A stretch of 48,356 nt of DNA from a virus (IMGVR_UViG_3300027907_000006:1-48356), one strand, 5' to 3'. Positions 1 to 48,356 are shown, numbered from the stretch's first letter. The notes: generated by a model not told the origin, from the sequence alone. Numbers and translations: made by a program.

Positions 1-127
1 TCTTGTACACGTCGTCCATGATTCCCTGTGATTCGTACAGGTTTGGGTCCACGCCAATTTTTGGCAGCGGCTGAATCAGGTCGAGCACCTTGTTGCCCGG
101 CATCATGCCGTCGAGTTCGACAACGGC
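1..127. repeat. Terminal direct repeat, left copy (circular join)
   Basis: These 127 bases are identical to the last 127 of the window. The portal reading frame is open through the repeat and continues in frame at the other end, so joining the two copies restores one gene. A repeat of exactly 127 bases equals a common maximum assembler k-mer, so it most likely marks a circular assembly graph of a circularly permuted or circular genome and not a physical terminal repeat. Confidence 0.95.
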
Positions 128-1438
128 GTTCGCTTCCGCGCCCATGAGCGCGCCCTTGTCGCCTTCACTGAGCGCACCCTTCGGCGTCACGTAGCCAGGA
201 CGGTTCGCCTTGCGATGCTCGCGCAGCGCTTCCTTCTGCCGATTCAGCTCCATCTGCTGCGGCGTCATGTTGCAAACGTCAGAGGGCGGGAAGAGTTTCG
301 TCGCGTGCTCCAGCTCGTTGAAGCACAGCGCGTAGATCGGGAAGAAGCGCTCCACGACTACTTCCGGGCCGCCCGGCTCCTTGAGGAAATCCTTGAAGCC
401 GTCCGCCATTTCAAACTTCAGGCCCGTGGGCTTGTGATACATCATCCACACGCACACGAGGTCATCGCGTCGGCCGGAAAGATCGTTGCGCGGATTCTGC
501 CGGTACTCGGTGCCGTTGGTGGAGTAGGCGGCATAGCCGGGGCCGGTGGCAGGCGTCGAGGTGCCGGCAAGATCGAGCTGGTAAAACTCCTTCACCTCAT
601 CTGGCGTCATGAAAATCTCTTCCGTGAGCCAGTCCGCACCGATCCATCCATCGAGCGCGATGCACTTCTTGTCCGGGATCACGGAAGTCGGGCGCGGGAA
701 GTCGAACACCAGCCCCTCGCGAATGATGACCATCGGCTCCTTGTGGAGCTGATCGACGGCAAGGCGCAGCTCTTCGGCCTCCGAGTCGTACATCGTCTTG
801 TCGCCGTCCGGGCCTAAGTCATCCATCAGCCGCTGGATATGCGCGAGCCGTTGCTGACTGTCTGCGATCTTCGCCTTGTTGTCCGGAGACAAGTCGGTCT
901 CGCGCTGAAAGCCGAGCTTCACGTATCCCACTGCGGTCTGGATCGCGGAGCGCACGCAGCGCTTCATCTGGCTTTTGAACGTCGGTATCTGCTCGTTGAT
1001 GTAGTAGTGGAAGCAGCATTCGAGAGTCTTGCCGAGCTTCTTGTACATGTCCTCTTCGGCCTTGCCGGACTGCACGTCCTGCATGATCGCGAGCGCGGTC
1101 ATGGGGTCTGGGATTCCCTGCGAGGCCATTTGCAGTTGCTGCATCGTCCCGTCCCACAGCTTGAACTTGAGCTTGGGCCGACACTTCGCGACAGCGCGCG
1201 GATTCTTGGCGTACAGGCTCGCAACCTTCTGCCTAACAAAGCGCTGCGTGATGTTGCACTTGTAGTTTGCCTTCGGCCACGATTTCGTCGCGCCGTTCCA
1301 CGCCACCTCCATGTCATCGAGCATCTGTTTGAAGGAGTCGCGGAAGTGCTTCTTATCGCAGCGAATGTCCTCCTGAAGCTCGAGGACGAGAGCCGCGCGG
1401 GTCTCGGGGATTTCGATGTCGTAGCCTTTGATAATCAT
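1..1438 (-). CDS. Portal protein, N-terminal part (gene spans contig join)
   Basis: This is the N-terminal 479 codons of the head-tail portal, the dodecameric ring through which DNA enters the capsid. The ATG at 1438-1436 overlaps the terminase stop (TGATG), and the frame stays open to base 1. After circular closure it continues at 48229 and stops at 47592, giving 691 residues. The order terminase-portal-scaffold-capsid and the length are typical of portals of podoviruses with large portals. The central part carries repeated charged helices and the C-terminus is Pro/Gly/Gln-rich. Identification rests mainly on synteny and length; I see no single diagnostic motif. Confidence 0.8.
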   Translation of the reverse strand, partial: MIIKGYDIEIPETRAALVLELQEDIRCDKKHFRDSFKQMLDDMEVAWNGATKSWPKANYKCNITQRFVRQKVASLYAKNPRAVAKCRPKLKFKLWDGTMQQLQMASQGIPDPMTALAIMQDVQSGKAEEDMYKKLGKTLECCFHYYINEQIPTFKSQMKRCVRSAIQTAVGYVKLGFQRETDLSPDNKAKIADSQQRLAHIQRLMDDLGPDGDKTMYDSEAEELRLAVDQLHKEPMVIIREGLVFDFPRPTSVIPDKKCIALDGWIGADWLTEEIFMTPDEVKEFYQLDLAGTSTPATGPGYAAYSTNGTEYRQNPRNDLSGRRDDLVCVWMMYHKPTGLKFEMADGFKDFLKEPGGPEVVVERFFPIYALCFNELEHATKLFPPSDVCNMTPQQMELNRQKEALREHRKANRPGYVTPKGALSEGDKGALMGAEANAVVELDGMMPGNKVLDLIQPLPKIGVDPNLYESQGIMDDVYK

Positions 1439-3105
1439 CACCACACCTCGGCCGTGGCCGGCGCTTCGCGCAACTTCTGTTGATAGTCCATTTCCTTTTT
1501 CCACCAGCCGAACGTGCCGGTAGTGGGCGAGGGCGTGTCGCGCTGCGGCGTGCCCGCGATGAGCTGCAACACCTTCAGGCCCATGATCGAAATCGCCGAC
1601 ACAAAGTCGTCATTGGTTCCGTGCGGGAAGTGCATGAGTTCGTGCTTGGCTTCCGAGAACCACGGAGCGGCACGCGGGAACACGACGCGGCCCGCTTGCA
1701 TGAGACCGGCAATTGACTGCGCGATGGCTTCCTTGTTTTTGTGAACCGGCATCGAGTCGATAACGACCGGGATACCGCGCTCAATTTTTCGCTTGTGAAT
1801 CCAAGGTCCGATCGATTTGAGAATCGCTTCGTCTTCAGCGAACCAGAACGACGGTTTCCACAGTTGCACGAGGTCGAGCATCGCTTCGACGGTCTGATCC
1901 GGCGGGCGGCGGTCCCAATAGCAATCGAGTAACCACAGATATTTGTTAGGGCAAACGCCCGCAATAATCATGCAGCTCGCGTCATGCTTCTTCTTATCGG
2001 TGCCTATCGCGTGATCGCTCGCGGCGTAGATACGCATTTCCGCGGCCTTCGGGCGATTGGCGGCGGTGTAGCTCTTCAGCCAGGCGGCGCGGAAAAACGC
2101 GCCTTCCTCTGGCGAGGGACGCTGCTGATACAGCGCCATGAAGCCTGTCGGATCGATGCGCTTCTGCGCTTCGAGCATTGGCAATGGAAAGCGTTCTGGC
2201 CACAGCGCCTCGCCGGGTTTGCGTCCCATCGGATCTGAAAGTTCAGCGATGGCCGGCAGGTTCAGCACCTTCCACTTCGACGCTTCCTCGCGGTTGTACG
2301 CGGGGTTGTGTGGATCAGTTAGGCGCCCAACTACGTCGTCCTCGTTCCACCGGGTCATCACGAGCACGACGCATGAACCGGCGCGCATCTGGCGCGTGAG
2401 AAACACTTTGACGAACCAGTTCCATATCTTCTCGCGCATGGTCGGCGAGTCCGCTTCCTCGGCGTCCTTGATTAAGTCGTCCGCGATGAGGAGGTGTCCG
2501 CCTCGACCGGTCGAACTACTGCCGCGACCGACGAATGAGAGTTGGCCATTCGCCGCCGTCTTGATGCGGTCGGAGGCTTGCGCGCCGGTCTTCAATTTGC
2601 AGAGCGGGAAGATGTCTTGATGGCGCGGGCTTCGGAGCACGTCACGCACGTCGCGCCCGATGTCGCCTGCATAGTCATCGTTATAGGTCGCGATGATCGT
2701 GGAGCGGTACGGATCACGGCCGGTGAACCATGCCGGGAAGAACTTGCTGATCTGCTGCGTCTTGCCGTGGCGCGGCGGCATCGTGACGATCAACCTGGGC
2801 CATGTGCCACGGTCCACTTCTTCGAGCGCAGCGGCGAGCACGCGATGATGCTTCGCCACTTCGTACATCGACTGCGACAGGTCGTCGGGGTCGTCGGGCG
2901 AGGGCATCATCAGTTGGCAGTACAGAAGGAAGTCGTCCTTGGCCTTGCGCAACACGCGCAAGCGCTCCAGCGCTTCCAGTCGCGTCTGTAGCGTCTGGAT
3001 TCCCTTGTCCTCGCTGTCATCGACCACGGCCGGCGACGGCAACGCGACCTCACCCGCCACGGGCGCGGCCTTGCGCTTGCGCGGCACCTTCGCGGCGGCA
3101 GTCAT
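1438..3105 (-). CDS. terL: Terminase large subunit (packaging ATPase/nuclease)
   Basis: This is the motor that translocates DNA into the prohead and cuts it; it docks on the portal encoded immediately downstream. The protein has 555 residues from an ATG at 3105 preceded by GAGGAT; an in-frame ATG at 3141 lacks this signal. The N-terminus is basic. A Walker-A-like MPPRHGKTQ lies at about residues 109-117, a Walker-B-like LLIADD follows near residue 205, and nuclease-type acidic residues occur in AASDHAIG and near the C-terminus in NDDFVSA. The start overlaps the lipoprotein stop by 4 bases and the stop overlaps the portal start. The packaging mode (cos or headful) cannot be read from this protein alone. 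Confidence 0.93.
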   Translation of the reverse strand: MTAAAKVPRKRKAAPVAGEVALPSPAVVDDSEDKGIQTLQTRLEALERLRVLRKAKDDFLLYCQLMMPSPDDPDDLSQSMYEVAKHHRVLAAALEEVDRGTWPRLIVTMPPRHGKTQQISKFFPAWFTGRDPYRSTIIATYNDDYAGDIGRDVRDVLRSPRHQDIFPLCKLKTGAQASDRIKTAANGQLSFVGRGSSSTGRGGHLLIADDLIKDAEEADSPTMREKIWNWFVKVFLTRQMRAGSCVVLVMTRWNEDDVVGRLTDPHNPAYNREEASKWKVLNLPAIAELSDPMGRKPGEALWPERFPLPMLEAQKRIDPTGFMALYQQRPSPEEGAFFRAAWLKSYTAANRPKAAEMRIYAASDHAIGTDKKKHDASCMIIAGVCPNKYLWLLDCYWDRRPPDQTVEAMLDLVQLWKPSFWFAEDEAILKSIGPWIHKRKIERGIPVVIDSMPVHKNKEAIAQSIAGLMQAGRVVFPRAAPWFSEAKHELMHFPHGTNDDFVSAISIMGLKVLQLIAGTPQRDTPSPTTGTFGWWKKEMDYQQKLREAPATAEVW

Positions 3106-3404
3106 CGCGAATCCTCTACGGGGCCGATCCCCTCCGCCCACACGCCGAAACCCAGCCGCGAGGCAAACGGGTTCGGCGTGCTTTCGTCTTTGCAGACGCT
3201 GGGCGAAGGGGCCGGCACTTCTTGTACTCCTGCAAGATCGCTCGGCGTCTGCTCTTCAGGTTTGTGGATGTGGCAGCTCGCGAAAATGCACAGGAGGAGG
3301 GTGACGTGCGGCGCGCGTCCTTCCACCGACAGCTCGCCCGGCGTGCGCTCCACGGCGCAGCCAGCGAGTAGCGGTAGCGAAGCGATGAGCGCCGCGACGT
3401 TCAT
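3102..3404 (-). CDS. Small lipoprotein, spanin candidate
   Basis: This 100-residue protein begins with a short hydrophobic signal ending in the lipobox LLAGC (cysteine 16), so signal peptidase II processing and outer-membrane anchoring are expected. A second hydrophobic stretch (VTLLLCIFA) lies near residue 35 and the rest is Pro-rich. Small lipoproteins beside terminase genes are often Rz1-like spanins that fuse inner and outer membrane during lysis, but the usual overlapping Rz partner is not visible. The start is coupled to the upstream stop by an ATGA overlap, and its end overlaps the terminase start. The lipobox is seen; the lysis role is inference. Confidence 0.6.
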   Translation of the reverse strand: MNVAALIASLPLLAGCAVERTPGELSVEGRAPHVTLLLCIFASCHIHKPEEQTPSDLAGVQEVPAPSPSVCKDESTPNPFASRLGFGVWAEGIGPVEDSR

Positions 3405-3628
3405 GAGGGCTGCGTCGGCTCCCCGGTCTGACCCATCACAGGCGCGGGCGGTGGAGCCAGGACGACTTGCCCGGTTGCAATCGCCTGCAACATGCCAACG
3501 GCAATGTCGTACTGCTCGCGCTGCGCGCGGGTGTGGGCTACGTCATCCAAAAACTGCAACGCATAGGCGGCTGCCTGCTGCGGGTTGATGGAGACCTTCT
3601 GCTGTTCGCTGTCGTGTCCGTTCTTCAT
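3401..3628 (-). CDS. Hypothetical protein, 75 aa
   Basis: I do not recognise this protein. The ATG at 3628 is preceded by GAGGCAACC, a better start than the longer in-frame ATG at 3724, which would overlap the upstream gene. The N-terminal part is polar, a helical centre (QQAAAYALQFLDDVAHTRAQREQYDIAVGM) follows, and the C-terminus is Pro-rich. It sits between tail-type proteins and the lipoprotein/terminase pair, so it is expressed late. Confidence 0.7.
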   Translation of the reverse strand: MKNGHDSEQQKVSINPQQAAAYALQFLDDVAHTRAQREQYDIAVGMLQAIATGQVVLAPPPAPVMGQTGEPTQPS

Positions 3629-3647
3629 GGTTGCCTCGCGTGTGGTG

Positions 3648-4241
3648 TTAAACGTCTCGCTCTGCGTGGAAAACAATCGTCGCCGTGTCTTTGACAAGGC
3701 CGTCCGCGTCGTTGCGGATTTCAAGGGACATCGTGGCGTCTACGCCGCCCGAGCCGCCCGAGAGCGTCCAGAGGCGTGAGGTGCCAAGGTTGAGCCACGT
3801 CGCGAACGTGCCGCTCGTGAACGTGCCGCTAACTACCGTTGCTCGCACGGAGTAGGCCGACATATTGGTTTGTGGCGTGATCCACGAGCCTCCGCTGCCA
3901 ACCGTGTTCGTTCCCAGCGTCAAGTTGATGAAGCCACTGGAGTTGAGTTGGTACTGCGCGATGCCGGCGCTGCCGCTGTTGAAGGCGTTGGCGTTCGCGT
4001 TGGGCACGTTGATCGTGTTCGACGCTGCGGCGATGTTCTGGAATATCTGCGCGAGGTCATTCGCGCCGCTTTTGAATCCCGTATCTGACACGGCGACCGC
4101 AGCGCCTCGCGGCTCGAAGCGCTGACTCAGGTCTACGCCACCGTTGCTCTTGAAGTTGACGTTTGCCGCAGCCGCACTGGTGCGCGCCTTGAAAATGACA
4201 TCAAGGTCGCCGCGTCCGCTGACTACGTATCCGGTCGTCAT
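3648..4241 (-). CDS. Virion-type protein, Gly/Ser/Asn-rich, 197 aa
   Basis: The sequence is dominated by Gly, Ser, Thr and Asn with alternating hydrophobic residues, a beta-rich composition typical of phage structural or receptor-binding proteins. There is no signal peptide or membrane segment. It follows the tail fibre and a 129-residue protein in the same direction with 1-base spacing, suggesting a tail or decoration role. Specific function is unknown. Confidence 0.7.
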   Translation of the reverse strand: MTTGYVVSGRGDLDVIFKARTSAAAANVNFKSNGGVDLSQRFEPRGAAVAVSDTGFKSGANDLAQIFQNIAAASNTINVPNANANAFNSGSAGIAQYQLNSSGFINLTLGTNTVGSGGSWITPQTNMSAYSVRATVVSGTFTSGTFATWLNLGTSRLWTLSGGSGGVDATMSLEIRNDADGLVKDTATIVFHAERDV

Positions 4242-4242
4242 A

Positions 4243-4632
4243 TCAGGGCGTCGGGGTGAAGATGGCGGTCAGCGTCGCGAACACGTCATCCATCGTCGGG
4301 CAATACTGATCGACTACCTTGCGGCCGGGATCGCTGAAGTTGGGCAACTGCTTCACCACGAATCCCTGTGGGAGCGCGGGCCAAACTACCGCCTCTTGAT
4401 TAAGCAGCGGGTTAGCTGCCGCGTCCGCGATGGTCGATATGTCGAAGACCAGCGGTTGATAGCCGGGAGGTGGCGTCCCCTCCGGGTTCACAGCCACAAA
4501 GTATTGATCGAGGTAATAGATCGTTTCGTTGAGGTCGGCGGCGAACACCCACACGGGCGGCGGGTGCAACGTGTCAGTGGTGGCCATGAGCGTGTAGCCA
4601 TTGGCGATGTATCGAACTGTTGCGGTTTTCAT
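4243..4632 (-). CDS. Hypothetical tail-associated protein, 129 aa
   Basis: The ATG at 4632 overlaps the tail-fibre stop (ATGA) and lies just after GGAGGCCGC, so translation is coupled to the fibre gene. The protein has aromatic and Pro-rich stretches (HPPPVWVFAADL, NETIYYLDQYF) and no membrane segment. Small proteins directly after an S74 fibre gene are often fibre assembly or attachment factors, but I do not recognise this family. Confidence 0.7.
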   Translation of the reverse strand: MKTATVRYIANGYTLMATTDTLHPPPVWVFAADLNETIYYLDQYFVAVNPEGTPPPGYQPLVFDISTIADAAANPLLNQEAVVWPALPQGFVVKQLPNFSDPGRKVVDQYCPTMDDVFATLTAIFTPTP

Positions 4633-7600
4633 GCGGCCTCCAGATGTTCGTCCTGCCATGCAGCGAGCAGGAGGATGGCGAGTCGGTCATAGGCCACGGT
4701 CTTGCCGTCCGAGAGCTGCGGGCAAACGTCGTGTACTTCTTCGGCGATGAGACCTAACTGTTCGCGGTCGTCGCCGTCGAGCAGCCGATAGAGGAGAGGG
4801 CGGAGGCGCGCGAGAATGTTCGCGGGTCTGGACGGTGTTCCGGTCTCGCGTTTGAGGGCGCGCGATGAAGTCGTGGTAAAGCCCACGGCTTGCACGGTGT
4901 ATTGCGAGACCGCGAGGACGCTGGTCGAGCGAAACAGCAGCCAGTTGGCATCCCCGTTCATATAGATGCCGGCGGTGGCGTTGTTTGACATGAACACGGG
5001 CCGCAGTCCGCCGTCATCGACAGTGAGGCCGTGATAGCCACCCGTGACACCTTGGACCCAGAATGAGCCGTATGACTGCGCGCCGTGATTGGGCCGCATC
5101 ACGTTGGCGCTTGCCGCATCGCGCAGACCGAACTCACTAACTAGCCATGTGTTGCTGCGAATATCCAAGGACGAATACACGCCGCTGCCATAGTCGCCGC
5201 TGTTGTTCAGGCGTAGATAGCCGTCCGCGTTGTCTCGTATCGCGTCTTTACCGAGCATCCTCAACTGCGCGTTGCCGGGGCCAGAAATTTCACAACTGGC
5301 GCAGTTCAACTGCAACGCTAGATAGGTGCTCGTGCCACGGTTGTAGGCGAGCAGGGAGGCGACGGTGGCAGACCCCATGCTGATTTCAAGGCTTGGCGCA
5401 AGGGCTGCGCCCGTGCCTCCGCTGTACGCGCCCGTGATCTGCAACGAGCCGTTCTGCGTGAAGCGCGCCGCTTCGCTGAGGCCCGAGTTCGTTGTAAAAA
5501 CAATGGGCAGGCTTTCCGTGCGGAACGCCAGCGCATCGAGCACGCCGCTGTTTATAAGCGCTGCGCCGTTTCCCACAAAAGCATATGGGGTGCCATTGCG
5601 TAGCAGCCGCAGGTAGTTGCCGGTCGCATTGGTGGAATTGATATTCAGCGTGTTGGGTGCAGCGCCGGAATTGATGGTCACAGCGCCGCCGAAAGTGGCT
5701 ACGCCTGTGCCGTTGAAGTTGTACGCCGGGTTGTCGGTTGTGTTGCCGAACGTGAAGGCGTTGCCTTGAACGATGAACAAGTCTCGATTGCCCGAATCGC
5801 CACGGCGCACATACAGCGACGCCGCAGACGAGTCGCCAGCCGTGATGAGCGCGCCGTATGGAATGGCGGTGCTGTTAGTTACCTTGAGTGACCATTCAGC
5901 ACTCCCGCCGACAATGTTGACCGGACAGACAGAGCCGCCCGGTGAAAAGAATGTCCACGGTCCAGTGACAGTGCCAGCGCCGGAGCCGAGAAAGGTATAC
6001 GTCGGGTTGTTAGTCGCGTTGCCGAACTCCAGCGCGGAAACGGCAGCGCCGCTCCTGTAGACGGCCAGCCAGTTCCGAAGCGTGCCGCCGGCATCGTCTG
6101 CGATCTGAAATGTCCGAATCTGCGCTGCAACCGCATCGCGCCATAAGCGACTGCCGGAAGCCTGATCGCTTTCATCGAACCGCATTTCGGGGGTGCCGCC
6201 GGTCAACAGCAGCGGCCCGTTGTGAGTGGTCAGGCCCGTGCCGAGAAAGCTGTACGTCGGGTTGTCGGTTGTGTTGCCGAACGTCGTACCGCCGTTACCT
6301 AGGATAGAGAGGAAATTGCGAGTGCCTGACTGGCTAAGAACGTCCATCGCGGTGTCGGCGGCCGTACTGCCTGCGCGCACCCCCAGACCATACGACTGCC
6401 CCGACGTGCCGCTGCCGAGTAACACCGCGGTGTACTGGTTAGCCACACCGTTCGCAGTGATGGCGCGCCCAGAGGCCGGCGTAAACGTGTGGGTGGCCGT
6501 CCATGTCGGCGCTATGGCCTGCGACAGCGCGGGCGATGAGTCCGAGCGCGGTGCGGTGGTGGCTACGCCATTGACGGCAGTTAGGCCGATGACCCCCGTG
6601 GGGTTTGCGACGTTGACGGCCGGACCTACCGGCCCCTGAATTCCCTGAATGCCCTGAATGCCTTGCGGGCCGGCGGTCAGCGTCAGATTGAGCGTCTGTG
6701 TCGGCGCGGTGCCGGTGATGGTCGCGCTCGATGGCGTGCCGTCCGGGACCGTGGTGACAGTGCCGATGGCGAGCGCATTCGGCGGGCCAGCGGGACCGGC
6801 CGGACCAACGCCTCCGGTCGCGCCGGCCGGTATCTGCATGTTCAAGACTTGGTTAGGCGACGTTCCCGTGATCGACACGAGCGCGGCGGAGCCGGGCGCA
6901 CCCGTGTTGACGGTGCCCACTGTCAGGGTGTTCGGTGGGCCGGCGGGACCGGGACCGCCCGTGATGTTTACCCAGCTCGCCGGATCACTCGGATCGCTGC
7001 GATCCACGAGCACGTAGGTTTGCGTCGGGCTGCCCCACGTCGCATAGGTCAAGCCGATCCCAAGATCGTTGCCGGGGATGGCGTCCCAGATGTCGAACGC
7101 TTCGCCGACATCCGCGCCAGCGGTGCCAAGGTCAATCGTGTCGGTGGAGTTGTAGTCGCGTGCGCGCAGCGCCCACCACTTCGCAGAGAACATTCCATCG
7201 TCCACGGCTTCGGGCCAGCCGGGAGGGGCGGGCGCGACCGGCGCGGCGAGATATTCGGCCCACTTGAACGCGAGTTCTTCATGGAGCTGCGCTTCGCTGA
7301 CGCTGTTGATGACGGAGTTCGCGGCGGCGACTGCCACATCGGCGGACACGTCAGCGGCAAGGGCTTGATCGGTGGCGTCGGTGGCCGCGCCTTGCGCGAT
7401 GCTCTGCGAGACGCCGGCCGCAGAAGCAGCACCGGAAGCGACTCCCGCGTCGGTCGCGGCGGCGGCGGCGGATGCAGCGGCAGCGCTCGCCGAAGAAGCG
7501 GCAGCTCCTGCCGAAGCTGCCGCAGCGGCGGCAGCCGCTTCCGCATCCGCAGCAGCGGCGTCGCCGATGCCGTCGAACAGTCCTGGCTGAAGTTGATCCG

Positions 7601-7793
7601 CACCAACGGATTCGTTGGCGAGTGCGCCGTCCGCGCGCTGTATGAGCGCGAGGTTTGTCTGCGTCGCCGTGAGCGCGTTCGCTACCGCGTCGTATTCGGT
7701 GTCAAGTTTATCGCCGGGCTTCGGCTCGCCGGGATTCAGCGTCTCGAAGTCCGTAAACGAATACGCGCGAACGTAGGCCGGGGGATACGCCAT
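4629..7793 (-). CDS. Tail fibre with collagen-like repeats and C-terminal S74 chaperone
   Basis: This is a 1054-residue trimeric fibre candidate for host recognition. The ATG at 7793 follows GGAGCGGTC. In order: an N-terminal domain that should attach to the tail; an Ala-rich coiled-coil-like stretch (about residues 70-140); collagen-like Gly-Pro triplets and GIQGIQG repeats (about 270-400); three copies of an FGN(T/A)T(D/N)NPxYxFxG motif near residues 503, 586 and 679; and a C-terminal peptidase S74 intramolecular chaperone. The S74 catalytic dyad is visible as Ser976 and Lys981 in SSRALK, so release of the last ~80 residues by self-cleavage is predicted. S74 function is established for phage fibres and endosialidases. 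Confidence 0.9.
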   Translation of the reverse strand: MAYPPAYVRAYSFTDFETLNPGEPKPGDKLDTEYDAVANALTATQTNLALIQRADGALANESVGADQLQPGLFDGIGDAAAADAEAAAAAAAASAGAAASSASAAAASAAAAATDAGVASGAASAAGVSQSIAQGAATDATDQALAADVSADVAVAAANSVINSVSEAQLHEELAFKWAEYLAAPVAPAPPGWPEAVDDGMFSAKWWALRARDYNSTDTIDLGTAGADVGEAFDIWDAIPGNDLGIGLTYATWGSPTQTYVLVDRSDPSDPASWVNITGGPGPAGPPNTLTVGTVNTGAPGSAALVSITGTSPNQVLNMQIPAGATGGVGPAGPAGPPNALAIGTVTTVPDGTPSSATITGTAPTQTLNLTLTAGPQGIQGIQGIQGPVGPAVNVANPTGVIGLTAVNGVATTAPRSDSSPALSQAIAPTWTATHTFTPASGRAITANGVANQYTAVLLGSGTSGQSYGLGVRAGSTAADTAMDVLSQSGTRNFLSILGNGGTTFGNTTDNPTYSFLGTGLTTHNGPLLLTGGTPEMRFDESDQASGSRLWRDAVAAQIRTFQIADDAGGTLRNWLAVYRSGAAVSALEFGNATNNPTYTFLGSGAGTVTGPWTFFSPGGSVCPVNIVGGSAEWSLKVTNSTAIPYGALITAGDSSAASLYVRRGDSGNRDLFIVQGNAFTFGNTTDNPAYNFNGTGVATFGGAVTINSGAAPNTLNINSTNATGNYLRLLRNGTPYAFVGNGAALINSGVLDALAFRTESLPIVFTTNSGLSEAARFTQNGSLQITGAYSGGTGAALAPSLEISMGSATVASLLAYNRGTSTYLALQLNCASCEISGPGNAQLRMLGKDAIRDNADGYLRLNNSGDYGSGVYSSLDIRSNTWLVSEFGLRDAASANVMRPNHGAQSYGSFWVQGVTGGYHGLTVDDGGLRPVFMSNNATAGIYMNGDANWLLFRSTSVLAVSQYTVQAVGFTTTSSRALKRETGTPSRPANILARLRPLLYRLLDGDDREQLGLIAEEVHDVCPQLSDGKTVAYDRLAILLLAAWQDEHLEAA

Positions 7794-7807
7794 GACCGCT
7801 CCACCCC

Positions 7808-7859
7808 ACACCTGACACTTGCACCCCGCGCGGACCCTACTCCGCGCGCCGACAGGTGT
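7808..7859 (-). promoter_or_regulatory. Nested hairpin upstream of the tail-fibre gene
   Basis: The 65 bases between the fibre start and the upstream gene contain a strong two-tier hairpin: an inner stem of 8 bp (7827-7834 with 7841-7848, CGCGCGGA/TCCGCGCG, 6-base loop) and an outer ACACCTG/CAGGTGT pairing (7808-7814 with 7853-7859). There is no U-tract on either strand, so it is not a standard terminator. It may be an mRNA-processing or stabilising element at the 5' end of the fibre message. Confidence 0.55.
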
Positions 7860-7876
7860 CTACAAGAGCAGGTCCG

Positions 7877-8149
7877 TCACCAGTAATAGACGTGCGGCTT
7901 CTTGTAGTCAGGCCAGAGAAACGAGTCGGGATCAGCGCCGCGCAATACGAGCTGCGCGAGCTGCTGTGAACGGATGCGAGCGGGCTGGATCGTCATCTCA
8001 TGCGTCCAGTAACCGGGTTCGTTCATGACCAGCCGGCCGGTCTGCTGCCACGGGCGGCGGATGTATTGCGGGGACATGTGCTGCAACAGGATGTGCAGCT
8101 TGCGCAGCTTGGCCACCGCGATCTGGTGGCGGCGAATGGAACGGGACAT
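7877..8149 (-). CDS. Hypothetical protein, 90 aa
   Basis: The ATG at 8149 sits behind an ideal AAGGAGG ribosome-binding site with CTCT spacing, so strong translation is expected. The N-terminus is basic (SRSIRRHQIAVAKLRKL) and the C-terminus is aromatic (FLWPDYKKPHVYYW). No membrane segment or known motif is seen. It lies just upstream of the fibre leader hairpin and is presumably a late gene. Confidence 0.7.
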   Translation of the reverse strand: MSRSIRRHQIAVAKLRKLHILLQHMSPQYIRRPWQQTGRLVMNEPGYWTHEMTIQPARIRSQQLAQLVLRGADPDSFLWPDYKKPHVYYW

Positions 8150-8173
8150 AGAGCCTCCTTCGGCTTACCTATG

Positions 8174-8443
8174 TCACGGCTGCGACTCCGTACTTGGCGC
8201 GGCGGTCGGGGCAGGGGCGGGCGCACCCTCCGGCGGAACCTGCGGGGCTTCGGTCACAGCGATAGTCGTGCAGCGGCCCATGTACATCGCGACGCCGATG
8301 AGCACGGTCATCACATCTTCGACGGTCTTGTCTGCGAACTCCGCCACCTGGGCAAGCGCGGACAACTGCGCGCGAGGCAGCGTCAGGTTCACATTTACGT
8401 ACTTGCGCGCGGGCTTTCTCGCGCGCTTCTTCGCCCTTTTCAT
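8174..8443 (-). CDS. Small protein with ribbon-helix-helix-like region
   Basis: The start at 8443 follows GAGGATTTTCC and overlaps the upstream stop (ATGA). After a very basic N-terminus (KRAKKRARKPARK), the segment VNVNLTLPRAQL followed by two helices (about residues 15-55) resembles a ribbon-helix-helix DNA-binding fold; the C-terminal third is Pro/Ala-rich and probably unstructured. If it binds DNA, it could regulate late genes or act in the virion. The fold call is by eye. Confidence 0.6.
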   Translation of the reverse strand: MKRAKKRARKPARKYVNVNLTLPRAQLSALAQVAEFADKTVEDVMTVLIGVAMYMGRCTTIAVTEAPQVPPEGAPAPAPTAAPSTESQP

Positions 8444-8736
8444 GGAAAATCCTCGAAAGGTCCGTCTGCTGGCGGGGTGCTCAAGATTCTCTCTTCCTCG
8501 TCGTCCATCGCCTTTTTGTCGGCCGGCGTCAGGTACACATCGATGCTGTCGTTCTCGTGCCCGGCGATGAGCGCTTGCAGCTCCGCGCTGCCGCGCGCCA
8601 CGTCTTCCATTTTCCAAAACAGGTCGTAGTGCAGCTCGATGTTGATTGCGCATTCGGCAATGGTAGATAGGCCCATCGTGTAACCCATCTGCGCCAGCCC
8701 CTTCAGCGTGAACTGCGGCTCAGTATTTACGGACAC
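8440..8736 (-). CDS. Hypothetical protein, 98 aa (GTG start)
   Basis: A GTG at 8736 lies six bases after a perfect AAGGAGG, which decides the start; it overlaps the upstream gene by 17 bases in another frame. The protein is acidic toward the C-terminus (DDEEERILSTPPADGPFEDF) with a helical centre. I do not recognise it. It is part of a tightly overlapped run of six small genes. Confidence 0.7.
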   Translation of the reverse strand: MSVNTEPQFTLKGLAQMGYTMGLSTIAECAINIELHYDLFWKMEDVARGSAELQALIAGHENDSIDVYLTPADKKAMDDEEERILSTPPADGPFEDFP

Positions 8737-9004
8737 CGCCGTCCTCCTTGGCCCACTTCGCCTGACACTCCACGCACGCCCATTGATCGCCTTCTTCGGG
8801 GTCAATGGCATCGGGCGCGCACAGCTTTCCGCAGAAGTCACACGTCTGCTTGAACGTCTCCGGAAAGTGCTCGCGCTCGTACTCCATGACTTCATCGGCG
8901 AGTCCGTTCAGCTCGCGGCCCGCGTCGGTTGCTGGCTCGGGGTCTTCCATCATGAGGATGGTCAGGCGCTGCAACTTCTCGTCGTACTGTGGTTTGGTGA
9001 GCAT
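8720..9004 (-). CDS. HigA-N-terminus-like segment fused to a zinc ribbon, 94 aa
   Basis: The first ~50 residues (LTKPQYDEKLQRLTILMM ... LNGLADEVMEYEREHFPE) closely resemble the N-terminal helical region of HigA-type antitoxins, which in those proteins precedes an XRE DNA-binding domain. Here the DNA-binding domain is absent and is replaced by a zinc-ribbon-like module with CDFC (residues 55-58) and CVEC (77-80). The start at 9004 is preceded by AAGGGGACCTAAC. Possible roles are a toxin-binding antitoxin mimic or a small adaptor; neither is shown by the sequence. Confidence 0.7.
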   Translation of the reverse strand: MLTKPQYDEKLQRLTILMMEDPEPATDAGRELNGLADEVMEYEREHFPETFKQTCDFCGKLCAPDAIDPEEGDQWACVECQAKWAKEDGGVRKY

Positions 9005-9005
9005 G

Positions 9006-9212
9006 TTAGGTCCCCTTCGGTTCGCTGCCTGTGGTCGGCTCCTGTAAGGGCGGTTTCCTCGAGCCGGGCCAGTGGCTCGCAACGCGATGCGCCAAGCATT
9101 CGGCGAACACGGCGCGCACCTCATAGGGCTGCGCGCTCGCATTCTGTATCGCGACTTCTGCCAACCGCTCGTTGGTCACGCCGGTATCGTTCGACATTCC
9201 CTTGTCCTTCAT
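9006..9212 (-). CDS. Hypothetical protein, 68 aa
   Basis: The ATG at 9212 overlaps the upstream stop (ATGA). A second ATG at 9197 has the better ribosome-binding sequence (AAGGACAAGGGA), so the mature product may be 63 residues. The helical stretch NERLAEVAIQNASAQPYEVRAVFAECLAHRVA is followed by a polar tail. No family is recognised. Confidence 0.65.
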   Translation of the reverse strand: MKDKGMSNDTGVTNERLAEVAIQNASAQPYEVRAVFAECLAHRVASHWPGSRKPPLQEPTTGSEPKGT

Positions 9213-9427
9213 CGCGACAAACTACTCCCCTCGAACTTCTTGGCGCCTACGGGGGCGGTCGCGTAGTTGACGAGGCTTTGACCCAACATGCTCGCCTTCA
9301 TCGTCCGCAACGCGCCAAACGCCTCGTCGTTTTTCTCTTGCCAGTCGTGTGTCACATTCGGCGGCAGTGTGCCCCGTGGCCGCGAGACTTCGGCGCATTC
9401 CGCCGCCGTTTTGTCGCGCGGCCTCAT
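9209..9427 (-). CDS. Hypothetical protein, 72 aa
   Basis: The start at 9427 overlaps the stop of the upstream 67-residue gene (ATGA), and its own stop overlaps the next start, so the genes are translationally coupled. The protein is soluble and mixed-charge, ending in GAKKFEGSSLSR. No motif is recognised. Confidence 0.65.
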   Translation of the reverse strand: MRPRDKTAAECAEVSRPRGTLPPNVTHDWQEKNDEAFGALRTMKASMLGQSLVNYATAPVGAKKFEGSSLSR

Positions 9428-9627
9428 GCAAAAGGGCGGACCAGTACCTCGATGCGACTGCGCTCGATGTCGCGCGGAACTTCCCCGTCCATCACCGCTT
9501 CGATGGCTGCGGACTGATCGTCGCGCGCCACGACGCACTTGGGACCGAATACCAGCTTTTCGCTGGCTCCGTCCTCTGATTCCTTTTTCGTCGGCTTCTG
9601 CAAAATCGCTACTTCAAAAAGGGGCAT
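9424..9627 (-). CDS. Hypothetical protein, 67 aa
   Basis: The ATG at 9627 follows GAGGTAGTT. The protein begins with a beta-like MPLFEVAILQKPT and has a lysine/glutamate-rich centre and DERSRIEVLVRPF-like end, suggesting a small alpha/beta protein similar in feel to phage proteins of the 'MPLFEVAILxxPT' type. Function is unknown. It heads the overlapping small-gene run downstream of the tailspike. Confidence 0.7.
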   Translation of the reverse strand: MPLFEVAILQKPTKKESEDGASEKLVFGPKCVVARDDQSAAIEAVMDGEVPRDIERSRIEVLVRPFA

Positions 9628-9649
9628 AACTACCTCGCGTTGTTTGGAA

Positions 9650-11176
9650 CTATCTACCCATCACGAAATGGTACTGGTTAATCACCCACTCGCGGATCTT
9701 GTTCAAGCCTGCGCGCGAGCTACCGTCAACGAGGAAGCCTGAGTCATACACATCGTCGCGATCCGCGCCGAAGGGGAACGGTGCGTGCCAATCTGCGGTC
9801 GGGTTCTTCGGGTCGAGCGATAGCGTGGGCAGCGCCGGCCAGCCGCCGGCTTCTTCGACTGTGTTGACGTACTGACCGCCGTCGAACGGCACGCCGCGAA
9901 TCGCCGCGTCGATCTGATCCAGCACCTTGTTGACGCCGCCTTGATATAGATAGCGCCGCGCGGGCATACAGCCCACGGTTTCGCGCATGAGCTGCGAGAA
10001 GGCCAAGCCCTCCTGCACGCGCGGGGAGAGCGGATCGGCGCAGGGCTTCAACGTCCCGTCGTAGTTGGCCCCGAGTCCCTGCGGCCATGCGCTACGGCGC
10101 ACCGTCGAACGCAGGTAGTCCTCGGGCTGGCTGGTGAAAAAGCCCTCTTGCGAGGCCGGACTCGGCCAGCCAAAGCAACTGTTGTTAGCCGAGTGGCCTG
10201 TGGAGCCGGGCGTCACGGTCAACACCTTGGCGAGTACGATTGAGTCGTTCTGCTCAGGCCCGCGCACCGAGACGTTGCCGACGCAGTTGCATTGCATGGT
10301 GCGGCCTTGCGCCTCGTTGTGATCGCCGTTGTCGGAGATGTTGAGCGCGACGCCGGCCGCGACGTGCGGGCGGCCGTGGTTGTAGTGCAGGTTGTTGATG
10401 TGCGCGTGGTTGGGCGTCGCCACCAGCGGGTTGCGATCCGTGGTGTGCGCGTAGAGGGATTGCATGGTGAGGGAGTAGTCCGCCTTGCCGCTGATGAGAT
10501 GCCCATAGCCATGATCGACGCCTTCGGCATGATTCGGATCGTCCGGCATGGCGAAGTCGGGCGGCGTGTGCAGCGGATCGTAGATCGCGCCACGAATCCA
10601 CGAGCACCCTTGAGCCTCGTACCAAACCTGCACAGACTCATCCATCGAGAATCGCGCATCGCAGTTGATATGCGCGATTCGATTCACATCGACGGTGCTG
10701 GAACTCGCCTGCAAGCAATCGCGCTGGTCGGCCTCGAAACTCTGCCCCTCCATTGTTGGCTGGTCGCCGACCCACGAGGCCATGTGCCAGATGCGAGTGT
10801 TAGACCCGCGCATGTTCATCGAGGTGCATTGGATGATGAGGCCCGCGCCGGGAGCTGCGTGCCCCACGTAGTCCAGGTCGCCGCGACCATCGGGCGCGTT
10901 AAGGCCATCTCCATGATAGGCGTAGCCACTCTCTAGCGGCAGGACCCACTTGCTGAACTCCTCGCCCTGATCCGCGTACTGCACCCACCAAAGCGTGCCC
11001 GCAAAGACGTTCGGCCCCAGCTCCGGCACGGAGCCGCCTTCCTTCACGTTCTCGCGCGAGGTGATGAGATAAATCTTGCTCGGCTTGTCGCCGTTGCTCA
11101 CATCGAGACCGGGGCCACCGACGCCGGGCAGCGCCGAGAGGTATGGGGTGTTCTGATAGGGCCATGAATACTTCAC
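9650..11176 (-). CDS. Pectate-lyase-like tailspike / depolymerase
   Basis: This 508-residue protein looks like a right-handed parallel beta-helix. It contains a pectate-lyase family-1-like signature near residues 240-262 (SLYAHTTDRNPLVATPNHAH, then NNLHYNHG), matching the conserved RxPxxR...HxxNN pattern around the active-site arginine, and a DRxCLQ/NxDARFSMDES segment earlier in the helix. The GTG start at 11176 follows GGAGAAAGC and overlaps the upstream stop (GTGA). In a podovirus this suggests a spike that degrades an acidic surface polysaccharide. No signal peptide is present, consistent with a virion component. The fold is a confident reading; substrate is unknown. Confidence 0.8.
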   Translation of the reverse strand: MKYSWPYQNTPYLSALPGVGGPGLDVSNGDKPSKIYLITSRENVKEGGSVPELGPNVFAGTLWWVQYADQGEEFSKWVLPLESGYAYHGDGLNAPDGRGDLDYVGHAAPGAGLIIQCTSMNMRGSNTRIWHMASWVGDQPTMEGQSFEADQRDCLQASSSTVDVNRIAHINCDARFSMDESVQVWYEAQGCSWIRGAIYDPLHTPPDFAMPDDPNHAEGVDHGYGHLISGKADYSLTMQSLYAHTTDRNPLVATPNHAHINNLHYNHGRPHVAAGVALNISDNGDHNEAQGRTMQCNCVGNVSVRGPEQNDSIVLAKVLTVTPGSTGHSANNSCFGWPSPASQEGFFTSQPEDYLRSTVRRSAWPQGLGANYDGTLKPCADPLSPRVQEGLAFSQLMRETVGCMPARRYLYQGGVNKVLDQIDAAIRGVPFDGGQYVNTVEEAGGWPALPTLSLDPKNPTADWHAPFPFGADRDDVYDSGFLVDGSSRAGLNKIREWVINQYHFVMGR

Positions 11177-11637
11177 GCTTTCTCCTTGGATGCGCGGGCG
11201 CGCTCTTCGCGCTCCTCGTCCGCATCGACAAATAGTTGGAAAACCTTGCGCTGTCGCTCCACTTCGTCCTTCAGAAACTGCGGACAATCGACTTGCCGAT
11301 AGGTGAGCTTGCGGGGATCGGCAATCGTCGGCATGAGGCACGCGCCGCGCGCCGCGTCATGCGCGAATATCCCCAGCCGCTCGAAGAAATCCTTGCGATG
11401 GTTGTGATGCGGCTCGCGCGCCACGTCCTCCTCAAGCGTGGACGGGAAGTAGCACATCGTTTCGGCATCGCAGCCGCCGGCCGGAAAGCCGTACACCGCG
11501 CACGCATATTTTCCGCCGCGATCCGCGTTCTCGGCCCGCGCCATCGCATAGGCTTTCTGAAAGTCACTGCCGCAGTAGATGAAATACCAATGCCCGTTTT
11601 CATCTCCCCAGCGATGCGCCATTGCGATGAAACTCAC
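11173..11637 (-). CDS. Hypothetical protein upstream of tailspike, 154 aa
   Basis: I place the start at GTG 11637, which overlaps the upstream stop (GTGA); a longer ATG at 11751 would overlap the upstream zinc-ribbon gene by 118 bases. The protein has an aromatic N-terminal part (MAHRWGDENGHWYFIYCG) and a cysteine-containing region (KYACAVYGFPAGGCDAETMC), with a charged helical C-terminus ending EEREERARASKEKA. It is coupled to the tailspike, so it may be a spike partner, but no family is recognised. Confidence 0.65.
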   Translation of the reverse strand: MSFIAMAHRWGDENGHWYFIYCGSDFQKAYAMARAENADRGGKYACAVYGFPAGGCDAETMCYFPSTLEEDVAREPHHNHRKDFFERLGIFAHDAARGACLMPTIADPRKLTYRQVDCPQFLKDEVERQRKVFQLFVDADEEREERARASKEKA

Positions 11638-11873
11638 ACGCGGATCGGCCTTGTGCGTGTCACCCACGGATGTTTCAGCGAGGTGAGCAACCTCCGGCGA
11701 TACAAAGTCAGCCGCCAGTCCTCCCTCATCGGTAGGCTCGTCAGGTGCCATGAGTTGCACTCCGGACAGCGGTACACGCGCGCCGTCATTCGACCCTTGC
11801 GCGCTATCTTCCCGGCAAAGCGCTTCGCCGCTGAATGCGAGTGATAGCAGACCTTGTGGCTGCTGCACTCCAC
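11634..11873 (-). CDS. Zinc-ribbon protein of the 'YRCPxCxxWHLT' type, 79 aa
   Basis: The GTG at 11873 sits seven bases after GGGGGA and three bases after the upstream stop. The sequence has CYHSHSAAKRFAGKI, a basic helix, and VYRCPECNSWHLTS, the hallmark of a small zinc-binding protein common in phages, where the last Cys pair and WHLT are highly conserved. The exact function of that family is unknown; nucleic-acid binding is likely given its positive charge. Confidence 0.75.
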   Translation of the reverse strand: MECSSHKVCYHSHSAAKRFAGKIARKGRMTARVYRCPECNSWHLTSLPMREDWRLTLYRRRLLTSLKHPWVTRTRPIRV

Positions 11874-11875
11874 AC

Positions 11876-12373
11876 TCAGTCCCCCGGTTCATACAGTCGC
11901 TCTTCGCTTCTGATGGGACCGAACTGCTTGAACTGCCACACGACCGAAAGAGGATCGCCGTACTCGTTCACGCGCTCGACGCGGATCGCCTGACCCTGCA
12001 CGTTGGTCTTGACCGCAATATCGACGGTCAGCGCCTTGGCCCGGCACACGTCGCACACGACGATGCTGGGCAGGTCCTTGACCGTGATCCTCGGCGGGTA
12101 CACCGCAGGCTCCTTGCGACACACGAGACACAGCGGCGAGCGCTTTGGCGGCAACCCGTGCCGACGAAAGAACCCGCTCAGGCGGTTCCACTCATCGGAC
12201 TGCGGATTGCCGACCGCACACTCGCGCAGGACGTATTCCTCCAGCGCATCGGCCGCAACCTCCGCCTCCTCATCGTTCAACTGCACGAGGCCGGCAGGCT
12301 TCTGCTGCACGCCGATCTGCGAGCGCAGGAACGCCGCGATGGTCTTCAATCGAGCCAGGTCAAGCACGTTCAT
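11876..12373 (-). CDS. Hypothetical protein with two CxxC pairs, 165 aa
   Basis: The ATG at 12373 follows GGGAGTGACGCC and overlaps the upstream stop (ATGA). The N-terminal half is helical (LARLKTIAAFLRSQIGV, DDEEAEVAADALEEYVL). CLVC (about residues 81-84) and CDVC (about 107-110) form a probable zinc ribbon, followed by a beta-rich C-terminus. Function is unknown. Confidence 0.7.
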   Translation of the reverse strand: MNVLDLARLKTIAAFLRSQIGVQQKPAGLVQLNDEEAEVAADALEEYVLRECAVGNPQSDEWNRLSGFFRRHGLPPKRSPLCLVCRKEPAVYPPRITVKDLPSIVVCDVCRAKALTVDIAVKTNVQGQAIRVERVNEYGDPLSVVWQFKQFGPIRSEERLYEPGD

Positions 12374-12501
12374 GGCGTCACTCCCGCAAACCGGTAGATA
12401 GCCTGTTCGATGGTTTCCCGTGGAACACTCTTGCGCTTCGTGACGCGCGCATTTTTGCTGCGCTTCCGCAGTCCCGGACGCTTGCCGCGTTTCTTGCTCA
12501 T
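12370..12501 (-). CDS. Small highly basic protein, 43 aa
   Basis: A 43-residue peptide starting at ATG 12501 behind GAAGGAGCTGCC, overlapped at both ends by its neighbours. The first two thirds are almost all Lys/Arg (SKKRGKRPGLRKRSKNARVTKRK), then a short helix (ETIEQAIYRFAG). It probably binds nucleic acid. Length and composition alone do not define a family. Confidence 0.65.
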   Translation of the reverse strand: MSKKRGKRPGLRKRSKNARVTKRKSVPRETIEQAIYRFAGVTP

Positions 12502-12722
12502 GGCAGCTCCTTCGGCGTGAAGTAGCCCTTGCCGCTCATGCGCTTCTCGTAAATCGCGCGAGCCTTGGCGACTTCGGTGGGGCGATACAGCCTGCGGCCG
12601 TCTTCGGTGCGGGATGACTCTATCCACCCGTTCTTGACGTACAGCCGGATCGTCGCCTCACTCACGCCGACTTTGCGTGCAAGGCTCCCGGTCGTCTCAA
12701 CAACAATTTCGCCCGTGTCCAT
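12498..12722 (-). CDS. MerR-like helix-turn-helix regulator, 74 aa
   Basis: The sequence TGSLARKVGVSEATIRLYVKNGWIESSRTEDGRRLYRPTEV is a classic MerR-type winged helix: recognition helix, wing with GRRxY, then a short dimerisation helix. The start at 12722 lies behind the phage's conserved ACAGGAGCTG leader. No effector-binding domain is present, so it is a DNA-binding-only regulator, perhaps of late genes or acting as an excisionase-type factor. Confidence 0.85.
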   Translation of the reverse strand: MDTGEIVVETTGSLARKVGVSEATIRLYVKNGWIESSRTEDGRRLYRPTEVAKARAIYEKRMSGKGYFTPKELP

Positions 12723-12902
12723 GAGCAGCTCCTGTACGTCAGCATTCCTGCACCGCGTACACGCAGCGTACCTGCATCGACAATAGGAGGGCAGCACAAT
12801 CGTTTGCCAAGCCCGTAGGTATTTTTCGCAGCGACGCGAACCCGGAGTTCCGCCTTCGGCGTCTGCGCTTCCGCTTTGCGGTTCAGAGAACCGGAATCAA
12901 GA
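12723..12902 (-). promoter_or_regulatory. Spacer with two adjacent small hairpins
   Basis: This 180-base stretch separates the regulator from the upstream small genes. Just after the upstream stop it carries a 6-bp stem with a 3-base loop (12879-12893, CGGTTC/GAACCG) and next to it a CCGC/GCGG mini-hairpin. No U-tract follows, so termination is uncertain. A TACACGCAGCGTAC-like stretch near 12756-12772 has partial dyad symmetry (GTAC...GTAC) and could be an operator. No gene is seen. Confidence 0.35.
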
Positions 12903-13103
12903 TCACTCGAACGTCGAGATGTGCTCGGCCAACTTCGTTGGCCCGTAGTAATCGAACCAACACGCCTCGGTCACGGCATGTGCGAAAAACGCATCTCGCG
13001 CTTCGTCCAGGCTCGGAGCGAACTGCCGACAGATCGGCCAGAGCATCCGCTTGTCCAAGCGTCTCTGAATCCACCACCACGGCAGACAGATCAACCGCAG
13101 CAT
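12903..13103 (-). CDS. Hypothetical protein, 66 aa
   Basis: The ATG at 13103 overlaps the stop of the 17-residue upstream peptide (TGATG), forming a coupled chain of three small genes. The N-terminus is hydrophobic and Trp-rich (LRLICLPWWWIQRRL), the rest soluble. No family is recognised. Confidence 0.55.
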   Translation of the reverse strand: MLRLICLPWWWIQRRLDKRMLWPICRQFAPSLDEARDAFFAHAVTEACWFDYYGPTKLAEHISTFE

Positions 13104-13156
13104 CAGTAACCGGGACGGGCGGGGCGGATGGGCTTCGGGCGCTTGGGCTTGCTCAT
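13103..13156 (-). CDS. 17-residue basic Pro-rich peptide
   Basis: The reading frame encodes MSKPKRPKPIRPARPGY. Its ATG overlaps the upstream stop (ATGA), lies eight bases after GAAGGA, and its stop overlaps the next start (TGATG). The exact coupling on both sides argues that it is translated. The alternating Pro/Lys/Arg composition is like proline-rich peptides or small phage basic peptides. Function is unknown. Confidence 0.5.
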   Translation of the reverse strand: MSKPKRPKPIRPARPGY

Positions 13157-13377
13157 TGCTGCATTCCTTCGTGTGATCGAACGTGTGCCTGTAACTCGTA
13201 CAGGGCCGCCATCAGCTCCTCACTCGCGTTCAGAAACCGACGTAGTGAGGCCAGCTTCTTTTCGTTCATCGGACCCATGCACTCCACCAGCATTCCCGTG
13301 TCGATCACCTGAGACAGATAGCGGATGCTCGTCATCATGTGCAGAACAGGATCGACAACGATCAGATGCTCGGGCAT
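13153..13377 (-). CDS. Hypothetical protein, 74 aa
   Basis: A mostly helical, soluble protein starting at ATG 13377 behind AAAAGGCCAACCTC. It is the first of three overlapping small genes after the putative small terminase. No motif is recognised. Confidence 0.6.
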   Translation of the reverse strand: MPEHLIVVDPVLHMMTSIRYLSQVIDTGMLVECMGPMNEKKLASLRRFLNASEELMAALYELQAHVRSHEGMQQ

Positions 13378-13561
13378 GAGGTTGGCCTTTTGAGGTGGAG
13401 AGAAATTTTGGGAGGGGGTCGAGTATTGATTTACGGCTCACGTCGCGGGGTGCGGCCGGGGGTCGCGGCGTGAAAGGAGCGCGCGGTCCATCGTTGCGCG
13501 TACCACTTGCCTAGAAGGGATGTGGTGACGCCACCTAAGTCATTGACTGCGCTGCACTCTC
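13378..13561. other. 184-base spacer after the putative small terminase
   Basis: No convincing gene lies here. The stretch has a G-run (GGGAGGGGG near 13410), GC-rich blocks with GCGGGG/CCGGGGG, and a short dyad GTGGTGACGCCAC (13519-13532). Packaging sites (cos or pac) often lie next to small-terminase genes, so this spacer is one candidate location; no cos consensus can be recognised by eye. Confidence 0.3.
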
Positions 13562-14053
13562 TCACTGTGTCACCGTTGTACCTGCCCGCCGTCTGGTAAT
13601 TCGTGAATCTAACTCCGCTTTAGTGGCGTCGATCAGGGTCGATAGCTCGCTGACCGATAGCTCCCGGACATGCTTGACCGGTGCCGCGTGATCCCTCTTC
13701 AGATCGCCGGACACTTCGAGGGCCGTCCGGATGGCCAGGACATGAGCGCGCAAGTCCGTCTGCGGCTGGCGTAGAATTTCTTCGAGGCTCACCAAGGCTC
13801 GCTTCCCAAGCCGGCCAGCCCTCTCCGCTGTCATCTCTGCCACTGCGGCCCGCGTCTCCGCATCCCGGCAGAACGCTTGCACGTCTCTCTGAGTCTCGAA
13901 GCCTGCCTTGGTCCGCACGTAGCTCTGAGAGCATCCGGCGGCGAGTAGTGCGATGGCGAGCTGAGTGTCTGGTCCCGGTTGCTCAAGGTTGCGCGATGGC
14001 TCGACATCATCCGGCCAGAGTCGTGCGACCTCTTTTGAGTCTGTCTCAATCAT
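13562..14053 (-). CDS. Putative terminase small subunit
   Basis: This 163-residue protein has an N-terminal helix-turn-helix (QLAIALLAAGCSQSYVRTKAG, about residues 30-50), a long charged helical centre (AERAGRLGKRALVSLEEIL) and a short basic tail. This pattern is typical of small terminases, which recognise viral DNA and form rings that load the large subunit. It is the first gene of the leftward late operon, though terL lies 11 kb downstream. The start at 14053 lies in a field of repeated AGACTC/GAGTCT sites. An alternative is a transcription regulator. Confidence 0.6.
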   Translation of the reverse strand: MIETDSKEVARLWPDDVEPSRNLEQPGPDTQLAIALLAAGCSQSYVRTKAGFETQRDVQAFCRDAETRAAVAEMTAERAGRLGKRALVSLEEILRQPQTDLRAHVLAIRTALEVSGDLKRDHAAPVKHVRELSVSELSTLIDATKAELDSRITRRRAGTTVTQ

Positions 14054-14155
14054 TCTGAGTCTTACTCCCTTGGAGAACAGAGACAGTCTCAGAAGTATTC
14101 CAAGACTCAAACAGACTTAAGAACCAAGACAGTCTCAGAGGCTTCTGAGTCTTCA
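14034..14155. promoter_or_regulatory. Cluster of GAGTCT/AGACTC and AGACAGTCTCAGA sites
   Basis: Within 120 bases there are four copies of TGAGTCT in either orientation (14036-14042, 14056-14062, 14103-14109 inverted, 14146-14152) and two copies of AGACAGTCTCAGA (from 14081 and from 14128, 47 bases apart), the first embedded in the palindrome GAGACaGTCTC. They flank and enter the 5' end of the putative small terminase. They could be small-terminase binding sites (pac/cosB-like), an operator array for the divergent promoters, or an origin iteron set. Confidence 0.6.
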
Positions 14156-14334
14156 TCCGTCCCGCCCCCCTTCCCGCGTGATGCTGCGCCCTTGTGCGTC
14201 GCGATTGCAAATAAGTATGACTGACGCTTGTAGACTTCTGTCGATCCGTGCTAGAACCCCGGTTGACCGGGAGAGCTTTGCAGGTAGAAGACGCAAAGCA
14301 CGACCGGCACCTATCTACTTCAGGAGCTGAAAAC
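14156..14334 (+). promoter_or_regulatory. Leader and presumed promoter region of the rightward accessory operon
   Basis: No gene is seen here. A weak sigma70-like pair is TTGTGC (near 14183) with TATGAC 18 bases later. The transcribed leader would contain a hairpin GCTTTGC/GCAAAGC (about 14274-14299) and ends with the conserved CAGGAGCTGA leader at 14321-14330 before the first ATG at 14335. The promoter is a guess; the hairpin and leader are seen. Confidence 0.4.
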
Positions 14335-14514
14335 ATGTTGCTTACCCTTCTTGCCTGCGTTGTCGCTGGCCTCGTTCTGTCGCGTCCGCTCATCCGTGCC
14401 ATGCGCCGCGATGCCGCTGACCTGGGCGTGATCCGTCGCACTGACTACCTGCGCACCCGCCGCGCCTCGCGTCTCTCGCGCGTCTCCTCGAACTCCTTCG
14501 GGGTGCGTCTGTGA
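14335..14514 (+). CDS. Small single-span membrane protein, 59 aa
   Basis: The ATG follows CAGGAGCTGAAAAC. The N-terminal MLLTLLACVVAGLVLSRPLI is one hydrophobic helix, followed by a strongly basic cytoplasmic tail (RRTRRASRLSR). It opens the accessory operon and overlaps the next start by GTGA. It may be a membrane-targeted inhibitor or anchor; no family is recognised. Confidence 0.7.
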   Translation: MLLTLLACVVAGLVLSRPLIRAMRRDAADLGVIRRTDYLRTRRASRLSRVSSNSFGVRL

Positions 14515-15104
14515 GCGCCGCCGGTCTCCTTCAGTCCATCCCGGCGACCCCTCACAAGTGGAGCGGTGCCAAGACTCCGCCGGCCCTTGGCGAGCGCGTC
14601 ACGATCACCTTCAACGGCCTCGGCGCTGGCGTCGTGGTCGGCTTCAAAGTCGTTGAGGGCTACTTGGGCGTTGCGGTGAAGCTCGACAGTTCGCCCGAGT
14701 GGCGAACAAAGCAGGGCGTTGCCGCCGACGTGCCCGCCTTTGTCTTCGGTGCCGAGCTGGTAGAGCAACGCGCGCCGGCCGTCGAAGTTCTGACGCGCGC
14801 CCCGTGGAAGTTCGAGGGCTTCAAGGCTGGCCAGATCATCCGCGCCCGTGACTTCGAGGACCGAGCCGAGCGCGGCGCGTGCTACGTCGAGGGCCGCATT
14901 GACATGGTTTGTCCGGAAGGCTCCGACCGCTACCCCTACGCGCATTACAAGATCGTGCCGACGCTGCGCGTATGGAACGGCTCCGCATTGCGCGACGCGA
15001 TGACCGAGCCGCGCGAGGTTGTCATTGTCCCGATGGAAACGTCGATGGACTACGAGAACCGCGTGGAGCTGATCCCGGCCGGCTGGGGTTCCGTCACGGC
15101 TTGA
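14511..15104 (+). CDS. Hypothetical protein, 197 aa (GTG start)
   Basis: The GTG overlaps the preceding TGA (GTGA). The protein is soluble, with beta-like segments (RVTITFNGLGAGVVVGFKVVEGYLGVAVKL) and a C-terminal REVVIVPMETSMDYENRVELIPAG. The N-terminal half resembles a small beta-barrel. No catalytic motif is visible. It is translated with the membrane protein as the first unit of the operon. Confidence 0.75.
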   Translation: MSAAGLLQSIPATPHKWSGAKTPPALGERVTITFNGLGAGVVVGFKVVEGYLGVAVKLDSSPEWRTKQGVAADVPAFVFGAELVEQRAPAVEVLTRAPWKFEGFKAGQIIRARDFEDRAERGACYVEGRIDMVCPEGSDRYPYAHYKIVPTLRVWNGSALRDAMTEPREVVIVPMETSMDYENRVELIPAGWGSVTA

Positions 15105-15109
15105 GTCGT

Positions 15110-15147
15110 TTGACAGTCGCCGCCTAGCAATAGGCGGCTTCTGTGAA
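15110..15147 (+). ncRNA. Structured intercistronic RNA hairpin, copy A
   Basis: A two-tier hairpin lies between the first and second units: outer stem ACAG/CTGT (15113-15116 with 15141-15144), internal loop TC/TT, inner stem GCCGCCTA/TAGGCGGC (15119-15126 with 15131-15138) and a GCAA tetraloop. The flanks TTGACAGTC and TTCTGTGAA are identical in copy B at 16030-16070 while the inner stem differs with compensating changes, which supports a conserved RNA element. No match to a known ribozyme class is apparent. Confidence 0.75.
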
Positions 15148-15175
15148 CCGATTCACCACGACAGGAGCTGAGACC

Positions 15176-15505
15176 ATGCCCAAGACTGCAAGCCAACAAC
15201 GACAGGACCGCGAGCGCGCCATTGTGCGCGCCCTCATTCGCCACCTGAAACAGAACGGATGGAACGTGGACCGCGTGTATGACGGCGGCGACGAGGACGT
15301 TATCACCGGGACCGAGACCGAAGCCCTAGAGGCTGTCTTCGCGGTGGACGAATCAACGCTCTGGTTTAAGAACGCGGCCGGCAAGGATCACGGCGTCTAT
15401 CTAGTGTGCGGCAATGACTCCGACATTATCTCGGACTACAACTATTCCGAAGACCCCGCCGACACGTTCCGCACTGCGATGGAGGCTTACTGCGCGACGC
15501 TGTAG
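15176..15505 (+). CDS. Hypothetical acidic protein, 109 aa
   Basis: The ATG follows ACAGGAGCTGAGACC. The N-terminal 30 residues are basic and helical (RERAIVRALIRHLKQNGW) and the C-terminal two thirds are acidic (GGDEDVITGTETEALEAVFAVDES, GNDSDIISDYNYSEDPAD). An acidic, compact small early protein could be a DNA mimic, but that is only a possibility. It is a single-gene unit flanked by hairpins. Confidence 0.75.
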   Translation: MPKTASQQRQDRERAIVRALIRHLKQNGWNVDRVYDGGDEDVITGTETEALEAVFAVDESTLWFKNAAGKDHGVYLVCGNDSDIISDYNYSEDPADTFRTAMEAYCATL

Positions 15506-15511
15506 CGCGCC

Positions 15512-15558
15512 ACTTGATGCGCCTGGACATCCGGGCGCATCGGGGGGCGCACTTCCGC
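15512..15558 (+). ncRNA. Intercistronic hairpin C
   Basis: Between the 109-residue gene and the next is a strong hairpin with stem GATGCGCC/GGGCGCATC (about 15523-15530 with 15541-15549) and an outer GCGCC/GGCGC pairing. It does not share the conserved flanks of copies A and B and has no hammerhead core. No U-tract follows, so processing or stabilisation is more likely than termination. Confidence 0.5.
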
Positions 15559-15584
15559 GACCCGATTACAGGAGCTGAAATCAA

Positions 15585-15773
15585 ATGCAAAACGTAAAGA
15601 CCGAAGTCAAAGGCAACACGCTGACGATTACCGTGGACCTGTCGCAGCGTTGCGGCCCGTCGAGCACGGGCAAAACGATCATCGTCGCGAGCAGCAACGG
15701 TAGCGCCAAAGTCCCCGGACACGAGGCGATCAAGTTTGGCCTGAACGTCTACACGGGCCGGGGTGCGCAGTGA
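15585..15773 (+). CDS. Hypothetical protein, 62 aa
   Basis: The ATG follows ACAGGAGCTGAAATCAA. The sequence alternates beta-strand-like segments (NVKTEVKGNTLTITVDLSQ, GKTIIVASSNGSAKVPGH, IKFGLNVYTG), suggesting a small all-beta fold. The stop overlaps the next GTG (GTGA). No family is recognised with certainty. Confidence 0.7.
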   Translation: MQNVKTEVKGNTLTITVDLSQRCGPSSTGKTIIVASSNGSAKVPGHEAIKFGLNVYTGRGAQ

Positions 15774-16021
15774 GCCGCGCCCGTTGGGACTTGGCCAGCG
15801 TGCGCAAGGCGCGTGACGCGCACCTTCGGCGCGCACGCTTCGCGGCCCGCATGGTTCGCGAGACGCAAGGCGCAACGCGCGAAGTGTGGCGCGAGCATCG
15901 CCGGCAACACGTCAAGGCCGCGAGGCGCGAAAACTGGCTGCTGGTCGGCCAGTCGCGCGCCGTGTCGGCCTCGATGTTCTTCCGCAAGACGGCAGGCTTC
16001 CACGAGCGCGCCCGCGCCTAG
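15770..16021 (+). CDS. Highly basic protein, 83 aa (GTG start)
   Basis: GTG overlaps the upstream TGA. The product is rich in Arg and Ala and almost entirely helical (VRKARDAHLRRARFAARMVRE, TREVWREHRRQHVKAARRE), which suggests nucleic-acid binding. Translation coupling pairs it with the 62-residue beta protein, so they may form a complex. Confidence 0.65.
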   Translation: MSRARWDLASVRKARDAHLRRARFAARMVRETQGATREVWREHRRQHVKAARRENWLLVGQSRAVSASMFFRKTAGFHERARA

Positions 16022-16029
16022 CTAGTGGC

Positions 16030-16070
16030 TTGACAGTCGCCCGCGTGCCTCTGGCGCGGGCTTCTGTGAA
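16030..16070 (+). ncRNA. Structured intercistronic RNA hairpin, copy B
   Basis: This has the same architecture as copy A: outer stem ACAG/CTGT (16033-16036 with 16064-16067), internal loop TC/TT, and inner stem GCCCGCG/CGCGGGC (16039-16045 with 16055-16061) with a longer loop. Flanks TTGACAGTC and TTCTGTGAA are identical to copy A. It separates the third and fourth units. Confidence 0.75.
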
Positions 16071-16095
16071 TCCATTGACTACAACAGGAGCTGAA

Positions 16096-16728
16096 ATGTC
16101 TACGCGAGCAACTTACAGATTTGAGGCCGGCGACGTATCGCGCCGCGCGTCCGGGATGAGTCACGCGCCCGTCACCGTGTACATCCATCACGACGGCTAT
16201 CCGGCCGGCGCGGCCTGCTACTTCTGGAACATGCACCACGCGACGAGCTACGACCGCACGCCGCTGGTTTGTTTCATCCGCGCGAACGAGCGCGCCGAAG
16301 TGACCGAGGGCCACGAGGCGCACGGCGACACGGATTACAGGTACACGTTGCGCGGTACGTTCCTGACCGCACAGAAGCGCGGGCGCGGCCTGTATGACGC
16401 AACGACATGGGGCGGAATCTTCGCGGGCGAATATCACGAATTCATAAACCAATACGGGCGCGGCCAGTGGGATGAGTTCGAGACATTGCGCACGGTTCCG
16501 GTCAACTATTGCGAGGGTTACGGCAGCCGCACCGAACTACTCACGCGCTCGCAGATCGCGACGCGCATCACGACCGCACGCGAGGAGCTGGACGCCTACC
16601 GCGCCCGATGGCCGGACGCCATTGGCAACATTCGCGGCCATGAATCAACGCTGTCCATGTGGGAACGCGCGCTAAAGGATTACGAGCTACAGGAGGAGTT
16701 CGACCGCGCGAAGCCCGCGAACGCCTAA
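16096..16728 (+). CDS. Hypothetical protein, 210 aa
   Basis: The ATG follows ACAGGAGCTGAA with only three bases between. The N-terminal half is rich in His, Tyr and aromatic residues (VYIHHDGYPAGAACYFWNMHH), followed by a charged C-terminal helical part (TTAREELDAYRARWPDA, STLSMWERALKDYELQEEF). I do not recognise it. Its TAA stop provides the first bases of hammerhead ribozyme 1. Confidence 0.75.
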   Translation: MSTRATYRFEAGDVSRRASGMSHAPVTVYIHHDGYPAGAACYFWNMHHATSYDRTPLVCFIRANERAEVTEGHEAHGDTDYRYTLRGTFLTAQKRGRGLYDATTWGGIFAGEYHEFINQYGRGQWDEFETLRTVPVNYCEGYGSRTELLTRSQIATRITTAREELDAYRARWPDAIGNIRGHESTLSMWERALKDYELQEEFDRAKPANA

Positions 16729-16775
16729 CGCTCTGACGAGGGCGGAAGCCCGAAACGCCGCGAGGCGTCAGCGTT
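16727..16775 (+). ncRNA. Hammerhead ribozyme 1 (type I)
   Basis: All core positions are intact. Stem I AACGCT (16727-16732) pairs with AGCGTT (16770-16775). The CUGACGA core is 16733-16739. Stem II is GGGC/GCCC with a GGAA loop (16740-16751). GAA is 16752-16754 and A15.1 is 16755. Stem III is CGCC/GGCG with a GCGA loop (16756-16767). U16.1 and C17 (16768-16769) complete a GUC cleavage triplet, so cutting is predicted after 16769. Stem I is open, hence type I. Both loops are GNRA tetraloops. The upstream stop TAA (16726-16728) overlaps stem I. Cleavage leaves a 28-base leader before the next ATG. Confidence 0.93.
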
Positions 16776-16797
16776 TAACTAACAGGAGCTGAAACCG

Positions 16798-17328
16798 ATG
16801 AGCGAACACAGAAGAAGCGCGGAGGGTGTCTGCCAGCGTTGCGGACATGCGCCAGGACGAGACGCGCCGGCCGACGTATGCGCGCCCCGCGTGGTTTACA
16901 TCCCCTCGACACATACCGTGCAGGACTTCATTGCACCGAACGGCGTGACGTTTTACGGGCGCAAGACCTTGGAGCAATGCCAAGCCGAGCACGCGGACGC
17001 GGTTGTCATGGACGCGGACGAGGCTTACGCGCTCCATGAGGCACGCTTCCGCAACCCGGTCAGCGAAACGACCGAGGAGCGATTTAACTACGCGCTCGAA
17101 GTCCTACCGCCGGGCAAGTGGGGACATTACCAAGGGGGCGAGGCGTTCTATGTCACCGAGCGCATCACGGGAAATATCGTGAGCTGGTATTTCAAGGTGG
17201 CCGGCCGGTACTTCACGTTGGACGACAGCGCGGCCCCGCACCCGTCTACCTACCTCGAACGTGTGGCGGAGTTCATCAAGGCGAACCCCATCGCGGGGAA
17301 TATGACTTTCACGCGCGTAACGCACTGA
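16798..17328 (+). CDS. Hypothetical protein with N-terminal Cys cluster, 176 aa
   Basis: The ATG follows ACAGGAGCTGAAACCG, 28 bases after the predicted cut of ribozyme 1. Residues 12-28 (CQRCGHAP...C) may bind zinc. The middle is beta-like (TVQDFIAPNGVTFYGRKTLEQC) and the C-terminus carries WYFKVAGRYFTLDD. Its last codons and TGA stop (17326-17328) lie inside ribozyme 2. Function is unknown. Confidence 0.75.
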   Translation: MSEHRRSAEGVCQRCGHAPGRDAPADVCAPRVVYIPSTHTVQDFIAPNGVTFYGRKTLEQCQAEHADAVVMDADEAYALHEARFRNPVSETTEERFNYALEVLPPGKWGHYQGGEAFYVTERITGNIVSWYFKVAGRYFTLDDSAAPHPSTYLERVAEFIKANPIAGNMTFTRVTH

Positions 17329-17367
17329 CGAGGCCGGTAGGCCGAAACGGCGTGAGCCGTCTGCGTT
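17319..17367 (+). ncRNA. Hammerhead ribozyme 2 (type I)
   Basis: Stem I AACGCA (17319-17324) pairs with TGCGTT (17362-17367). The CUGACGA core is 17325-17331 and contains the upstream TGA stop. Stem II is GGCC/GGCC with a GGTA loop (17332-17343). GAA is 17344-17346 and A15.1 is 17347. Stem III is CGGC/GCCG with a GTGA loop (17348-17359). U16.1-C17 is 17360-17361, so cutting is predicted after 17361. Stems I, II and III all differ in sequence from ribozyme 1 but keep pairing, while the core is invariant. Cleavage leaves a 31-base leader before the next ATG. Confidence 0.93.
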
Positions 17368-17392
17368 TATCAATCAACAGGAGCTGAAGACA

Positions 17393-17758
17393 ATGGGAAC
17401 CTATTTCACACCGGGCGCGAGCAAGGCCGCGCTCGTCGCCGAACTGCTACGCGACAACAACGTAGAGGCGCACGACCTTTCCGGCAATCGCCTCTGGTGC
17501 CTGATTCCGAGCACGCGCGACGGCAAGCCGTGGAAATACGTTTGCCTGTTCAAACTGGTGGACGGCGGGCGCGATGGTTGGGGATACAAGCCGATCAGCG
17601 AAGACATGGGACCGTGCTACTACGATTGCCCGCTGTCATACGTGAAAGCCGTGGAACCGTTCGAGCCGCTGGCATACGCGCGTGAGTGGCGTGACAAGGT
17701 GTACTTGCACCACGGCCGCCAGCCGCCGAACAAAAACCAAGGGGAGATGTTCGCGTGA
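17393..17758 (+). CDS. Hypothetical protein, 121 aa
   Basis: The ATG follows ACAGGAGCTGAAGACA. The protein is soluble, with a helical N-terminus (SKAALVAELLRDNNVEAHDL) and a Trp/Tyr/Cys-rich centre (KYVCLFKLVDGGRDGWGYK, GPCYYDCPLSY). The C-terminus KNQGEMF resembles a short peptide tail. Its stop overlaps the next GTG. No family is recognised. Confidence 0.75.
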   Translation: MGTYFTPGASKAALVAELLRDNNVEAHDLSGNRLWCLIPSTRDGKPWKYVCLFKLVDGGRDGWGYKPISEDMGPCYYDCPLSYVKAVEPFEPLAYAREWRDKVYLHHGRQPPNKNQGEMFA

Positions 17759-17856
17759 TCGGCGGCACCCTGGCCGACCGTTACGCCATATACGTCGAAG
17801 CCATGCGCGCCCTTGGCCAGCCCGCGAAGACCTTCGATGAGTGGCTTAATTCCTAA
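17755..17856 (+). CDS. 33-residue peptide (GTG start)
   Basis: The GTG overlaps the upstream TGA (GTGA) behind AAGGGGAGATGTTC. The peptide is an amphipathic helix (LADRYAIYVEAMRALGQPAKTFDEWLNS), too short for most gene callers. Its TAA stop is the start of stem I of ribozyme 3, mirroring the arrangement at ribozyme 1. Confidence 0.6.
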   Translation: MIGGTLADRYAIYVEAMRALGQPAKTFDEWLNS

Positions 17857-17904
17857 CCGCTGACGAGTCCCGCGAGGGGACGAAACGCCGCGAGGCGTCC
17901 GGTT
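17855..17904 (+). ncRNA. Hammerhead ribozyme 3 (type I)
   Basis: Stem I AACCG (17855-17859) pairs with CGGTT (17900-17904). The CUGACGA core is 17860-17866. Stem II is GTCCC/GGGAC (17867-17871 with 17877-17881) with a 5-base GCGAG loop. GAA is 17882-17884 and A15.1 is 17885. Stem III is CGCC/GGCG with a GCGA loop (17886-17897). U16.1-C17 is 17898-17899, so cutting is predicted after 17899. The 19 bases from the GAAA strand through stem III to C17 are identical to ribozyme 1 (17881-17899 and 16751-16769), while stems I and II differ. Confidence 0.92.
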
Positions 17905-17913
17905 CAAATACCA

Positions 17914-17936
17914 GCCCGAAAATATATTTTTCAGGC
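17914..17936 (+). other. AT-rich hairpin downstream of ribozyme 3
   Basis: GCC and CGAAAAT pair with ATTTTTC and GGC around a small loop, with one mismatch, inside an otherwise GC-rich genome. It lies just 3' of ribozyme 3 and upstream of a possible internal promoter. It could be a weak terminator (the stem contains the T-run) or a stabiliser of the cleaved end. Confidence 0.45.
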
Positions 17937-17989
17937 CGAGCGCGCGGCCGGTTCATTGGAATCGGGGCGCGCGTCGTGGCACTAGCTAG

Positions 17990-18016
17990 GTGACTATCTA
18001 GTCACTTTGGTAAAAT
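17990..18016 (+). promoter_or_regulatory. Inverted repeat and possible internal promoter
   Basis: A perfect inverted repeat GTGACTA-TC-TAGTCAC (17990-18005) is followed by TGGTAAAAT, an extended -10-like box (18008-18016). This could be an operator-controlled promoter for the unit starting at 18070, explaining why the spacer after ribozyme 3 (213 bases) is much longer than the others. No good -35 box is seen, so the promoter call is tentative. Confidence 0.4.
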
Positions 18017-18069
18017 GCCCTTGTCGCGTCACTTCGGCGCGATTGTTGTTTACTATCACAGGAGCTGAA

Positions 18070-18336
18070 ATGACAGATGCGAAAATGGCGAAACTCGCGG
18101 CCGACCTTGAGCGCGCCGAGTCGAAGCTACTGCGGGCCATAACCCGCTGGATGAAACTCCGCCGGCAGGTAAAGGCGGCGGGCGTGAAACTCGACAAGGG
18201 GCTGGCCGAGAAGCTGGACAAATTGCCGGGCGCAATGGACGTGCGGAAAATGCCTATCACGCCGAAGCCGTGGCCGGGGAAAATCAAGGTGACGAATATC
18301 CCCGTGCGACAGCCGCGCAAATATCGGGGCAAGTAG
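18070..18336 (+). CDS. Small basic coiled-coil-like protein, 88 aa
   Basis: The ATG follows ACAGGAGCTGAA. The N-terminal 40 residues are a regular amphipathic helix (DAKMAKLAADLERAESKLLRAITRWMKLRRQV), followed by a Pro/Lys-rich tail (TPKPWPGKIKVTNIPVRQPRKYRGK). Dimerisation and nucleic-acid or ribosome binding are plausible; no family is recognised. Confidence 0.7.
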   Translation: MTDAKMAKLAADLERAESKLLRAITRWMKLRRQVKAAGVKLDKGLAEKLDKLPGAMDVRKMPITPKPWPGKIKVTNIPVRQPRKYRGK

Positions 18337-18342
18337 GCGCTT

Positions 18343-18375
18343 GCCGGTTGCGCATCCGAAGGGGTGCGCCTCCGG
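18343..18375 (+). ncRNA. Intercistronic hairpin D
   Basis: The spacer between the seventh and eighth units forms a stem GCGCATCC/GGGTGCGC around GAAG, extended by CCGG/CCGG. There is no hammerhead core and no U-tract. It continues the pattern in which every unit of this operon is separated by RNA structure. Confidence 0.5.
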
Positions 18376-18399
18376 GAATCACCAACAGGAGCTGAGAAC

Positions 18400-18690
18400 A
18401 TGCAACACGGAATCTGGATCGCGCGCCCCATCGAGGGGACTGCGCGCGTTGAAATCTTCGACGGCAAGGGCGAGCTGATCTGCGTCACCGACGACAGGCA
18501 CGCGGCCGATATTGTGGACGCCTACCGGGCCGTGCAAACGATCCACGCGATACTCGATGAGGAGGGCGAGGAGTGGGACAGCGAAACCACGAGCGCAGTC
18601 GCGGAGGTAATCACGGGCTTGGGCTTCACGATCCGCGACCCGAACGACGCGCCCTATGGCGGGTGGGATCACGATGGAGCGGTGACATGA
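18400..18690 (+). CDS. Hypothetical acidic protein, 96 aa
   Basis: The ATG follows ACAGGAGCTGAGAAC. The protein has a beta-like start (GIWIARPIEGTARVEIFDGKGELICV) and an acidic helical second half (ILDEEGEEWDSETTSAVAEVI). It is coupled to the next gene (ATGA). Function is unknown. Confidence 0.7.
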   Translation: MQHGIWIARPIEGTARVEIFDGKGELICVTDDRHAADIVDAYRAVQTIHAILDEEGEEWDSETTSAVAEVITGLGFTIRDPNDAPYGGWDHDGAVT

Positions 18691-18821
18691 TCTGGCTCGC
18701 GGCGGCGTTTCTCGGTGGCGCGGTCTACACGCACGGCACGACATCGAGGGTGTTGCTCGCCGTGTCGGCGTTCTGGCTGATCGCCGGCCTCTACGATATT
18801 TATCGCAAGGGTGGCAAATGA
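18687..18821 (+). CDS. Two-span membrane protein, 44 aa
   Basis: The ATG overlaps the upstream TGA (ATGA). MIWLAAAFLGGAVYTHG and RVLLAVSAFWLIAGLYDIY are two hydrophobic helices, with a basic C-terminus RKGGK. It is the last gene before a strong terminator. A holin-like or superinfection-exclusion role is conceivable, but not shown by the sequence. Confidence 0.65.
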   Translation: MIWLAAAFLGGAVYTHGTTSRVLLAVSAFWLIAGLYDIYRKGGK

Positions 18822-18863
18822 CGCGAGGCGCGGAGCCGTAACCGGGAACAACAACGGCGAGAT

Positions 18864-18904
18864 AAACCCCGCTCCGAGTAATCGGAAGCGGGGTTTACTT
18901 TTTC
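18864..18904 (+). terminator. Rho-independent terminator of the accessory operon
   Basis: A 10-bp stem AAACCCCGCT/AGCGGGGTTT encloses a smaller CCGA/TCGG hairpin and is followed by ACTTTTT on the + strand. It ends the ribozyme-containing operon. The reverse strand carries a T-run in the stem, so it may also stop the leftward gene at 18942. Confidence 0.85.
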
Positions 18905-18941
18905 GGGGTCTTCGCGATTCGCGAATTGAGAAGACTTCGAT

Positions 18942-19265
18942 TCAGTTTGTCGGCAGGCGTTTAGCGTCCGGGGATTTCGCCCACTCGATGCAGTTCGCCG
19001 CAAGCCGTTGCGCGTGAGCCAGGAGGGTGCGGCGCTTGGTCGCGCGGCCCTCAATCCCGCCAGCCTTTTCGAGTGCTTCAAGGGTCGCGGCGGCAGCGGC
19101 GAAAAACGTCTGTGCATGGGACACGCGCTCCGGCACCGTCCACTTGCGACCGGCCGAATATGTTTCCCAAAGGTCTACCAGCGGCACGCCGTCCCAGCCC
19201 TGCATTTTCAGGGTCAGCCCAAAATCGACTGGCGGGAAATTCGCGGGGTGACTTTGCTTTTCCAT
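18942..19265 (-). CDS. Hypothetical protein, 107 aa
   Basis: The ATG at 19265 follows GAGGTAGCGGAC and codon use (strong G/C third positions) is that of a real gene, while the opposite-strand frames here are not convincing. The sequence has a helical C-terminal two thirds (AQTFFAAAAATLEALEKAGG, RRTLLAHAQRLAANCIEWAK). It lies directly downstream of the tRNA on the same strand and may be co-transcribed with it. No family is recognised. Confidence 0.65.
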   Translation of the reverse strand: MEKQSHPANFPPVDFGLTLKMQGWDGVPLVDLWETYSAGRKWTVPERVSHAQTFFAAAAATLEALEKAGGIEGRATKRRTLLAHAQRLAANCIEWAKSPDAKRLPTN

Positions 19266-19291
19266 GTCCGCTACCTCAGTCCTTGAGTGGA

Positions 19292-19366
19292 TGGTGCAGC
19301 CAGTAGGGATTGAACCTACGACCCACGCCTTGTCGAGGCGTTGCTCTACCGCTGAGCTATGGCTGC
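19292..19366 (-). tRNA. tRNA, anticodon GAC (Val), with C at position 33
   Basis: A full cloverleaf is present: 7-bp acceptor stem GCAGCCA/TGGCTGC, D-arm GCTC-AGCGGTA-GAGC, 5-bp anticodon stem ACGCC/GGCGT, a 5-base variable region, T-arm GTAGG-TTCAATC-CCTAC, discriminator A and encoded CCA. The seven-base anticodon loop is TCGACAA, giving anticodon GAC. Position 33, nearly always U, is C. The gene is complete rather than a 3' fragment, so it is probably expressed, though it sits in the integration module and could overlap attP. Confidence 0.9.
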
Positions 19367-19417
19367 AAGGGCGCGAAGTCTACAATCGGTCAACAGTCCC
19401 GCGCGAGGGGTATGTAT

Positions 19418-19522
19418 ATGAGTAAGCGGCGGGATAATGGCACGCGATTGGCCGGTGAGAGGGGCGAAAATTACGCAAAGCCTACAGAAATAGGCTTTCC
19501 CTCACATTTTACCAATCCTTGA
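19418..19522 (+). CDS. Possible small basic protein, 34 aa
   Basis: The ATG at 19418 follows GAGGGGTATGT. The peptide is basic at the N-terminus (SKRRDNGTRLAGERG) and ends in SHFTNP. It lies in a region expected to hold attP, so the frame may be fortuitous; codon composition is not decisive at this length. Confidence 0.3.
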   Translation: MSKRRDNGTRLAGERGENYAKPTEIGFPSHFTNP

Positions 19523-19750
19523 CATGCACGGGTAAAGACTAGAGTCTACTGACACTTGTACGCTACTGCGTCTTAAATCATTGATTCAGTTGACTGGCTG
19601 TCAAATTACTCCTTCCCTCGTATTTCCTCAAGCACGCATTTTCTGTTTCGAGTAGTCTCGCTTTGGGCAGACGGGTTTACCAAGTTGGCGTGTACAAATG
19701 GTTGGCCGGTAAGGTCCCGCAGATAAGTGGTAACTAACAGGAGCTGAAAC
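19523..19750. promoter_or_regulatory. Integrase upstream region, candidate attP/promoter
   Basis: No gene is supported in these 228 bases, which are less GC-rich than the surrounding genes. They hold a dyad AGACTAGAGTCT (about 19537-19548), an inverted repeat TTGACTGGCTGTCAA (near 19588), and a TTGACA box at the left edge. Such AT-rich, repeat-rich DNA beside an integrase is where attP arm and core sites usually lie. The integrase leader ACAGGAGCTGA begins at 19737. Confidence 0.4.
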
Positions 19751-21292
19751 ATGAGACCGGGGAAAACAATTCTCACCGAAGCGTGGCTACGCAAGGTGAC
19801 TAAGGATCGCGACGAGAGCGCGTTAGGCGAGCACACCGATGGGGGCTGCCGAGGTTTGCGCATCTGGATCGCGAAAGATTTCGTGGTGTCCTTCTCGCTT
19901 CGGATGCGACTCAAGGGAGTCTCGAAGCGGTATCACGAGGAGCTGAAGCCGACCTATTGGAGTTCGGCGTTCACGCTCGCCCAGGCACGCGACGCCTGCA
20001 ACATCCGTCGAGGCGAGCTGCGCCGCGATGGCCTCAAGCCCAAGGTCGAGCCGTGCGCTTTGGGTGATGCGCTCCCGCAGTACGTCAAGGCGCGCATGGC
20101 CAAGGACGTGCAGGCGAGCCGCCGTCGCGCGGACCTCCCTGAGAAGTGGGACGAGCACATTGGCAACGCCGAGAAGCCCGGCCGGTTCATGAAAATCTTC
20201 AAGCCGTTGCTCGGGACGCTTTGCACCGACCTCAACCGCGATCACTTCATGGACTGCATGGACACCTACGGCGCGCAGTGGGCCGTCGAGCGCGAGAAGG
20301 AATGGGACAACCGGGTACTGCGCCCGATGATGGTGTGCGCCATGCCGTTCCTGAACTGGTGCGTGAAGCGCAAGGGTCTGAACTCCGATGCCGTCGAGGG
20401 GCTGGTGCCGGAGGACTACGACCCGGATGAGCGTTACCTGTTTCCCGGCGAGTGGCAGGCGTGCGCGCCGCACATCGACGCGCTCAAACACGACTGCGGG
20501 CTATTCGTTCGCTTCGTGCTGCTGACGTGCGTGCGCTCCGAGCAGGCGCTGTGCATGGAGTGGCAGGAGTGCGGGTGGGGCAATGGGTTCCTGAAATTCA
20601 CCGACGAGCAGGGCACCGAGCACGATGCGCTGATCTGGACCGTGCCGCGCGACAAGAAAGAGGGCGGCATGAAAATGCGCAAGAAGGGCAGCAAGCAGCT
20701 CCCCAACAGCGTGCTTATCACGGGCGATGCGCTGGTGATCCTCAAGCGACTGCGCGCGATCTGGGAGGAGGGCCAGAAGGATGCGAAGAACGCAGGCTAT
20801 GCCGGGGTGTTCACCAAGACGATGAAAAAGAAGTGGCGCACGGCGCGCACCGACATGCAGCGCGGCATCGAGGAGGAGGCCGGCTGCGCGCGGTGGGATC
20901 GCATGGCACTGCGCCACACGCACGCGACGTACCTGCGCCTCTTGGGTTGCCCGCCGGCACTGGTGTCGATGAGCATGGTTCACTCGGCCGGCAAGCAGCA
21001 CGTCGCGGGCGGCAAGGTGTTGGTCGCGGCCGATGTCACGACGCGCTACGTGGGGCCAGTCGCGGCGAAACGGTTCATGACGAATGATCCGCTGGCGGCG
21101 CTGGGTCCGTGGCACCTGAGACTTCACAAGCTGTTTCGGGACATGGAGCGCGGCAACGTGCATTCGGTGGAACTCATGTCGATCATCGCCGACCTTCGCA
21201 CGGATGCGAGCGCGGTCAACATGCGCGCCGAGCACGGGATCGCCGAGCGGTTCGTGGACGTGAAGCCGACACAGTTGGTCGCTGTCGGTTGA
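19751..21292 (+). CDS. int: Tyrosine recombinase (phage integrase)
   Basis: This 513-residue enzyme integrates and excises the phage genome at att sites. The N-terminal ~100 residues resemble the arm-binding domain of P4-type integrases (GLRIWIAKDFVVSFSLRMRL ... FTLAQARDACNIRRGEL), followed by a core-binding helical region. Catalytic residues visible are Arg262 (CVRSEQAL), a Lys in PRDKKEG near 302, Arg388 (LRHTHATYL), His411 (SMVHS) and the nucleophile Tyr433 (TTRYVGP). The usual His three residues before the second Arg is replaced by Met/Ala. The start follows ACAGGAGCTGAAAC and a terminator follows the gene. Confidence 0.92.
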   Translation: MRPGKTILTEAWLRKVTKDRDESALGEHTDGGCRGLRIWIAKDFVVSFSLRMRLKGVSKRYHEELKPTYWSSAFTLAQARDACNIRRGELRRDGLKPKVEPCALGDALPQYVKARMAKDVQASRRRADLPEKWDEHIGNAEKPGRFMKIFKPLLGTLCTDLNRDHFMDCMDTYGAQWAVEREKEWDNRVLRPMMVCAMPFLNWCVKRKGLNSDAVEGLVPEDYDPDERYLFPGEWQACAPHIDALKHDCGLFVRFVLLTCVRSEQALCMEWQECGWGNGFLKFTDEQGTEHDALIWTVPRDKKEGGMKMRKKGSKQLPNSVLITGDALVILKRLRAIWEEGQKDAKNAGYAGVFTKTMKKKWRTARTDMQRGIEEEAGCARWDRMALRHTHATYLRLLGCPPALVSMSMVHSAGKQHVAGGKVLVAADVTTRYVGPVAAKRFMTNDPLAALGPWHLRLHKLFRDMERGNVHSVELMSIIADLRTDASAVNMRAEHGIAERFVDVKPTQLVAVG

Positions 21293-21319
21293 TTCAAAAC
21301 ACATCGCTGGAGCGAACGA

Positions 21320-21342
21320 GGCCGCCTACGGGCGGCCTTTTT
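21320..21342 (+). terminator. Rho-independent terminator after integrase
   Basis: The stem GGCCGCC/GGCGGCC (21320-21326 with 21331-21337) with a TACG loop is followed by five Ts. It lies 28 bases after the integrase stop. Confidence 0.92.
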
Positions 21343-21461
21343 CGTTTCATGGGGTTTCCCCTTACGTACTCTTATCCACGCCTGTACGTTGACTGTCGTG
21401 GCCGTGTAGGCGTTGAATGACGGCTTCCGCTGCCCACCAGAACCACCGCGAGGGGACAACA

Positions 21462-21794
21462 ATGGCCGTCGTTGCATCCGATAAGTTTACGAGCAAGGAG
21501 CTGTGCGCGCGTTACCGCTGCGCTCAGGTCACGATCCGCCGCAAGGAGAAGCGCGAGGGGTATCCGCGCGGGGAGAAGTACGGTCGCAACATCATTTACC
21601 TCAAGCAAAAAGTCTTCGAGTGGGAGCGCATCCACATGCCGAACATCCTGATCGAGAAGGAACAGGACGACGACTCGGCGGAGTGGGATCGCCGCCGCCG
21701 CCGCTACCTCTTGGAGAAGGAGGAGCGCGAGGCGAACGACCGGGATAAAAAGCCGACGCCCCCGCCGAAGGGGAAACGGCGCAGGGGTCACTGA
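21462..21794 (+). CDS. Excisionase/AlpA-like DNA-binding protein, 110 aa
   Basis: The ATG at 21462 follows GAGGGGACAACA; an upstream ATG at 21417 is less well placed. The N-terminal segment FTSKELCARYRCAQVTIRRKEKREGYPRG with a following wing is a winged helix of the excisionase/AlpA type, which bends DNA to direct excision. The C-terminal half is a long charged helix (EWDRRRRRYLLEKEEREANDRDKK) and a basic Pro-rich tail, longer than typical excisionases. Position between integrase and repressor supports an excision or control role. Confidence 0.7.
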   Translation: MAVVASDKFTSKELCARYRCAQVTIRRKEKREGYPRGEKYGRNIIYLKQKVFEWERIHMPNILIEKEQDDDSAEWDRRRRRYLLEKEEREANDRDKKPTPPPKGKRRRGH

Positions 21795-21810
21795 TCTGTC
21801 AGTCAGTTCC

Positions 21811-21842
21811 CAAAAAAAAGGGGGCCGCATGGCCCCCTTTCT
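21811..21842. terminator. Bidirectional rho-independent terminator
   Basis: The stem GGGGGCC/GGCCCCC (21820-21826 with 21831-21837) with a GCAT loop has TTTCT on the + strand side and eight Ts on the - strand side. It separates the converging excisionase-like and repressor genes. Confidence 0.93.
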
Positions 21843-21858
21843 AATTGCGAAATTCAAT

Positions 21859-22260
21859 CTACTTGTCGTGACCATTCCCCCCGCTGTGCTCCTGCTCGAT
21901 CTGCGCAAGCAACTTGTAATGCTTGAGAGCGTCTTCGAGGGGCAGGGGCATTTTCACCACCAGCAGTTTGTATCCTGGCTTCGAGTGATCGCGCATCTCA
22001 AGCACGGTCTCTGAGACCGGATGCGTCGGCAGCAAGTCAGTCGGCTTGCACTTAAGGACCGCACACAGACGAGCCAAGGTCTTAGGACCGGGCAGGCTGC
22101 GCATCGTCGTGTAAGTAGAAATGGCGTCCTTGGATAGTTTGGACTTTCGAGCCAGTTCAGCGCCGGAGATTCCGAGTTCCTTCATCTTCCCGACCAGCGC
22201 ATCGCGGAAGAATTTTCTATCCGTGGGGACATTCATCATGTCGTCAGTTCTTCTATTCAA
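21859..22260 (-). CDS. XRE-family repressor (CI-like), TTG start
   Basis: This 133-residue protein has an N-terminal XRE helix-turn-helix (MKELGISGAELARKSKLSKDAISTYTTMRSLPGPKTLARLCAVLKC) and a short C-terminal region without a LexA-type peptidase, so it should be a non-cleavable repressor. A TTG at 22260 is preceded by the phage's conserved ACAGGAGCTG leader at nine-base spacing, making it the likely start; ATGs at 22239 and 22236 lack any ribosome-binding site. It faces away from the early operon and is followed by the bidirectional terminator, as expected for a lysogeny regulator. Confidence 0.85.
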   Translation of the reverse strand: MNRRTDDMMNVPTDRKFFRDALVGKMKELGISGAELARKSKLSKDAISTYTTMRSLPGPKTLARLCAVLKCKPTDLLPTHPVSETVLEMRDHSKPGYKLLVVKMPLPLEDALKHYKLLAQIEQEHSGGNGHDK

Positions 22261-22585
22261 AATACACAGCTCCTGTTTTCATCATGTAAATCCGTTTTTC
22301 GTTCCTTGTTAGGTGGATTTATTCAACCAGTATGGGGTTGATTCGCTAAGAGAGCCGTAGGCACTCTTAGGAAGGCATTGGAAGCCTTTCATATGACCCT
22401 TGTAAGACACTCGCTTCAAACGTAGGAAGGTCTTGGTCAACATACGAGCATTTTGCTCCTTCCTACGGCTACTTACAGCTAAATCTTTTTAGGCATCAAT
22501 GACCTGATTTGAGTCGATTTGCCGGTGTGCGCAGTCAGTAGGAGCGTGTTCCCGCCCGTATGGGGTCAGTCAGGGGAGCACAGCG
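22261..22585. promoter_or_regulatory. Lysis-lysogeny control region with repeated operator-like motifs
   Basis: No gene is seen in these 325 bases. The motif CGTAGGAAGG (22421-22430) is repeated inverted as CCTTCCTACGG (22458-22468), a dyad with 27 bases between arms; a third split version CCGTAGG...TTAGGAAGG lies at 22355-22374, followed by the dyad AAGGC-ATTGGAA-GCCTT. These are good candidates for operators of the repressor and the Cro-like protein. Divergent promoters are expected here, but I cannot assign -35/-10 boxes with confidence. Confidence 0.65.
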
Positions 22586-22852
22586 ATGGCCTACGAGATT
22601 CGTTTTAACTACGAGAAGCTCCAAAAAGACCTGGGCTTCCTACCGACCGATGTCCCACGACTATTTGAGGGCGTCTTCGGCGAGAAGATTTCTAAGGCAG
22701 CCGTCTACGCTTGGTTTGCCCGAGAAAGAATGACGGTCGAGCGACTAATTCAGATTCTGACCATCGTTCGGATTGAGACCGACCGAAAGCTAGATGTCTG
22801 GAAGTACGTAGAAGTCACCCGGCCCGCCGGCCAGCGCAAGAGCGCCGCCTAA
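22586..22852 (+). CDS. Cro-like small regulator, 88 aa
   Basis: The ATG follows AGGGGAGCACAGCG. The protein is helical with a helix-turn-helix-like segment (EKISKAAVYAWFARERMTVERLIQILTIVRI, about residues 33-63). It is the first gene of the early operon, opposite the repressor, the classic position of Cro. Its stop overlaps the next start (TAATG). Confidence 0.65.
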   Translation: MAYEIRFNYEKLQKDLGFLPTDVPRLFEGVFGEKISKAAVYAWFARERMTVERLIQILTIVRIETDRKLDVWKYVEVTRPAGQRKSAA

Positions 22853-23766
22853 TGCGCCTCCCCATCGAGAACAAAGAGCACTGGCACGAGCTGCGAAAAA
22901 GCCGCATCGGAGCCAGCGAAGTAGCAGCCCTATTTGGCTGCGGCTACCAAACCCACTTCGAGCTGTGGCACGAGAAGCGTGGCGATCTGGAGCACACCGA
23001 CTACAGCGACAACGAGCGCGTGGTACTCGGCCGGTGCCTTGAGGCTGGTATCGCTAACGCCGCTTCGGCGCTCTACGCCTACGAGCTGCGCAAGTGCGAG
23101 GACTACTACGCCGATGACGAGGCCCCAGGCTTAGGCGCGACGCCCGACTACTTCCTAGTTCGCGAGGGCGGCGAGTTTCCGGCCGAAGTTAAGAATGCTT
23201 CTTGGGGGTCCTTCAAAGACGACTGGATCATCCATGAGGACGGCTTTGTCGAAGCCCCGTTGCGCTTCCAGCTCCAAGTGCAAACCCAGCTCGCCTGCAC
23301 GGGCGCGAACTTCGCGTTGCTCATCGCGTTGATAAGCGGGGATCGGCTGGTTCGCTGCGAGATGCCGCGCCACGACCAATCGATTGCCGAGATACGCCGC
23401 CGCGTCTCCGAGTTCTGGCAGTCCATCGAGGAGGGCCGCGAGCCGCCGGCCGAGATGCCCGCCGACATGGCCACGGCCAAGCGGGTGTGGAGCGCGGGCG
23501 AGGGGAGCGTGGACCTGCGCGGCGATCCGGATGTCGAGCAGTGGTTAGACCAGCTCCGTGAGCTTCGACAGGTGCGCAGCCGCGTCGAGGCCGACGCCGA
23601 CGTGATCGAGGGCAAGGTCTTGGCGTACTGCGTGGACAACCGCTACGCGGCTATCGCGGCCAACGGCGGGCGCATCTCCTGCAAGCAGCGCGCGGCCAAG
23701 CCCGAGCACACGCGGGTATTCAAAGCGCAGCCGTCCAAGGTCGAGCTTCGCATCACCACCAAGTAG
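22852..23766 (+). CDS. YqaJ-like exonuclease (lambda-Exo family)
   Basis: This 304-residue nuclease produces 3' single-strand tails for recombination with the annealing protein RecT encoded downstream. The N-terminal RIGASEVAALFGCG (about residues 18-31) matches the YqaJ motif; catalytic candidates are Asp99 in GATPDYF, Glu112 and Lys114 in AEVKNA, and Gln residues in FQLQVQTQL (141-147). The C-terminus contains a helical domain and a basic tail. Pairing with RecT in one operon supports the assignment. Confidence 0.88.
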   Translation: MRLPIENKEHWHELRKSRIGASEVAALFGCGYQTHFELWHEKRGDLEHTDYSDNERVVLGRCLEAGIANAASALYAYELRKCEDYYADDEAPGLGATPDYFLVREGGEFPAEVKNASWGSFKDDWIIHEDGFVEAPLRFQLQVQTQLACTGANFALLIALISGDRLVRCEMPRHDQSIAEIRRRVSEFWQSIEEGREPPAEMPADMATAKRVWSAGEGSVDLRGDPDVEQWLDQLRELRQVRSRVEADADVIEGKVLAYCVDNRYAAIAANGGRISCKQRAAKPEHTRVFKAQPSKVELRITTK

Positions 23767-23773
23767 GTGCCCG

Positions 23774-24103
23774 ATGAACACTGCCCGACAGATCGATTGG
23801 GTGGGCGACGTGCCCGCGCCCTTTGCGAAAGGCTCCGACACCTCGCGCGAGGCCGCTGCCTCACTCACCAACTCGGCGACCCTGCGCGAGAAGGTGTATC
23901 GCCTCATCGAAGCTCGCGGCGAAAGCGGGATGACGGATCAGGAAGTTCAGGCCGCACTGCGCATCCCGCCGAACGTCGAAACGCCGCGACGCTGGGAGCT
24001 GGTCAATGCCGGGCTGGTCCGCGACTCCGGCCTGCGCCGCAAAACGAAATCCCTGCGCAACGCGACGGTGTGGATTTCGACGTTGCTGGTTCGGCACGAG
24101 TGA
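23774..24103 (+). CDS. Winged-helix protein, 109 aa
   Basis: The ATG follows AAGTAGGTGCCCG, a weak site seven bases after the nuclease stop. After a flexible N-terminus (SDTSREAAASL), residues 36-90 form a helix-turn-helix with a wing (LREKVYRLIEARGESGMTDQEVQAAL ... RRWELVNAGLVRDSGLRRKT), as in many phage MarR-like small proteins. It probably regulates early or middle transcription. Confidence 0.75.
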   Translation: MNTARQIDWVGDVPAPFAKGSDTSREAAASLTNSATLREKVYRLIEARGESGMTDQEVQAALRIPPNVETPRRWELVNAGLVRDSGLRRKTKSLRNATVWISTLLVRHE

Positions 24104-24417
24104 TGCGCTCCGTAGCGGACATGCTGACGTGCCCACAGTGCGGCAAGACCAAGCGCGCGGAGTACGCGGTTTGCTGGCGCTGCCACAAGCTCGACGGCGA
24201 GAAGGCGGAGTACCGCCGAGGATTCGAGGAAGGCTTCAAGGAAGGCTTGGACAGGGGTCGGTTGGAAGGCATTACCGCGTTCCAGCTCGACACGGCGATG
24301 TGGCGGCGACTACTGCAACTGTGCCACCCGGATAAACACGCGAACAGCGATGCGTCGCTCAACGCCGCCAACTGGCTCAACTCCATTCGGCCGCTCCTAC
24401 TGGAGAAGTACCAGTGA
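24103..24417 (+). CDS. Zinc-ribbon / J-domain-like protein, 104 aa
   Basis: The start overlaps the previous stop (TGATG). Residues 10-13 (CPQC) and 24-27 (CWRC) form a zinc ribbon, followed by a charged helix (RRGFEEGFKEGLDRGRLEG). Near the C-terminus WRRLLQLCHPDKHANSD carries the HPD signature of J-domains (residues 75-77) with a following helix. J-domains stimulate DnaK ATPase; phage examples help recruit host chaperone or replication proteins. Whether the fold here is complete is uncertain, as the segment is short. Confidence 0.75.
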   Translation: MRSVADMLTCPQCGKTKRAEYAVCWRCHKLDGEKAEYRRGFEEGFKEGLDRGRLEGITAFQLDTAMWRRLLQLCHPDKHANSDASLNAANWLNSIRPLLLEKYQ

Positions 24418-25049
24418 GGCGTCGCCGGCCGAAACCTGGCCTACGTTGGTTGCCCGACGCCGCGCGCAAGTGGATAGACGGCAGTGGCGCAGTCGAGATG
24501 ATCGGCCGTCAGCACGCGCTGTACATGAATTTGGATCTTGGCCCCGAGCCGCCGCTGGTCTACCGCGAGCAGCAAATGCAGAAGGCCATTGTCCAGTACA
24601 TCGACAAAGCCTATCCGCAGATCGGCTCGCTGTGCTTCCACGTCCCGCTCGAACTACTGCGCCGCGAGAACCACACGGCCGGAATGTTTCACGCACTCGG
24701 CGCGCGTTCTGGCGTCGCCGACATCGTGATGCTGGTGCCGCGCGGCGCATACCACGGGCTTGTCATTGAACTGAAAGTGCCGCCGCGCCGGCCGACCGAC
24801 AGCCAGTGCAATTTTCTCGAGCTGGCCCGCGCCCAAGGCTACGCGGCGTGCTGGTCCGATTCGATCAACACCGTCATCCGATTCATCGATGTCTATCTAG
24901 GTCTGCCGCCGCGCGCCACGTTGGCGGAGCTGACCCCACCACCGCTAGGGGAAAACCATGAACTCCGTCGTCGCCCAAAAGCCCGCGCAAAAGCCCATCG
25001 ACCTGATCCGGACCCAACTCCATCTGCCGTCGATGCAGGAGGAACTTAA
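24414..25049 (+). CDS. VRR-NUC domain nuclease, 211 aa (GTG start)
   Basis: The GTG overlaps the upstream TGA (GTGA). Residues 72-150 hold a VRR-NUC fold: GARSGVADIVMLVP (Asp103), VIELKVPPRR (Glu119, Lys121) and Gln131 before LELARAQGYAA, matching the restriction-like endonuclease core of structure-specific phage nucleases. The C-terminal ~30 residues are basic and overlap the next gene by 92 bases in another frame. A role in recombination or branched-DNA cleavage fits the YqaJ/RecT neighbours. Confidence 0.87.
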   Translation: MRRRRPKPGLRWLPDAARKWIDGSGAVEMIGRQHALYMNLDLGPEPPLVYREQQMQKAIVQYIDKAYPQIGSLCFHVPLELLRRENHTAGMFHALGARSGVADIVMLVPRGAYHGLVIELKVPPRRPTDSQCNFLELARAQGYAACWSDSINTVIRFIDVYLGLPPRATLAELTPPPLGENHELRRRPKARAKAHRPDPDPTPSAVDAGGT

Positions 25050-25875
25050 GAAGGCGCTGCCGCCGCACGTCACCGTAGAGAAATTTCTGCGCGTGGCCAT
25101 GACCGCGCTCCAGCAGAACCCCGGCTTGGTGAACATGGATCGCAACAGTCTGTTCGCGGCCGTGGTCACGTCGGCGCAGTTGGGTCTCCTGCCAGATGCG
25201 CAGTTGGGTGAGGCGTACTTCGTGCCGTTCAAAGGCAAGGTCACGCTGATCCCCGGCTATCGCGGGTTACTCAAGCTCGCCCGTCAGGGTGACATCGGCT
25301 TTGTTGAGGCGGAGCTGATCCACGAGCGCGATGAGACGACCTTCGTCCTGGGTGACGATTCCCGGTTCGAGGCGATTGTGAACTGGCGTGATCGCGGCGA
25401 GCCGGTGGCGGTCTACGCCGTGGCCAAGTTTCGGGACGGCACCATCGCGGCCCGCGTCGTGATGACCAAGGCAGAGGTGGACACGATCCGCTCCCGCTCG
25501 CAGGCGGCGAACGGCCCGGCGTGGTCGGAGAACTGGCCGGAGATGGCCAAGAAGACGGCGCTGCGTCGGCTCTTCAAGTTGCTGCCCATGTCCACGACCG
25601 CGAGCAATGCCTTTCGCCTCTCCGAGCTGCACGAGGAGATGAACAAGCCCGGCCGGATCATCGAGGGGCAGGTGGTTGCCGACGAGGAGCCGCCGGCTCC
25701 AGAACCCACGGAGGCGAAGCCACGACGCCGCAGGACGGCGCTCGATGACATCAGCCCCGGCACGGAGGGTCAGCCGACAGACCACGTACAGGCGTCCGGA
25801 GAGGCCGACAGCACCGACCTGACGGTGGACCCGGACACCGGCGAGGTGCTGGGCCGTGGGCAAGCGCAGGGTTGA
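24958..25875 (+). CDS. recT: RecT single-strand annealing protein
   Basis: The ATG follows AGGGGAAAACC. This 305-residue protein matches RecT along residues 1-215 (VEKFLRVAMTALQQNPGLVN, SLFAAVVTSAQLGLLPD, GKVTLIPGYRGLLKLARQ, MAKKTALRRLFKLLP), which anneals complementary strands and partners with the exonuclease. The C-terminal 90 residues are acidic and probably flexible. Annealing function is established for the family; specificity for this phage is inferred. Confidence 0.93.
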   Translation: MNSVVAQKPAQKPIDLIRTQLHLPSMQEELKKALPPHVTVEKFLRVAMTALQQNPGLVNMDRNSLFAAVVTSAQLGLLPDAQLGEAYFVPFKGKVTLIPGYRGLLKLARQGDIGFVEAELIHERDETTFVLGDDSRFEAIVNWRDRGEPVAVYAVAKFRDGTIAARVVMTKAEVDTIRSRSQAANGPAWSENWPEMAKKTALRRLFKLLPMSTTASNAFRLSELHEEMNKPGRIIEGQVVADEEPPAPEPTEAKPRRRRTALDDISPGTEGQPTDHVQASGEADSTDLTVDPDTGEVLGRGQAQG

Positions 25876-26164
25876 CCGGCTGCCGAAAGCCCCGCCGGTC
25901 GTCATGGAGACATGCGGGGTATGCCGGCAGCAAGGGGTAGTTGCGGTGGACGTGTGGCCCTACTGGTGGGGACCCGCCATAGCGCACAAGTGGTGTCACC
26001 GACCTTGTGCAGAGCAATACCTACGCGCGCTAGTTGCCGCTCAACGTGCCCGAGCAGTTGAGGGTGACAAACCAGCGGACCCGGCAACGGGTGTGCGTGT
26101 AGGTGGATCACGGAAGGTTCCGGCACATGGAGACATGGCGCGGAAGGTAAACCCAAGGAGCTGA
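25856..26164 (+). CDS. Putative zinc-binding protein, 102 aa
   Basis: A GTG at 25856 overlaps recT by 20 bases with GAGGTGCTGGGCC upstream; an ATG at 25904 is an alternative start. CGVC and CHRPC (about residues 20-23 and 47-51) could bind zinc, with WPYWWGPAIAHKW between them. The C-terminus is basic. No family is recognised. Confidence 0.6.
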   Translation: MGKRRVDRLPKAPPVVMETCGVCRQQGVVAVDVWPYWWGPAIAHKWCHRPCAEQYLRALVAAQRARAVEGDKPADPATGVRVGGSRKVPAHGDMARKVNPRS

Positions 26165-26165
26165 T

Positions 26166-27035
26166 ATGTCGAATGTCATCCAACTGAAGAACGCGGCAAA
26201 GATTCACGGCTGCGACAACATCGTGGCCGAGGTCGTCACCATCTCGCCGACCGACGCAACGAACTGGCTGCGATGCAACGAGCACAACCGGCCCGTGCGC
26301 AAGAACCACGTCAATTTTCTCGCGAGCGAAATCAAGGCGGGCAATTGGCAGGTCAACGGTCAGGCCATCGTCATCGCCGACAACGAACAGGTGCTCGACG
26401 GCCAACACCGGTTGCTCGCCATCATCGAGGCCGGCCAGCCGATCAAGACGCTGGTCGTCTACGGGATCACGCCCGAAGCCTTCAGCACCATCGACACGGG
26501 CGCGGTGCGCTCATCCGCCGATGCGTTGTTCCTGCACTTCCACGAGTACGCGCAAGGCATCGTCAGGGCGGTCGCGACGGCCGTGCCCTGGTTGAAGCAA
26601 CTGGAGCGCGGCGCAATGCGGACGGGTGGCAGTAGCAAGGTGTCGAACACCGAAGTCATCGCCTATGCGCAGGACCATCTGTCGCTCTTCGAGCGGGCCG
26701 AGCGCTTGCAGTCCTATCCGAAGGACAACCGGCCGTTGTCGGTGGGAGTCGGCACGGCGCTCTACGAATACTTTGGCCGGCGCGACGAGGAAAAGGCGGA
26801 CAAGTTTTTCCAAGACCTTTATACGGGCGAGAACCTTGAGCGCACCGATGTTGAATGGGTACTGCGTCAGGCGTTCGCGAAAGACTCCCAGCGCATCACG
26901 GCCAAGCTCCAGATGAGTATCAAGGTTCGGATGTGCATCAAGGCGTGGAACTGGCGGCGGCGCGGAATGGACGTTGCGACGTACCAAACCATCAGCGTCA
27001 TGCCGAGCGAGGACACGCGCCTCATCATCCTTTAG
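26166..27035 (+). CDS. ParB-like (DGQHR) domain protein, 289 aa
   Basis: The ATG follows CAAGGAGCTGAT. The N-terminal region carries the ParB/sulfiredoxin-type motif DGQHR (residues 78-82, after QAIVIADNEQVL), with nucleotide- or DNA-binding expected, and a helical C-terminal domain. Phage DGQHR proteins often act in DNA processing or regulation; the precise role is unknown. It is well separated from the virion ddrB/ParB-like domain at 36.7 kb and not obviously related. Confidence 0.8.
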   Translation: MSNVIQLKNAAKIHGCDNIVAEVVTISPTDATNWLRCNEHNRPVRKNHVNFLASEIKAGNWQVNGQAIVIADNEQVLDGQHRLLAIIEAGQPIKTLVVYGITPEAFSTIDTGAVRSSADALFLHFHEYAQGIVRAVATAVPWLKQLERGAMRTGGSSKVSNTEVIAYAQDHLSLFERAERLQSYPKDNRPLSVGVGTALYEYFGRRDEEKADKFFQDLYTGENLERTDVEWVLRQAFAKDSQRITAKLQMSIKVRMCIKAWNWRRRGMDVATYQTISVMPSEDTRLIIL

Positions 27036-27046
27036 AGGATTTACAA

Positions 27047-27250
27047 TTGAAGACTGAATACTCCGAGTTCGCCTCGCACTACGTCGCGGCGAGACGCCGG
27101 CAAACCCAGCAGCCGACGTGGCTTGAGGTGGCGGCGGCTTACGACCAAGGTTTGACGCACGCCGTTGCCGTGACGCCGGCAAAGCGCCAGCACCTCATCC
27201 GCTACTTGCGTGCCCTAAGGGTGGTCAACGCGGCCAGGACGACGCCATGA
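27047..27250 (+). CDS. Hypothetical protein, 67 aa (TTG start)
   Basis: A TTG at 27047 lies seven bases after AGAGGA, and no better start exists downstream in the helical N-terminus (KTEYSEFASHYVAARRRQ). The next gene's ATG overlaps its stop (ATGA). The protein is basic and helical with a short turn (THAVAVTPAKRQHLIRYLR). No family is recognised. Confidence 0.6.
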   Translation: MKTEYSEFASHYVAARRRQTQQPTWLEVAAAYDQGLTHAVAVTPAKRQHLIRYLRALRVVNAARTTP

Positions 27251-27588
27251 GCGCTTCAAAGCTCAACCCCAATCTTTTCCACGGCCTTGAGCGCGATGGT
27301 GGCTATCTATATAGAAACGAAAGGCCGACCTCCACGACCTCGCCGCACTGGCGCGGAAAGATTTGGCTCACGGGGATTGGTTGGTACTGGCTTTCCGCTT
27401 GGGAGCAGGATGTTAAAACCGGTCTATTTTTCAAGCTGCGGGCGCAGGAGATGACCGACGCCCACGCGATTAAGTATTGCGCCTACAAAGATAGGCCGCA
27501 GCGAAATGCACCGGAAGCGGGCCAGCGTCAGATCATTCTGCCGGAGCCGGGTGGCGAGAATTCCAGCGATTCCGATATTCCTTTCTGA
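27247..27588 (+). CDS. Protein with SSB-type acidic C-terminal tail, 113 aa
   Basis: The start overlaps the upstream stop. The body is beta-rich (HWRGKIWLTGIGWYWLSAWE, GLFFKLRAQEM), compatible with a small OB-like fold, and the last residues SSDSDIPF match the acidic tip (DDDIPF type) by which single-strand binding proteins recruit partners. With RecT and two nucleases nearby, a phage SSB or SSB-mimic is a reasonable call. The body itself is not clearly an OB fold by eye. Confidence 0.72.
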   Translation: MSASKLNPNLFHGLERDGGYLYRNERPTSTTSPHWRGKIWLTGIGWYWLSAWEQDVKTGLFFKLRAQEMTDAHAIKYCAYKDRPQRNAPEAGQRQIILPEPGGENSSDSDIPF

Positions 27589-27697
27589 TTGCCATTTCAA
27601 CAGTTAGTACATAAATATATGCCGTAGGTTGAAGGAACTGCCGCAATGCCGTATTTTCCGACATGCGTCAGTCATCACACGTACAGGAGTTGCATTG
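27589..27697 (+). other. 109-base spacer with conserved-type leader
   Basis: The spacer is relatively AT-rich (ACATAAATATATGCCG near 27609) and may hold a promoter, but I cannot place boxes with confidence. It ends with TACAGGAGTTGCATTG before the next ATG, a variant of the ACAGGAGCTGA leader. Confidence 0.3.
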
Positions 27698-27982
27698 ATG
27701 AAAATGATCTGCGAAGTCGCAGGATGCGGCGAAGAGTTGTCGGAGGGGTGCGGATCAAAAGGAGGGCCGATGCTATGCGATAGCTGTCGCACCAGCTCTT
27801 ACTACTGGAAGAAGCAACCTCTTAAAGCAGCGCGATACAGATTCCTGCGGCTCGATCTATTCAAACATCGTCTCGAACACTACGACCCGCGCGTAGCCGA
27901 AATAATCAACAACGCAACAAAGTCAGTCGCCGACACCAAACGTCGAGCGCAAGTGGCCACTGCCAATTCCGCACGCCATTAA
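27698..27982 (+). CDS. Zinc-finger-like protein, 94 aa
   Basis: The ATG follows ACAGGAGTTGCATTG; an upstream in-frame start at 27629 is less likely. The N-terminal CEVAGCGEELSEGCGSKGGP then CDSC forms a probable zinc finger, followed by a basic helix (YYWKKQPLKAARYRFLRLDLFKHRLEHY). Nucleic-acid binding is likely; the family is not identified. Confidence 0.65.
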   Translation: MKMICEVAGCGEELSEGCGSKGGPMLCDSCRTSSYYWKKQPLKAARYRFLRLDLFKHRLEHYDPRVAEIINNATKSVADTKRRAQVATANSARH

Positions 27983-28012
27983 CTTCTTTTCACCCACCAC
28001 AGGAGCTGAGAT

Positions 28013-28702
28013 ATGAAAGAGACCTTCGGTCTCATTAACGCTAAGAATGCGAAGCCACCAAATCCAAAAGCATCGCCGAAAGATTTTCAGTGGCCGAGTC
28101 AAAGCGATCACGATGACAAGGTAGCGCAGAAGATTGCAGCGACGTTGCAGGAGCTGCTTCCAAAGCGCGGATGGAAACACACCGATCTTGCCCGCGCGTT
28201 GTACGGGGGGCAGGGGCCATACGACTCACCGAAGAATGTCGGCGCAACACGGCGCTGGGTCGTCGGCGAGCATCCGATACCTAATGCACAAACTGCCGGC
28301 TACATCGCCGAAGTGTTGGGCATATCAATGGCGCGGCTACTGGAGCCGGAGGGCAAGTTTGTCGAGTTCCCGGAAATGATTCGCGGGCGTTCAGACAGCA
28401 AGCGCTTTCCGTTCGACCCGAAGAAGAAAAAGAAGGGCGGCACGAAAGAGAAGCGTGCCTACGTGCGGCGCGTGCCGCTGGAGAAGGAGGCAGAGAAGGC
28501 AGTGGCTGCGGTCAACGGCAAGCACCGGGACGATAGCGCGTGGGTGCTCGCAATTGGCCTTACGCCACCTGACTACAAGGTCGCATCGTCTCCGGACTTT
28601 CCGGGCCACGACACCATGACCATCACGGCAACCTTGCCGCACTCCCGCGCAATGGCGATCCTGCATATTCTCCAGCACGAGGCACCAGAGAAGGCGGGAT
28701 AA
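28013..28702 (+). CDS. XRE-like HTH regulator with basic linker, 229 aa
   Basis: The ATG follows ACAGGAGCTGAGAT. Residues 40-110 hold a helix-turn-helix (KIAATLQELLPKRGWKHTDLARALYG ... YIAEVLGISMARLLEP), then a strongly basic Lys/Arg linker (PKKKKKGGTKEKRAYVRR) and a C-terminal alpha/beta domain. It could be a second repressor or antirepressor of the early region. Confidence 0.7.
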   Translation: MKETFGLINAKNAKPPNPKASPKDFQWPSQSDHDDKVAQKIAATLQELLPKRGWKHTDLARALYGGQGPYDSPKNVGATRRWVVGEHPIPNAQTAGYIAEVLGISMARLLEPEGKFVEFPEMIRGRSDSKRFPFDPKKKKKGGTKEKRAYVRRVPLEKEAEKAVAAVNGKHRDDSAWVLAIGLTPPDYKVASSPDFPGHDTMTITATLPHSRAMAILHILQHEAPEKAG

Positions 28703-28704
28703 GA

Positions 28705-28983
28705 ATGCGCGGTGTCACCACGGACCTGACGAGCAACCGTTACGGGAATCTACTCGTTGTAGGGATCGCGCCGAAACAAGGCGCGGGTTCGTGGTGGCAC
28801 TGTGCTTGTGATTGCGGCGCGAGCTGCGTCAAGGCAGGCAAAGACCTGACCAAGCGCACGCCGGCAGGGTGGGTTCACTCTTGCGGCTGCCGGCCAGCGC
28901 TCACGAAATCGATTCACAAGCGCTTGCAGGCCCAAGGCCATCCGCGTCTGAAGCTGCTCCACACGGAACATCGGAAGCGCTGA
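28705..28983 (+). CDS. HNH/AP2-linked zinc-ribbon-like protein, 92 aa
   Basis: The sequence DLTSNRYGNLLVVGIAPK ... WWHCACDCGASCVKAGKDLTK ... GWVHSCGC resembles the N-terminal zinc-ribbon region that precedes AP2/HNH domains in phage homing endonucleases (DLTGxRFGxLxV ... CxCDCG ... SCGC). No nuclease domain follows, so it may be a remnant or a stand-alone DNA-binding module. Confidence 0.75.
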   Translation: MRGVTTDLTSNRYGNLLVVGIAPKQGAGSWWHCACDCGASCVKAGKDLTKRTPAGWVHSCGCRPALTKSIHKRLQAQGHPRLKLLHTEHRKR

Positions 28984-29011
28984 CACGCGCCGACCGGGGA
29001 AGGACTCCCGC

Positions 29012-29404
29012 ATGTCGATTGTCATCGACGAGAACACCCTTGGAATCTGGTACGTCCATCTCGCGGACGACCTGGACCTGATGATTGCGCTCATGCGCGA
29101 CGGAGAGGGCGGCTACAAGGTCAGCGGTCGCACCCGCCAATACGCATCGCCGGACGATCCGTGGGACGACAAGGACATCAAGCGTTGGTTCAGCGGCGGT
29201 ATCAAAGCGAACGACGACGCGGACGCTGTGGCCAAGTCCCGGAACAACATGATCGAAATGGCGGGCAGCTACGCGGCCACCTTCGAGCCTGAAATGGTGC
29301 CGGCGATCTTCGAGCTGGTACGTGGCGAATCGTCGGTGGAGAAGTTCGCCGAGACGTTGAAGTCAATGCCGTGGGCACACTCGATGGAGGCCACACGGCA
29401 TTGA
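29012..29404 (+). CDS. Hypothetical protein, 130 aa
   Basis: The ATG follows GGGGAAGGACTCCCGC. The protein has an acidic helical core (GIWYVHLADDLDLMIALMRD, NDDADAVAKSRNNMIEM) and no membrane segment. It ends the rightward early operon, only 14 bases before the convergent end of the late operon. Function is unknown. Confidence 0.7.
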   Translation: MSIVIDENTLGIWYVHLADDLDLMIALMRDGEGGYKVSGRTRQYASPDDPWDDKDIKRWFSGGIKANDDADAVAKSRNNMIEMAGSYAATFEPEMVPAIFELVRGESSVEKFAETLKSMPWAHSMEATRH

Positions 29405-29418
29405 GACCTGGCTGTAGG

Positions 29419-29583
29419 TCAGTGGTCGATGCCGGCCGCGCCCGTGAGACGCATGAGACACGGGATCAGGTGGATGAGTGCGAGCAGGATCACTGCCCAA
29501 CACAGCGCGGGTTTGCCCGTCCGGCAGTGAAGCACTGCAATGACGAGCGCGACCAACGCGAGCAAGCAAAAGAACCAGAACAT
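29419..29583 (-). CDS. Two-span membrane protein, holin candidate, 54 aa
   Basis: The ATG at 29583 follows a perfect AAGGAGGTCTC. The protein has two hydrophobic helices, MFWFFCLLALVALVIAVL and ALCWAVILLALIHLIPCLM, separated by a short basic loop. Small two-helix membrane proteins at the end of late operons are typical class II/III holins, which set the time of lysis. No endolysin neighbour is visible, so the assignment rests on topology and position. Confidence 0.6.
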   Translation of the reverse strand: MFWFFCLLALVALVIAVLHCRTGKPALCWAVILLALIHLIPCLMRLTGAAGIDH

Positions 29584-29592
29584 GAGACCTCC

Positions 29593-30168
29593 TTACGTGA
29601 TGGTGCAGAGCACCGGGTCAGCGCCGATCACGTTGGGCGTTTTCGCGCCCAAACGTACCTCGTTGCTCGTGACCGCTGCCGTCAAGTGAGCCGAGCCGTT
29701 GACACGGCCGGCGACGATAGCGGCGGCAGTTCCTGCGAGCGTGCCGATGGGGATCGCAATGCCGGCGATGTGACGCGCAACGCCGTCGTCGTTCACTTCG
29801 TACTGCACGTCCACTACCTTCGCAGCGGCAGCCTTGCCCTCAAAGATGAGATTGAGGCCGGAGACTGTGACCGACAGCGCGGGGATCGCAGGCGGCACGA
29901 CAGGGGCGGGTGCGCCGATGCGCGGCACAGCGGCAAGGTCCGCGACTCCGCCATCGGCGTCCGCGCCTTTGCTGACTGGCGATGTGGTGGGAGCTGCCGC
30001 GCCTGATCCTGGCTGGAACTCGCCGCCGAGCGATGGGGCGGTATAGGCCGCGTCGCCGGCAAACGCCGGATCGACAGGGACCGCAGCCGCATTGGCATAG
30101 CCGCCCGGAGCGCGTGCCGTATAGGCGACATCGCCGACGCGGAAGGGTGGGGTAGTTTGGTCGAGCAT
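29593..30168 (-). CDS. Virion-associated-type protein, 191 aa (paralogue of next)
   Basis: The N-terminal half is Ala/Pro/Gly-rich with the repeated pattern DVAYTARAPGG ... DAAYTAPSLGGEF, also found in the neighbouring 234-residue protein, so the two genes arose by duplication. The C-terminal half is beta-rich (VTVSGLNLIFEGKAAAAKV). The start at 30168 follows GGAGGAACC. They close the structural gene block and may be capsid decoration or head-fibre proteins. Confidence 0.65.
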   Translation of the reverse strand: MLDQTTPPFRVGDVAYTARAPGGYANAAAVPVDPAFAGDAAYTAPSLGGEFQPGSGAAAPTTSPVSKGADADGGVADLAAVPRIGAPAPVVPPAIPALSVTVSGLNLIFEGKAAAAKVVDVQYEVNDDGVARHIAGIAIPIGTLAGTAAAIVAGRVNGSAHLTAAVTSNEVRLGAKTPNVIGADPVLCTIT

Positions 30169-30176
30169 GGTTCCTC

Positions 30177-30881
30177 CTACGAAACCGAAAGATTGAATGC
30201 AGTGAGGACGCCACCCAGGCCGACGACGTTGACCGTGCCGCCGGTCCCGCTCGCATCGAGGCCGAACACAGCATCGATTGCGCTGCGCACCTTGGCCGCG
30301 ATCTGCGAGCCGGTGTCGCCGATGAGAATGGCAATGGTGACTTGCTGCATCGGCCCGCCGTTGATTGCGTAGTCGAGCGTTACCGTGGCGTTGCGCGCGG
30401 CGGGTCCGCTAAACGCCGCGTTGCCGGTGTTGCCTACCAACGTGTTGCCGGTGACGGTGATCCCGGAGGGAGTCACGACGACGACGGCTGGCGGAGGGTT
30501 TGGGTTGTTCTGGTCGAGTCCCTGTGGCGGCGACTTGTGCCACGGGAACAGGTTGAGAAAGCTGGTGTTGTTCGCCGCGCGTCCGGGCCAAACGATCTGC
30601 GGGGTTGGCACGACCGGCGCGGTGACAACGACTATCGGCATTTCGCCGAGCGCCGCTTCGCCGCCATCGTCATACGTGGTGCCGAGTATCGCGGACCTGC
30701 CAACGCCGTATTCGCCGCCGAGTGAAGGCTTTGCGTAGGCTTTCGCGTCTGTGAACGCCGGATCGGTGAGCGTGGTGTCGTCCAATACGCCGCCCGGTGA
30801 TGCCGCGACGTAGGCGGCATCTACCAGCTCTGGCGGAAGTGCGGCGGTGTCGGCGATGTGAATCAGTTCAAGGTCTCTCAT
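30177..30881 (-). CDS. Virion-associated-type protein, 234 aa
   Basis: This shares the AxY(V/T)AxxPGG ... KAYAKPSLGGEYG pattern with the downstream 191-residue protein, followed by a Pro-rich linker and a beta-rich C-terminal domain (GITVTGNTLVGNTGNAAFSG, ATVTLDYAINGGPMQQVTIAI). The start overlaps the giant protein's stop (ATGA). A decoration or internal head protein is likely; no family is named with confidence. Confidence 0.65.
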   Translation of the reverse strand: MRDLELIHIADTAALPPELVDAAYVAASPGGVLDDTTLTDPAFTDAKAYAKPSLGGEYGVGRSAILGTTYDDGGEAALGEMPIVVVTAPVVPTPQIVWPGRAANNTSFLNLFPWHKSPPQGLDQNNPNPPPAVVVVTPSGITVTGNTLVGNTGNAAFSGPAARNATVTLDYAINGGPMQQVTIAILIGDTGSQIAAKVRSAIDAVFGLDASGTGGTVNVVGLGGVLTAFNLSVS

Positions 30882-33800
30882 TGTCCGTACCTCTTTTCTA
30901 TGTCCTTCTGTTTCTTGTCTGCGCGAGCCTTCTTGCTCGCCGCACCGGCTGGCGAGGGCGGACGGCGTTTCGCCGCTGCCGCTTCCTTGGCCTTCTCGTT
31001 CGGGGTCTTGCCCACGGTCAGGTTCGCGAAGTCCTGCGCCGTGTTGTACGAAGTTAAATATGTGAGCGCGGCCCAGCCGAGCGGGCCGCGCAGCCCAATC
31101 GATTCGAGCACGCGCGGCGCAGCGGAATTCACGATCAGCCGATAGAACGCACGGGCGCGTTTCCGTTCGGCGGTGCTCGTGTGGTCGTTCGGGTCCTGCG
31201 TGTCCGCGAAGCCGTCATAGATGTCCTGCGCGGAATCGACGTAGAAGCCCATCGCCGCGCCCATCGCGAGCGTCGAGAAGTCTTTCTGAAACTTCGATTT
31301 GAAAATCAGGTTGTACAGCGGCGAGTAGCCGCCCGTTCCGCCGGCCGCATCGACTGCATTGAAGAAGCCCTTAACCGTGGCCAGCTCTTCGACGCGCTTC
31401 TCGAATTTGTCACGATCCTGCAACCACTCGCGGAGCATCCGCGCCATCATCGTGCCGACCATGAGCGTTAAGAACGGAAGCACGAACTGCATCGTCGTCC
31501 GCATCTTCTGATCGGAGCGCTGGAGCCGCTTGCCGAATCGCGCGAGCACATGACGCTGGAAAAAGTAGTTGAAGCTCGAAATCGACATGATGAAACGGCC
31601 GACCGGGTTAGAGGACATGCGCGAGCGGTCGCTGGCCTTCGGGTGGCCGATGACCGTATCCACAAAGCGGTGCATCGCGACGATGTAATGCTGTTTGAGT
31701 TCGGCGTCTTCCGGTCGAAGCAGCGTGTTGATAGACATCATGTCTTGCTGCTGCTGCACGTATTTCGCAAAGCGCTCTTGCGATTTCGGCGGAACACCCA
31801 GCTCGCGGAATTCTTCCTCCGCAGCGGCGCGCTCTTTAGATCCCGCTTTCGAGTTCAAATACGTGTCGGCCCAGGTGCTGAGATAGCGTCCGCCGAGTTT
31901 CATCGTGCCGATGCGTGACGCGGAGGTGTACCCGTGAACACCAGTGAGTCGATAAAAGAAGTTCGAGATGACAGCGGTTTTGCCTTTGATGTCCTCTTGG
32001 AACATGCGGCTTTGAACGATGGTGTCTGTGCCGGCGGAGGAAATGAGGCCCATGATTTCGGCAATCTGACGCAGCTCCGCAGAGTTGCCACGGCGGATGA
32101 GCTGCTGGCCGGTGTAGAAGACGTTCATGAGGCCGTCGCGCACGCGGCCCGTGCGAATGGCGGCGCTCAGTGGTTCGGCGAGCTGCGCGAACAACGAGAA
32201 CGGCAGCAACGCATTCGTTGCCGTGTTGTAGAGCGCGTCGGTGACGGCTCGCAGCTTTTCGTTCACGTTCGGGCTGTAGGTGCCGGACATGATTTTCAAC
32301 AGCTCATCGACTGTCTTTAAGTCCGCAGGCTCCATGCCAGCGGCTAAGAACTGGTGGCGCATCTGCTCGTACTTCGCGTGATCGTTACCGAAACGTCGCG
32401 CGTAAGCGGCGCGCTTCGCGGCCATCGGAAAATACCGTTGCAAGCTGGAGAGCGGATTCTGATCGTAGAACTCCGACATCAGAATGTCGGCGATGGGGCC
32501 GAGTTTGCGGGCCTTCGTGTAGTTGGACGGCGGTGTCGATCGATCCGCCTGAAACATGTCCGCGACCTGACTGCTGTAGAGCCAGTCCTGCGCCGCGCGC
32601 AACGTGTCCACGTTTGCAAGCTCCGCAATCTCCGCGCGTACCGCGCCCATCTGCTTGTTGATTTCGTCCACCCGGTCTTGTCCGCGCTCCAGATTGCGCG
32701 TGACAGACTTCGCGACACGCAGCTCGTTCTCGAGCTGGCCCAGCTTCCTGTTGAGCGCACGCGCCTTGCGGTGTAGCTCGAAGTCATAGACCGACTGCGC
32801 CTGATCCACAAACCCCGCGCGGTTCGCGTTGATTGCTTCATCGTCCAGCGAGCGCGACATGTAGTTGCTTACGTAGCCCACGTCGATGCCGGCCTCTTGC
32901 TGGCGGTAGTAGACGGTGTTCATGAGCGTGCGGATTTCGTCCGCCGCGTTGAGCACACTGCCCGGCGCGGTCGAGGGCTTCGCAAACCCATCCATCTTCT
33001 TTTGTAGCGCCGCGATTTGAAACTTCAGCGCCTCGGCGGTTCGCACTTTGTTGCGGTCGCCTTTGGTGGCATCCAGCTTGTCTTGCAGGAATTCCTTGTA
33101 GTCCTGCATCTCCGCCAGCACCTGCGCCGTGGGCTTGGCTAACTCCTCGTACAGTTGCGCCATCTGCGCGTCATCGTCGGGGTCGAGCTTGTGCTTCGTC
33201 ACGATGTCGTGAAACTCGTTCAAGTCCGCGGTGGACTGCCGCACGAATTCCTGCTCCAGCGACTCCTCCTGCAATTCGCCGGAGCCAGGATCATCGGTAA
33301 GCAATCTCGCGAACGTGCGCAATCGGGCCGCGAGCCGCAGGTTCCCTGCTGCCTTGGCCTTCGCGATCATGCCGTTCAATCGCCCGCGTCCCGTGTAGAA
33401 CTGATAGAGAATCTGTTTGGCGCCCTCGGCAATCGCGACCGCGTGATCTTTGACTCCCGCGTATGCGGCCTTCGCGCTTTCGACGGGGCTTCCCAGCTTG
33501 GTGAACAAACGCCAGAGCGCGTCGATGTCACTCTTCGATGCGTTGAGCGCGGCCCGTACCGCGTGAACTTCGGCGTTGCGCTGCGCGGCCAACCACAGTT
33601 CCTTTTCCAGTCGGTTCGGCTGCGGAATCTTGGCGGCAACGGTTTCGCCCGCGAAATACTGATCGGCGGCGAGCGCGGCGAACAGGTCATCGAACGCGGC
33701 AAAGATGCGCGTGCGATCCGCCTCGTTCGGATAGACGAGCGCCATGATTTCGTCGGTGTTGTGGTTGTAGTAGTTGGGACTGCCGGCAAGGAATTCGACG

Positions 33801-36800
33801 CCGGCCTGCTGGCCTACGCGATTGCCAATCCAGCTCTCGCCAGCGCGGGCGAATAGTTCGGCCGGCAGCGAGAAATACGGTCGGCCCTGCATGAAGTCCA
33901 CGAATCGCGAATTCTGCGCCAGCGCGCTCGCCTTATTCGTGAGCGTGTCTTTCATGTCGGCGGCGATCTGCTTGAGCTTCGCTTCGAGTTTGGCGACTGC
34001 CGCCTTCTGCGTGGCGAGTGCCGCGACGGCTTTCTGATTGCCGGCCCGTAACTGCGCGGCGGCGCGACGCCGGCCAGCGGCGAGGAAGGGGTCCTTGCTG
34101 CGATCCGCATCCTTTTCGTATTCGACGGCTTTCGCCTCGCGCTCCTCGCGATTGTCGAAGACGCCTTGCGCCTTGCGCAGCTTCTGCCGCGCCTTGATCA
34201 GCGCCTCCTGCGTCTGCTGTCCGTCGAGCACGAGATTTCCGAGCTTCGTCATGCTCGCTTCATCGGTGAGCAGGATCGCGCGCATCACGCGAACGAATGC
34301 GTCGTGAACAGCCTTCGGCAGTTCTGGCAGCGGCGTGAGCGTGAGGTTCGACGCACCGGAGGCACCCAGCGCCTTTCGCTTCGTGAAGCGCATCAGTAGA
34401 TTGAGGTCGAGCGCGTGCAGCCATTCGTGCGTAAACGAATCCGCGCGGCGGGCGAGCGACAGCACGGAGGCACCGAAACCCTGATCGAACTTCCAACTGA
34501 ACATGCCGCGCGTGTCGGGGCTTTTGTTGATGGATTTGTCGAGTGACAACGTGAGGTCGCCGTTGAAGCCCATCGCTTCCTTCGGCTGTCCCATGACGCT
34601 CGCCTGCGTGTGCAGGTTGTTGTAGGCGTCGAGCATTGCATCGAGCGCTTCGCGGCTGTTGAGCGCGGGGTCGATCTTGATGCCTTTGAAATCGAAATAC
34701 GTTGCAAGGCGGCGCTGTGCGTATTCCAACTGCGCGCGGATCGGCATATTCCGCATCCGCTGCACGAATGCTTCCTGTCGAGGCGCGTATTCCTCCGGTG
34801 TTTCGCCGGGGTGCATCCCGCCGTGAAGATCGCGCCACATCGAGTCGTACTGCGATTCGCGCAATTCGCTCTCGCGCTTCGGGGCGACTTCCGCCTGTCG
34901 TTCGCTTTCGATCTTCGCCGCAATCTCGTCGGCCTTGCGTTGGCCGATGATCTGCAATGGATCGGTGGCGGTGTTCTTGCCGGGGATGTTCGGCCCGCGT
35001 GGCACGGGGCCAGTCTTGCCGGCGAGCTTGGAGTCGCTGAGGGTGCCCGTGTCGTCGTAGGGAGTTTCCTCGCCATACGAAACGTCTTCGCCGGTCTGCT
35101 CCTCGTCCTCCGTCGCAGCCGTGGTGCCCACATCTTCATCGAGGTCGGCCATTTCGTCCTGGCCGGCGGCGGGTTCCTCGAACTGCTGTTCCTGTTCGGC
35201 TACGACTTTGCGAAGCCAGTCGAGCGCATCAAAGGAACGAATGTCGATGGGCGGCTTCATGCCGAGCGCCGCTGCGTATCCGACTAGATAGCCCTGTACG
35301 GGGTTGAAGCCATGCGGGCGCATGTCTGCGGTCGGAAGCATTTTCTGCGCCAGCACCGGGTCGATGGGCTTGCCGGCCTTGGCGTCCTGCCAGCCCTTGA
35401 AGATTTCGCCGGCTCCGCCTGACTCGGGGTGAACGTCTTTCGAGATGCGCTTGAATTCGGGGTCAGTCTTCTTGAGTTTGCGAAACTCGCGGACATCGGC
35501 CTCGCGCTGACGCGAGGCTTCCTCCTGCTCGCGCTCTAACTCGGCTTCTTCGGCGGTGGCCCGTGCTTCAGCATCGCTCTCGACCCCGCTCTCGTCAGGT
35601 CCGGCTGATTGTGTTTCTTCCCGGCTGTTCTCATCGCTTGACCCAGAAGATACGGAGCCAGATGGTTTTCCTTGGGCGGTGAAGAGTCCTTGCTGGGCTT
35701 TTGCGGCGGTTTCGGCTTCTCGCTCACTGCGTTGCTCCTGTGTGCGTCGTCCGGCGTTGAGTTTAGCGAGTTGCGCCGCCGGGTCGAGCTTCGGTATGGC
35801 CTCGGCTTCACCAAATAGTCCGCCGCCGGCCTGTTCGGCGGTATATCCCTGCGCCAGCTTCAGATATTCATTAAGGGTCGTGCCGATTGCGCCGCCCGTG
35901 CGCAGACGCTTTGCATTGCCGCGACCGTCGAAGCTGTAGAAGGTCTCGATGAGCTGCTTAACCACCGGGTCCTTCGGGTTGAGCATGTCTTCGGTCTTGA
36001 GCCAGTTGGAGATTCCACCTGGGCCTTCAACGCTGCGCACCACTTCGATTGCTTCGGCGAGCTTGCCGCCAATGTCAGCCTCTTCCTGAATGCGCCCGGC
36101 GGCGATGTCCTCGCGCAGTTTGGCGAACGGCCCGGCGAACCGGACCAACGTATTAATGAGTGTCTGTGCGTCGGAGCTGGTGGACTCCACGGCGCGACGG
36201 ATCGCGGCGTCGCCGGCCGGCGTGCCTCCATACGCTTTTTGGAGGAGGGCGGCCTTGGCGCGAGTAACAGCGGCGGCGCTCGTCTTGCCGTCCGCGTCCA
36301 TCAACTCGCCTCGTTCTGCTACCGGGAACTTGCTGACGAAAGCGGTCACGAATTTCTGGCCGGCCGGTTTGCTGAGGTCGAATCCTTCATCCATGTCTTC
36401 GGGCAATTTCGCCATGACATCGGGCGTCAACGCATCCTGATCCACCTTCGCCTGTTCGCTCGCGGACATGCGACTCACGGCGGTCTTGTTCGCTTCCTTC
36501 GCGAACTTCACGCGCTCCGCGTCAGTCATCGGCGTCGTGCGACGACGGACGAGCACGGGGTTGCGCATCTGACTCACGTCCTGGCCGGACTGAGCCGCCA
36601 CCATGTCGCGATACTTCTGCGCACGCTCCGGATCGCGTGAGTACATCTGTCGCAGTGCCATCACGCGCCCATTGCCTGACTCCACATTCTCATCGTCGCT
36701 GCCGATGATGGGAGCGCCGTGTTCGGCGTGGGGGCTTGGGCCTAACAAGTCTGGATCGATGCTGCCGCCCATCTTCGACACTTGCTCTTGACTCGAAACG

Positions 36801-39286
36801 CGCGAGCCGCGCTCACGCGGCTGGAGCTGCTTCGGATACTCCGGCTTGTCGGAGGTCACGAGGTCATCAGCCTCAACCACTTCATATTCGGTATCGACCT
36901 TCGTGCCCGTGGCCGTGGTCACGGTCTCGCGTTTGCCGGTTTTGACGGTCGCCGGTCGCGCTTTCGTTGCGGCCGGGGTCGCGGCTGGCGCGGCGGGTTC
37001 AACTTGCGCCGGAGCGCCCGCCGCCGCACCGCTCGGCTCCTCGAAGAATTTCTCGAATAGTTTGGCGGCGCTCGGCGACAGGTCGAACGGCTTGCCGTCG
37101 TGATCGATGCCACGGATGTAGCGCTTGCCGGCAGGCGTGCGCAGCTCCTGCACGGGATTGCGCTGGCCGTCGAATTCCGCGATGTACTCGCGCTTGCGCC
37201 AGCCGCCGGGGAGTTCTTCCCATTGCGGCCCGGCGTCTACCGGCTCGATGCCGCCACGCGGGTCCACTTCGTACTTGCGCACGGGCGCGGACTTGTTTTC
37301 GCGCAACGCGGCGATAGAGGCCGCTTCGCCCGCTGGGGGTTCCTGTGCCGTGGAAACTGCGGGTTTAACCTGGGGTGCAGGCGTCGGTGCAGGTTCATTG
37401 GGCGCAGGAGTAGCGGGCGAAGCGGCAGTGACTTGCGGCTCGCCGGGTTGCTGTTTTGAAGGTGGGGATGCGGTCCCCTGAGTAGACGCAGTTACAGGAG
37501 CTGAAGCCCTCGCCGCATCGTCCTCAGAGGCCCGACTACCCGTAGAAGCGGGCGCGGCGATTGTACCAAGGGGCAGCTCGGACTGTGGTTCCGGTTTTTC
37601 TACTGCGCCGCCGCCGGGCAGTTGCAATTCTGGCTGCGTGATGGGCAACGGTAAGTCAGGCTGAATGTCAGACGGAACGAATGGCGGCGCAGGATCAGTC
37701 GGCTGCGATGTCATCGGCCCAACGCCTGCGAGCGCTTCCGCACTCAGCGGGGCGAGATTGAATGGGGCAGGGGCCGGCTCCTTCGGGGCCAGAATCGACG
37801 CGAGGTCGTTCGAGGTCGGCGGCGTCCATCGCTGATCGGGACCTTCGCCTTTCGGCATCGCCCACTCGGGAATCTGCGGCGGGGGTTCTGGCAGCGGACT
37901 GGTCAGCGTGCCTACGCCACCACCCATCATTCCGCCGATGAGGCCCGCGCGGGTTATGCGCGCAATGGCTTCGCCAATCGGCGTGTCCTGGTCAATGATC
38001 CCTTTGTCGATACCGACGCCGAGCGCTTCGGTCAGCATCTCCGACGTAGCCTCGGTTGCGGTAGCTCCAACGATGTGACCGATTTTCCCCTTGCCGAATT
38101 TGCCGAGCATCCGTTCCAAGAACACTCTTCCGGCGGGTGACTTCGTAACGATTTCCATCGTCTTCATTTCGGGGAACGCTTCGGCGGCACCCTTCGCCAA
38201 ACCGTAGAAGAGAGCCGTGGTGTCGCTCGCTCCCTGATTCTTTGCGCCCGCGAATTCCTCTGGCACAACCGATCCGGCAAGGGTCGAAAGTCCCACGGCG
38301 GGACCGCCCACGATGCCAGCGCCGATGCTGCCGAGCATGTCTTGCGCGCTGTTGGCAAGGTCGAAGGCGAGTGCGGGGCCGGACCATTCGCTTTCAAAGT
38401 TGGGGCGAGACTCACCCATGACTGCGGCGGCGAGCTGGCGACGGTGTGCGAGCGCTTCGCGCTGTGCTGCCTGCGGCCCGATGAGCGCGTGCTGTTCCTG
38501 TTTGTAGGCTTCGATCTGCTCCGGCGTTTTGCCGGCAAGGTCTTCGAGTCCGCGAACGAATATATCGACGCGCTGGCCGAGACCGACTCGCTCCGCCGCA
38601 TCAATGACCAGCGGATCGTCAAGCAGACTTGGCACAGGTTCGCCGGCAGCCTCCGCCGCTGCCTTCTCTTCGCGCCACATTTGATAGGCACGCGGCAACG
38701 TGCGGGCTTGCTCGTAGCGCACCTCCGCTTGCCTCATCGGAGCGGTAAGCATTTCTTCAACGCCGACCACCTTCATTTCATTCCGCGCGCCGACTGTTGC
38801 CGACAAATCTGGCGCGAATGGAGACTGAAACCAGCCCTTGTCAGTGTTGAAAAAGTCCGTGTTGAACACGTCCGCATAGCCGGCAGTCGGCCGCGTATCG
38901 GGCTTATCCGGTCGCCCAACTACTTCAATCTCAGGCAAACGGACGCGCGATGTCGGGCCGGACGGAACCGTATGCGGAGAGGGCTTCGACACGCGCCAGC
39001 CTGGATCATTCAGAGGCGGGCCTAACTGCTCGATACCGCCGGGCAGTGTGTACTCAACCGGTCGCAGTCGTAGTGGCAGCTTCGAGGGGTCCCATGCGGG
39101 TGAGCCGAGGGCACTGGCGAGCGGCGCTTCCGCTGGCGCTGGCGCTGGCGCTGCGGGCCGGGGCGCTGCTTTGACTGGTGCGGCCTCGAACCATGAATCG
39201 GCGGGCGCAGGTTGAGCGCGATCCGGCGCGGGCTTGGGCTGCGCCTTATCAGTGACCGGAGCTGCTTCCCACCAGTTCGCGCTCAT
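30878..39286 (-). CDS. Giant polyvalent internal virion protein, 2802 aa
   Basis: The ATG overlaps the upstream stop (ATGA). Domains in order: Pro/Ala-rich start; hydrophobic Gly-rich segments near residues 325-345 and 440-460; a long Pro-rich linker (470-700); a ddrB/ParB-like domain around 800-930 with SGNGRVMAL (870 on); an LPD1-type zincin-like region with HEWLHALD (HEXXH, residues 1620-1624) and PAELFARAGE downstream; coiled coils near 1720-1780 and 2150-2200; a hydrophobic segment near 2600-2617; and a basic C-terminus. This matches phage polyvalent proteins, thought to be injected with DNA to counter host defences. The metallopeptidase is predicted from HEXXH only. Confidence 0.88.
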   Translation of the reverse strand: MSANWWEAAPVTDKAQPKPAPDRAQPAPADSWFEAAPVKAAPRPAAPAPAPAEAPLASALGSPAWDPSKLPLRLRPVEYTLPGGIEQLGPPLNDPGWRVSKPSPHTVPSGPTSRVRLPEIEVVGRPDKPDTRPTAGYADVFNTDFFNTDKGWFQSPFAPDLSATVGARNEMKVVGVEEMLTAPMRQAEVRYEQARTLPRAYQMWREEKAAAEAAGEPVPSLLDDPLVIDAAERVGLGQRVDIFVRGLEDLAGKTPEQIEAYKQEQHALIGPQAAQREALAHRRQLAAAVMGESRPNFESEWSGPALAFDLANSAQDMLGSIGAGIVGGPAVGLSTLAGSVVPEEFAGAKNQGASDTTALFYGLAKGAAEAFPEMKTMEIVTKSPAGRVFLERMLGKFGKGKIGHIVGATATEATSEMLTEALGVGIDKGIIDQDTPIGEAIARITRAGLIGGMMGGGVGTLTSPLPEPPPQIPEWAMPKGEGPDQRWTPPTSNDLASILAPKEPAPAPFNLAPLSAEALAGVGPMTSQPTDPAPPFVPSDIQPDLPLPITQPELQLPGGGAVEKPEPQSELPLGTIAAPASTGSRASEDDAARASAPVTASTQGTASPPSKQQPGEPQVTAASPATPAPNEPAPTPAPQVKPAVSTAQEPPAGEAASIAALRENKSAPVRKYEVDPRGGIEPVDAGPQWEELPGGWRKREYIAEFDGQRNPVQELRTPAGKRYIRGIDHDGKPFDLSPSAAKLFEKFFEEPSGAAAGAPAQVEPAAPAATPAATKARPATVKTGKRETVTTATGTKVDTEYEVVEADDLVTSDKPEYPKQLQPRERGSRVSSQEQVSKMGGSIDPDLLGPSPHAEHGAPIIGSDDENVESGNGRVMALRQMYSRDPERAQKYRDMVAAQSGQDVSQMRNPVLVRRRTTPMTDAERVKFAKEANKTAVSRMSASEQAKVDQDALTPDVMAKLPEDMDEGFDLSKPAGQKFVTAFVSKFPVAERGELMDADGKTSAAAVTRAKAALLQKAYGGTPAGDAAIRRAVESTSSDAQTLINTLVRFAGPFAKLREDIAAGRIQEEADIGGKLAEAIEVVRSVEGPGGISNWLKTEDMLNPKDPVVKQLIETFYSFDGRGNAKRLRTGGAIGTTLNEYLKLAQGYTAEQAGGGLFGEAEAIPKLDPAAQLAKLNAGRRTQEQRSEREAETAAKAQQGLFTAQGKPSGSVSSGSSDENSREETQSAGPDESGVESDAEARATAEEAELEREQEEASRQREADVREFRKLKKTDPEFKRISKDVHPESGGAGEIFKGWQDAKAGKPIDPVLAQKMLPTADMRPHGFNPVQGYLVGYAAALGMKPPIDIRSFDALDWLRKVVAEQEQQFEEPAAGQDEMADLDEDVGTTAATEDEEQTGEDVSYGEETPYDDTGTLSDSKLAGKTGPVPRGPNIPGKNTATDPLQIIGQRKADEIAAKIESERQAEVAPKRESELRESQYDSMWRDLHGGMHPGETPEEYAPRQEAFVQRMRNMPIRAQLEYAQRRLATYFDFKGIKIDPALNSREALDAMLDAYNNLHTQASVMGQPKEAMGFNGDLTLSLDKSINKSPDTRGMFSWKFDQGFGASVLSLARRADSFTHEWLHALDLNLLMRFTKRKALGASGASNLTLTPLPELPKAVHDAFVRVMRAILLTDEASMTKLGNLVLDGQQTQEALIKARQKLRKAQGVFDNREEREAKAVEYEKDADRSKDPFLAAGRRRAAAQLRAGNQKAVAALATQKAAVAKLEAKLKQIAADMKDTLTNKASALAQNSRFVDFMQGRPYFSLPAELFARAGESWIGNRVGQQAGVEFLAGSPNYYNHNTDEIMALVYPNEADRTRIFAAFDDLFAALAADQYFAGETVAAKIPQPNRLEKELWLAAQRNAEVHAVRAALNASKSDIDALWRLFTKLGSPVESAKAAYAGVKDHAVAIAEGAKQILYQFYTGRGRLNGMIAKAKAAGNLRLAARLRTFARLLTDDPGSGELQEESLEQEFVRQSTADLNEFHDIVTKHKLDPDDDAQMAQLYEELAKPTAQVLAEMQDYKEFLQDKLDATKGDRNKVRTAEALKFQIAALQKKMDGFAKPSTAPGSVLNAADEIRTLMNTVYYRQQEAGIDVGYVSNYMSRSLDDEAINANRAGFVDQAQSVYDFELHRKARALNRKLGQLENELRVAKSVTRNLERGQDRVDEINKQMGAVRAEIAELANVDTLRAAQDWLYSSQVADMFQADRSTPPSNYTKARKLGPIADILMSEFYDQNPLSSLQRYFPMAAKRAAYARRFGNDHAKYEQMRHQFLAAGMEPADLKTVDELLKIMSGTYSPNVNEKLRAVTDALYNTATNALLPFSLFAQLAEPLSAAIRTGRVRDGLMNVFYTGQQLIRRGNSAELRQIAEIMGLISSAGTDTIVQSRMFQEDIKGKTAVISNFFYRLTGVHGYTSASRIGTMKLGGRYLSTWADTYLNSKAGSKERAAAEEEFRELGVPPKSQERFAKYVQQQQDMMSINTLLRPEDAELKQHYIVAMHRFVDTVIGHPKASDRSRMSSNPVGRFIMSISSFNYFFQRHVLARFGKRLQRSDQKMRTTMQFVLPFLTLMVGTMMARMLREWLQDRDKFEKRVEELATVKGFFNAVDAAGGTGGYSPLYNLIFKSKFQKDFSTLAMGAAMGFYVDSAQDIYDGFADTQDPNDHTSTAERKRARAFYRLIVNSAAPRVLESIGLRGPLGWAALTYLTSYNTAQDFANLTVGKTPNEKAKEAAAAKRRPPSPAGAASKKARADKKQKDIEKRYGQ

Positions 39287-40407
39287 GGCTTCGTTCGCAC
39301 GACGCCGTTTGGATCGAGGAAGTCTTCACCGGACATGAGTTTTTTGTAGTCGGCCTCGCCGCGTGGTTTCGGATACATGCGGCCGTCTTTGCCGCGAGCG
39401 GTCGGAATGTTGACCGCCGCATCGGCCGGTGGCGTCGCAGCGGGCGGGGTGGCAGCGGCTGCAACCGCGTCTGCGCCAGCACCAACCGCCGCGCCACCGA
39501 GAGAGTTCGGATCGACGGCTGGCTCATCGAACCCTTGCGGGATCACGGAGTCGGGACCGCTGAAATCGAAGAAGCCTTTTGCTTTCGGCTCAGGAACGTC
39601 ATCGAGCTTGTGTTTGGCCCATACGGCATTTACAGCCGTCTGTACCTTGCCGCCCTTCTGCACGAGGTCTTCGGCCTCTTCAACCATCCTGTCCCTGTAC
39701 TTCTTGGGAATCTTTCTGCCGCCGGATATTTCCTCTTCCTTCAAATCGAATCCGTAGATGATGTCTTCCATCGCGGAGCGCGACAGCATCCGTGGCGGCT
39801 TCCCTCCGTTCAATCCCGCCGCAGCGCGTTTCTCAGCGATGCGATTCAGATGGGCGTCCGCCTGCAACGCGAGCTTGTTCTTGTAGTTAACGTCAGCGAT
39901 GTCCACGGCGTAGCCGTGGCGACGCGCATCGCGCACGCCTTCGTTCTCGAAACGATCATCCTGCAAGCCGCCCATCAGCCGATACTTTTCGACCATCGCG
40001 TTCGCCGCCGCCTGGGCTTTCAACGTCTGCAATATCTGCTTGGCCGTGAATGCAGGCGCATACGGCCCGGACAACGCCATGCCCTTCGTGATGTCGCCGC
40101 CGTGCTCAATGCCCTTGCCGTATAGCTCCATCACGGCGCGCTCTGTCGCCTCGGTGTCTTCGGTGCCGTCTTCCTTGAGAATCGGTTTGAAGCTCGCGAT
40201 CTGCCCGAAGAAACCTTCGGCTAAATCCCGCTCGCTGCGGTCGTGCTCTTCGAGTCCCGCCTTCTTCTGCAATTGGTCGAACATCCACGCATCGCGTCTT
40301 CGCGCGATGTCCTTCTCCGGGTCCGCCGGCGCGAAGGCGCTCGCAAGACTCTTCGCGGCGTCCGCGATCCACGGCGAGTTGTAGTAGAAGTTTGGTATCT
40401 GTGCCAT
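39283..40407 (-). CDS. Internal virion protein, 374 aa
   Basis: A mostly helical protein (AKQILQTLKAQAAANAMVEKYRLM) with an Ala/Pro-rich C-terminal third (GADAVAAAATPPAATPPADAA). It lies immediately upstream of the giant polyvalent protein in the order nozzle - small internal proteins - large protein, as for T7-type internal core proteins. It carries no membrane segment. The start follows AGGAACGCGCAC. Confidence 0.75.
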   Translation of the reverse strand: MAQIPNFYYNSPWIADAAKSLASAFAPADPEKDIARRRDAWMFDQLQKKAGLEEHDRSERDLAEGFFGQIASFKPILKEDGTEDTEATERAVMELYGKGIEHGGDITKGMALSGPYAPAFTAKQILQTLKAQAAANAMVEKYRLMGGLQDDRFENEGVRDARRHGYAVDIADVNYKNKLALQADAHLNRIAEKRAAAGLNGGKPPRMLSRSAMEDIIYGFDLKEEEISGGRKIPKKYRDRMVEEAEDLVQKGGKVQTAVNAVWAKHKLDDVPEPKAKGFFDFSGPDSVIPQGFDEPAVDPNSLGGAAVGAGADAVAAAATPPAATPPADAAVNIPTARGKDGRMYPKPRGEADYKKLMSGEDFLDPNGVVRTKP

Positions 40408-40425
40408 GTGCGCGTTCCTAACAAA

Positions 40426-41202
40426 TCAGAGCGGAAAGGGGACACCCCGCCACGGGGCGGCTTTCAGCATTGGGGACAGGTGCGACAGTGCGCCCGGCTG
40501 CAACCCCGGCAGTTGATAGGCGTTGAACATGTTGGTCGGCGTGGAGAGCACTCCCTGCTTCGCCGCCTCACCGGCCGCCTTCGCTGCACTTGCCGCTGCG
40601 CTTTGGCCGAGCGCAAACGGGGCCATGATCGTCGCGGCCAATTTCATGACATCTCCAGCGGTTGCCCAATCTCTACCAGCGCCGTTCGCGCGCTCCATCA
40701 ACGCGGGTAATACGTTCTGCTGCCAGCCCTGCGTGAAGCCTGCGCCCTGACCGATGTCCTGCGCGTTCTTGCCGGCGAGGATGCTGTTGTCGAGCATCAC
40801 GTCACCGAACGCGGACAGCTTGCCCATCGCGGCGTGGTGCTGGTCGGCCCGCGCCTGCGCTCGCGCCTGCGCGCCCTTGTAGCCTTCGACCATTTGCGTC
40901 GAAGTCTGCGGAGCCTCGATGCCAAGAAATTTCGTGCCCGCCGCCGTCTCAGTCGGCGCGGCAATCTTCGCAGACGATGCGGCCAGCTCCGCCGCGCGTG
41001 CTTCCTCCTTCGCCTTGGTTTGCGCGAACGCCTCGGCCGTGTTCATCGCGGAGGCTTCACCTTCTTTCTGTTGCTTCGATCTTCGCTCGCGCTCCTCCTG
41101 CATGACGCCGGCACGGGCTTGACCGGTCTTCCTCTGCCCCTGCGCGCTCGCGGCGGTGCCTGCGGCCATGAGCGCGAGCATGATCCATGTCAGCGGTTCC
41201 AT
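40426..41202 (-). CDS. Internal virion protein with N-terminal hydrophobic helix, 258 aa
   Basis: The N-terminal MEPLTWIMLALMAAGTAAS is hydrophobic, then a charged helical stretch (QEERERRSKQQKEGEASAM) and an Ala-rich C-terminal part. The start follows GGGAGGCACGTAA and abuts the upstream stop. The small membrane-active internal proteins of podoviruses help form the DNA ejection channel; this role is inferred from position. Confidence 0.7.
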   Translation of the reverse strand: MEPLTWIMLALMAAGTAASAQGQRKTGQARAGVMQEERERRSKQQKEGEASAMNTAEAFAQTKAKEEARAAELAASSAKIAAPTETAAGTKFLGIEAPQTSTQMVEGYKGAQARAQARADQHHAAMGKLSAFGDVMLDNSILAGKNAQDIGQGAGFTQGWQQNVLPALMERANGAGRDWATAGDVMKLAATIMAPFALGQSAAASAAKAAGEAAKQGVLSTPTNMFNAYQLPGLQPGALSHLSPMLKAAPWRGVPFPL

Positions 41203-41823
41203 TTACGTGCCTCCCACGTTGCGCGTGTAGCGATTGCGCTCGTTCCAGCCGGGGATGCGGCCGAACACGTTGTAACGATTCTGGTTGTAGCGTTCGAGGT
41301 CCGCCTGGGTGGCGAGGCCGGCGCTCAAGTCGGTGAACACTTGCCCGAGCATCGGCATGGCCGGCGGTTTGGTGTTGTTCGCAATCTGCGCGGACGCATT
41401 CGCGAATGCCGCGCCCATGTCTGCCGTCTGGTTGAGCTGGTTCAACACCGTGTTCTCGGCGTAGGCCACATCCTTTTTCCGCTCGTTCTGAAAGCCGATG
41501 CCGCGCTGCTCAATTTCGTTGACAGCGCCCGCGTGGGCTGCCGCCTTGTCCTCTTCCTTGTTGATCGCCACCTGAGAATTGCCAAGTCCCGCACGTAGGA
41601 GTGACGCCCGAAGCTGCTTACTCGCTTCCGCGAACTGCCGCTCCATGTCCGGCGTGTACGCCGCCTTCGTCGTCGCCATCAGGTCGTCGTAATACTTGTC
41701 GTTGAAGGCTTCGCCGAATTTCCTGCGCGTCTCCTGCGTGCCGATCTTGACCCGGAACTGTCGCGCTTCCTCTTCTTTGCGAGCGCGCTTCGCTTCCTTT
41801 TTTGCACCACCGTCACCGAACAT
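41203..41823 (-). CDS. Internal virion protein, 206 aa
   Basis: The N-terminus is very charged (KKEAKRARKEEEARQFRVK) and the rest helical with Asn/Gln-rich segments. It follows the GNAT-like gene with an 11-base overlap and precedes the membrane-associated internal protein, matching the internal core protein block of podoviruses. Confidence 0.7.
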   Translation of the reverse strand: MFGDGGAKKEAKRARKEEEARQFRVKIGTQETRRKFGEAFNDKYYDDLMATTKAAYTPDMERQFAEASKQLRASLLRAGLGNSQVAINKEEDKAAAHAGAVNEIEQRGIGFQNERKKDVAYAENTVLNQLNQTADMGAAFANASAQIANNTKPPAMPMLGQVFTDLSAGLATQADLERYNQNRYNVFGRIPGWNERNRYTRNVGGT

Positions 41824-42283
41824 GGCTCAACTCCTTTGCGTACTCGATGCCGCGCAGCTCGTAGCCGGCGCGCGTTGCGACCCGCAGAAACGCGGCGCGT
41901 CGCGAATAGAACCGCATGTAACGCGCCTCACCGAGACGCGCGAACAATTCAAGGTGCGGCTGAAATCTCAGGAAGGCATCGCCGCCTTGGTGCCACACTA
42001 GATAGACAAACAATTCCGTCTCGCCATCACGGTACGGATAGGCGTCGAAGCGCACGATTGCGAACGCAGAGGGGTCCGCGGAATCCACGATCAACACTGC
42101 GCGATTCTCATCGAGCATCTTGCGCACGCCCTCGATGTCCCAATCCTGATCGGTATACATCGCGGACAATTCCTCGAGGCCGGGCAGAATGTCCGCCCAC
42201 ACTTCCCGGTGATCCGGACAGTAGTAGTGAGTCTCCATCACAGCCTCAATCTGCTGTGCTGTCAGAGAAGTGCAGGGCTGCAT
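41813..42283 (-). CDS. GNAT-like acetyltransferase-fold protein, 156 aa
   Basis: The ATG at 42283 follows GAGGATCGGAA and overlaps the nozzle stop by 38 bases. The order of elements (N-terminal helices; AVLIVDSADPSAFAIVRFDAYP strand pair; TELFVYLVWHQGG; helix; MRFYSRRAAFLRVATRAGYE) resembles a GNAT N-acetyltransferase, ending in the typical 'xxGYE' motif. GNAT-fold proteins in this position occur in other podoviruses near internal core proteins. Activity is not demonstrated. Confidence 0.65.
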   Translation of the reverse strand: MQPCTSLTAQQIEAVMETHYYCPDHREVWADILPGLEELSAMYTDQDWDIEGVRKMLDENRAVLIVDSADPSAFAIVRFDAYPYRDGETELFVYLVWHQGGDAFLRFQPHLELFARLGEARYMRFYSRRAAFLRVATRAGYELRGIEYAKELSHVR

Positions 42284-44198
42284 TTCCGATCCTCGCTGGG
42301 CCGACATAGGTGGACTTCAGTTCCAGCGACAGCGCTGGCGACTCTCCGTTGATTGCAATCTTCTGCTGCGCGTAGGTGCTCTTCGTCAGGTTGGCTAACA
42401 AGTCGAGCGCCGTGGGAACCGTGGGATCGAACGAGCCGCGAACGGACCATGTGCCGAACAATGCCACGTCGATGCCGGTCCAGTTCTTCAAGGTCGCGGG
42501 CTTGTCGCCATCGATGTACGGAATGCGCGCGAGCGCTTCGGTGTTGTCATAGACCGTGCCGTCTTCGTCGCCGTAGATAATGATGTCATTGCCCGAACGC
42601 CAGTAGACGCTGTTATCCGACGACACTAGATAGTCGATGGGCGCCTCAGTGGCGTCGTAGTACGTCCATGCCGAAATGCGACTGGAGGGATAGAACGACA
42701 ACACAAATATCTTGTCGTACAGCGCCATCCACAACCGGCCGGAGCGTGGATCGACTATTCCCCAGACGTTGAACTTCTTCTGCGCTTCGGTGAGGGTTCC
42801 GATCTTCTCGCGCACGAGGTCATCGATCAGGTTGCCGATGTCTGCGGCGAACGCTTCGAGCGACGAGCTGCGCGCTCGAAGCGAGCGGATGCCGCTGACA
42901 TCGAGGTACATAACTTCGCTCTGTCCGAAAGGCACGGCGCTGTGTGGTGCAAAGGTGCCGGTGCCGTGGATGGTCTGCTTCTTGATGTCCCCGTTCGGGT
43001 CGCCTTCCTCGATGTGCCACACAAAGACGTGGCGCGTACCGAAGACAGCCAGGTCTCCGCCGAAATCTGCCATTGACGTGAGAAACGGGGCGAGGGCTGT
43101 CTGCATCGAATGCTGGATAAAGCCGGCGGTGGAGCCTACGCCTGACCACACCGTTGCATCCTCTGTCACCGAGTAGTTGAGCAACGACCCCTGCAACGAG
43201 AACATGCGCGAGTTGAACGCGCGGGCGAAATATCCTTTCTCATCGATGTCGCCGGGGTCGAGATGTGGCGTGGGCGCTTCCCTCAACGATCCTGACGAGC
43301 CGGGGATGCCGCCGGCAAACGTCGCGGTGCCGCCGGGGTCCACACGACACGGGCCTTTGACCTTCATCTCGATCTTCCAACCGTTGTAAGTGATGCCGAT
43401 GTCTTCGATCCAGAATTTCACCTTGTTCAAGTTGGCCTGAGCCTTGACCACGACCGGGGCTGCACCGGTTACGGGCGGCACGAAACTGTTGACGGCAAAC
43501 ATCGCCGCCGCCGCCGTTGACTGCGTATTGGTGGGCATGACATCAACGATGCTGCACACCGGCCAGCCGCCGACGACCGCGCTCTCCGGGACGATAAGAA
43601 AGGCATCGACGCCCCAATTGCGAGTAGTGGCCGGGGCGAGTAGGTAGATCGCCGTGATGGTGATGTCAGGTGTCGATTCGGGTTTCGTGTTTGTGTACGC
43701 GAGCGTGAGTTCCGCTGCCGGCTTGCCGCCGGGAGAGGTCACTGGAGGAGTGCCGCCGCCTTCCACCGGGGGATTCTCTGGCACGACCACGGGCTTGTTG
43801 TCGTACCAGTGGATGATGCGGCCGAGAGGGTAGGTCGCATCCGGCGCGTACTGCGCGACCACGTACAGGTGCGTGTTGAATTCTTCAACCGACAGGATGC
43901 GGACGAGGGGCGCACCCAATGGATCGGGGATGGAGTGGTAGATAGTGCCCGGAGGCAGTCCCACCGGAGCCGTCGCCGCGTCTCCCCATGTGTGATAGAT
44001 GCGCCCCTCAGTCACATAGAAGCCAACCGTCGTGTCCGGCATTGTCGAATCCACGACAAACGCCGCGCGCTTCTCCAGCTCGCCGCCCAACGTGACGTGG
44101 CAGTCGCGCCCATCGAGGAGCGCGCCCGCTTCCGTCGTATCGCGTAGTCGTCGCGTGTCGATGCCTTTCTCGAATGACTTGACGACCGTGTAGCCCAT
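42246..44198 (-). CDS. Tail tubular protein B-like nozzle, 650 aa
   Basis: This long beta-rich protein matches the tail nozzle of T7-like phages in size and in its start (KSFEKGIDTRRLRDTTEAGALLDGRDCHVTLGGELEKRAAFV), where the leading motif is typical. It forms the lower tail tube that contacts the host. It directly follows the adaptor gene with 0 bases between stop and start codons. Confidence 0.8.
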   Translation of the reverse strand: MGYTVVKSFEKGIDTRRLRDTTEAGALLDGRDCHVTLGGELEKRAAFVVDSTMPDTTVGFYVTEGRIYHTWGDAATAPVGLPPGTIYHSIPDPLGAPLVRILSVEEFNTHLYVVAQYAPDATYPLGRIIHWYDNKPVVVPENPPVEGGGTPPVTSPGGKPAAELTLAYTNTKPESTPDITITAIYLLAPATTRNWGVDAFLIVPESAVVGGWPVCSIVDVMPTNTQSTAAAAMFAVNSFVPPVTGAAPVVVKAQANLNKVKFWIEDIGITYNGWKIEMKVKGPCRVDPGGTATFAGGIPGSSGSLREAPTPHLDPGDIDEKGYFARAFNSRMFSLQGSLLNYSVTEDATVWSGVGSTAGFIQHSMQTALAPFLTSMADFGGDLAVFGTRHVFVWHIEEGDPNGDIKKQTIHGTGTFAPHSAVPFGQSEVMYLDVSGIRSLRARSSSLEAFAADIGNLIDDLVREKIGTLTEAQKKFNVWGIVDPRSGRLWMALYDKIFVLSFYPSSRISAWTYYDATEAPIDYLVSSDNSVYWRSGNDIIIYGDEDGTVYDNTEALARIPYIDGDKPATLKNWTGIDVALFGTWSVRGSFDPTVPTALDLLANLTKSTYAQQKIAINGESPALSLELKSTYVGPARIGNAALHFSDSTAD

Positions 44199-44954
44199 CT
44201 ACGGCCCCACAGAGAACGGGACCGGGTGCGCGTAAATCTCGGGCTGCTGCCCTTTCTTCTCGGCGTCGCCGCCATTGAGATTGAAACTGCGGTTCTTCTC
44301 CTGACTGCCGCGCAACTTCATGTAGAGCGAAGTCGCCGCTTGCTGTTTCGCCTGGGCATCGTCCTTGCGATCCCGCACGAGGATTTCCGCTGCGGCGGTC
44401 AGCACAATCAGATCCCCGTCGATGTCGCAGCGGTCGCTGTCGGAGTTGAACGGGCGAAGGAATCGAATGCCGGTGAAGCGGATGTTTCCCTCAAGCGTGC
44501 CGCCCACGATGCCGCTGTCGGAGGGCAGTGGCCACACCTCGATCATGCCGCGATTGTCGGGAGTGCCGGCGGTGTCGGCCGGGTCCTCCGCGATGTCCCA
44601 ATTCATGATCGGCCACGAGCGCTCGTTGTTGCGCGGATCGTAGGTCGAGTAGTGCCGCTCGTTGATGCCGAAGGTCAGCGGCAACCACTGCCCGCCGAAC
44701 TTCACCTCTGCGCAGTCGATGCGCTCATACGGAAGATCGTCGGGGCAGTTGTAGTAGCGCTGGCCAGCGTTTAACTGGATGTCACGCGACACGCGCATGT
44801 GCATCCAGTCCCAATCGGACCAGATGCGTCGCTGCGTGCGCTTGAGCACTTGAACCAGCGAATCACGATTGTTGATTCCGTGGGCTGCGTTCTGGCTGTA
44901 ACCGCATTCCGCCTTCAGGTCGCTCAACAACTCGCCGAGCGTTTGGCCGCGCAC
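44199..44954 (-). CDS. Tail tubular protein A-like adaptor, 251 aa (GTG start)
   Basis: The GTG at 44954 follows GGGTGACCGC. The protein has the N-terminal helix and beta core of gp11-type adaptors (LLSDLKAECGYSQNAAHGIN, RTQRRIWSDWDWMHMRV, RYYNCPDDL, ERIDCAEVKF), which join the portal to the nozzle. Order capsid - small protein - adaptor - nozzle supports this. Confidence 0.8.
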   Translation of the reverse strand: MRGQTLGELLSDLKAECGYSQNAAHGINNRDSLVQVLKRTQRRIWSDWDWMHMRVSRDIQLNAGQRYYNCPDDLPYERIDCAEVKFGGQWLPLTFGINERHYSTYDPRNNERSWPIMNWDIAEDPADTAGTPDNRGMIEVWPLPSDSGIVGGTLEGNIRFTGIRFLRPFNSDSDRCDIDGDLIVLTAAAEILVRDRKDDAQAKQQAATSLYMKLRGSQEKNRSFNLNGGDAEKKGQQPEIYAHPVPFSVGP

Positions 44955-44958
44955 GCGG

Positions 44959-45300
44959 TCACCCGGACTTCGCGCTCACCTGAAACTTCGCGGCAGCTTC
45001 CGCAGGTTTCAGCAGAGCCGGATTGATGCCGAGCGCATCGATGCGCGAGGGGAACGCGGGGCCGGGGAAGTCGCGCCAGATGTTCTGAATGCGCTCGCCG
45101 TGCAGTGGATAGGCTTCCTTCAAGCGCTGGATTTCCTCGAACGGTTCGCGCTTCACTTCGCCCACCGGTTCGATGGACAGGACCGCATCCGCGCCGTGCA
45201 GTGACTGCAAAAGCAGCACTTCAGCAGGGGAGAGGCCCGTCTTCCAAACCATGTTGTTGCGGTCGCCAGTCAGCGCAACCATTGCGTTTAATGTCTGCAT
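44959..45300 (-). CDS. Hypothetical head-associated protein, 113 aa
   Basis: The ATG at 45300 follows AAGGAGCGAGCG. The protein is soluble with mixed helices (SPAEVLLLQSLHGADAVLSIEP, PFEEIQRLKEAYPLHGERIQNIW). It lies between the capsid terminator and the adaptor, where podoviruses often carry a small head-completion or decoration protein. No family is recognised. Confidence 0.65.
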   Translation of the reverse strand: MQTLNAMVALTGDRNNMVWKTGLSPAEVLLLQSLHGADAVLSIEPVGEVKREPFEEIQRLKEAYPLHGERIQNIWRDFPGPAFPSRIDALGINPALLKPAEAAAKFQVSAKSG

Positions 45301-45317
45301 CGCTCGCTCCTTGTCAG

Positions 45318-45344
45318 AAAAGGGGCGGCAAGAGCGCCGCCCCT
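45318..45344 (-). terminator. Rho-independent terminator downstream of major capsid
   Basis: On the - strand, AGGGGCGGC/GCCGCCCCT (9-bp stem, 6-base loop) is followed by TTTCT. Located just 3' of the capsid gene, it probably lets part of transcription continue while raising capsid mRNA, as in many phages. Confidence 0.85.
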
Positions 45345-45358
45345 AAATCGGCCTCGCG

Positions 45359-46417
45359 TCACGTCACCTGAAAGAGAGCGTGACAATTGAGCTGATCGGC
45401 ACAGAGCTGCGCGGTGTACGTGCGCGCCTTGAAGAGCGCGTACACGTCATGCGGACGAGCGGGCGCGTGATCCTTGCCCCACTCCTGTTCCATCGCGTAG
45501 ATGTACAGATGCTTGGGGTCGATCACGTAGCAGCTATTCACGAACGCGCCGCCCAAGTCATCGAGACTCGGGTCGTACTGGAACACCAGATCGTTGTAGC
45601 GAATGTCCGCTACCGCGATGTCGGTGCTCGCCGGACGGCTCCAGCCCGCGTCCGTGTAGTAGCCCTTGTCACGGAGCTGCTTCACGAGCGCATCGAGGAA
45701 GCCCGATCCTGCGAACGCCTTCGTCGGCTTGCCGCCGTAGCGGCGAAGCTGGCGCATCTCCGAATGGATCACGTTCGGCAGTTCGGTCGTCGCGACGGGC
45801 CATGTCGCATAGCGGTTTCTCCACCACGTATTCGTCGCGCGGTCGAGACCGCCCGTGACACCGACAGCCGGCGTCGCCGTGATGAAGTAGCGAGCGCCGA
45901 TGAACCCGAGCGGGTCTGCGGTGCCGTCGCCCCAGAACATCGTGTTGAGGGACTTCATGGTGATTTCACCGAAGGTCTCAACCTTGTCCTGCATGATGTT
46001 GGTGATCGCCGTCACCTCACGCTTGCTGTGCTTGCTGGTGTTCTCGCCGAACGCGGAATCCGTGACGCTGATGCCGTCGATCTTCAGTTCGGTGAACGTG
46101 CAGTTCCAGCCGGTGTGAACCTCGCGCCACGGGTACTTCACACGCTCGATGCCGGCGATGTTGCCGTATGCCACCGGATCGTCATGCGTGAAGCCACGCA
46201 GCGAGCCAGTAGGCGGAACGGCCGCGCCTTCAAAGCTGTACTTACCCTTGACCGGGATGGTGATGTCGCCCTTGCCACCGGGGAACGTCTTGCGTGCCCC
46301 TTCGAGCGCGGCCAGGAGCGGTTTGTCCTGGATGCTCTGGGGCAATGGCTGCCCCTTGAAATGGAAGTCGAGAGCGGCGTTAGCAATGCTTGCCAGCTCC
46401 GACGCAGTAAAAGCCAT
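45359..46417 (-). CDS. Major capsid protein, 352 aa
   Basis: The ATG follows GGAGGCTGCACAC. The protein is alpha/beta and soluble, of common capsid length, directly downstream of a coiled-coil scaffold and upstream of a terminator and the adaptor. It contains SIANAALDFHFKG at the start and a C-terminal FKARTYTAQLCADQLNCHALFQ. Assignment is by position, length and composition; the fold class (probably HK97-like) is inferred. Confidence 0.82.
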   Translation of the reverse strand: MAFTASELASIANAALDFHFKGQPLPQSIQDKPLLAALEGARKTFPGGKGDITIPVKGKYSFEGAAVPPTGSLRGFTHDDPVAYGNIAGIERVKYPWREVHTGWNCTFTELKIDGISVTDSAFGENTSKHSKREVTAITNIMQDKVETFGEITMKSLNTMFWGDGTADPLGFIGARYFITATPAVGVTGGLDRATNTWWRNRYATWPVATTELPNVIHSEMRQLRRYGGKPTKAFAGSGFLDALVKQLRDKGYYTDAGWSRPASTDIAVADIRYNDLVFQYDPSLDDLGGAFVNSCYVIDPKHLYIYAMEQEWGKDHAPARPHDVYALFKARTYTAQLCADQLNCHALFQVT

Positions 46418-46447
46418 GTGTGCAGCCTCCGAGCGAGGCCGACCGAA

Positions 46448-47503
46448 CTACCCGCCCAGCGCGTTCTCTATTGCTTCGCGCATGGACTTGGGCTGTGCCT
46501 CGGCCGGCTTGTTGAGTCGTCGGCCGACCGTTGGGCTGGATATGGCACGAGGCTGCGGTCTGAACGCTTGGAGTCGCTTTGTCACGGTGTCGTAGGCTGA
46601 TTTCGCCATTCCCCGCGCATCTGCGACCGTCGTCGGAACGCCATGCTTCGTGACCAATGCCGTCAACGCATCGACCACCATGTCGTGCTTTTCCGGCGTG
46701 TAGTCGGGGTCGGAGGCTTTCAGTTCTGCCTGATACGCATTGACTGAATCATGAATCTCGCGCGCTCTCTGCGCGGTGCTGGTTCGCTCGCGTTCCGTGG
46801 CTTCCGCTTGGTTGCGGGTGCGGTCGAGGTTGGTCGTCGCGCGTAGCTGCGCTACCTCTTTCGCCGTGGCGTCATCGAGAGTGCCGTCATCGACCTTCTC
46901 TTTGAGGTCCGGTGGCAATGAATAGCCCACCTTCTCCTGCCACATCACGGTGAACTTCTGAAGCTGTTCAACCGCTGCCTTCGGATCACTTGCGAGAAGT
47001 CGGGGCCATGCGAACAGTTGTGCCATGTCGTCCTGCGACATGCCCATCTTCATCGCGTCGCGCCCGATGTCTGCCAGCGTGGCATCCATCTCGCGATAGC
47101 GCTCGTTCGCACCCTTGAGCTGTTTGTTCTCCGTGATTACCTCACGGAAGCGCTCAATTTTGTTGAGCGGAACATCAGCCTTCAACTTCTCCAGCGCCGC
47201 GAGTAACGCATCGTCACTCACGTCCTGCGTTTCTGGTTTCTTTCCTGCTTCCGGCTCTGGCTTCTCGCCTTCGGCGGTGGACGGTTCCGCTTTGGCCGCT
47301 GGTCTCGTCGGTGCGTCTTCGTCGTCCTCGAAGGTCTTAACTTCGAGAGCGTTCTTGACCACATCGAGAAGAGACTTGCGCTCCTCGTCCTTGGCAGGTG
47401 ACGAATCTGCTAACGCTTTCGCGTCTGCGTCGGGGGCTGGTTCGCTGCCGGGTGACGGTTCCGGCTCCGGGGTGTCAGTCGATTGGTCGTCGTCTTTGGC
47501 CAC
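46448..47503 (-). CDS. Scaffolding protein, 351 aa (GTG start)
   Basis: GTG at 47503 is the best start; an ATG at 47668 would overlap the portal. The N-terminal third is acidic and Pro/Glu-rich (STDTPEPEPSPGSEPAPDADA, EKPEPEAGKKPETQ), the centre strongly helical and charged (KKIERFREVITENKQLKGANERYREM), and the C-terminus basic (AISSPTVGRRLNKPAEAQPKSMREAI). This arrangement and the position between portal and capsid are typical of podovirus scaffolds. Confidence 0.85.
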   Translation of the reverse strand: MAKDDDQSTDTPEPEPSPGSEPAPDADAKALADSSPAKDEERKSLLDVVKNALEVKTFEDDEDAPTRPAAKAEPSTAEGEKPEPEAGKKPETQDVSDDALLAALEKLKADVPLNKIERFREVITENKQLKGANERYREMDATLADIGRDAMKMGMSQDDMAQLFAWPRLLASDPKAAVEQLQKFTVMWQEKVGYSLPPDLKEKVDDGTLDDATAKEVAQLRATTNLDRTRNQAEATERERTSTAQRAREIHDSVNAYQAELKASDPDYTPEKHDMVVDALTALVTKHGVPTTVADARGMAKSAYDTVTKRLQAFRPQPRAISSPTVGRRLNKPAEAQPKSMREAIENALGG

Positions 47504-47554
47504 GGTGCGTCTCTGAGGCGAACGCGCGGACTGTACCGCTAAGGCGACAAAGAA

Positions 47555-47582
47555 TCTACACCGGTCTATAGACCGGTGTAGA
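47555..47582. promoter_or_regulatory. 28-bp perfect palindrome between portal and scaffold
   Basis: All 28 bases from 47555 to 47582 form a perfect palindrome centred on TCTATAGA (arms TCTACACCGG / CCGGTGTAGA). It lies between the portal stop (47592) and scaffold start (47503). On the - strand it is followed by TTCTTTG, so it may act as a weak terminator or an RNA stability element, or be a protein-binding operator. Confidence 0.75.
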
Positions 47583-47591
47583 CGACCCTCA

Positions 47592-48356
47592 CTACTGCCC
47601 GTATTGCGGCGGCATCGGCACCATTGGCGGACGACCCACTCCACCCATTCCCGGAAGCGCCGGGGCAACCCCTTGCGGCTGAATGTCGGGACCTTGCGCG
47701 TTCATTGCGCCTTCTGATCCTTGCTGCGTGGGGTCTTCCGCGCCGGGTCCGCCGGGCTGCGGCGGCGGCGCGTTGTTGAGCGCTTGGATCGAGGGGATGT
47801 TCGCGGTGAACGCCTCAGTGATGTCGATGGAATCATCAATCGCTTCAATGAGCTTCTGGCCGAGCCACTGTGGATTGACGCCCGGAATCTGCATCAAGAA
47901 CGGCACGAGCTGTTGCAGCGCCTGCTGACGCTGGACCTTGTTCGGCCGGCCATTGGAGCCTGCGACGATTTCCAAGTACATCTCGGACTGAATCTGCTCG
48001 CGGTTCATCTGCGGCCAGATAGCGCCGGGGCCGGCGATCTGCTGCACGGTCTGCGGGTCGAGATTGGCGAGCATGATCTGCGAAGCGTCGCCCGCGAGCA
48101 CGGACAGGAAGTCATTGAGCTGATCCGCTTCCGCTTCGAGCGCGGCGGTGCGCGCCTGTTCGGCGGTGGCGACAGCCGTCGCCGTGTCGCCGGAGCTGCC
48201 GCCGAACGAGGGTTCGGCCATGCCCACGGTCTTGTACACGTCGTCCATGATTCCCTGTGATTCGTACAGGTTTGGGTCCACGCCAATTTTTGGCAGCGGC
48301 TGAATCAGGTCGAGCACCTTGTTGCCCGGCATCATGCCGTCGAGTTCGACAACGGC
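47592..48356 (-). CDS. Portal protein, C-terminal part
   Basis: This is the continuation of the portal gene that begins at 1438 and crosses the circular join. It includes the C-terminal ~210 residues with GMAEPSFGGSSGDTATAVATAEQ, a helical region, and a Pro/Gly/Met-rich tail (PALPGMGGVGRPPMVPMPPQ). It stops 9 bases before the 28-bp palindrome. Bases 48230-48356 duplicate 1-127. Confidence 0.8.
   Translation of the reverse strand, partial: AVVELDGMMPGNKVLDLIQPLPKIGVDPNLYESQGIMDDVYKTVGMAEPSFGGSSGDTATAVATAEQARTAALEAEADQLNDFLSVLAGDASQIMLANLDPQTVQQIAGPGAIWPQMNREQIQSEMYLEIVAGSNGRPNKVQRQQALQQLVPFLMQIPGVNPQWLGQKLIEAIDDSIDITEAFTANIPSIQALNNAPPPQPGGPGAEDPTQQGSEGAMNAQGPDIQPQGVAPALPGMGGVGRPPMVPMPPQYGQ
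48230..48356. repeat. Terminal direct repeat, right copy
   Basis: Identical to 1-127; see the left copy. Collapsing the two gives a circular genome of 48,229 bp. Confidence 0.95.

Follow-up and report, generated by a model that had tools for sequence, protein, structure and literature searches.

The accessory operon at positions 14335-18821 on the + strand of the 48,356-nt virus record IMGVR_UViG_3300027907_000006:1-48356 (the whole stretch analysed, referred to here as the window, or W) is organized as eight translation units separated by seven boundaries, three of which hold complete type I hammerhead ribozymes (HH1-HH3) and four of which hold long mismatched hairpins, termed rods. The two element types look like interchangeable spacers, since two gene families are followed at their 3' boundary by a hammerhead in certain relatives but by a hairpin in other ones. 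We consider it rather likely that the hammerheads turn one RNA into gene-sized mRNAs, with the rods either cut by RNase III or acting as barriers.

The record encodes a terminase, a RecE-like exonuclease, RecT, a Cro/CI-type regulator and an integrase, and its source is therefore probably a temperate tailed phage. DNA similarity turned up no named phage relative for the operon, the structural half or three other arrays, and a host search of bacterial genomes through P0001 or the terminase confirmed no candidate. The division into eight translation units, as originally predicted, is borne out by the ribosome-binding leader CAGGAGCTGA, which precedes all eight starts (14335, 15176, 15585, 16096, 16798, 17393, 18070 and 18400); near-matches to this leader number 12 in the 48,356-nt window against 0.35 expected, and 8 of the 12 precede operon units. 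Unit 1 (14335..15104) consists of two overlapping small genes of 59 and 197 aa and unit 2 (15176..15505) of a 109-aa gene, both without a Pfam match, followed by the overlapping 62-aa (MQNVKTE family) and 83-aa genes of unit 3 (15585..16021). Unit 4 (16096..16728) is the 210-aa gene P0001 of the MSTRATY family; unit 5 (16798..17328) is the 176-aa gene P0002, which takes its stop codon from the UGA in the HH2 core; and unit 6 (17393..17856) is the 121-aa gene P0003 (phrog_21047) with an overlapping 33-aa frame, the counterpart of which in the relative G4 is a single fused gene. The 88-aa gene of the MTDAKMAK family (unit 7; 18070..18336) and overlapping genes of 96 and 44 aa (unit 8; 18400..18821) complete the series, all on the + strand. 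As probes, P0002 matched only the relative R1 (record G001), and P0003 matched R1 and two distant relatives. A possible promoter at 14228..14257 (+ strand; TTGTAG-N18-TAGAAC with TGC before the second hexamer) was recognized by eye and by pattern match in W and R1; it was not reported by a simple sigma-70 scan, and G2, G3 and G4 have a similar promoter-like box ahead of their first gene. These features hint at a promoter near 14230 that may drive the operon. The operon likely, if tentatively, ends at an intrinsic terminator at 18863..18906 (+ strand), read as AAACCCCGC...GCGGGGTTTACTTTTT in W and R1 and missed by a simple scan because its loop is too long.

The three hammerheads occupy 16727..16775 (HH1), 17319..17367 (HH2) and 17855..17904 (HH3) on the + strand, with predicted cleavage after 16769, 17361 and 17899, respectively. 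The original prediction of type I hammerheads with a full core at 16727, 17319 and 17855 was upheld by a motif-plus-pairing scan that required stems of 3 bp or more besides the core and A15.1-U16.1. Scanning of both strands of the 48 kb gave HH1-HH3 and no further hammerhead, where first-order Markov sequences yield 0.0025 chance hammerheads per strand. CUGACGA, GAA, A15.1-U16.1 and the GUC triplet are present in each copy, and all three conform to the hammerhead core (C3-U-G-A-N-G-A9, G12-A-A14, A15.1-U16.1 and H17). Minimum-free-energy folds and covariation give helices with stem I open and stems II and III loop-closed. The hammerhead is the minimum-free-energy fold of each of the three minimal segments of 49-52 nt, and the ribozyme is not always favoured in wider folds (HH2). 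The stem II loops are GNRA-like or larger, with recurrent tails, and no internal loop is seen in stem I, making the tertiary contacts needed at low magnesium (a loop-loop or pseudoknot interaction of stems I and II) uncertain.

Comparison with the Rfam hammerhead model, a check suggested at the outset, gave a divided result, in that HH3 matched Hammerhead_1 with 26.5 bits (E 5.9e-6 for the record) but did not reach the gathering score of 34 bits. At that score, a search of the whole record returned only a tRNA and no hammerhead; below it, HH2 matched weakly and to the type III model only, and HH1 was not listed. The shortfall is likely due to short stems and a stem I without an internal loop. 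The curated score is a search threshold and not a biochemical requirement, and the core and helices are all in place. HH1-HH3 are real hammerheads and very probably functional ribozymes.

Comparison of the same spacers in related phages, also proposed originally, strengthens this assignment. An IMG/VR terminase search gave 16 near relatives at 78-100% identity, and hammerheads were sought in relatives with a covariance model built from seven hammerheads. Together, W, R1 and the other relatives G2, G3, G4, G5 and G7 hold 21 hammerheads in seven records (W 3, R1 4, G2 3, G3 2, G4 1, G5 7 and G7 1), those of the six relatives lying on the coding strand in the region matching the operon. The covariance model found no hammerhead in eight other records, all fragments or distant, and a strict scan found none with the P0001 homologues in L004-L037. 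Even in divergent relatives, the full catalytic core is retained and the stems are rewritten by compensatory changes. In a MAFFT alignment of seven hammerheads, standard pairs fill 98.1% of pair cells versus 74.8% in shuffles, and slid controls drop to about 30% paired; changes on both sides of a pair number 19 versus 5.7 in shuffles and affect 8 of 15 pairs. The early claim that the stems differ with pairing preserved is thus correct, and the covariation is the same with all 21 copies, in an alignment that was fitted to the model.

The four rods lie on the + strand at 15102..15155 (rod 1), 15504..15553 (rod 2), 16022..16078 (rod 3, ends approximate) and 18341..18378 (rod 4), and their shuffle z values of -5.5, -5.2, -4.1 and -2.6, respectively, confirm the four hairpins initially noticed as real. 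Rod 1 starts at the stop codon and has homologous rods in relatives. Rod 2 is of an A.G mismatch type and stands before the MQNVKTE gene, as do similar rods in R1, G2 and G3. The hairpins at 15110 and 16030 were initially grouped as covarying, and the hairpin at 18343, listed apart from them, has the same architecture: rods 1, 3 and 4 share a 4-bp helix, a UC/UU-type internal loop, a G.G mismatch and UU/AA, a combination that occurs in relatives too. Their common pattern (UUG, 4 bp, U(C/U), inner helix, (U/C)U, 4 bp, GAA) is found at 15102, 16022 and 18341, before R1 2657 and before G3 3213, with the compensating forms ACAG/CUGU, ACGG/CCGU and CCGG/CCGG. The four operon rods form 19-26 pairs per folded stretch, most with regular mismatches; across the seven genomes, rods form 19-29 pairs with regular 1x1 or 2x2 mismatches, and their mean shuffle z is about -4.6 versus -0.15 for stretches picked at random from these genomes. 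All four have the geometry of RNase III sites, a helix between genes that is about two turns long and interrupted by mismatches or an internal loop, and by this analogy they are probably cut by RNase III. Intrinsic termination at the rods is ruled out by their position inside the operon and by the lack of a U run after them, and comparison with Rfam families gave chance-level matches only (int-alpA, 18.1 bits, E 3.6).

Tallied by hand across the seven genomes, 21 hammerheads and 25 rods together occupy 46 of the roughly 47 unit boundaries, and both types begin at or just past a stop codon and end shortly before the common ribosome-binding motif. The predicted cleavage site is 21-34 nt from the next start in 18 of the 21 hammerheads, and the three exceptions (94, 170 and 171 nt) all stand before the MTDAKMAK family. 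The short 5' leaders of the original prediction are accordingly present after HH1 (28 nt) and HH2 (31 nt), but HH3 is followed by a 170-nt gap. A -10-like TAAAAT or TATAAT is seen inside the long gap before the MTDAKMAK gene of W and G5. The exchange of elements is evident at the 3' boundary of two gene families. After the MSTRATY gene, W, R1 and G3 have a hammerhead where G4 has a rod; after the MTDAKMAK gene, W has a rod where G2 and G5 have a hammerhead. What follows downstream in these cases is a different gene, so that the boundaries match on one side only and the exchange goes with the 3' end of the gene before it.

Similar arrays are found well beyond these relatives. Two IMG/VR pattern scans, each of at least 120 rows and followed by strict rescanning, gave at least 33 further same-strand arrays of 3-9 hammerheads (nine in L151), partly from related phages and so not fully independent. 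These arrays, along with published ones (PMC3088659), contradict the first impression that serial type I copies between cistrons had no known parallel. Among the matches listed in the two samples, the stop codon of an upstream ORF lies between -45 and +10 relative to the core in 136 of 169 and 135 of 145 cases (27-29% at random), and a start with a ribosome-binding motif lies 15-45 nt past the cut in 38% and 54% (7-8% at random). Stem I conservation among the matches listed is 0.71-0.80 within arrays versus 0.30-0.38 between arrays. Stems II and III are less conserved within arrays than stem I, which exceeds stem III in 27 of the 33 listed, the search pattern itself biasing the comparison for stem II. 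A general use of hairpin spacers by array phages shows only weakly, in 17% of gaps versus 4% of controls; rods are not general in other array phages, and this counts against the processing account.

In the proposed mechanism, the small accessory genes would be transcribed as one RNA, from the possible promoter near 14230 as far as the likely terminator (18863-18906), and the type I hammerheads would fold and cut themselves after 16769, 17361 and 17899. Each upstream message would then carry a 2',3'-cyclic phosphate and a 3' end closed by the hairpins of stems II and III, and each downstream message would start with a 5'-OH and a leader containing the common ribosome-binding motif, 28 nt long after HH1, 31 nt after HH2 and 170 nt after HH3. 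The four rods would do the same job, probably through host RNase III, or would serve as barriers. The original idea that the RNA divides itself into units is in this way retained for the hammerheads at three of the seven boundaries, but the other four would need a host enzyme or would be only barriers. Ribozyme and rod spacers may give every gene its own standard message ends, and such ends could ease the gain, loss and reordering of genes. The mechanism is built on structure, covariation, position and exchange between relatives, from which we infer cleavage in the cell, RNase III as the rod enzyme and a benefit to the phage. Predicted self-cutting with hairpin-ended upstream RNAs fits both the anatomy and the comparative evidence, and processing is favoured because of the complete cores, their low chance expectation, the covariation and the recurrence of hammerheads in seven records; because of the cut-to-start spacing, the boundary tally, the exchange and the stop and start placement in IMG/VR; and because of precedents in which serial phage hammerheads are active in vitro and a triple array is active in E. 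coli. Against it weigh the uncertain tertiary contacts of stem I, the wider folds in which HH2 is not favoured, the assignment of RNase III to the rods by resemblance, and the one-sided match of the exchanged boundaries. A broader proposition, that exchangeable boundary elements (a ribozyme or an RNase III hairpin) give phages gene-sized mRNAs and that a phage-wide stem I sets a specific 5' leader on all of them, is advanced tentatively and is somewhat doubtful as a whole.

Other explanations can be set against the same evidence. Both element types run from the stop codon to just before the common ribosome-binding motif, as would be expected of insulators in which hammerheads and rods block ribosome read-through, translational coupling or misfolding and standardize the leader in the manner of RiboJ, any cutting being relevant to leader uniformity only. 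Plain hairpins would suffice for this role, yet the whole core is kept in divergent relatives with rewritten stems, and insulation of this kind is unlikely. A translation-coupled switch, in which ribosomes that reach the end of the upstream gene run into stem I or the core, delaying cutting until upstream translation stops, would draw on the stop codons within stem I or the core of 104 of 169 and 107 of 145 phage hammerheads among the matches listed, and on the core UGA of HH2 that ends unit 5. Such overlaps arise anyway in compact genomes, however, and UGA is always present in one frame of the core; stops at the core UGA (45 of 169 and 32 of 145 among the matches listed) are not above the one third expected, so the core UGA is rejected as a special stop signal and the switch appears very unlikely.

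Two further readings carry lower probability still. The pieces between hammerheads could be joined by the ribozyme or a host ligase into circular or recombined mRNAs, given the 5'-OH and cyclic-phosphate ends expected of hammerheads and a stem I common within many arrays, whose halves could pair in trans. Perreault et al. sought spliced or circular products and found none (PMC3088659), and with a single hammerhead or a rod at most boundaries of this phage group, a gene seldom has a hammerhead at each end; such joining is highly improbable. Scarcely any more probable than this is passive or selfish spread, in which hammerheads would move as repeats through phage genomes with little use to the phage. 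Hammerheads are common in selfish elements (PMC3088659) and stem I is similar within arrays, but no repeat element surrounds these hammerheads, and their strict position and strand at gene boundaries, the compensation of every stem and the exchange with unrelated rods all speak against it. Processing into gene-sized messages remains the preferred account.

The function of bacterial and phage hammerheads has been an open question since their discovery in 2011. Replacement of a ribozyme by a hairpin after the same gene, with a fixed distance to the next, gives comparative evidence from nature in favour of mRNA processing or insulation, and this group of operons is a compact system for testing hammerhead function. 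The stop inside the ribozyme, the leader of 15-45 nt and the array-wide stem I are measurable predictions for many phages, and exchangeable boundary elements with a phage-wide stem I leader, if true, would answer the purpose of many phage hammerheads. The spacers are also ready-made natural insulators for the building of operons.

The serial arrangement of hammerheads is already known in kind. Perreault et al. (2011; PMC3088659) described hammerheads that cluster about individual genes of prophages, among them a triple array around ardA of Agrobacterium tumefaciens. They found three serial arrays to be active in vitro, and the triple array to be active in E. coli as well, and already suggested that RNA is processed in this way into mRNAs of operon or gene length. 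In a halovirus, a transcript 5' end lies at most three nucleotides from the hammerhead cleavage site (PMC3088659). The prokaryotic role was still an open question in a 2017 review (PMC6155905), and the reason for ribozyme clustering was unknown according to a 2023 paper (PMC10085705). As in the prophage arrays of 2011, several coding-strand hammerheads flank single phage operon genes in the window and its relatives; unlike those arrays, every boundary here is a hammerhead or rod, the two are exchanged between relatives, and the genes are not ardA. No prior description of rod exchange or of an array-wide stem I was found in the literature searched, which lay mostly outside subscription papers. 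In Cluster K mycobacteriophages, too, many small non-structural genes are preceded by a repeated leader specific to the phage, and about half of these start-associated sequences have an upstream inverted repeat (extended start-associated sequences), but ribozymes are not reported there and the leader and hairpin sequences differ (PMC3203893). The four rods resemble the RNase III sites of the T7 type, at which an early polycistronic RNA is cut between genes into mono- and dicistronic mRNAs; T7 relies on the host enzyme only, whereas three boundaries here hold predicted self-cutting RNA. In synthetic insulators of the RiboJ type, a hammerhead ahead of a gene fixes its leader; the hammerheads of this operon differ in being natural and serial, with each copy different in sequence.

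The stem of the hammerhead that is best kept inside serial arrays is stem I. In the arrays of at least three hammerheads among the contigs L042-L161 and L218 onward, stem I similarity among the matches listed is 0.71-0.80 inside arrays compared to 0.30-0.38 between them. Stems II and III are much less conserved inside arrays, and stem I surpasses stem III in 27 of the 33 arrays among these matches. Because stem I is kept inside an array, one 5' leader tends to be common to all ribozymes of a phage. Leader selection, pairing in trans or copying may each account for this sharing.

A phage-specific leader form precedes most operon genes in the window (14321-18397) and in its relatives L211-L216, namely CAGGAGCTGAAA in the window, TGGAGCTGTA in the related phage R1 and CTGTAGGAG in G4, and each phage uses its own form after hammerhead and rod hairpin alike. 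A short GGGGCUUCGGCCCC hairpin lies between genes in L016, L028 and L033, contigs encoding a homologue of P0001, the 210-aa MSTRATY-family protein of the fourth operon unit; no hammerhead was seen in these three contigs.

In the 170-nt gap behind the third hammerhead (17905-18069) lie a hairpin rich in A+T, the sequence TAAAAT, which resembles a -10 box, and a small hairpin. Similarly long gaps lie ahead of the same gene family (MTDAKMAK) in the related phages G2 and G5, that of G5 with TATAAT, and an internal promoter in the window's gap is possible. Beyond the operon, a tRNA-Val (GAC) gene (19292-19366, minus strand) adjoins an integrase gene (19751-21292, plus strand) and could mark the attachment site. 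Parts of a 2802-aa ORF (30878-39286, minus strand) match phage virion protein families.

Hammerhead-like copies with an additional U between A9 and stem II recur across different phages (L003 7473-7529; L139 10924; L109; L056). A hammerhead-like spacer in L122 (2423-2485, array strand) bears the core CCGAUGA instead of CUGAUGA, and is perhaps a decayed or variant copy.

Serial type I arrays in unrelated phage contigs far exceed that of the window in length, with nine copies in L151, eight in L097 and seven each in L050 and L139.
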